Below, one piece after another: positions 1-23,372 of a stretch of DNA of 23,372 bases. Where the stretch lies: positions 1 to 23,372 of the IMG/VR virus record IMGVR_UViG_3300045947_000147; one strand, written 5' to 3'. The notes under the pieces are model-generated. The model was not told the origin of the DNA and searched no databases. It worked only from the letters and a program-made list of their open reading frames with translations. Position 1 is the first letter of the stretch; the number at the start of each line of letters is the position of its first letter. Made by a program: the position numbers and the translations under genes. The stretch is from a virus.

Positions 1-37
1 TGCCGCTATACCATTTGCCAATCAGCGCCGTGGTCAT
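1..37 (-). CDS. 5' end of a virion gene following terL (runs off left edge)
   Basis: The large terminase stop codon (TGA, 34-36) overlaps an ATG (35-37) in an ATGA junction, the arrangement used throughout this genome for coupled genes. The new frame stays open to the window edge and reads MTTALIGKWYSG. Twelve residues are too few to identify a family. From usual phage gene order the next gene after terL is often a portal or other head gene, but that is inference only. Confidence 0.4.
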   Translation of the reverse strand, partial: MTTALIGKWYSG

Positions 38-1569
38 CGCGCCACCCCATAGCCGGCCGCCTTCACCTGTACGGGTGCGGTGCCCTGTGGCCGCATGGCT
101 TTCACCGGCGCCTCCGCTGTCACCCAGTAGGAGAGGCAGTCACTGGTATGCGTCCGACGGCTGTAGGGGTCTTTCTGGTTGTAGGTCTTCTTGAGCCCGC
201 CCCGGGGATCCGCCAAGACTTGCTCCAGATCGGTAATCAGCTCCTGGCACTGGGGCGACACGATCACATGCGTGGCCCCGGTTTCATCCCGCAAGGCTAG
301 ATTCATGGCGTTCACCCGGTCCACCTCTAAGGGATTGGCGGCGGGCACTTTCATGCGTAACCGGGCGCTGTATGCTTGCATGAGCTTCAGCAGCATCGTA
401 TAACTCGACTTCGGCGCGTCCTGGGTCAGATGCGAGCGATTGCCCCCGTTTGCATCGCCATAAATCCAGATCTCGTGTGGGTGGCGAGGGTAGCGCTGGC
501 GGAAGGCATCCACCTGGTCTTCGATCACCCCTTCATCGAGCACGATCTCATCGTACACGCGGAACAGGTTGCCATCCCGTTGCCCCAGCACCGTACAGAA
601 GGGGCTCACGTTGAAATCCCAGCACCAGCAGAGCGGTTTATAGGGCGAGAGGGGTGGCTGCTCCCGCACATGGATGGCTCGGGCAAAGTTCCCATACGCC
701 ACCGCTCCGCTGATGCCAGGGATCAGTTCCCCATTCAGCCGAATGCGGCGGGCCAGCGAGCCCAAGGGATAGCGGGCTTCCAGCCGGGCGATTTCTTCGC
801 CACTGATAAAGGGATTATCGTAGATGCTGGCATTAAACAACCCCACGTCGGTTTTGCGGCCTTCGAGAATGGGCGCGATAATTTCCGAGTACACCCAGGA
901 GATCGTCTCGACATGCCCCTCGGGTGGCAGCAAGGTCGCGGTGGCAAACACCCGCAGCCGACGCCCGGCCCCCACGCGAATGGTGGCTTCCTCGTAGTGC
1001 TTCTTGGGTGGGGGCTCATCGAAGGAAATAAAGTCCAATCCCGCGCCCGCGCTCTTGCTGGCCAGCGCCTCACAGCTCTTATACACCGCGACCGACCCAC
1101 TCTTGAGCCGCAGCTCCTGATCGCCTGGCCGCCATTCCGCAATCTCTCTGGCCGGGATGAAGGGCTCGGGCTGTCCCGGCTTGGTGTGCCCGTTGTCGAA
1201 CAGGGCCGGCTGCAGCACGTCCCGAATCACGTTGCCATCCAGGCCAAAGATCCAGCCACTGGTGGCGCGGTCTCGTACCTCCAGACTGGTGCCATCGGGG
1301 AGCGTGCTATAGGCGCTGTGAATGGGCTCGATGCCTTCGCGCAAGAGCTTTGCCGTACACCAGCTATTGATCGCCGTCTTGCCCCAGCGATTCGAGCCCA
1401 CGGCCCAATTCTCCCACTTGCCGCTGATCTCGGGGTGCAACACGCTGTCGGCAAAGGGGCGCTGTTTCACCGTGGGCTGGAAGTGCCGCATGGGGTCGCT
1501 GGCCTGGCGTTGAGCCAGAGTGAGACTGGCGATGCGCTGAAAGAGGGCAATCTCGTCAGGGGTGGGCAT
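34..1569 (-). CDS. terL: Terminase large subunit (packaging ATPase/nuclease)
   Basis: Motor of DNA packaging: the N-terminal ATPase drives DNA into the prohead and the C-terminal RNase H-like nuclease cuts concatemers. The 511-aa protein shows a Walker A-type loop GSNRWGKT (58-65), a Walker B strand ending LDFISFDE (178-185), a coupling-type FATAT (209-213), and three acidic nuclease positions: D318 in WDFN, D372 in YGDA and D477 in HTSDCLSYW. Length is normal for the family. The frame is open further upstream to 1662, but the ATG at 1569 is chosen because AGAGGT lies about 10 bases before it and the longer version has an Arg/Cys-rich unlikely N-terminus. It overlaps the upstream zinc-knuckle gene by 14 bases and the next gene by 4, so it should be translated from one late mRNA. 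Confidence 0.93.
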   Translation of the reverse strand: MPTPDEIALFQRIASLTLAQRQASDPMRHFQPTVKQRPFADSVLHPEISGKWENWAVGSNRWGKTAINSWCTAKLLREGIEPIHSAYSTLPDGTSLEVRDRATSGWIFGLDGNVIRDVLQPALFDNGHTKPGQPEPFIPAREIAEWRPGDQELRLKSGSVAVYKSCEALASKSAGAGLDFISFDEPPPKKHYEEATIRVGAGRRLRVFATATLLPPEGHVETISWVYSEIIAPILEGRKTDVGLFNASIYDNPFISGEEIARLEARYPLGSLARRIRLNGELIPGISGAVAYGNFARAIHVREQPPLSPYKPLCWCWDFNVSPFCTVLGQRDGNLFRVYDEIVLDEGVIEDQVDAFRQRYPRHPHEIWIYGDANGGNRSHLTQDAPKSSYTMLLKLMQAYSARLRMKVPAANPLEVDRVNAMNLALRDETGATHVIVSPQCQELITDLEQVLADPRGGLKKTYNQKDPYSRRTHTSDCLSYWVTAEAPVKAMRPQGTAPVQVKAAGYGVAR

Positions 1570-1714
1570 GCGGTTTGACCTCTTGGGCGTGACAGGCGCT
1601 GCAGAGATACCACGTCGGCACCTTGACCGCTTCGGGCTCGTGGTAGGGCAGCTCACGCCCACAGATACAGCAGCGCACGGTGGTCGTGTCGTCTGACTTT
1701 TCTGCCGTCGCCAT
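1556..1714 (-). CDS. 52-aa zinc-knuckle protein between the terminase genes
   Basis: A short ORF whose ATG (1712-1714) overlaps the TGA of the small-terminase-like gene (TGATG) and whose end overlaps the terL start by 14 bases, so it is translationally linked on both sides. The protein has two paired-cysteine knuckles, CCIC (15-18) and CSAC (38-41) followed by H42, with about 20 residues between them, typical of a treble-clef or zinc-ribbon fold. HNH endonucleases often sit beside terminases and begin with similar knuckles, but no His-Asn-His catalytic region follows, so a nuclease role is not supported. It could be a structural or packaging accessory. The reading frame and spacing are seen directly; the function is unknown. 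Confidence 0.65.
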   Translation of the reverse strand: MATAEKSDDTTTVRCCICGRELPYHEPEAVKVPTWYLCSACHAQEVKPHAHP

Positions 1715-2118
1715 CACGCGGCACTCCCCGGTAGAAGCTGCAAGGCGTCGTCCTGGCGCCCGGTGCTGAGCGCGTCCAAAAAGGCGGACAATTCCAGGTC
1801 ACTCATCATAATAATGGCCTGGATATGCGTCTGGGTAATGTTGAGGTCGATGGTTTCTTTCGGCTTGCCCCAGAGGTGCTCGGCGAAAAACTTCTCCATG
1901 TGGGGCGCGTCGCCGGCCTTGAGACGAACCTTCAGAGCCGCTAGATACTCGGGGTCCAGCAGGTGAATCGAGGCGAGTTCCTTGATGGGCGTGACTTCGA
2001 GGGTGGCGCGATGCTTGGCGCCCTTGGGCTTGCCAGGATTGCCAGCCGCAAACCGACCGTTAGCGGTCCGATTTGCGTCGGATTTAAACCGTATTCGTGC
2101 GGGTTTTTGCGCAGCCAA
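1714..2118 (-). CDS. Small terminase-like protein (DUF5681-type N-terminus)
   Basis: A 134-aa protein directly upstream of terL (with the zinc-knuckle gene in between), the usual position of the terminase small subunit that recognises packaging-site DNA. The N-terminal stretch NGRFAAGNPGKPKGAKHR (21-38) matches the basic GNPGxPKGxxxR signature of DUF5681, often found at the start of phage packaging or DNA-binding proteins. The remainder is predicted helical. No ATG is available: an in-frame TAA lies about 45 bases upstream and the only sensible start is TTG at 2118, without a strong Shine-Dalgarno. A GC-rich hairpin lies just upstream. Assignment as TerS rests mainly on position and size. Confidence 0.6.
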   Translation of the reverse strand: MAAQKPARIRFKSDANRTANGRFAAGNPGKPKGAKHRATLEVTPIKELASIHLLDPEYLAALKVRLKAGDAPHMEKFFAEHLWGKPKETIDLNITQTHIQAIIMMSDLELSAFLDALSTGRQDDALQLLPGSAA

Positions 2119-2124
2119 GATGCA

Positions 2125-2142
2125 CCACCGCCATGGTGGCGG
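2125..2142 (-). promoter_or_regulatory. Hairpin in the leader of the terminase operon
   Basis: Nested inverted repeats CCACC/GGTGG (2125-2129 with 2135-2139) and CCGCCA/TGGCGG (2128-2133 with 2137-2142) share a CCATGG centre. They sit between the minus-strand promoter candidate and the TTG start of the small-terminase-like gene, about 7 bases from the start codon, so in mRNA the hairpin would lie across the ribosome entry region. A translational control role is inference; a DNA-binding operator is the alternative. Confidence 0.4.
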
Positions 2143-2167
2143 CGTTCTGTCCCTACTTTATCAGACA

Positions 2168-2197
2168 CTTATACCATATGCAAGATAATACCGTAAA
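2168..2197 (-). promoter_or_regulatory. Sigma70-like promoter candidate for the minus-strand late operon
   Basis: On the minus strand TTTACG (2192-2197) and TATAAG (2168-2173, five of six consensus bases) are 18 bp apart. Transcription would begin near 2161, giving a leader of roughly 40 nt before the TTG at 2118. It is the best promoter match upstream of the terminase genes. The hexamers are visible; use by host RNA polymerase is inferred. Confidence 0.45.
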
Positions 2198-2278
2198 TTT
2201 CTTTATTCCCCCCTTGCGCACCTGGTGATGACGCCGGCACCACGCATCAGCCGACCTCATACACCATTTCCTTATGTT

Positions 2279-2295
2279 TTGTCATGTATTGTCAT
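2279..2295 (+). repeat. Direct repeat TTGTCAT x2, 10-bp period (operator candidate)
   Basis: TTGTCAT occurs at 2279-2285 and again at 2289-2295, exactly one helical turn apart, so two bound subunits would lie on the same DNA face. Ribbon-helix-helix repressors commonly bind such tandem half-sites, and a small RHH-like gene starts about 145 bp downstream. The repeats are seen directly; regulator binding is inference. Confidence 0.35.
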
Positions 2296-2369
2296 AGAAC
2301 AATTCCACTTCTGGATATATCCCATACATTATATGTGCAATATATTTTTCGTTCGACTCATAATTCCCC

Positions 2370-2398
2370 TTGACTTGGTTCCCTGACTGCCACATATT
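2370..2398 (+). promoter_or_regulatory. Sigma70-like promoter candidate for the early operon
   Basis: TTGACT (2370-2375, five of six consensus bases) is followed after 17 bp by CATATT (2393-2398, four of six). Transcription would start near 2405, about 35 nt before the first early gene, whose AGGGG ribosome binding site is at 2431-2435. No other good match lies closer to that gene. Confidence 0.5.
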
Positions 2399-2439
2399 AG
2401 GGTAGTCATCAGCTTAAATCATAGCACTAAAGGGGATCG

Positions 2440-2646
2440 ATGGCCATGTTTGACAATAAGTTGCTGAACATTCCGGTTGACAAACGCACCCATCAAATTC
2501 TCCGAGTGCTGGCCGCAGGCAGAGGCCTGAAATTGCGAGAGATACTCGAAGAATTTGCCAAACCGTATGAATATCTCCTGGCGCCGTTCGAAAAGCCAAA
2601 CGGCCATAAATCAGTACTGCCGTCCCACGACCAGGACGGCAAGTAG
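2440..2646 (+). CDS. Small ribbon-helix-helix-like DNA-binding protein, candidate early regulator
   Basis: A 68-aa protein, first gene of the rightward operon. The segment LLNIPVDKRTHQILRVLAA followed by a short turn and LREILEEFAKPY (about 8-43) reads as a beta strand plus two amphipathic helices, the layout of Arc/CopG-type RHH repressors; the C-terminal 20 residues are polar and probably disordered. Two in-frame ATGs compete: 2440 (4 bases after AGGGG) and 2446 (10 bases after it); the protein differs by only two residues. Its position beside a direct repeat and palindrome suggests autoregulation or early/late control. The RHH assignment is by pattern only. Confidence 0.6.
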   Translation: MAMFDNKLLNIPVDKRTHQILRVLAAGRGLKLREILEEFAKPYEYLLAPFEKPNGHKSVLPSHDQDGK

Positions 2647-2670
2647 GCTCCTGACACGTTGCGGTGAATT

Positions 2671-2964
2671 GTGCCCAACACACATCACGACTATTGCCCG
2701 ATATTGCACGGACCTGACAAATGCCCAAACTCGTGCGCGTGCCCGCAAGGCTATGTGTACCTAGGGCGCCAGGCGTGGATTGTCGGCCTGGGGATGTCAG
2801 GAGCCCAAAACCATCATATCGGTGCACAGGCGTGGCGTCTATATGCCCCACGTCAGGCAGGGGCCCCATCAGCGTCTGGCGGCGTTTACGGGCCTCACAG
2901 CACCAGCGCTGGCCTGGTGGAGGGGCATTCTCTCATGTGTAAGATGGCGATGGGTAGGCCATGA
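2671..2964 (+). CDS. Hypothetical 97-aa protein coupled to the helicase
   Basis: The GTG-initiated frame ends in TGA that overlaps the helicase ATG (ATGA, 2961-2964), the junction style of real genes here, and it fills an otherwise empty 314-bp gap. The N-terminus is rich in Cys and His (HHDYC, then C18, C22 and C24), which could bind a metal; the rest is Gly/Ala/His-rich and resembles no family I know. The ribosome binding site is weak, and two other frames are open over part of the same stretch, so the gene remains uncertain. If wrong, the region is an untranslated spacer. Confidence 0.4.
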   Translation: MPNTHHDYCPILHGPDKCPNSCACPQGYVYLGRQAWIVGLGMSGAQNHHIGAQAWRLYAPRQAGAPSASGGVYGPHSTSAGLVEGHSLMCKMAMGRP

Positions 2965-4562
2965 CGACGATTGCCCTCCGACCGTATCAATTGGAAGCCA
3001 TCGAAGCAGCCGAGAAAGTGCTGGCGCAAGGCCATCATCCGGTGCTGGCGTTGCCCACCGGGGCAGGTAAAAGCCTGGTGCTGGCAGAGATCGCCCGGCG
3101 CCATGATGGGCGTGTGTTGGTGGCCACGCATCGGCAGGAACTGCTGCAGCAGAATATCCGCGCCTTGGCGCAGCTCTCCGGCCTGGAGTCGGCCGGCATC
3201 TATTCGGCCGGCCTGGAGCGACGGGAGGCGGAGGCACGGGTGGTGTTCGGCGGTATCCAATCGATCTATCGCCACATGGAGCGCCTGCAGGCGTGGCGAC
3301 CGTTCTCCCTGGTCATCGTCGATGAATGCCATCTGGTGCCGCCCAAGAGCGCCAACGGGGCCATGTATGCCCAGGTCTTCGCCGCCTGCCCAGAGGCTCC
3401 ACGAGTGGGGTTGAGTGCCACACCCTACCGCTTGGAAGGCGGACAGGTCTGGGGCGAGTCCGATAGCTGGTTCGATGTGCTGGCCTATGAGGTTGGCATC
3501 CGGGCTTTAATTCCCGACTATCTGGCGCCGTTGCGGGGCATTCTGACCGCCCATAATGTCGACGTGGCTGGGGTGCGCACGCGCCAGGGGGATTATGTCC
3601 TGAGCGATCTCAGCCAGAAGGCGTGCGATCAAGATCTGGTCGAAGGCGCCCTTGATGAGCTGTGCCAGCTGGCGCAGGCGCGGCGCTCTTGGCTGCTCTT
3701 TTGCGTCGATGTGGCCCATACCCGGCTCGTCACTGAACGCCTGCAGGCCCGCGGCATTGCCTGCGACCTGATCACCGGCGACACGCCCAAGGATCAGCGC
3801 GCCGACATTCTGGGCCGGTTCGATCGAGGCGAGCTGCGGGCGCTGGTGAATTGCCAGGTCGCCACCACGGGCTTTAATTTGCCCGATGTCGACGCCATTG
3901 CCATGCTGCGGCCCAGCCAAAGCAAATCCTTAATCGTGCAGATGATCGGCCGGGGGTCCAGGCAAGCGCCCGGCAAAGAGGATTGCCTCATCGTTGATTT
4001 CGCCGGCAATCTCGATCGTCATGCCCCATTGCATGAAATTCCCTCCATCGAATCCTCCCCCGCACGCGAGGCCCGAGACGCCCGAGAACGCCAGAAACGC
4101 CAGGAAGCCGCCGAACGCCTCAAGCAATACCAGCACAGTACCAAAGCCTCCACCCGTGACCCATTTGGTGAGGATCAGCCCGTTGGCCTCGTGCGTGGTG
4201 TCCTGAAAGCGATCTACGAGTTGCAGCCCAGCAAGAAGTATCCCGGCAAGCAGAATCTTGTGGTGTCGTATCTGCTCGACGGGCAGCCCAAGTGGGTGCG
4301 CCAGTGGGTGACGCTGGAATATGAGGGTGGCGCCCAGTGGTATGCCCGGCAATGGTTCGCACGTCGGGGGGTGTCAATGCCGAGTACGGCGGCGGAGGCG
4401 TTATCCCAGGCGCATCAGGGGCGTTACCCGACACCACAAGGGGTCGTGCTGCTCCCCGAAGGCAAGTATATGCGCATCGTCCTTGAGCATTTTGGCAGTA
4501 TCCAGGACGTGCGATCCTACGACGACGACACCGAGGATGCCTATGCCCACGCCGACGATTGA
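2961..4562 (+). CDS. RadD-like superfamily 2 DNA helicase
   Basis: A 533-aa SF2 DEAD/DEAH-type ATPase. Visible motifs: LRPYQ (Q-like, 6-10), Walker A PTGAGKS (32-38), DECH (121-124), SAT (152-154), TGF in motif V (around 303-305) and QMIGRGSRQ motif VI (327-335), followed by DCLIVDFAGN. The order, spacing and wording closely match E. coli RadD/YejH (LRPYQ, PTGAGKS, an AGL-R-E segment, IGRG-R-APGK-DCLI-D-AGN). The cysteine-rich zinc region that RadD carries after the helicase core is absent; instead there is a charged linker (about 365-395) and a distinct C-terminal domain with WVRQWVTLEYEGGAQWYARQ. RadD acts in recombination and repair, so a role in phage recombination-dependent replication is likely. 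It overlaps the primase gene by 20 bases. Confidence 0.85.
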   Translation: MTTIALRPYQLEAIEAAEKVLAQGHHPVLALPTGAGKSLVLAEIARRHDGRVLVATHRQELLQQNIRALAQLSGLESAGIYSAGLERREAEARVVFGGIQSIYRHMERLQAWRPFSLVIVDECHLVPPKSANGAMYAQVFAACPEAPRVGLSATPYRLEGGQVWGESDSWFDVLAYEVGIRALIPDYLAPLRGILTAHNVDVAGVRTRQGDYVLSDLSQKACDQDLVEGALDELCQLAQARRSWLLFCVDVAHTRLVTERLQARGIACDLITGDTPKDQRADILGRFDRGELRALVNCQVATTGFNLPDVDAIAMLRPSQSKSLIVQMIGRGSRQAPGKEDCLIVDFAGNLDRHAPLHEIPSIESSPAREARDARERQKRQEAAERLKQYQHSTKASTRDPFGEDQPVGLVRGVLKAIYELQPSKKYPGKQNLVVSYLLDGQPKWVRQWVTLEYEGGAQWYARQWFARRGVSMPSTAAEALSQAHQGRYPTPQGVVLLPEGKYMRIVLEHFGSIQDVRSYDDDTEDAYAHADD

Positions 4563-6792
4563 TCTCGGGATCACCGAGCGCTTTTTCGAGACGATGCTGG
4601 GGCCAGACTGGGCCAGCGAGACGCTGATTCTACAAGCCTTCGACGATGATAAGGATCGCATCCGCCGTGAACGCCGGATTGCCAAGATGAAAGGCAGGCC
4701 CTACCGATCGCCTCGAGCGCATACGGCTGTCGGTGTCTGGGCACAAGTCAAGGACCGCGCAATCTCCTGGGCAAAAGATGGCTGCTGTGTTTCATGGGCC
4801 ATTCAGCGCTTTGAGGGTAAGCGACGCGATCACCCGGACTATTTCCGTGGGATTCGCTGTGTGGCCCTTGACTTCGATACGCCCGATCAGCCGTTGCCCG
4901 AGTTCCCGCTGACGCCCCATGCTGTGGTCGAGACGAGCCCAGGGAAATATCACGTCTACTGGCGTGTCGATCTCAGCCGAGAGGCCTATGATCGGCTCAT
5001 GCCCGTCCTCATTGATCGGTATGGCGCCGATCCCAATGCGGCTGATGTGTGTCGGGTCTTGCGCTTGCCTGGGTTTCCACACCAAAAGAAGGATAGCCAA
5101 AAGGCGCTTGAGAAGTTACCCACACTCGTCACGGTACGGACCACGACGAATGGACATGTCGATGAGCCCTTATCTCTCTCGGTCATTCACGCGGAGGCAT
5201 GGCCGATTCCGACCGAAGAGCCTGTACAGGCCACACGCGCTGGAAATCATCTGAATGGTCAGCCTGGGTCTTCGCCGGCTAGACGCAAAAGCTATCCCGC
5301 CATCCTCCCGAGTGCCGGCCCATTCGACTTTCCGGCCATCACCAAGGCGCTGGCGTGCATCCCCTCCGAAGGGCGCCAGACCTGGCTCACCGTGGGCATG
5401 GCGCTGGCCAGCATCAGCCATCCCCGAGCTCGGCTGCTGTGGGACGATTGGAGTCAGCAGAGCGACAAGTACGACCCGGATGATCAGTCGCGGACGTGGG
5501 ATAGCTTTAAAGAGCATACGGCGCGGGTGTCGGAGGAGTCGGCACGGGTGGGATTGGGCACCTTGTTCCATCTGGCCCGGCAGCATGGCTATGTGCCCGA
5601 TGCCGCGGCGAGCTGGAAGCGTGACCTCATCACCACCCGCAGTGGTGAGCCCACCGAGAATGTCACCAACGTCTGTCTGTGGCTGACCCATGACGAGACG
5701 TGGCAAGGGCGCTTCTGGTGGGATGCCGTCGCCAATGTGCCGATGTGCGACGATGCCGTGGTGGGAGATCAGCTCGTGACCGATATCGCGCATTGGTTGG
5801 GGCAACAAGCCCGGATCCCCATTCGCTCGCTGCGCCTGGTGGAGCGCTGCATCACCGCCGTCTGTCAGCAGACCGCCCGTGACCCCATTGTCGAATGGCT
5901 CGATGCCCTGCCGCCGTGGGATGGCATCGAACGCCTGGAGTCCTGGCTCGAAGATGTAGCCGAGGCGCCAGGCAGTGCCTATGGCCGAGCCGTCTCCCGC
6001 CTGATTCCTGTGTCCATGGTGGCCCGCGCCAAGGCCCCAGGCTGCCTGTACCGCTATGTGGTGATCCTCGAAGGCCCGGAGGAGAGCGGCAAGAGTTCGC
6101 TGGTGCGGGCGCTTGGGCAACGCTGGTACGCCAATATGAGCATGATGCTGGAGAGCAAAGAGAGTCATATGGCGATCCAGGGCGTGTGGGTCGCCGAGTT
6201 GACCGAGCTGGATTCGCTCACACGCAGCGAAGAGAACCGCATCAAGAGCTTCCTCACCATGACGCAGGACGACTATGTCCCTAAGTATTCGAATACCCGC
6301 GTCAAATATCCCAGGCGTACCGTCTTTGTGGGAACCACCAATGAGCAAGAATACCTCAAAGGGCTCTCAGGCAATACGCGCTTTTTACCTATTCCTACTC
6401 GTGCGATTGACGTGGATCTGTTTGAAGCCATGCGCGAGCAGCTCTTTGCCGAGGCGCTGGTCTATGTCGCCACCCATCCGCAGCAGTGGTGGGACGTGCC
6501 CACGGCGGTCAAGATCGAGGCCAGCCTGGAACGCGATGTGCGCCGGCATACCAACGAGTATGAGGAGCGCATCGCCGAATGGTTGTTGCCCCTGGTCGCC
6601 CAGGGCAAGCAGCGGGTGAGCTGGCCCGAGATCGCCGAACAAGTCCTCAAGATCACCAGTCCCGAAGCGTGGAAAGATACCCGCCTCCTGGCCCAAGTGC
6701 GTGCCGCTATGCGGGCCTTGGGATGGGTGCGGAAACCCGTGCGTGATGGCCTCATCACACGGCGCCTGTGGATCAAAGCCGACAGCTCCTAG
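4543..6792 (+). CDS. Primase-polymerase-like / VirE-family ATPase fusion (replication initiator)
   Basis: A 749-aa multidomain replication protein. The N-terminal half resembles RepB-type primases: an acidic VALDFD motif (107-112), KYHVYW (135-140) and ADVCRVLRLPG (167-177). A PriCT-like helical domain follows (about 260-353, FDFPAITKALACIPSEGRQ...WLTVGMAL). The C-terminal half is a VirE-type P-loop ATPase with Walker A GPEESGKSS (511-519), a Walker B-like VWVAELTEL (548-556) and a sensor TVFVGTTNE (593-601). It would make primers and open DNA at the phage origin. The frame is open back to 4321, but that extension is Arg/Cys-rich and antagonistic to the helicase gene; ATG 4543, with GAGG six bases upstream, is preferred. 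The intergenic GTAAC cluster immediately downstream is a candidate target site. Confidence 0.85.
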   Translation: MPTPTIDLGITERFFETMLGPDWASETLILQAFDDDKDRIRRERRIAKMKGRPYRSPRAHTAVGVWAQVKDRAISWAKDGCCVSWAIQRFEGKRRDHPDYFRGIRCVALDFDTPDQPLPEFPLTPHAVVETSPGKYHVYWRVDLSREAYDRLMPVLIDRYGADPNAADVCRVLRLPGFPHQKKDSQKALEKLPTLVTVRTTTNGHVDEPLSLSVIHAEAWPIPTEEPVQATRAGNHLNGQPGSSPARRKSYPAILPSAGPFDFPAITKALACIPSEGRQTWLTVGMALASISHPRARLLWDDWSQQSDKYDPDDQSRTWDSFKEHTARVSEESARVGLGTLFHLARQHGYVPDAAASWKRDLITTRSGEPTENVTNVCLWLTHDETWQGRFWWDAVANVPMCDDAVVGDQLVTDIAHWLGQQARIPIRSLRLVERCITAVCQQTARDPIVEWLDALPPWDGIERLESWLEDVAEAPGSAYGRAVSRLIPVSMVARAKAPGCLYRYVVILEGPEESGKSSLVRALGQRWYANMSMMLESKESHMAIQGVWVAELTELDSLTRSEENRIKSFLTMTQDDYVPKYSNTRVKYPRRTVFVGTTNEQEYLKGLSGNTRFLPIPTRAIDVDLFEAMREQLFAEALVYVATHPQQWWDVPTAVKIEASLERDVRRHTNEYEERIAEWLLPLVAQGKQRVSWPEIAEQVLKITSPEAWKDTRLLAQVRAAMRALGWVRKPVRDGLITRRLWIKADSS

Positions 6793-6802
6793 CTCATCTG
6801 CC

Positions 6803-7102
6803 GTAACGATTACAGTCTGTTACGTTTTTCACCTTCCACCTAACACCTGGATTTTATTCACATGTTACAGCGTTACGTCTCGTTTCAGTCCTTTTATAAA
6901 ACCGTATCTCCAGGGGGAACCATGTATAGGGTAGCCATATGTCATATGGCAGATACCGTATATGGCAAATGGCAGACATTTATCCAAAGTTGTACACACT
7001 TTTCTCTTTCTTCTGTAACTTCTAGTAACAGTGTAACAAGTAAAGAATATCAAAGAGTTAGAGCGTTACACTCGACTCGGCAGCACTGTAACGGAGCGTA
7101 AC
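6803..7102. repeat. Cluster of ten GTAAC/GTTAC motifs (iteron-like)
   Basis: GTAAC on the plus strand starts at 6803, 7015, 7025, 7033, 7088 and 7098; its complement GTTAC starts at 6819, 6864, 6872 and 7065. Several extend to yGTAACr. Paired copies are 8 or 10 bp apart (6864/6872, 7015/7025/7033, 7088/7098), about one helical turn. In random sequence fewer than one copy would be expected in 300 bp. They flank the primase-ATPase gene and the start of the next operon, fitting iterons for an initiator or operators for a regulator. Confidence 0.65.
6934..6950. promoter_or_regulatory. Perfect 8-bp inverted repeat with one-base centre
   Basis: GCCATATG (6934-6941) and CATATGGC (6943-6950) are exact inverted copies around a single T. 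A further ATATGGCA copy follows at about 6959-6966. It lies in the middle of the motif-rich intergenic region and looks like a dimeric protein binding site; as RNA the one-base loop would not form a normal hairpin. Confidence 0.4.
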
Positions 7103-7118
7103 AGTGAGGAAATACCCG

Positions 7119-7505
7119 ATGATCGAATGGAAACAGCACGATGACGAGGATGCCCCGTTGCGTCCTGAGGTGGATGCCTGGATTGAGGCGTGTGAGGCAG
7201 CATTGAGCTGTCACATCGCCGCGTTGGAAGCCGAAATCGCACGGCTCACGGAAGACCTGCGCCTGTCTCGGCTGGCCGTCGAGGCATGGACCGATAACTC
7301 GAATGCCTGGCAGGCTGAGGCAAAAGCCCTGCGCCAGCCCTGCACATGCAATCCAGTGGGGATTGGGGACGCATGCAATGGCTGCTGCCATGTACGAAAT
7401 GCCCTCGGAGCGTACATCAATCGAGCGATACCCTGGACGCTAGGAACGGAATTGTTAATGGCTTTTGACGCCGCCGTGCAGGCGGTGCGGGAGGGACAGG
7501 GATGA
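7119..7505 (+). CDS. Hypothetical coiled-coil protein with a cysteine cluster
   Basis: A 128-aa protein of unknown function. Residues about 20-72 form a long, Ala/Glu/Leu-rich helix with coiled-coil character; then a cysteine cluster C75, C77, C86, C89, C90 (CTC...CNGCC) may bind metal. ATG 7119 is preferred over GTG 7104 because AGGA ends eight bases before it. Its last codons lie in a 38-bp repeat whose second copy ends the gene at 7963, so both proteins finish with [11 protein letters not shown]. The stop overlaps the next ATG (ATGA). It is the first gene after the candidate origin region. Confidence 0.6.
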   Translation: MIEWKQHDDEDAPLRPEVDAWIEACEAALSCHIAALEAEIARLTEDLRLSRLAVEAWTDNSNAWQAEAKALRQPCTCNPVGIGDACNGCCHVRNALGAYINRAIPWTLGTELLMAFDAAVQAVREGQG

Positions 7506-7506
7506 G
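7469..7506 (+). repeat. 38-bp gene-junction repeat, copy 1
   Basis: Identical to 7927-7964. The unit holds a hairpin (CCGCC-GTGCA-GGCGG), a Gly-rich ribosome binding stretch GGGAGGGACAGGG and the ATGA stop/start overlap joining two genes. It therefore carries the C-terminus of one gene plus the translation signal of the next. A diverged form, with GCCG-TGC-CGGC and GGGAGGGG before ATGA, occurs at about 7677-7705. Confidence 0.85.
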
Positions 7507-7705
7507 TATCATCGGCAAGACAACGAATGGCACCCGCAACATTGTGGTGCTCGATGATATGGGTGGGGAGCGCATCGCCGTCGAGGTCACAGGCGGGCGT
7601 ATCGGGCTGAACCAGGCTGAGCTGGAACAGATGGTGGCGCACTGCCACACGGCAATTGCTTTGCTTGCAGAGCGGGCCGTGCCGGCGGCGCGGGAGGGGC
7701 GATGA
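7502..7705 (+). CDS. Hypothetical 67-aa protein
   Basis: Starts in the ATGA overlap with the preceding gene, with GGGAGGGACAGG as ribosome binding site, and ends in another ATGA overlap. The N-terminal half (about 10-35) looks like beta strands (NIVVLDDMGGERIAVEVTGGRIGL), the C-terminal half is an Ala/Leu-rich helix (QAELEQMVAHCHTAIALLAE). No family recognised and no membrane segment or signal peptide. It belongs to a run of tiny genes that probably act early on host functions, but this is inference from position only. Confidence 0.6.
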   Translation: MSIIGKTTNGTRNIVVLDDMGGERIAVEVTGGRIGLNQAELEQMVAHCHTAIALLAERAVPAAREGR

Positions 7706-7821
7706 CCGTGACGCTCAGTACAAGAGGCTTCTGGCGTTGGCTCATGCGGTTTGCGTACCGGCATTGGGCACTTGGCGAGCCCTTTAAGCCTATGGGCATT
7801 CCAGGCAATCGTGACCCCTGA
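7702..7821 (+). CDS. Hypothetical 39-aa basic, Trp-rich micro-protein
   Basis: Begins in an ATGA overlap with the previous stop, preceded by GGGAGGGG, and overlaps the next gene by 11 bases. The product is short, basic and aromatic (GFWRWLMRFAYRHWALGEP), possibly an amphipathic membrane-associated helix. No family known. The good ribosome binding site and tiling with neighbours are the only support. Confidence 0.45.
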   Translation: MTVTLSTRGFWRWLMRFAYRHWALGEPFKPMGIPGNRDP

Positions 7822-7963
7822 TGACCCCTGTACGGCCTATGCGCCACGCCCTGCACAGTGGCAAGATTGGCGGGATTGTGAAACCGATGGCCATTATCTC
7901 TGTCGTGAATGTGCTCATCGAACCACCGCCGCCGTGCAGGCGGTGCGGGAGGGACAGGGATGA
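7811..7963 (+). CDS. 50-aa zinc-binding micro-protein
   Basis: A GTG start at 7811 with AGG six bases upstream gives a 50-aa protein with C7, C23, H28, C31, C34 and H36; the core [15 protein letters not shown] is a typical zinc-knuckle pattern seen in small phage proteins. A longer version beginning at 7751 would overlap the 39-aa gene almost completely and is less likely. The C-terminus [11 protein letters not shown] is identical, in DNA as well as protein, to that of the 128-aa protein upstream. It ends in an ATGA overlap with the DUF4031 gene. Confidence 0.6.
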
Positions 7964-7964
7964 G
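7927..7964 (+). repeat. 38-bp gene-junction repeat, copy 2
   Basis: Exact copy of 7469-7506, 458 bp downstream, again spanning gene end, hairpin, ribosome binding site and ATGA. Recombination between copies would delete the three intervening small genes and still leave an in-frame gene end and a working start for the next gene. Confidence 0.85.
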
Positions 7965-8157
7965 CGTCTACGTCGATGATGCCAGGATTCCCTTCGGACG
8001 GATGGTCTGTTGCCATCTGTTTGCCGATACCGAGGAAGAGTTGCACGCCATGGCGGCGCAGATTGGCCTGGACCGGCGCTGGCATCAGCAAGGCGCCCTC
8101 GCATACCGTCGAGCACCCGCCGCGCCATTGCCTCAAGCTGACGACGCAGCCTCGTGA
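7960..8157 (+). CDS. DUF4031 family protein, shortened
   Basis: The N-terminus [20 protein letters not shown] and the following [18 protein letters not shown] are a clear match to DUF4031, a small family common in phages and actinobacteria with unknown function. Family members usually continue after the Arg-Arg-Trp with a HYD/KRxxA-type C-terminal segment; here the frame instead gives an Ala/Pro-rich tail and stops at 65 aa, so the C-terminal part is lost or frameshifted. It starts in an ATGA overlap supplied by junction repeat copy 2 and overlaps the next, zinc-ribbon frame. Confidence 0.75.
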
Positions 8158-8302
8158 GTGCCTGCGCTGTCAACGGGCCTTCGAGAGCTGGGGTGCGGCC
8201 AATCGGCTATGTGAGCGCTGTCGCCATAATGACGCGCAGACGGACCCAGGACCGGACGCGAAGCCGCTGCCGTACCTGTTCAAGGAGACGTGGGGGTGGT
8301 GA
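8138..8302 (+). CDS. Zinc-ribbon protein with non-standard start, tail duplicated downstream
   Basis: The frame encodes [10 protein letters not shown]...[11 protein letters not shown]: two CxxC knuckles separated by about 14 residues, a common small phage zinc-ribbon pattern. The frame is open from 7976, but an ATG there would overlap nearly all of DUF4031. No ATG or GTG lies close to the domain; CTG at 8138 gives a family-like N-terminus ([12 protein letters not shown], 54 aa) and TTG at 8063 is an alternative. A +1 frameshift from DUF4031 is also possible. The C-terminus [12 protein letters not shown] lies in a repeat copied after the methyltransferase. Coding is likely; the start is uncertain. 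Confidence 0.5.
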
Positions 8303-8310
8303 GGCTAGGG
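8267..8310 (+). repeat. 44-bp repeat at the upstream edge of the methyltransferase gene
   Basis: Matches 9552-9595 at 40 of 44 positions. It encodes LPYLFKE-WGW and stop of the upstream gene, carries AAGGAG, and includes the GTG-GTG start of the methyltransferase. Together with the second copy it brackets the methyltransferase gene. Confidence 0.8.
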
Positions 8311-9534
8311 CATTCCCGAACCTTTCAGGGTCATGTCATTGACACACTGCGCCAGTTACCGGAGCAATCCGTGCATTGCGTGGTCACGAGTCCGCCGTAC
8401 TGGGGGCTGAGAGACTACGGGATCGAGCCGCAGGTGTGGGGCGATGGCGCGAAGTTCTGTCTTGGCCTTGAACCAACTGTCGAGCTATACGTCGCGCACA
8501 TGGTTGAGGTGTTTCGGGAAGTGCGGCGAGTGCTACGGGATGACGGGACGTGTTGGGTAAACATGGGGGACTCGTATGCAGCGAACCGAACATACCAAGT
8601 CACAGATAACAAGCACGTCGATGTTGGGAATAACGGCGCGTCACAAGTACCAGCAGGGTTGAAACCAAAAGACCTGATTGGCATGCCATGGCGACTCGCC
8701 TTCGCCTTGCAGGAGGATGGCTGGTGGCTCAGGAGCGACATTATCTGGTCGAAGCCGAATCCGATGCCAGAAAGCGTCACTGATCGGCCGACGAAGGCTC
8801 ATGAGTACCTGTTTATGCTGACGAAGCGCGAGAAATACTTTTACGATGCCGAGGCGGTGCGGGAGAAGGCAGTCTATGGCGAGATGCGGTCTAAGTTTCG
8901 AGGCGACGGTGTCTATGTCTATGGTCGTAGCTTCGATAACTCTTCTGGTACGAAGACGAGCACGGCTGGCATGGAACGTCCATTATGCACGCATCGTAAC
9001 CTCCGCACCGTCTGGACGATTTCCACGCATCCATTCCCAGGAGCCCATTTTGCCACCTTTCCACCGGCACTGGTCGAGACATGCCTGAAGGCTGGCACCA
9101 GCGAGCAAGGGTGTTGCGTCAAGTGTGGGGCACCGTGGGTTCGGGAAACAAAAAAGACTGGCGAGAGACAGACGCGATGGAGTGCATCAAATAGCTTGGC
9201 TATTGTTGTTGGTGGAACCCACAGAGAGCGCACGACACAGAATGTCATGACGACAACACAGAATGTCATGACGACAACCGGCTGGCGCCAAACCTGCCGC
9301 TGCGACACCAGCGAAACCGTTCCCTGCACCGTTCTTGACCCGTTCTTTGGTTCTGGAACCACAGGAATTGTGGCGGACAGGCTGGGACGTGCGTGGATTG
9401 GCTGTGAACTTAAACCGGAGTACCTGGAGATTTTCAGGACGCGCATGCAGGCCGACATCGACAAACGTAACGCGAAACCCAAGCAGCAACGCCAGCCGAA
9501 GGTATTGGCAGGGCAACTAGAGCTGTTCTCATGA
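8296..9534 (+). CDS. DNA methyltransferase, beta-class N4/N6 type
   Basis: A 412-aa AdoMet-dependent DNA methyltransferase of the N6_N4_Mtase family. The catalytic motif IV TSPPYW (31-36) comes before the AdoMet motif I DPFFGSGTTG (348-357), the beta-class order. SPPYW occurs in N4-cytosine and some N6-adenine enzymes, so the target base is not settled. Between the halves is an insert with a CCVKCG knuckle and CRC (possible zinc site) and a 21-bp tandem duplication giving TTQNVMT twice. GTG 8296 is preferred: AAGGAG ends eight bases upstream; GTG 8290 is too close and 8299 also possible. No restriction enzyme is adjacent, so it is probably an orphan protecting phage DNA. The gene is flanked by 44-bp direct repeats. 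Confidence 0.9.
   Translation: MVRLGHSRTFQGHVIDTLRQLPEQSVHCVVTSPPYWGLRDYGIEPQVWGDGAKFCLGLEPTVELYVAHMVEVFREVRRVLRDDGTCWVNMGDSYAANRTYQVTDNKHVDVGNNGASQVPAGLKPKDLIGMPWRLAFALQEDGWWLRSDIIWSKPNPMPESVTDRPTKAHEYLFMLTKREKYFYDAEAVREKAVYGEMRSKFRGDGVYVYGRSFDNSSGTKTSTAGMERPLCTHRNLRTVWTISTHPFPGAHFATFPPALVETCLKAGTSEQGCCVKCGAPWVRETKKTGERQTRWSASNSLAIVVGGTHRERTTQNVMTTTQNVMTTTGWRQTCRCDTSETVPCTVLDPFFGSGTTGIVADRLGRAWIGCELKPEYLEIFRTRMQADIDKRNAKPKQQRQPKVLAGQLELFS
9235..9276 (+). repeat. Tandem 21-bp duplication inside the methyltransferase gene
   Basis: Two exact, adjacent 21-bp units (9235-9255 and 9256-9276). The length is a multiple of three, so the frame is kept and the protein repeats seven residues. It lies in the variable insert between the catalytic and AdoMet motifs, where it should be tolerated. 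Perfect identity suggests recent slippage. Confidence 0.85.
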
Positions 9535-9587
9535 AACCGAATAGTCACCCCCTGCCGTACCTGTTCAAGGAGGTGTGGGGGTGGTGA
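9531..9587 (+). CDS. 18-aa micro-ORF repeating a gene tail
   Basis: The methyltransferase stop overlaps an ATG (ATGA) that opens an 18-codon frame ending [12 protein letters not shown], the same C-terminus as the zinc-ribbon gene before the methyltransferase. It lies in the second 44-bp repeat. It may be translated by coupling, but more likely it is the remnant left by duplication or by insertion of the methyltransferase cassette. Confidence 0.3.
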   Translation: MKPNSHPLPYLFKEVWGW

Positions 9588-9595
9588 CGTTAGGG
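9552..9595 (+). repeat. 44-bp repeat at the downstream edge of the methyltransferase gene
   Basis: Second copy of 8267-8310 (40 of 44 identical), again with AAGGAG and a GTG-GTG start; the first codons after it (VVTLG) mirror the methyltransferase start (VVRLG). No methyltransferase follows, and a minus-strand zinc-ribbon gene ends inside the repeat at 9590. Confidence 0.8.
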
Positions 9596-9772
9596 GCGGG
9601 GTTTGCGGGGGTGAGGGCCAGGCTTCTGGCGCGGGCGATTCCAGGCGCGACTGGTGCACGAGGGGCAGCGCTTGGGGGCGCCACGCTTCCCGAGAAACCA
9701 TTGATAGCCGCACTTCAGGCACGTCACAAGCTCTCGATGGGCGTCTGGTGTCATGACGAAAAAATCTACCAT
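9590..9772 (-). CDS. Zinc-ribbon protein on the opposite strand
   Basis: A 60-aa protein with CLKCGYQWF, GAPKRCPSC and SRAWNRPR: two CxxC knuckles about 15 residues apart followed by a Trp-Asn-Arg-Pro-Arg tail, the recognisable layout of a widespread small bacterial zinc-ribbon family. The C-terminus is Pro/Arg/Lys-rich, suitable for nucleic acid contact. The frame is open to 9829; ATG 9772 is preferred, with AAGGGG close upstream, and ATG 9754 is an alternative. It is the only supported minus-strand gene in the whole early region, and the plus-strand frame opposite is its shadow. Its promoter would be in 9773-9852. Confidence 0.65.
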   Translation of the reverse strand: MVDFFVMTPDAHRELVTCLKCGYQWFLGKRGAPKRCPSCTSRAWNRPRQKPGPHPRKPRP

Positions 9773-9778
9773 AACCCC

Positions 9779-9807
9779 TTGACGAATGCAAGGCCTGTAG
9801 GTATATG
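9779..9807 (+). promoter_or_regulatory. Strong sigma70-like promoter candidate
   Basis: TTGACG (9779-9784, five of six) and TATATG (9802-9807, four of six) are exactly 17 bp apart. Transcription would start near 9814, about 40 nt before ATG 9853, which has its own AAGGGAG site. This would start a second early/middle transcript carrying the recombination and exported-protein genes, independent of the operon broken by the minus-strand gene. Confidence 0.55.
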
Positions 9808-9852
9808 TATGGTTGAAAGTTACGACCACAACAACTCAAGGGAGACACCACC

Positions 9853-10032
9853 ATGACCGACACGCAGCCCAGCACCACCATCGAAGAGATCTACCGCACC
9901 TTCGGATCAGCCCAGTCCGCCCGCACGCACTTTGTGTCACGCGGCTGTCAGTGCAGCGCCATTCAGCGCGACGGGCACCTGTATAGCTTTACGCGCACCG
10001 CCATGCAAGAGGAGCTGACCCATGCTCGATAG
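9853..10032 (+). CDS. Hypothetical 59-aa protein
   Basis: ATG 9853 is preceded by AAGGGAG and lies just downstream of a good promoter candidate. The sequence (IEEIYRTFGSAQSARTHFVSRGCQCSAIQRDGHLYSFTR) looks like a small alpha/beta protein, with a CQC pair and an aromatic C-terminal strand. No family recognised. It overlaps the next gene by 11 bases, implying translational coupling. First gene of a transcript that goes on to the RecT-like gene. Confidence 0.6.
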   Translation: MTDTQPSTTIEEIYRTFGSAQSARTHFVSRGCQCSAIQRDGHLYSFTRTAMQEELTHAR

Positions 10033-10162
10033 CATCTGCAGCATAGCCCAGGGCTATGTGGAATATTACCAGCTCTCCATGTCGTGGGACTATGCCCCAT
10101 ACGAATCAGGACTGGCCGCCTACTATGACGTGTTCTTCGCCCTGTGGAACGGCACACGCTAA
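10022..10162 (+). CDS. Hypothetical 46-aa Tyr-rich micro-protein
   Basis: GAGGAG lies about seven bases before ATG 10022, inside the end of the preceding gene. The product is unusually aromatic and acidic (QGYVEYYQLSMSWDYAP, then AAYYDVFFALWNGTR). It resembles small acidic proteins that phages use as host-protein inhibitors, but that is analogy only; no family is recognised. About 110 bp without a supported gene follow. Confidence 0.5.
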   Translation: MLDSICSIAQGYVEYYQLSMSWDYAPYESGLAAYYDVFFALWNGTR

Positions 10163-10270
10163 CCCCCAGGCGCCTGCACCCAGCGAACGGGCGGAACGTG
10201 TGGTACGCCCACTGCCGCGATCGGCTGAAATGGTGCGGCGCTCGGACCCAAGGCCGAGAAGGAGCCGACG

Positions 10271-10498
10271 ATGAAAACGCGACATGCACTCACCGCACAG
10301 CTCGCCAAAACCCAAGCCCTCATTGCCCTGGGGCAACGCTTACTCGCCAGCCTGGAGGCCATCGAAGAGAGCTGCTTTGTCCTCGCCGGGAGCCACCTCC
10401 ATCAGGCCCTGGGGAATACGCCGACATTCGAGGACACGTTGCAGCAGATGCAGGCGCTTAGGAGCGCCTACCGCGCGGCACGGGACCATGACGCCTAG
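10271..10498 (+). CDS. Hypothetical helical 75-aa protein
   Basis: AAGGAG ends six bases before ATG 10271. The protein is almost wholly helical, with a Leu/Ala heptad-like stretch (LTAQLAKTQALIALGQRLLASLEAIEES) suggesting a coiled-coil or helical hairpin. No family recognised. It lies directly upstream of the RecT-like gene, and an alternative longer start of that gene (ATG 10488) would overlap its end. Confidence 0.6.
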   Translation: MKTRHALTAQLAKTQALIALGQRLLASLEAIEESCFVLAGSHLHQALGNTPTFEDTLQQMQALRSAYRAARDHDA

Positions 10499-10565
10499 TC
10501 CTGCCGTCCAGCGGGCCATGGGACGGTTTTATGCACGGGTAGCTGCCTTGAAAGGACAAACAATC

Positions 10566-11633
10566 ATGACCGAATCAGTCGCCATTCCTATGGCGGGAAT
10601 CACACCAGAAGTACTGGAGAAAACGGTGATCGGTGGCGATCTCTCCGGGCTGAACGCTGCGCAGCGCACGGAATACTATGCGGCTGTCTGCCGCAGCCTG
10701 GGCCTGAATCCACTGACCAAGCCCTTTGAGTATCTGACCCTCAACGGTAAGCTCAGGCTCTACGCCCTACGGGATTGCGCGGACCAGCTCCGCAAGCTGC
10801 ATGGCATCAGCATCTATATTGCTAACCGAGAAAAGATGAATGACGTCTATGTGGTCACGGCCCGCGCCAGGGACCGCGAGGGACGCGAAGACGAGAGTAC
10901 CGGCGTGGTGCCGCTCAAGAAAGGAGGGAATGAGCTTACAGGCGAGGATCTCGCCAATGCGCTGATGAAGTGCGAAACCAAGGCTAAGCGCCGCGTCACC
11001 CTCTCCATCGCCGGACTAGGATGGCTGGATGAAACCGAGATGGACACCATTCCCGAGCGGTCGATGCAGGCAGGCCCTGCGGCCTTACCGCTGGCGTCCA
11101 ATGCAGTGAGCCCCGATGAGATCAACAGCCTTGTCACCCTGGCCACAAGCCTTGGGATTGACGCGGTCACCTTTGCGATCCATATGCGGCGGGTGATGGA
11201 CCTGCCTGAAGATGCACGCATTACCAAAAAGCTGCTACGGGAGTGTATGACGCGGGCGCAGTACGAGGCAGCATGGAACGAGTACAGTGCTCGCCTGGCA
11301 GCGGAAATCGAGCAGGATGTGCCACTGGGAGATGGCATCGAGACGCCAGAATCGTCCCAGGATGTACGATTGGACCCTGACCCCTCATCGGTAGACGCAC
11401 CAACCGGAGAAGCCGTCACCACAGGTCAACCAGATAGCAAGAATGGGCATGCCAATGGCTTGGCGTCGACAGAGCGCATCAAGGCGGTGATGACGTATGC
11501 CGAGCAGCACAACCTGGGCTCGCTGCTGAACGATGCCCTGAAGCGCTGGCCTGATGGCATCAGCACGCAGGCTTTAGAGCGGGTGTACGCCAACCTGCAG
11601 GACCGGGTCGAGGCGCAGGGGCAACAAGGATAA
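10566..11633 (+). CDS. Phage single-strand annealing protein (RecT/Red-beta-like)
   Basis: A 355-aa protein matching a conserved phage recombinase-type family: RTEYYAAVCRSLGLNPLTKPFEYL (34-57) parallels the YY-LCK-GLNP-TKEIYA signature of Red-beta/RecT annealing proteins; then LNGKLRLYALRDCADQLRK (59-77) and ANALMKCETKAKRRVTLSI (130-148) with the closing GLGWLDETE. It would coat and anneal single-stranded DNA, working with the VRR-NUC nuclease and RadD-like helicase. The last 180 residues are less conserved, polar and probably flexible. ATG 10566 is chosen because AAAGGA lies nine bases upstream and it fits the family N-terminus; ATG 10488 is an alternative. Many databases may label this family only as hypothetical. 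Confidence 0.7.
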   Translation: MTESVAIPMAGITPEVLEKTVIGGDLSGLNAAQRTEYYAAVCRSLGLNPLTKPFEYLTLNGKLRLYALRDCADQLRKLHGISIYIANREKMNDVYVVTARARDREGREDESTGVVPLKKGGNELTGEDLANALMKCETKAKRRVTLSIAGLGWLDETEMDTIPERSMQAGPAALPLASNAVSPDEINSLVTLATSLGIDAVTFAIHMRRVMDLPEDARITKKLLRECMTRAQYEAAWNEYSARLAAEIEQDVPLGDGIETPESSQDVRLDPDPSSVDAPTGEAVTTGQPDSKNGHANGLASTERIKAVMTYAEQHNLGSLLNDALKRWPDGISTQALERVYANLQDRVEAQGQQG

Positions 11634-11653
11634 GCCACGACGGGAGGAATGCC

Positions 11654-12355
11654 ATGTTTGAAGTCAAGCACCGCTGGTTAGGAACTATCTTGTTTGCCGT
11701 CGAGGCCGATTCGCTGCGGCGGGCGCTAGAGCTGGCCGTGCAGCAGAGGGCGGACCTCCGTGGGGCTGACCTCGGGGAGGCGAACCTCCGTGGGGCGGAC
11801 CTCCGTCAGGCGAACCTCGTGGAGGCGAACCTCGGGGAGGCGAACCTCCGTGGGGCGAACCTCCGTGGGGCGAACCTCCGTGGGGCGAACCTCGGTGAGG
11901 CGGACCTCCGTGGGGCGAACCTCGGGGGGGCGAACCTCTGGGAGGCGAACCTCGTGGAGGCGGACCTCCGTGAGGCGAACCTCCGTGGGGCGGACCTCCG
12001 TGAGGCGGACCTCGGTGGGGCGAACCTCGGGGGGGCGAACCTCGTGGAGGCGAACCTCGGGGAGGCGAACCTCGGGGAGGCGAAAAACGCCGAGACTGCC
12101 ATATTAGAAACCGGAGAGACACTCGCCACATTTCGAGACGCCGTTGTCCCTGAGCTCATCGCGGCGGGAGGGCATGAGGTGCCAGTCGCGGCCTGGACAT
12201 GCCATAGCTGGGAGAATTGCCCCATGGCGCATGCCTTTGGAGTGCATCAGATCGAGGATATTCCGCTGCTGTATCGGCCGCGTGTGGAGCAATTTATCCG
12301 GCTGTTTGATGCTGGCCTGATTCCGGCACCAGAAACCGAGGCACAACAGGGATAA
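11654..12355 (+). CDS. Pentapeptide-repeat protein with conserved C-terminal domain
   Basis: A 233-aa protein. A short N-terminal strand-rich segment is followed by 22 uninterrupted A(D/N)LxX repeats (33-142), which fold into a right-handed quadrilateral beta-helix; some such proteins mimic DNA (MfpA, Qnr), others have unknown roles. A separate C-terminal domain (about 165-225) has TCHSWENCPMAHAF and a segment ending LFDAGLIP, which I recognise loosely from other phage pentapeptide proteins. The ribosome binding site GGGAGGA lies about eight bases before ATG 11654. The repeat DNA keeps several other frames open on both strands. Gyrase or DNA-binding-protein antagonism is possible but unproved. 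Confidence 0.85.
   Translation: MFEVKHRWLGTILFAVEADSLRRALELAVQQRADLRGADLGEANLRGADLRQANLVEANLGEANLRGANLRGANLRGANLGEADLRGANLGGANLWEANLVEADLREANLRGADLREADLGGANLGGANLVEANLGEANLGEAKNAETAILETGETLATFRDAVVPELIAAGGHEVPVAAWTCHSWENCPMAHAFGVHQIEDIPLLYRPRVEQFIRLFDAGLIPAPETEAQQG
11750..12079 (+). repeat. 22 tandem 15-bp units (pentapeptide-repeat DNA)
   Basis: Each unit encodes A(D/N)LxX with the pattern GCGRACCTCNNNGNG. The third bases are nearly fixed: Leu is always CTC and Ala almost always GCG, so neighbouring units are far more alike in DNA than protein selection needs. This points to recent expansion and gene-conversion-type homogenisation. It is a coding repeat, not a CRISPR array: there are no spacers. 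Confidence 0.9.
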
Positions 12356-12382
12356 CCCATCCACACCAGACCGGAGGGTGTC

Positions 12383-12589
12383 ATGATTGTCCCAGTATCA
12401 GCTAAGGCTCTGCAAATCAAGCGCTTCTATCGCAATGGTGCACGGGTTGGCACAGTCCTGTATGACGCCTATGCGGAACCGTGGCGGATGATGCGGAATC
12501 CTGGCTGGCAACCAGTGCCGCCATGGTGGACGACTGGGCTGAAGGTGAGGACATATAGCATCCGACCTGGAGCCACGCTAAGGGATTAA
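12383..12589 (+). CDS. Hypothetical 68-aa basic protein
   Basis: CGGAGGG lies about six bases before ATG 12383. The protein is basic and Trp/Pro-rich (FYRNGARVGTVLYDAYAEPWR, then NPGWQPVPPWW) with likely beta strands. No family recognised, no signal peptide. About 170 bp with no firmly supported gene follow, holding only a 29-codon frame with a weak ribosome binding site. Confidence 0.5.
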   Translation: MIVPVSAKALQIKRFYRNGARVGTVLYDAYAEPWRMMRNPGWQPVPPWWTTGLKVRTYSIRPGATLRD

Positions 12590-12758
12590 CCCACACACGC
12601 CAGCCGCTGCCAGGGTGAGGGCCTGGCCCCAGAAGCGCGCCCCCGGGTGAGACCTGCGGGTGTTGATGGCGGCGTCATGGGAGTCGATGGCGCTGTGGCG
12701 GGCGAGCTACCCGTCCGGTCTGGCATGTCTTCTCAACGCACGCCTACGGAGGACCACA

Positions 12759-12980
12759 ATGTCTAAATGCCGCAGTTGTGGAGCCAGTATCATTTTCCTG
12801 ACAACAGATCAAGGGAAATACATCCCCGTCAATATTGATCCATCGTGGACCGACGGCCCATATGATGTGGGGCCTCGCTATGGTGCCAGATTTGAGCCAG
12901 ACAAAGGCCATGTCAGTCACTTTGCGACATGCAAAGATGCCGATATACCTGGAGGCGAAAGGACAAGGAATGAGTCATGA
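12759..12980 (+). CDS. Zinc-finger-like 73-aa phage protein
   Basis: GGAGG six bases before ATG 12759 sets the start; the frame extends further upstream without support. CRSCGASIIFLTT (4-16) and GKYIPVN (19-25) followed by HVSHFATC (51-58) form the C-x2-C ... H-x6-C layout of a small phage zinc protein family in which a single CxxCG knuckle begins the protein and SHFxTC ends it. Function is unknown; nucleic-acid binding is the usual guess. It ends in an ATGA overlap with the next gene. Confidence 0.65.
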   Translation: MSKCRSCGASIIFLTTDQGKYIPVNIDPSWTDGPYDVGPRYGARFEPDKGHVSHFATCKDADIPGGERTRNES

Positions 12981-13246
12981 CCATCTGTATGCCCCCCCAT
13001 CAGCCCTGTTGCACCCGCTGCGGCTTCGTGACCGCGCCGGCCTATTTCGAGGTGAGGACCCATACCCATGAGGGCCACATCGTCACCGAATACTACTGCT
13101 TCCGCCACACCGGCAAAGCCGAGGCCAGAAACCGAGGCGGGGTTCCTGACAGCAGTGATCGAGCTGGCGCGGCTGCACCACTGGAAGGTGTTCCACCAGC
13201 GCCCAGCCCGAACGGCGCATGGGTGGCGCACGGCAGTACAGGGTGA
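12977..13246 (+). CDS. Zinc-knuckle protein overlapping the nuclease gene
   Basis: Starts in an ATGA overlap with the previous gene. Residues 11-42 carry CCTRCG and EYYCFRHTGKAEAR, a plausible metal-binding domain. The following 45 residues (Gly/Pro/Ala-rich) are read in a different frame across the N-terminal third of the VRR-NUC gene, an overlap of about 180 bases, so the tail is probably unconstrained. Either two long-overlapping genes or a once shorter gene that lost its stop. Function unknown. Confidence 0.5.
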   Translation: MTICMPPHQPCCTRCGFVTAPAYFEVRTHTHEGHIVTEYYCFRHTGKAEARNRGGVPDSSDRAGAAAPLEGVPPAPSPNGAWVAHGSTG

Positions 13247-13448
13247 CGCTGGGCTGCCGGATCTGCTGCTGCTGCGTCCGCCACGGCTCATCATCGCCGA
13301 GCTGAAGTCGGCGCTGGGGCGTGTGACGCCAGATCAGGAGGCGTGGCTTCAAGCGTTTGCCCTCGTGCCAGATGTGCATGTCTATGTCTGGCGCCCCGCC
13401 GACTGGCCCGCCATCGAGGCGATCCTGTCCTCAAGGAGGGGACAATGA
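13068..13448 (+). CDS. VRR-NUC domain nuclease
   Basis: A 126-aa PD-(D/E)xK-type nuclease of the VRR-NUC family. Visible are the N-terminal helix AVIELARLHHWKVFHQRPA (29-47), GWRTAVQGDAGLPD (52-65, active-site Asp65), IIAELKS (75-81, Glu78 and Lys80), TPDQEAWLQAF (87-97) and the closing VYVWRPADW (105-113). Phage stand-alone VRR-NUC proteins are thought to act as structure-specific nucleases in recombination or replication. ATG 13068 is the only useful start before the domain, with GAGGTGAGG about ten bases upstream. It overlaps the zinc-knuckle gene by 179 bases and the lipoprotein gene by 4. Confidence 0.85.
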   Translation: MRATSSPNTTASATPAKPRPETEAGFLTAVIELARLHHWKVFHQRPARTAHGWRTAVQGDAGLPDLLLLRPPRLIIAELKSALGRVTPDQEAWLQAFALVPDVHVYVWRPADWPAIEAILSSRRGQ

Positions 13449-13795
13449 AACGAGCCTTGGCGCTGCTGCTGAGTTGTGGGCTTCTCGGCTGCGCCCTCAC
13501 ACCACGGGTTGACACGAGGCAGCCGGCCCCTCCGGTGCCCCCAATCGTGCTGACCTGTTTGGGGGCGATGGGATTTCCCCCTCTGTCGCAAGCCCGCGCT
13601 GATGTGACGGAGGCGCTGGAGCGCTGGGGGCATGCCAGCCTGGCGACGCTGGCGGTGGAGGCTCCCGAAGCCTATCACGTCTTCCGCGCCTTGCCCGATC
13701 ACACGCGGCAAGAGTTACTGGCCGATGCCTTTATTCTGTCCTGTGACGATATCCGCACGCAGCGGGCCACCACACTTCGTTTGCAGACCTATTAA
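13445..13795 (+). CDS. Predicted lipoprotein
   Basis: A 116-aa protein starting in an ATGA overlap with the nuclease stop and preceded by AAGGAGGGG. The N-terminus MKRALALLLSCGLLGCALTP is a lipoprotein signal: positive start, hydrophobic core, lipobox LLGC with the lipidated Cys at 16. A Pro-rich linker (about 25-33) and a helical domain with two Cys follow. It would be anchored in the inner or outer membrane. Possible roles are superinfection exclusion or a spanin-like outer-membrane part; the early-gene location favours the former. No family recognised. Confidence 0.7.
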   Translation: MKRALALLLSCGLLGCALTPRVDTRQPAPPVPPIVLTCLGAMGFPPLSQARADVTEALERWGHASLATLAVEAPEAYHVFRALPDHTRQELLADAFILSCDDIRTQRATTLRLQTY

Positions 13796-13807
13796 GGGGA
13801 GGTGTTC

Positions 13808-14044
13808 ATGTGGATAGGTTTTCTCATCGGGGTGGGGGTGACACTGTTCATCGTCGTGCTGGGGTATCTGGCTGCTGGCTTGATGCGAGATCACAACGAT
13901 CTGGCGATGGTCCCGCCAGGTCCGTGCCACGACCACGACGCGCATGAGCCCATAGAGATCGACCTCGACCGCGATTCGACAGACATCGTTGCCCGCAAGT
14001 TAGCTTTGATGCGATTGCGACTCATCGACACGAAAGGAGACTAG
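13808..14044 (+). CDS. Single-span membrane protein
   Basis: AAGGGGAGG lies five bases before ATG 13808. Residues about 2-26 (WIGFLIGVGVTLFIVVLGYL...) form one transmembrane helix; the remaining 50 residues are acidic and His-rich (CHDHDAHEPIEIDLDRD) with a basic helix at the end. By charge the tail is probably cytoplasmic, but topology is not certain. It sits between a lipoprotein and another exported protein, so the three may act together in the envelope. No family recognised. Confidence 0.65.
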   Translation: MWIGFLIGVGVTLFIVVLGYLAAGLMRDHNDLAMVPPGPCHDHDAHEPIEIDLDRDSTDIVARKLALMRLRLIDTKGD

Positions 14045-14045
14045 C

Positions 14046-14594
14046 ATGAAATCGCACGAACCGTTACCCGATGAGCGAGCACTCGCTATCGGCCTGGCCG
14101 TCGTTGGTCTGGTGCTGGTGGCGTGGTTGGCCCATGCCCACGCGCAAAGCGCCTTTGGCATCACGCCGCAGCAGCGGTATTGCCTGGTCGATAACTACGA
14201 CAATTTCTTTGAGCTGCGCATCTACCAGCCGGACAACGGGCAAATGATCATTTTCGGGCATGTGCACGACCTGACACTGCCGAAAAGCGACCCCTGCTAT
14301 ACCCAGGACTATACCGGGAGCGGGCGCCTGTACGATGCGACCACCAAAGGCGCCACACCCCTGCTCGCCAGCTTCACGATCGAGGTGAAAGATGCCAGGC
14401 CCGAGTGCCGTTCGCTTCTGGCGACTTTATCAGGCAGCATCGAAACGACCCCCATCGTCTACGGAGGCGATGTGGTCTTGACGACTAGAGCCCCGGTGAT
14501 GAGTCCGCTGGGAGAAGAGGTGTGGGTGACCTTCGAGGATCGCTTACCCGACTATCTGACGGAGTTATTGCCAAGTTGTAGTGTCCATCCGTAA
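14046..14594 (+). CDS. Exported or membrane-anchored hypothetical protein
   Basis: A 182-aa protein beginning one base after the previous stop, with AAAGGAG upstream. Residues 12-29 are hydrophobic and are followed by AHAHAQS, consistent with a signal-peptidase site or a signal anchor. The rest is mostly beta (RYCLVDNYDNFFELRIYQPDNGQMIIFGHVHDLTL...) with about four Cys that could form disulfides in the periplasm. No family recognised. Third member of a consecutive envelope-directed trio. Confidence 0.65.
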   Translation: MKSHEPLPDERALAIGLAVVGLVLVAWLAHAHAQSAFGITPQQRYCLVDNYDNFFELRIYQPDNGQMIIFGHVHDLTLPKSDPCYTQDYTGSGRLYDATTKGATPLLASFTIEVKDARPECRSLLATLSGSIETTPIVYGGDVVLTTRAPVMSPLGEEVWVTFEDRLPDYLTELLPSCSVHP

Positions 14595-14616
14595 CCGATC
14601 GAAAGGACAGAACGCC

Positions 14617-14883
14617 ATGGACGCCTGGCAGGACATCGACACCGCAAGCTTGTTCGAAGCCCTCTGTTGCTGGCTCGTGAAAGCCCCGTGCACCATCAGT
14701 GTCAAGGAAACACCGAATACGCTGCTCCTGGAGATCACCGTGCCCCCGTCCCACGTTGGGCAGCTCATCGGCAAGGGAGGCGAGACGATCCGGGCGCTGC
14801 GGCGGTTGAGCATGACCGGACGCACGAGAGAACAACAGATTGTCATCAACGTGATGGACGGGACATCAGGATCAAAGCTCTGA
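14617..14883 (+). CDS. KH-domain RNA-binding protein (KhpA-like)
   Basis: An 88-aa single-KH protein. The segment VPPSHVGQLIGKGGETIRALRRL (42-64) contains the GxxG loop GKGG (52-55) in the standard helix-loop-helix context, and the protein ends with the final beta strand (QIVINVMDG). Size and layout match bacterial KhpA/YlqC, a cytoplasmic RNA chaperone that partners with KhpB, which is not present here. AAAGGA lies nine bases before ATG 14617; the longer frame from 14581 overlaps the previous gene and lacks such a site. It is the last early gene, just before the terminator, and may act on phage or host mRNA. Confidence 0.8.
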   Translation: MDAWQDIDTASLFEALCCWLVKAPCTISVKETPNTLLLEITVPPSHVGQLIGKGGETIRALRRLSMTGRTREQQIVINVMDGTSGSKL

Positions 14884-14945
14884 CAGACAGGGGAAGTCAC
14901 GAAAGGAGGTGCCACCGACGAGCGTTAACTAAGAAGCATGGGAGA

Positions 14946-14981
14946 GGGCGCCTGGAGGAAAGCCGGGCGCCCTTGCTTTTT
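14946..14981 (+). terminator. Intrinsic terminator at the convergent boundary
   Basis: GGGCGCC (14946-14952) pairs with GGCGCCC (14966-14972) across a 13-base loop, followed by TTGC and TTTTT (14977-14981). It ends the rightward early transcript. On the other strand no T-run follows, so it should be mainly one-directional. The T-run includes the stop codon of the leftward receiver gene, leaving no spare sequence. Confidence 0.75.
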
Positions 14982-15672
14982 ATGGTTTCCACCCCATGCG
15001 CTGGGCCAGCCAGGCGACCCCCACCGCCGTCAAGATTGTGCCCACTGTGGTCACGATACCCGCCCACAAGCCCCACTTGCCTTTTTCCCGCTCCGTCTGT
15101 CGGGCGCTGAGCTGGGCCTGCAGCAAGTCAATTTTGGACTGCAACACCCCAATGTCCTCTTCGTCCTGCTTCCGCCGCGTCTCCGTGACCACGAGCTGTT
15201 CCCGCACCTGGCGCAGCTCGCGCACCTCGCGCTGCAGCTCGGTAATCGCCTGCGCGTTCTGGCTGAGGCTCAAGAGTTGATGTTGCTGGGCTTGATGCCG
15301 TGCCACGGCAAAGAGCATCGCCTCCCGCAAAAGCCGCTCCGCAATTTCCGGCTCGATCGCCGCATCCGGCTTAAAGACACACCCCACGGCCCCCTGTCGA
15401 ATCAGGCTAGCCGCATAGGCCGGATAATGCAAGGCGGTAAACACGAGCACCGCCGTCTGGGGACACACGTCCAGCACTTTGGTGAGCGCATCGCCGTTCG
15501 TCGTACCGGGCATACGGAGATCGGTGAGGATCAGATCATATTCCTGGGCGGCAGCCATCGTGAGCCCTGCCGTGAGATTGTCGGCATAGTCGAGCCTGGC
15601 GCCTTCAGGCATCGCCTGCTTGACGAGGAGGTGTGCGCTTTCTTCGTCGTCAATCAGGAGCACGAGGATCAC
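14980..15672 (-). CDS. CheY-like receiver domain fused to coiled coil and C-terminal membrane anchor
   Basis: A 230-aa protein, last gene of the leftward operon. Residues 1-120 are a response-regulator receiver with all key positions: acidic pair D8-D9 (LLIDDEES), phospho-acceptor D51 (LILTDLRMPG), T79 (VFTA) and K101 (VFKPD), so it could be phosphorylated. Residues about 125-195 form a charged coiled coil; about 200-222 (WGLWAGIVTTVGTILTAVGVAWL) is one transmembrane helix near the C-terminus, a layout like XhlA-type holin accessory proteins. No DNA-binding output domain exists. The frame opens at 15810, but GTG 15672 with AGGAGGTG just upstream gives the usual receiver start. No kinase gene is in the window. 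It follows holin-like and sigma-like genes. Confidence 0.8.
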   Translation of the reverse strand: MILVLLIDDEESAHLLVKQAMPEGARLDYADNLTAGLTMAAAQEYDLILTDLRMPGTTNGDALTKVLDVCPQTAVLVFTALHYPAYAASLIRQGAVGCVFKPDAAIEPEIAERLLREAMLFAVARHQAQQHQLLSLSQNAQAITELQREVRELRQVREQLVVTETRRKQDEEDIGVLQSKIDLLQAQLSARQTEREKGKWGLWAGIVTTVGTILTAVGVAWLAQRMGWKP

Positions 15673-15694
15673 GCACCTCCTCAGGCTTGTCTCG

Positions 15695-16180
15695 TCACCG
15701 GGCCACCATCTGGCGGTGCGTGGCCGTCCGGGCCGCCAGGCACCGTTTACAGCGAATCGAGACCCCGTGACTGGACTCATAGCGATACCACCAGCGCGGG
15801 GCATGGGCACAATGACGGCGCGTCATCGCCTCCTCATTCGCCGCCATCTCGAGCAGCCAATCCGGTAGCCGAGACAACGCTTGCCGGGCCATCGTGAGCC
15901 GGGCGGGATCATAGGGCCGTTGATGCCAGAGGGCATACAGCACTTCCGGGCTGCCCCGGCTGACCCGCTCCCGGTGGCGCGTATGCTGATGCGCCTGGCT
16001 GATCAGCGCGTCATGGTAGCCGGCGCGGGCCAGACATCGCGCCAGAAAACGGAAGCGCCGCGAACGATCGACGGGGGCTTGTCGCAGTGTGAGATACATC
16101 GCCTCCTGGGCAATATCCTCACCATAGACGCACCGCAGCGCCACATAGGCGTCGAGCAGATCCGTCGCCTCGGCGCTCAT
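15695..16180 (-). CDS. Sigma-factor-like protein with C-terminal zinc motif (tentative)
   Basis: A 161-aa protein. YGEDIAQEAMYLTL (about 19-32) followed by RFRFLARCLARAGYHDALI and an Arg-rich stretch resembles sigma70/ECF region 2, where an AEDLVQEVF segment is followed by a WLYRIARNLAIDxxR helix. LSRLPDWLLEMA (102-113) could be a remnant of region 4. The C-terminus has HCAHAP and IRCKRC, a possible zinc site not normal in sigma factors. It starts in an ATGA overlap with the FN3-like gene and ends 22 bases before the receiver gene. A plain DNA-binding or structural protein is the alternative; the assignment is by pattern only. Confidence 0.4.
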   Translation of the reverse strand: MSAEATDLLDAYVALRCVYGEDIAQEAMYLTLRQAPVDRSRRFRFLARCLARAGYHDALISQAHQHTRHRERVSRGSPEVLYALWHQRPYDPARLTMARQALSRLPDWLLEMAANEEAMTRRHCAHAPRWWYRYESSHGVSIRCKRCLAARTATHRQMVAR

Positions 16181-16521
16181 GGCAGAATCGCCAGCGTCCC
16201 GCCTTCAATGCGCAGATTGAGCACCGCGCCAGGCCCCAGCCAGACAATGCTCGCATCGGGGCCTTGCCCACCCGTGCCCACGGCGCCGACATGAAACCAC
16301 TTCCCCCGGTCAGCATCTTGTAAGGCAAAGCTCGTGGTCGTCGGCTCGCCTAACACCGTCTTGGGGCCCGCCTGCGTATCACTGCGAGCCACCACATAGC
16401 GGAGAATGCCTGAGGTGATCGGCTGGCCATTCTCCAGCGTCGTGGGCGGATCCCACTGCAGCGTGGCAGCCAGGGCGGGGAATGGGGAAAGCAGTAGCAG
16501 GACAAGCCAGAGTGAGCGCAT
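16177..16521 (-). CDS. Exported fibronectin-III-like domain protein
   Basis: A 114-aa protein with a clear signal peptide, MRSLWLVLLLLSPFPALAA, and a mature part of one beta-sandwich domain: LQWDPPTTLENGQPI at the start and RYVVARSD strand spacing are typical of FN3-like folds. ATG 16521 is set by AGGAGG eight bases upstream; that site includes the stop of the holin-like gene. It would be secreted to the periplasm or cell surface. Phage FN3 domains usually sit in tail proteins without signal peptides, so a free exported copy in a lysis-type cluster is unusual. Confidence 0.65.
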   Translation of the reverse strand: MRSLWLVLLLLSPFPALAATLQWDPPTTLENGQPITSGILRYVVARSDTQAGPKTVLGEPTTTSFALQDADRGKWFHVGAVGTGGQGPDASIVWLGPGAVLNLRIEGGTLAILP

Positions 16522-16532
16522 GGAGAGCCCTC

Positions 16533-16742
16533 CTATTTGGGATTGCCACGTTGCGCAAACCAGAAACTGAGCACCGCCGTCGTCATCGTGAGAAAGCCGT
16601 CGATCGGCACCACGCCGGTCACCGTGAGCCACAGAAACGTCACGGTAAAGGCGACCGTGACCAGTGGCCGCACCAGAGCCCGCCCTACGTCGAGGATCAC
16701 ATCTGCCGTCCCGGTGATTTCATTCTCGGCATCGTCTGGCAT
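16533..16742 (-). CDS. Small holin-like membrane protein
   Basis: A 69-aa protein with two hydrophobic helices (about 23-45, LVRPLVTVAFTVTFLWLTVTG, and 50-63, FLTMTTAVLSFWF) and a short basic end AQRGNPK. Length, two segments, the VTG turn and the closing FWFAQR match a common class of phage holin-like proteins. It would form membrane lesions at lysis. AAAGGAGG lies five bases before ATG 16742. Neighbours are a TM/coiled-coil protein and the exported FN3 protein; no endolysin was recognised in the window. Confidence 0.6.
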   Translation of the reverse strand: MPDDAENEITGTADVILDVGRALVRPLVTVAFTVTFLWLTVTGVVPIDGFLTMTTAVLSFWFAQRGNPK

Positions 16743-16751
16743 AGACCTCCT

Positions 16752-17117
16752 TTATGGTCCCCCATACTCTTCCGGTACCAGTTGCCGATATCCCGGCGCC
16801 TTCAGCCCACTCAGGGCGCGCTCATGGGCGTTGAAGCGATTCGCCATCTGGGCGCTTTCCTCGGCATGGGCGCGATAGTGCTGGCGCAGCTCATGGCCCA
16901 GCGCCTCCACACGCTGGGCCAGCGCCGTGGCCTGCTCCATGAACGGTTCGCGTCGAGTGAGAACCAGCTCCATGCGTGTCACGTCCAGGCGTAAATCGCG
17001 CACCTCACGGCGAAGATCCGAGATAATGACTCCCGTGGTCGCTTGGAGCATGATGGCCACGGCGCCCAGGATCCAATAGAGCAGCTTCGTGCTGCCATCG
17101 CCCTGCTGGGTGACCAT
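16752..17117 (-). CDS. N-terminally membrane-anchored coiled-coil protein (spanin- or XhlA-like)
   Basis: A 121-aa protein: one transmembrane helix (about 11-32, KLLYWILGAVAIMLQATTGVII) then a long charged coiled coil (33-105) and a short Pro/Tyr-rich end. This layout resembles inner-membrane spanins (Rz) or similar lysis accessories. The frame begins further up, but ATG 17117, four bases after the upstream stop, is preferred and would depend on translational coupling because no good ribosome binding site is seen. Position next to the holin-like gene supports a lysis role; a minor virion protein is the alternative. Confidence 0.5.
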   Translation of the reverse strand: MVTQQGDGSTKLLYWILGAVAIMLQATTGVIISDLRREVRDLRLDVTRMELVLTRREPFMEQATALAQRVEALGHELRQHYRAHAEESAQMANRFNAHERALSGLKAPGYRQLVPEEYGGP

Positions 17118-17121
17118 GGCA

Positions 17122-18531
17122 TTACTGTGCTGCCAGCTGGCCAGAGGTCTGCAAAAACCCCCGCAACGCCGCCGCACCCGTGGGCGTCAATAACGTGCCC
17201 GCATTCGCCAGCCCACGCACCACCGCACGCCCTGGCTCTGTCATGAGCACAAAGGGCAAGGCCGTCATCGTCGCGGTAATCGCCGCTGCGGTTTGCGGGT
17301 CAAGCCCCAACGCGAAGCCTGTCGCCCCCCCGCCAATACCTGCCACACCCCCCGAGCCATAGGATGCGCCAGGCGAGGCGCCCATACGTGGTAGCTGGGC
17401 GATCGCCGTCAAGGTCTCCCGAATATCGCCAAGTTCCGCCGCATTAAACGCGCCAGCAAAGAGGTCATCCTCCCGCATGGCCTTCTCGAAACGCCTCATA
17501 ATCGCGCCGGCGTCAATGCGTGGCGTGCCCTGGCCCTGCACGATGCGTTGCACGTTACCTTCGATCGCGCTGGTCAAATCCTTGAGCGCTTCTTGCTTGC
17601 GATAGGTCGCATTCGCGGCCTTGAGCGCCGCTGAGAGGGGGCCAGGGGTCGCTTCCACATCGCGCATAATGGCGCCGTCAATGATGCGCCGCGTTCCTTG
17701 ATCGAGTCCGCCCGCGGCGGTCATCTGTTGCCGAAGTTGCTTTTGCGCGAGCCAGACATCTTGGAAATCCGTGGTGGGGGCTCGCTGCGCCATGTCGAGC
17801 CACCCTTCTGCGGCATTGACAATCACCTCCGAGCGTTGCTGCGGTGCCAGGCGCCTTTGTTGGTCAAGCAGCTTCCCCGCGACCTTCGCCGTTTCGTTGA
17901 GCCGCACGGGCGGGTTCACCTGCGCCACCCGATCATACAGAATATCCGCGCTGGGGCGTGGCACCAACCGTGCGGCCAGGTCATCGGCCTGTTGCACGCC
18001 CATTTCCTGCAAGCCATAGCTCACACCGGGGAGCCGCTTCGCCACGGCGGCGATGCCATGCCCGAGCCCTTTCATCGCGGCCGGCCCCACGACAGAGGCA
18101 ATATCCCCCACACGGCCCGGCTCTTCCAGTCCTAGCGCCACATTGAGGCGCCTCGCCGCCACACTGCCCGCCGTCTCACCCAGCAGCGCCCCGCCCGGAA
18201 TAGGCGTCATGGTGCCCAGTGCGGTGCCAGCCATCGGCAGCCCCATGCCAATCGCCTGAGTTAACACCATGCGGCCACCGGGGTCGTCTGGCGTGGAGGG
18301 CACCCCTTCAAACTCAGGAGAGGCCATCTCCGGCCGCATGGGGAATGCGGGACGTTGTAACTCCTCCGCAATGAGGGCGCGGCGGCGGGCCTGTGCGGCG
18401 TCATACGTGCCCTTGGCGCGTTCTTTGGGGGTCAGAATGTGCGTCTGAATGGCCTCGCCAATTTGGTCATCGCTGAGGCTATCAGGAAACTCGACAATTC
18501 CATGGCCAGGGACTTCGACATATTTGGGCAT
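17122..18531 (-). CDS. Virion-internal / DNA-ejection-type protein
   Basis: A 469-aa protein. The N-terminus YVEVPGHGIVEFPDSLSDD with DQIGEAI is a motif shared by many large internal or ejection proteins of short-tailed phages. Two Gly/Ala-rich hydrophobic stretches (about 90-125 and 395-430) could enter membranes during DNA ejection, as for T7 gp15/gp16-type proteins; the middle is helical. ATG 18531 overlaps the upstream TAA (TAATG). Length is moderate for such proteins. The virion assignment follows from motif and context; the exact role is inferred. Confidence 0.6.
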   Translation of the reverse strand: MPKYVEVPGHGIVEFPDSLSDDQIGEAIQTHILTPKERAKGTYDAAQARRRALIAEELQRPAFPMRPEMASPEFEGVPSTPDDPGGRMVLTQAIGMGLPMAGTALGTMTPIPGGALLGETAGSVAARRLNVALGLEEPGRVGDIASVVGPAAMKGLGHGIAAVAKRLPGVSYGLQEMGVQQADDLAARLVPRPSADILYDRVAQVNPPVRLNETAKVAGKLLDQQRRLAPQQRSEVIVNAAEGWLDMAQRAPTTDFQDVWLAQKQLRQQMTAAGGLDQGTRRIIDGAIMRDVEATPGPLSAALKAANATYRKQEALKDLTSAIEGNVQRIVQGQGTPRIDAGAIMRRFEKAMREDDLFAGAFNAAELGDIRETLTAIAQLPRMGASPGASYGSGGVAGIGGGATGFALGLDPQTAAAITATMTALPFVLMTEPGRAVVRGLANAGTLLTPTGAAALRGFLQTSGQLAAQ

Positions 18532-19910
18532 TAGTCGATCGCCTCGATGCGGCCAGTCTCGGGGTTGTACCGATGCGTCGCGTTCGGGCGCTCTGGCGTG
18601 GACACGTCCGGCTGCGTAAAAGTCGGCACCTGGCCATATCCACCCGTCACGAGCGCTTCTTTTCGGCGTTTCATGGCGTTTTGCAGAATTTGTCGAGCGG
18701 TGCGAAGCTTTCCACGTAACTGCTCGGGTCGATCGGTCGCTTTCGGCGTCTCACGGGTTAAGCGTACAGACTCACTCGCGGTCACGGCTGCACCTGATCG
18801 TAACAGTGTAAGAATATTTTCGTACGAAGCCAACGCGGCCCGGAAATCGATTTCTTGCTCCGACATGCCGCCTGCTTTTTCCATGGCATAGGCTTGCATG
18901 CCACCACGGACGGGGCCAACAAACTCATCGTTGAGCTTTTGTTCAATGAAGTCGAGCGTATCTAGGCTGGACTGCATGGCGGCCAGCTCTTCGGTTTGCT
19001 GTGCTGGCGTGGCGCGCTGTCCCGCTTGGACCGCGCCCATTTGCTGCGCCCGTTCGAGCGATTCAGCACTCACCCGATCATTCACCTGCGCCCGTTGGGC
19101 TGTAGTCAGGCGGTTAAAGGGTTGATCGAACATTTCCGCAGCGTAGCGCTCGGCGGGATTGCTCGACTTCGACAATGATAACTCTTGCTGCCGCAGACCG
19201 AGGTTGGCACGCGACACCGCCAGGTTGCCTGCGGAGATGCCTTCCTGTGCCCGCTGGTGTCGTTCTGTCGCGGCTTGCTGCTGTTGCGAGAGTAGCGCAT
19301 TGAGGTGTTGATTCAATTTGGAGGTGTCTGCGCCGGCCGCCCCTGCCGCCTGAATCGCGGATTGCACGCTGAGAATCCGCTGCCCTACATCGCCTTCCAG
19401 TTGCACACGGCTCCAAGCCTCCTCGCCCGCTTTCTGCGCGGCCATCTTGCGCTTCTGCTCCGTCTGTTTCCCCAGTTCATCGAGATACTTCATCGCCTCT
19501 AAGGGATCTCTAAACATCCCGGCGAGTTGATCAGGGCTCATATTCCCGAGCAATTCCAGGTTATTCGAAAAGATATCCATGACTTGCTGGCGCTGCTCAT
19601 CGCCCATTTTTTGGAAGGTCGCAACTGTGTCAGGGCCAAAGATCGGTTGCCCATCCGCCGTGGTCGCACGCTGGGCATAGAGCCCAAAAAGGTGGTTGCG
19701 CGTGCCCCGGTCAGGAATGGCGGAAATCTTCATCATGGCTTCAATGCCGCCCAAAACTTCTTGACGCTCCTGGAGCTTGGCGATGCGTTCCTCGCGCTGC
19801 CGGGCGAGCTGGAGCTGCTCATCTTCCCGCCCCGAGCGATACGCCTGCAGGCCCAGTTGAATGCCCAGGGGGATACTGCCTTGTAATCCCGACCAGAGAC
19901 TTTGCGCCAT
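18531..19910 (-). CDS. Helical virion-internal-like protein
   Basis: A 459-aa protein, rich in Gln, Glu, Ala and Arg and predicted almost wholly helical with coiled-coil stretches (for example REDEQLQLARQREERIAKLQ, and 205-245). The C-terminus ATHRYNPETGRIEAID is a tail seen on phage internal virion proteins. AGGAG about eight bases before ATG 19910 supports the start. It sits between two other helical structural proteins in a coupled run, so all three are probably ejected or form an internal core. No enzymatic motif is visible. Confidence 0.6.
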   Translation of the reverse strand: MAQSLWSGLQGSIPLGIQLGLQAYRSGREDEQLQLARQREERIAKLQERQEVLGGIEAMMKISAIPDRGTRNHLFGLYAQRATTADGQPIFGPDTVATFQKMGDEQRQQVMDIFSNNLELLGNMSPDQLAGMFRDPLEAMKYLDELGKQTEQKRKMAAQKAGEEAWSRVQLEGDVGQRILSVQSAIQAAGAAGADTSKLNQHLNALLSQQQQAATERHQRAQEGISAGNLAVSRANLGLRQQELSLSKSSNPAERYAAEMFDQPFNRLTTAQRAQVNDRVSAESLERAQQMGAVQAGQRATPAQQTEELAAMQSSLDTLDFIEQKLNDEFVGPVRGGMQAYAMEKAGGMSEQEIDFRAALASYENILTLLRSGAAVTASESVRLTRETPKATDRPEQLRGKLRTARQILQNAMKRRKEALVTGGYGQVPTFTQPDVSTPERPNATHRYNPETGRIEAID

Positions 19911-19913
19911 CGC

Positions 19914-20702
19914 CTACGCTCCTGACGGGCCGAACAACCGCCGCCCAAAGGCGCCACCGGCCCCGCCAAAGAATGACCCGGCCCCGATGCCGAGGAGCTG
20001 GCCCAAAAAGCTCATAAACCCTGGTTGCTGCGCGTTGAACATATTGGCCTGAAACATCCCCTGCCGCTGCGCCCCATAGCCTTGCAGCGCCTGGGCCAAG
20101 CCTTGCAACGCTCCTGCCGTCTGGCCGCCCAAGGCGCTGGACGTGCCATAACTGCTCATCAGCCGCGCCATGAGGTTGCTTTGCTTCTGTTCGGCGGCCC
20201 CCGCCCGTGCCAGCCCCAGTTGTTCAGACAACGCCAGTTGTCCCGTGCGGGCTCCACTGCGCAGCTCTTCCGCCCGTGAGCGCTCGGTCGCCAGCGCCTG
20301 CATGCCCGGCGTCGACGTTTCATAGCCAGGGCCGAGCTGGGAGAGCAGGCGCTCCCGCACCGATTGCTCATTTGTGGCCAGATTGCGCTCAAGCGCGGGG
20401 TCCACCGGGAGGTTGCCGGCCAGGGCATCCTCGGAACGCTTGAGGTACTTCTCCTGTAAGCTGCGCTCCCGATCACTCAGCGCTTTGGCCTGGGGATCTT
20501 CCTCGAAGCCGATAATCTTGCCCTGATCGTCCTGAATGGGCTTGATGCCACTGGCGCGATAGAGATAGGGCGCCAGGAGATTCTGCAGCCGTGTCGATTC
20601 GGCGGCCAGCGTGCGGTACTCGCGCAGCATATCGAGCTGCATGCTTTGGAGTTCCCGCTCCTGTGACGACATTTCTGGATATTTGACCTTGGAGCCCCTC
20701 AT
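19914..20702 (-). CDS. Helical virion protein with Gly-rich C-terminus
   Basis: A 262-aa protein. Residues 10-185 are Gln/Glu/Arg-rich helices; the end (about 210-262) is Gln- then Gly-rich and partly hydrophobic (FLGQLLGIGAGSFFGGAGGAFG), as in short-tailed phage proteins that enter the envelope with the DNA. The start overlaps the upstream stop (TAATG). The role as an ejection or internal core component is inferred from composition and location. Confidence 0.55.
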   Translation of the reverse strand: MRGSKVKYPEMSSQERELQSMQLDMLREYRTLAAESTRLQNLLAPYLYRASGIKPIQDDQGKIIGFEEDPQAKALSDRERSLQEKYLKRSEDALAGNLPVDPALERNLATNEQSVRERLLSQLGPGYETSTPGMQALATERSRAEELRSGARTGQLALSEQLGLARAGAAEQKQSNLMARLMSSYGTSSALGGQTAGALQGLAQALQGYGAQRQGMFQANMFNAQQPGFMSFLGQLLGIGAGSFFGGAGGAFGRRLFGPSGA

Positions 20703-21109
20703 TAGACGGCCTCCTGGAGTTCACGCTTAAACCATAAGGCGCCCGCATGCTCGGTGTACGGTTCGAAGCCATAGCGCTGTACCATGTCCGCCCATGCCTT
20801 CCCTTCGGTTGCATCGATGCCAAACCGATAGGACCGCACCCCTGCCTCCCAGAGCACTCGTTCATAGGCCTCGATCAGCCGAATGGCAATAAAGATTGGC
20901 CGTGCCATCGAGATCACCAGTGGGCCGGCGATCACCGCCCCCTGTCCCGTCTGGGTGCTCAGCAGGCCCACGATCGCGTCATCGCGTATGGCCACTACGG
21001 TGGGGAAACTCAGCGGCTCATCGGCGTCCTGTGCCCTCAGAAACGCATGCGCGGCTCGGTAGTCGTGGGGCGTCATCACAAGCTGGTAGACGGTTCGGGC
21101 TGGGTACAC
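20702..21109 (-). CDS. GNAT-like acyltransferase domain protein
   Basis: A 135-aa protein with the order of a GNAT fold: N-terminal helix (HDYRAAHAFLRAQD), strands FPTVVAIRDDAIVGLLSTQ, a pair of helices including RPIFIAIRLIEAYERVLWEAG and the end ADMVQRYGFEPYTEHAGALWFKREL, where RYGFEP is the typical GNAT end motif. The AcCoA loop Q/RxxGxG/A is not clear, so activity is doubtful. GTG 21109 overlaps the upstream TAG and has GGAG eight bases before it; ATG 21076 is an alternative. Such proteins often sit among structural genes of short-tailed phages with no known job. Confidence 0.6.
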   Translation of the reverse strand: MYPARTVYQLVMTPHDYRAAHAFLRAQDADEPLSFPTVVAIRDDAIVGLLSTQTGQGAVIAGPLVISMARPIFIAIRLIEAYERVLWEAGVRSYRFGIDATEGKAWADMVQRYGFEPYTEHAGALWFKRELQEAV

Positions 21110-22161
21110 TATTCTGCTCCGTTCGGGACACCATATCCCATCACATCCAGGATCGCCCCGCCACTGGTCGCGGGGGCGGCCGACAGCTTGTATTCCACGA
21201 TACGATCCGAGGGCAGCGCCAATGTGACCCAGTTGACCGCTGAAGTCTGCACGCCATTGACCGCTGAGGGTGCGGCACACACGGCAATCCCGTTGGCCAC
21301 ATGCGCGGCGCCGTTAGGGCGCACAAACAAGGTAAACACACCCGTCGCGTTATGGGTCAGGAGTAGCCGCGTGCTCAGCAGCACCTTGAGCGCCTGGCTC
21401 GGCACCAGGGCCGAGAGATCGACATCCGTAAAGGTCGTTTGGACCCCATCCGTCAGCACGCGGTTGGCGCTGGCCGCGTCGGAGTCGAGCTCGTACATCA
21501 CCCACCCGTTGATGGTCCGAGTCCGCAGAAATTGCGTGCTGGCGTTCAGGCGTAACGTCGTCAGATAGGCATGATGGAGATAGCCACTTGGCATCACGGG
21601 CCCCAGGGGCGAATTGGGGCCAATGGGGCTGGCAATGAGGCCAGGCGTCGAACCGTTGGTGATGTGGTAGATATGAATGAAGCTATTGGCGGAAAAGGCA
21701 CTGGCCTGATCGCGCCCATTCAATACCGGCCCCGCTTGCGTGATATCCACGGTATAGACAACGTTGTTGATATCGACGATTCCGCCTGACGTGCCCGTGC
21801 CGGCCACGATCGACATGGCCGAGAGGTCGTACTTCGTGGTGGGGGTGGTGGCGTTGTTGACCCCTTGCACGCCCTTGACCGCCGACGTACTCCCGGCCAC
21901 CTGATACCAGTAGGTGAGGCCAAAGCGCTGGGCCAGCACATACCGGAGGCGTTCCAACTCCCCCGCCAGGTTCGTAGCGAGCGATTCACTGCCGACGCCA
22001 CCAGGATTGGTCTGCACGCGCATCTCGGTTACATTGGCGCTGTAGTCGTCGCTATCGGCGGGGATCTGGTGATCGATATGGTTCTGGTGATCGGCATTAT
22101 ATTTCGTGTGGGTGATAATTTCCCCGTCCGTGCGGGTCGTGATGCTGTAGGGATAGGGCAT
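21109..22161 (-). CDS. Tail-fibre / receptor-binding-like protein
   Basis: A 350-aa protein. The N-terminus ITTRTDGEIITHTKYNADHQNHIDH (around 7-31) is a linker-type start seen on phage tail-fibre proteins, followed by a helix-turn segment (RLRYVLAQRFGLTYWYQ) and then beta-rich sequence with many Ser, Thr, Asn and Gly, as in fibre shafts and knobs. No enzymatic or chaperone domain is recognised. ATG overlaps the upstream TAA (TAATG). It probably sits distal to the possible nozzle-like protein encoded just before it. Confidence 0.6.
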   Translation of the reverse strand: MPYPYSITTRTDGEIITHTKYNADHQNHIDHQIPADSDDYSANVTEMRVQTNPGGVGSESLATNLAGELERLRYVLAQRFGLTYWYQVAGSTSAVKGVQGVNNATTPTTKYDLSAMSIVAGTGTSGGIVDINNVVYTVDITQAGPVLNGRDQASAFSANSFIHIYHITNGSTPGLIASPIGPNSPLGPVMPSGYLHHAYLTTLRLNASTQFLRTRTINGWVMYELDSDAASANRVLTDGVQTTFTDVDLSALVPSQALKVLLSTRLLLTHNATGVFTLFVRPNGAAHVANGIAVCAAPSAVNGVQTSAVNWVTLALPSDRIVEYKLSAAPATSGGAILDVMGYGVPNGAE

Positions 22162-23372
22162 TAGCGCGTCCTTTCGTTGCCCGCGGTGAAACTGAGATAC
22201 ATCTGGGCAATGCTAAAATCCTGGCCCGGCTGATCATTCCACATTTCGACACTCACCCGCCGCCCGCCGCCCGTGAGGCGGAAGCGCCGAATCAACACCG
22301 CGGTCCCATCCACGAGTGCCCCTTGTCCCAAGGCCCACGTGCCGAGGTAATACCCGCCAGGGTCCGCGACGACAAAGCTGCCTTGGGTCTGAGGCCGCGC
22401 ATCCCACCACACGGCAATATTGACCGGCCAGCGCCCGGTGGGATTAAAGGCCAGCTCCAGGAATTGGGCGTTCTTATCGCGCACGGCCAGGGCAGGATCG
22501 GCAAAACTGAGATCGGTCCACATGGTCTGGAACCGTCCCTCATATCCGGCGCCGTCTTTCGCATTGCCCGGTTGATCGAGATGCCAGATAAATCCGGCGT
22601 TATCACCGGACATCAGCTCGTGATCCTTCCCGCTGGGGCTGAATATCGTTCCCCGCCGCAGCCAAAAGCTCTGACAGACATCCCGGTTGGACACGCGAAA
22701 GCGCGGGCGATCTGGCCGATTGACATCAAGCACGAGCCGATGCGTATTGACGCTCTCCCCTTTGAGCCGCATGGCGATATGCACCTCGCGCCGATAGGGG
22801 TAGTAAATCATGCGGGCGTAGCGCAGGGCATGACTGTCGGCAAATTCGCGGACAATCTGATCAATCTGTGTCGCTCTGGAGAGCGATTGACTGCCAAGGT
22901 TGGTAAACTCTTGCACGGCACTCAGCAGATGCACATCACCCGTGGCGTCGAGAAAGACGACATCCCCTTCGATCATGACCTGGGTCGCCCCGTTCAGCCC
23001 GCCAAAGGCATTCGTGAGGCGTTCGACGTTCCAGTCTTCCTGGGCGATACTGGAGGTATGGACGGTATAAATCCCACGGGGATACTTCCAGACGATGAGC
23101 AGCCCGGAAAAGCTCAGCATCCCTGAGATGTATTGCCCTTCGCCGGGGAACACCTCGAGGCTCCCCGCCCCCGCCGTAGTCGACAGGAAATTTTCATGGT
23201 CGCTCGGGGTAGAGTAATACAGCCGATGCGGACTGTTGGCATTCCCGGCTGCCCAGAGCCGATTGGCATGCAACGCCCCACAGTGAGGCCAGTTGGTACC
23301 ATCCCAGTCCGTGGGGCGCCCATTCGTGAGATTTGCGGTGGGTGGCTCATCGGTGCCCAGGCTCGCCTGGGC
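22161..23372 (-). CDS. C-terminal part of a virion protein, possibly tail nozzle or stabilisation type (runs off right edge)
   Basis: The frame is open to the window edge, so the gene's start lies outside; 403 residues are visible. It is beta-rich, with DWDGTNWP, LHANRLWAAGN and LYYSTPSDHENF near the visible start and evenly spaced strands such as SGLLIVWKYPRGIYTV, which suggests a beta-propeller. Similar wording occurs in short-tailed phage nozzle and packaged-DNA stabilisation proteins (T7 gp12-like, P22 gp10-like), but I cannot tell which. A Leu at about 23273 could serve as a TTG start but is probably internal. It is followed by the fibre-like gene (TAATG). Confidence 0.6.
   Translation of the reverse strand, partial: AQASLGTDEPPTANLTNGRPTDWDGTNWPHCGALHANRLWAAGNANSPHRLYYSTPSDHENFLSTTAGAGSLEVFPGEGQYISGMLSFSGLLIVWKYPRGIYTVHTSSIAQEDWNVERLTNAFGGLNGATQVMIEGDVVFLDATGDVHLLSAVQEFTNLGSQSLSRATQIDQIVREFADSHALRYARMIYYPYRREVHIAMRLKGESVNTHRLVLDVNRPDRPRFRVSNRDVCQSFWLRRGTIFSPSGKDHELMSGDNAGFIWHLDQPGNAKDGAGYEGRFQTMWTDLSFADPALAVRDKNAQFLELAFNPTGRWPVNIAVWWDARPQTQGSFVVADPGGYYLGTWALGQGALVDGTAVLIRRFRLTGGGRRVSVEMWNDQPGQDFSIAQMYLSFTAGNERTR

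Follow-up and report, generated by a model that had tools for sequence, protein, structure and literature searches.

KhpA and KhpB form an already known kind of protein, and the available part of PMC10117718 presents them as candidate general RNA-binding proteins in bacteria without Hfq and ProQ, e.g., in enterococci, where KhpA co-precipitates and co-sediments with KhpB. According to the same part of that source, KhpB (EloR, Jag) carries Jag-N and R3H domains. The accessible sections of PMC6403258 give the core order of KhpA as helix-strand-strand-helix-helix-strand, and describe for the Streptococcus pneumoniae protein that RNA binding is abolished by a GDDG loop and that I61 of helix 3 controls both the homodimers and the contact with EloR, the pairing of KhpA with KhpB using the same helix 3 residue as the KhpA homodimer. 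KH loops are, in the same sections, also able to bind ssDNA (PMC6403258). Chromosome-type khpA adjoins rpsP in B. velezensis and Monoglobus. A search of open-licence literature found, among the titles listed, neither a role for a phage-encoded KhpA nor a spread of KhpA in phages without KhpB.

The window, i.e., the whole stretch of DNA that was analysed (23,372 nucleotides), is a virus record, IMGVR_UViG_3300045947_000147. The features of the KH locus are given below, where "sister" stands for a related phage described further on.

14046 to 14594, plus strand: upstream gene, no family match, adjoins the KH gene in both phages (conserved in the sister)
14601 to 14607, plus strand: GAAAGGA, likely ribosome-binding site of the KH gene (read from the sequence)
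14617 to 14883, plus strand: KhpA-like single KH domain protein, 88 aa, GKGG at residues 52-55 (ORF, Pfam, sister alignment, AlphaFold2)
14770 to 14781, plus strand: codons of the GxxG loop (GKGG, residues 52-55; read from the sequence)
14944 to 14974, plus strand: 12-pair hairpin followed by GCTTTTT, likely intrinsic terminator 3' of the KH gene (scan for terminator-like sites; none listed at this place in the sister)
14980 to 15810, minus strand: converging gene, encodes a response-regulator receiver domain; identity to the sister counterpart 73% (neighbour; no known part in the function of the KH gene)

The KH frame is open and starts with ATG, which is also where the alignment with the sister protein begins; with an alternative GTG start at 14581 the protein would have 100 aa. 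The putative ribosome-binding site ends 9 nt before the ATG. The sequence-only reading had placed the gene last in an early operon, just before a terminator. It is indeed the last plus-strand gene, with a minus-strand gene converging on it, and the hairpin that follows has the longest stem among the 10 terminator-like sites found in a scan of positions 2000-16000, a number that is not in excess of shuffled sequence (mean 8.6, sd 3.0). However, in the sister phage only 3 nt separate the KH gene from the converging gene and no plus-strand terminator-like site is listed 3' of the KH gene, which means that conservation of the locus does not extend to the terminator. Nor is a single operon established, since the plus-strand block contains gaps of about 300 bp, and early timing would follow from the content of the neighbourhood, which includes genes for a helicase, a primase/helicase, a DNA methylase and a VRR nuclease (the latter barely over the cut-off).

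The primase/helicase is similar to proteins annotated as "virulence-associated protein E" in other phages, and one further plus-strand protein may be read as pentapeptide repeats. The TerL gene is on the minus strand. In the converging gene the receiver domain (PF00072, 53 bits) is followed, towards the C-terminus, by a long stretch reading as coiled coil and then by a hydrophobic segment; a receiver domain is unusual on a small phage. Direct repeats sit at gene ends (7469-7506 and 7927-7964, 38 bp, 100%; 8264-8310 and 9549-9595, 47 bp, 89%), and neighbouring ORFs therefore share short end pieces such as VREGQG.

Two contigs, IMGVR_UViG_3300045886_000064 and 3300049732_000190, overlap the window. 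One (G001) matches window positions 17032-23372 with its start (99.6%) and positions 1-3454 with its end (100%), with about 18.3 kb between, and the other (G002) is identical to the window over 1-12068. A single circularly permuted genome would produce such overlaps; its length would be about 42 kb by arithmetic on the unjoined contigs. No PF13083 domain was found at E <= 1 in 12 other records chosen by TerL; as two of these are the overlapping contigs, which end short of the KH gene, the rest of the window phage is without a second domain of this family. R3H was absent from all five records searched (the window, the two overlapping contigs, the sister and the phage Tunturi_5, see below).

With the upstream gene as a query, three further contigs were found, the third of which ends within that gene. 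The other two keep the KH gene in place, between counterparts of the window's upstream gene and its converging receiver-domain gene, and their KH protein is 60.5% identical to the focal one over 81 aa. Because their BLAST rows against the window are identical, they were counted as one sister phage. Over the 81 codons compared, pS is 0.74, with synonymous change near saturation, and pN is 0.28. The loop is GKKG in the sister and GKGG in the focal protein.

The focal protein matches Pfam PF13083 (KH_KhpA-B) with 39.3 bits (E 6e-10; curated cut-off 32.1), and the sister protein passes the same cut-off with 44.5 bits. KH_1 comes second on the same stretch of the focal protein (32.1 bits), also over its own cut-off, and no other Pfam domain exceeds its cut-off in either protein (88 aa and 81 aa, respectively); the focal protein has no Pfam match to Jag-N or R3H, and its match to BIRC6 was discarded as being below the cut-off. 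Thus, the phage protein shares with KhpB a KH domain of the same Pfam family and a predicted helix 3 contact, but has neither of the additional domains of the latter. Three NCBIfam equivalogs for small KH proteins, which we take to represent KhpA, gave 32.6 bits against a cut-off of 85 (NF002201), 29.3 against 106 (NF002761) and 27.4 against 106 (NF001748). Being below these cut-offs, the focal protein is called KhpA-like here and is not filed as an equivalog of bacterial KhpA. It has no match in PHROGs at E <= 5; the Tunturi_5 protein matched no PHROG either, and the best match of the sister protein has E 0.35.

Used singly against solved structures, the focal sequence finds eukaryotic KH domains best (IGF2BP1, E 2.8e-6; Nova-1), the solved KhpA having E 0.29, while a sequence profile of the viral set ranks KhpA (7xqc) first with E 2.8e-16. 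Single-sequence searches for close relatives of the focal protein returned none by tblastn of phages (E <= 1), in viral contigs or in genome contigs; a two-row alignment of the focal and sister proteins likewise matched no genome contigs and, among viral contigs, only those of the sister. These searches thus yielded neither a host nor a bacterial protein closely related to the focal one. In plasmids, tblastn with the focal protein gave five matches (E between 0.4 and 4), including one to an annotated jag gene. Judged by its sequence, the focal protein appears to be a divergent member of the KhpA/KhpB family.

The AlphaFold2 model, built from 37 rows (pLDDT 88.1, pTM 0.73), predicts the core order helix-strand-strand-helix-helix-strand of a type II KH domain, plus a short extra helix at either end. 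Foldseek found no match to this model in PDB or BFVD at E <= 0.001, and its PDB ranking has KH domains of ribosomal protein S3 on top. In VIA-align, the S3 domains and Thermus KhpB tie with Z near 9; Thermus KhpB (Z 8.9) superposes with an rmsd of 2.4 A over 73 residues, the lowest rmsd in 50 rows.

The dimer position was mapped via R59-T60-I61-x-Y63-S64 of the S. pneumoniae protein, as given in the accessible sections of PMC6403258, and RTIVYS of one viral row (L029). In 48 of the 50 rows of the alignment it is occupied by I, V or L, and in both the focal and sister proteins by Leu (Leu64 in the focal one); a helix 3 contact, whether in a homodimer or with KhpB, would be predicted from this residue type. 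G52 and G55 are invariant in the 50 rows, by construction for those rows that came from a motif pattern. The phage protein has in common with bacterial KhpA (PF13083; 7xqc) a small single KH domain, the GxxG loop, the type II core order and an aliphatic dimer residue. It differs in being phage-borne, without the adjoining rpsP and rimM seen in B. velezensis and Monoglobus, in lacking the Asp before the loop helix, and in having one residue fewer after helix 3. The Asp is present in 47 of the 50 rows, the focal pair having His or Gln instead, and the missing residue is peculiar to the focal pair; because of these two losses the partner or ligand of the pair may differ, perhaps being shifted relative to KhpA. 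The focal protein is neutral in charge (9 K/R, 9 D/E).

These results bear out what had been proposed from the sequence, namely, a single-domain KH protein of KhpA-like size with an intact GxxG loop (88 aa, GKGG at residues 52-55, KH_KhpA-B over the cut-off). That the phage encodes a KhpA-like KH protein, and does so at the end of the plus-strand block, is confirmed by the PF13083 match, the loop and the position of the gene. The sequence-only reading had also suggested competition with the host KhpA/KhpB complex or steering of RNA stability, effects that may or may not occur, and is supported in part. Loss of GxxG in homologues, named beforehand as evidence to the contrary, was not seen in the sister or in Tunturi_5, both of which were found without requiring the motif.

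Tunturi_5 gp147 (XOB77590.1, annotated as hypothetical) was reached by tblastn with the sister protein at E 2 and was taken up nevertheless, because its ORF reads as KhpA. Like the focal protein it is a phage-borne single KH domain protein (90 aa); the two are 22% identical in the alignment, and gp147 has kept the Asp. Tunturiibacter phage Tunturi_5 is a cultured jumbo myovirus with a genome of 308,711 bp, and the terms "KH domain" and "RNA-binding" do not occur in the available main text of the paper on the Tunturi phages (PMC11924767). It was the seventh of the seven phage-collection matches examined (of 13); the other six are unannotated fragments marked UNVERIFIED, with ORFs reading as KhpA or KhpB, and were left out of the count of phage genes.

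A scan with a degenerate DNA motif that describes the loop and helix, and that demands GxxG and the following Arg, gave 74 matching viral contigs, in each case within a KhpA-like ORF in frame; loop conservation across the 74 is by construction, as the pattern demands these residues. Two of the contigs are those of the sister phage. Like the focal protein, the products of the 72 others (all from IMG/VR) have one KhpA-type KH domain, but they belong to other groups of phages, in which the neighbours are either HSP20, HU and ThyX genes or those for a chaperonin and a terminase, and were found with a pattern that requires the loop. For domain counts, 50 less redundant records of the 74 were used. 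All 50 pass the PF13083 cut-off, 49 with a single match; the exception (G030, the contig of row L052) has two KH domains of the KhpA/KhpB type, at 44303-44515 (minus strand) and 59540-59752 (plus strand), and this phage could own a KH pair.

We considered the possibility that the viral khpA genes are flanks of bacterial rpsP operons. It was ruled out, S16 being absent from 50 of 50 and from 24 of 24 pattern-matched records in a search whose control was positive in 10 of 14. At E <= 0.001, terminases were detected in 16 of the 50 records by phrog_2, in 26 by PF05876 (24 over the cut-off) and in 15 by PF03237 (5 over the cut-off), the union of the three families comprising 35 records, with some weak matches (e.g., E 2.6e-4 in G027). 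The remaining 15 may be fragments or not phage, and the absence of KhpB likewise applies to records that may be fragments. Wide presence in phages as part of a known complex had been put forward as a point against the sequence-only reading: KhpA-like genes do occur in many viral contigs, but no known phage complex emerged, and 49 of the 50 records, which may be fragments, hold one KH domain of the KhpA/KhpB type.

Neighbour families were derived by all-against-all BLAST of the ORFs around viral khpA, each family being tested on one representative. An HSP20 protein is encoded near khpA in 17 of 50 contigs (L041, L051, L060, L091 and L102 among them), in several directly upstream, and a cpn60-type chaperonin is a neighbour in 9 other contigs of the 50. 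Other shared families are HU-like (15/50), ThyX-like (12/50), DNA methylase (9/50, its ParB-N part being under the cut-off) and GpA-type terminase (6/50). The proximity of a protein chaperone gene to that of a putative RNA chaperone, seen in two phage groups, offers a lead.

The tree comprises 63 rows (60 of KhpA type and three KhpB KH domains) over 85 columns, flagged as few by the program, and its bacterial rows are thin (three fragments of uncertain source and five plasmid-collection records). The KhpA-type rows are split from the three KhpB KH domains at 100/100. In this comparison with KhpA, suggested by the sequence-only reading, the focal pair falls with KhpA, as far as so short an alignment and so few bacterial rows allow; it is tight (100/99), on a long branch of 1.32, and stands weakly (91/76) next to one viral row (L037). 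Nineteen viral rows form a group with good support (100/99), and the branches next to it are two clostridial KhpA proteins. The remaining viral rows are scattered between bacterial and plasmid rows, and therefore fit more than one uptake. Among the viral rows is also a lone KhpA-type KH protein from a conjugative plasmid of Granulicella tundricola (NC_015058, row L109, 2453-2740).

Taken as a whole, these data make it somewhat probable that the phage protein belongs to the KhpA/KhpB KH family, on its KhpA side, and acts as an RNA-binding homodimer or together with the host KhpB. Support comes from the family match, the predicted fold, the intact loop, Leu64, conservation in place with pN well under pS, the split from KhpB in the tree, the match of the viral profile to 7xqc and the absence of KhpB from the phage records searched; what we infer is RNA binding, the timing, the effect and the identity of the dimer partner. 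Against this reading count the better single-sequence matches to eukaryotic KH domains, the KH_1 score over its cut-off, the low equivalog scores, the Foldseek ranking and the Z tie with S3 domains, the lost Asp and the residue missing after helix 3, and the neutral charge. One type II KH domain would grip short single-stranded RNA by its GxxG loop, and the protein would pair by helix 3, in a homodimer or in a heterodimer with host KhpB. If RNA binding of the KhpA type is assumed, the chances of a homodimer would be about even, and a partnership with host KhpB would be possible, if rather doubtful. Produced alongside replication and recombination genes, the dimer might influence how phage or host transcripts fold, how stable they are or how they are translated.

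A mainly host-directed protein, which replaces or poisons host KhpA in the KhpA/KhpB pair and thus redirects RNA handling or the control of cell elongation, seems unlikely to us. The A half without the B half in 49 of 50 phage records would suit it, as would the retention, as Leu64, of the helix 3 residue that serves KhpA-KhpB pairing in the accessible sections of PMC6403258. It presupposes, however, KhpB in a host, and the contig searches found no host; the changes at the Asp and after helix 3 could weaken pairing with KhpB, and a lone KH protein may equally form a homodimer. The sequence models, which rank KhpA/KhpB first, and the position on the KhpA side of the tree speak against a KH protein related to ssDNA or the ribosome, with a job in replication, recombination or translation and a mere resemblance to KhpA. 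We regard such a protein as still less likely, although the gene sits in a replication/recombination block, the model ties with ribosomal S3 KH domains, and binding of ssDNA is possible for KH loops (PMC6403258, same sections). Finally, the long branch (1.32) and the lost Asp could be those of a passenger, i.e., a captured khpA copy that is drifting and has little function; given that the sister, with a protein 60% identical, has the gene at the same position and in the same frame, that pN is well under pS and that the loop is retained, this is very improbable.

Beyond the KhpA-like RNA-binding protein of the window phage, several unrelated phage groups may have acquired a KhpA-type KH protein on its own, with no KhpB, and may keep it as a takeover factor, either as a phage-only RNA-binding homodimer or as a plug-in to host KhpB; we put this forward tentatively, as an idea with the chances rather against it. 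If true, it would make KhpA a recurrent phage-encoded RNA chaperone. The focal and Tunturi_5 proteins, which have no PHROG, the sister protein, whose best match there is so poor, and gp147, annotated as hypothetical, together mark a gap in phage annotation. Should lone KhpA genes recur across phages, they would offer natural variants for separating the jobs of the KhpA homodimer from those of the heterodimer, and would point to a phage step acting on RNA handling.

Follow-up and report, generated by a model that had tools for sequence, protein, structure and literature searches.

The window, by which we mean the whole stretch analysed and thus the entire viral record of 23.4 kb, encodes on its minus strand a protein of 230 aa in which a receiver domain is joined through a long helix to a predicted C-terminal membrane anchor. 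The gene closes the leftward late gene run, is a real gene and no chance ORF, and has a full-length copy (74% identical) in a sister phage (L088, 41,943 bp; the same sequence is found in L087). On the basis of the observed domains, conserved residues, purifying selection and gene order, as well as the recurrent placement of receivers in lysis cassettes that was observed in other phages, we tentatively favour a role as a lysis-cassette receiver, which would be tethered to the membrane, phosphorylated by the host, and active at a late membrane or lysis step. The coordinates 14980-15672 given in the preliminary description of this DNA were right, and the minus strand, which had been left unstated there, is added in the following list of features:

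15672..14980, minus strand: protein of 230 aa made up of receiver, long helix and C-terminal anchor, read from a GTG at 15672 to a stop at 14980
15352..15663, minus strand: receiver domain, residues 4-107, with D8, D9, D51, T79, and K101
15073..15351, minus strand: long helix extending alpha-5, residues 108-200, with a partial heptad pattern (140-200)
15001..15069, minus strand: predicted C-terminal transmembrane anchor, residues 202-224; the sister sequence differs, with hydrophobicity kept
15676..15681, minus strand: Shine-Dalgarno-like AGGAGG, 3 nt ahead of the GTG, a short spacing
15695..16180, minus strand: upstream neighbour of 161 aa with no family match, missing from the sister cassette
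16177..16521, minus strand: exported protein with a signal-like N-terminus and weak fn3 similarity, missing from the sister cassette
16533..16742, minus strand: small holin-like membrane protein, 69 aa, matching phrog_13256 (function unknown)
16752..17177, minus strand: protein with one transmembrane helix, then a coil-like region; start uncertain, an ATG about 20 codons downstream being possible
14581..14883, plus strand: convergent gene for a KH-domain protein (KhpA/B-like), kept in the sister (56% identical)
14944..14974, no strand: terminator-like hairpin (stem of 12 pairs) where the receiver and KH genes converge

Residues 4-102 matched the Pfam family Response_reg (PF00072) with 53.5 bits (E 3e-14; curated cut-off 30.2), and the five canonical receiver residues that had been read from the sequence (D8, D9, D51, T79, and K101) were all located by script in the window protein and are present in the sister copy. 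The usual aromatic switch position, three residues before the Lys, is occupied by Cys in both phages (position 98); an aromatic residue is typical there, not universal, and its absence is no bar to PF00072 membership. Both Pfam and NCBIfam showed the receiver part only, i.e., no DNA-binding output domain after the receiver, as had been described, and no effector domain of the OmpR, NarL or NtrC type. An AlphaFold2 model built from three sequences (the window protein, its sister copy, and a third receiver, encoded on a retrieved viral contig) reached a mean pLDDT of 79.7 and contained a full (beta-alpha)5 receiver, with one helix (108-225) continuing alpha-5; pLDDT was 76-92 across residues 1-100 and weak (53-62) at the C-terminal hydrophobic stretch. 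When a single sequence was used, the rod was modelled well and the receiver poorly. The best solved matches in VIA-align were NtrC1 (Z 18.6) and DgcR (18.4), followed by other receivers. The closest folds include DgcR, WspR, PleD, and RssB, in each of which alpha-5 runs into a signalling helix as it does in the window protein, but these proteins end in an enzyme or adaptor domain where the window protein ends in a membrane anchor.

The excess of a/d heptad positions is limited to residues 140-200 (p about 0.015), and the 3.5-residue Fourier signal in the helix is not significant. As heptad order is significant only in this segment and by one of two measures, the long helix is likely, though not certainly, a coiled coil; the long helix of the preliminary description thus stands, and its coiled coil is retained as likely. 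Weak profile matches in the coil region (TIGR04211, DruC, Mis12 and similar) were discounted as coil composition. The C-terminal hydrophobic stretch (about 202-224), predicted as a transmembrane helix in both descriptions, has a Kyte-Doolittle mean of 1.78, and positive charge is greater on its N-terminal flank, which fits a cytoplasmic receiver. A coil followed by one C-terminal membrane helix is also the layout of XhlA-type haemolysin/holin accessory proteins (PF10779), the likeness proposed earlier. XhlA differs in that the window protein bears a receiver and has no profile match to the family: residues 113-230 gave none at a threshold of E 10, a search in which most matches with E above about 0.1 are removed by HMMER's filters. 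Family membership was therefore dismissed and the likeness is one of layout only.

The sister phage was found only via a search with the motif LTDLRMPG. A soluble C-terminal helix in homologues, or loss of D51 in related phages, had previously been named as grounds for abandoning the description; the sister copy has the same fusion at full length, retains all catalytic residues including D51, and its anchor is changed in sequence yet more hydrophobic (Kyte-Doolittle mean 2.06). Changes between the window and sister genes are distributed over the codon positions as 59:29:117, giving a dN/dS of about 0.15 overall and 0.07-0.08 for residues 46-200, ratios which are rough because dS is near saturation. 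Conservation is strongest in the helix and in the alpha4-beta5-alpha5 region. At the other extreme, identity falls to 47% in residues 10-45 (alpha1-alpha2, the usual kinase-contact side of receivers), where dN/dS is not measurable. The opposite-strand open frame is interrupted by stops in the sister. The full-length copy, the retained residues and anchor, and the low dN/dS together argue for a real, selected gene.

Near-identical contigs overlap both ends of the window and together imply a genome of ~42 kb, with a portal and adaptor of the SU10-like type. Only two distinct copies of the gene are known for this phage type. Receivers were found in 0 of 38 terminase-sharing records (about eight of them >40 kb), which indicates that the receiver gene is an acquisition of a single lineage. 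In public phage records, no further protein matched the window protein over its full length. Viral contigs yielded no match in close-pattern scans, whether these used the receiver gene or its upstream neighbour, nor in a scan based on the two-sequence receiver alignment, for which the patterns chosen were poor. Receiver matches in 'Listeria phage LM', a fecal 'Bacteriophage sp.' and 'Acinetobacter phage MD-2021a' were dropped as probably bacterial sequence. A genome scan with the terminase returned a single contig, from a Bacteroidetes MAG, which did not provide a usable host.

The receiver gene ends the leftward run in both phages, and the sister keeps the convergent KH gene and, in a run, the tail, TM-coil and holin-like genes. 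An HNH gene stands there in place of the two upstream genes of the window and separates the receiver from the membrane genes. One of these two (15695-16180) had been considered sigma-factor-like by eye, a reading that no profile backs. Terminator-like sites numbered 9 in the window vs 2.7 expected in shuffles; the hairpin at 14944..14974 is not conserved in the sister, where the receiver and KH stop codons lie 3 bp apart. As for the holin-like neighbours of the preliminary description, the small membrane gene of 69 aa is indeed present, but neither it nor the other neighbours matched a lysis-family profile, and no endolysin was found among ten proteins of the window and near-identical phage pieces. 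Since the membrane genes of the window match no lysis family, the link to lysis is weaker here than in the Alteromonas phages described below.

The CheY-like gene of Alteromonas phage V22 (PMC7289586, PMC10579305) provided the lead to a wider group. Stand-alone receivers are present in nine annotated Alteromonas phages (V22, A5, XX1924, PB15, R8W, H4/4, and R9Y1-3), which span at least four lineages (myovirus, schitovirus, autographivirus, and other tailed types). These proteins, among them V22 gp30, A5 gp11, R8W gp48 and H4/4 gp44, resemble the window protein in their catalytic residues, the lack of a DNA-binding output and a gene in the late region. They differ from it in being shorter (about 125-153 aa), with the membrane-coil part in a separate, adjacent gene, whereas the coil is fused to the receiver in the window and L088. 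Gene context was inspected in seven of them (XX1924, PB15, R8W, H4/4, R9Y2, V22, and A5, in all of which the coil gene is the adjacent one), and in 7/7 the receiver belongs to the lysis cassette or borders on it, with a holin, endolysin or Rz-like spanin no more than two genes away, and is directly preceded by a small gene encoding a membrane helix and a coil. In XX1924 the order is a 101-aa gene with a coil and C-terminal membrane helix (also an XhlA-type layout), the receiver (4-nt overlap), DUF5675, and a 3TM holin (GTA_holin_3TM, PF11351, E 1e-14). PB15 has the same pair; an M15 peptidase gene comes next, together with a holin-like gene of almost the same sequence as in XX1924. R8W and H4/4 encode a class II holin, TM-coil, receiver and membrane protein, R9Y2 a TM-coil, receiver and GH108 endolysin, and V22 and A5 a TM-coil, receiver and Rz-like spanin (phrog_4297, E 7e-6 and 3e-8).

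Homology across phage types was seen for the TM-coil partners (R8W/R9Y2, E 4e-9; V22/A5, E 6e-7) and likewise for the receivers (R8W with R9Y2, V22 with A5), so that the pair seems, judging from these sequences, to travel between phages as a unit. D8, D9, D51 and K101 are retained in 8/8 aligned receivers, of which the six from Alteromonas phages are 16-25% identical to the window receiver. The chance that receivers in four lineages would all come to lie no more than two genes from a lysis gene was crudely estimated at 7e-5, assuming independent lineages and uniform placement, both of which are doubtful; the Alteromonas modules may share a history, which would weaken the count of independent cases. 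The possible phospho-control of lysis suggested earlier for the window protein gains support from these cassettes of at least four Alteromonas phage lineages.

The window protein resembles a fusion of the membrane-coil and receiver genes that form a pair in the Alteromonas phages. The fused order (receiver, helix, anchor) differs from the gene order of the pairs, in which the membrane-coil comes first, and this mismatch, together with the 16-25% identity, speaks against assuming a common origin of fusion and pairs.

In the mechanism that we favour, a helical rod and tail anchor would tether a phosphorylatable receiver to the inner membrane on its cytoplasmic side. The protein would be expressed late, alongside the tail and lysis genes, as suggested by a gene position that closes the leftward tail/lysis run. 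No histidine kinase (HATPase_c) was found in the five records of the window phage and its sister, and the phosphate would hence come from a host kinase or a small phosphodonor. Once phosphorylated, the receiver would pair differently through its alpha4-beta5-alpha5 face and through the helix emerging from alpha-5. The anchored helix bundle would then meet a neighbouring membrane protein (holin, spanin or TM-coil) in another way, which would alter when, or how far, a late membrane step proceeds; this step would most likely be lysis. In the Alteromonas phages the same device would consist of a membrane-coil gene followed by the receiver, and in the window phage and its sister of one fused gene. 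We infer late expression, membrane insertion, phosphorylation, the target and the effect on lysis; the Cys at the switch position, as well as the moderate coiled-coil signal and anchor hydrophobicity, are points against this reading. More doubtful is its extension to several unrelated tailed-phage lineages, which would all carry a lysis-control module made of a coil-tethered inner-membrane receiver (fused or in two genes) that reads host phosphorylation and times a membrane step.

The main alternative is that the protein serves as a phosphate sink or kinase decoy: the anchored receiver would drain membrane histidine kinases and thereby silence an envelope-stress or other response late in infection, or block superinfection, adjacency to lysis genes then reflecting late expression only. 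A full catalytic set without an output domain would suit such a role, and anchoring would bring the receiver close to membrane kinases. Phages are known to attack host kinases: the protein PIT4 of Pseudomonas phage LSL4 binds FleS, PilS and PA2882 (PMC10714779) and is, like the window protein in this reading, aimed at host two-component signalling, although it differs in being the product of an early gene. The fast-changing alpha1-alpha2 face would also be expected of a sink if the partner kinase varies by host, but it suits either reading, and a sink would need neither the conserved 90-residue helix (83% identical to the sister, dN/dS 0.08) nor a regular position next to a membrane-coil gene within lysis cassettes. 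Helix and cassette placement favour the lysis reading, and we regard the sink as rather unlikely.

It is improbable that the receiver is host-adaptation cargo, either an auxiliary metabolic gene or a moron, and unconnected with lysis. Cargo of this kind has been the published interpretation, with the V22 receiver reported as a class II auxiliary gene (PMC7289586) and R8W gp48 as a DNA-binding, PhoB-like auxiliary gene (PMC8228385); in the papers found, the Alteromonas receivers are called auxiliary genes or PhoB and are not linked to lysis. The lineage-specific occurrence of the window gene, absent from the 38 terminase relatives, would agree with cargo. R8W gp48 (L102:2992-3453), however, is a bare receiver of 153 aa in which Pfam showed the receiver domain only, so the PhoB identity is ruled out by the absence of a DNA-binding domain, and the repeated position between membrane-coil and lysis genes would be unexpected for cargo. 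Least probable, by a small step, is a phospho-independent scaffold, in which the receiver fold would serve dimerisation only and the helix and anchor would form a structural holin or spanin accessory: Cys at the aromatic switch position in both phages and the strongest conservation in the helix and alpha4-beta5-alpha5 region would agree with it, but unused catalytic residues usually erode, and D8, D9, D51 and K101 are kept in all eight receivers despite the low identity of the Alteromonas ones to that of the window.

For most phages, lysis timing is regarded as a clock intrinsic to the holin. Receivers, phage CheY-like proteins, coil-plus-anchor lysis accessories and transcriptional phosphorelay control of lysis are each known singly. 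The last is exemplified by CtrA, whose phosphorelay controls gene transfer agent lysis in Rhodobacter through transcription (PMC6363796); there too a host phosphorelay governs lytic release, but CtrA is a host transcription factor acting on lysis-gene expression, whereas the window encodes a phage receiver without a DNA-binding domain. In the open-access literature, which leaves most subscription papers outside and does not establish priority, we found no description of a phage receiver built into a membrane-anchored rod or of recurrent bare receivers in lysis cassettes. If the favoured reading is true, a tethered receiver in lysis cassettes lets host physiology reach the lysis clock via phosphorylation, without transcription. 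The data suggest that host signalling may, in some phages, be allowed to act on late membrane events, lysis among them, and the published genes V22 gp30, A5 gp11 and R8W gp48 should be reread in this light; since several of these Alteromonas phages can be propagated on cultured hosts, the idea of lysis control is directly testable.

Other features were recorded in the two genomes. In the window, the plus strand encodes an exported protein with no family match (14046-14594), which is 64% identical in the sister in otherwise diverged surroundings, a VRR-NUC domain nuclease barely over its curated cut-off (13068-13448), and a pentapeptide-repeat protein (11654-12355) that is a possible DNA mimic, with HetL, MfpA and Qnr matches under their cut-offs. 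The terminase large subunit of the sister phage (G044, L096:16131-18540; also G043) is an open frame of about 800 aa in which a ~250-aa insert splits the P-loop (GK / C...HHN / TS) and resembles a Walker A intein; the window terminase is without the insert. The rightward region of the window contains near-identical repeats of 38 bp (7469-7506 / 7927-7964) and 47 bp (8264-8310 / 9549-9595), which are possibly regulatory.
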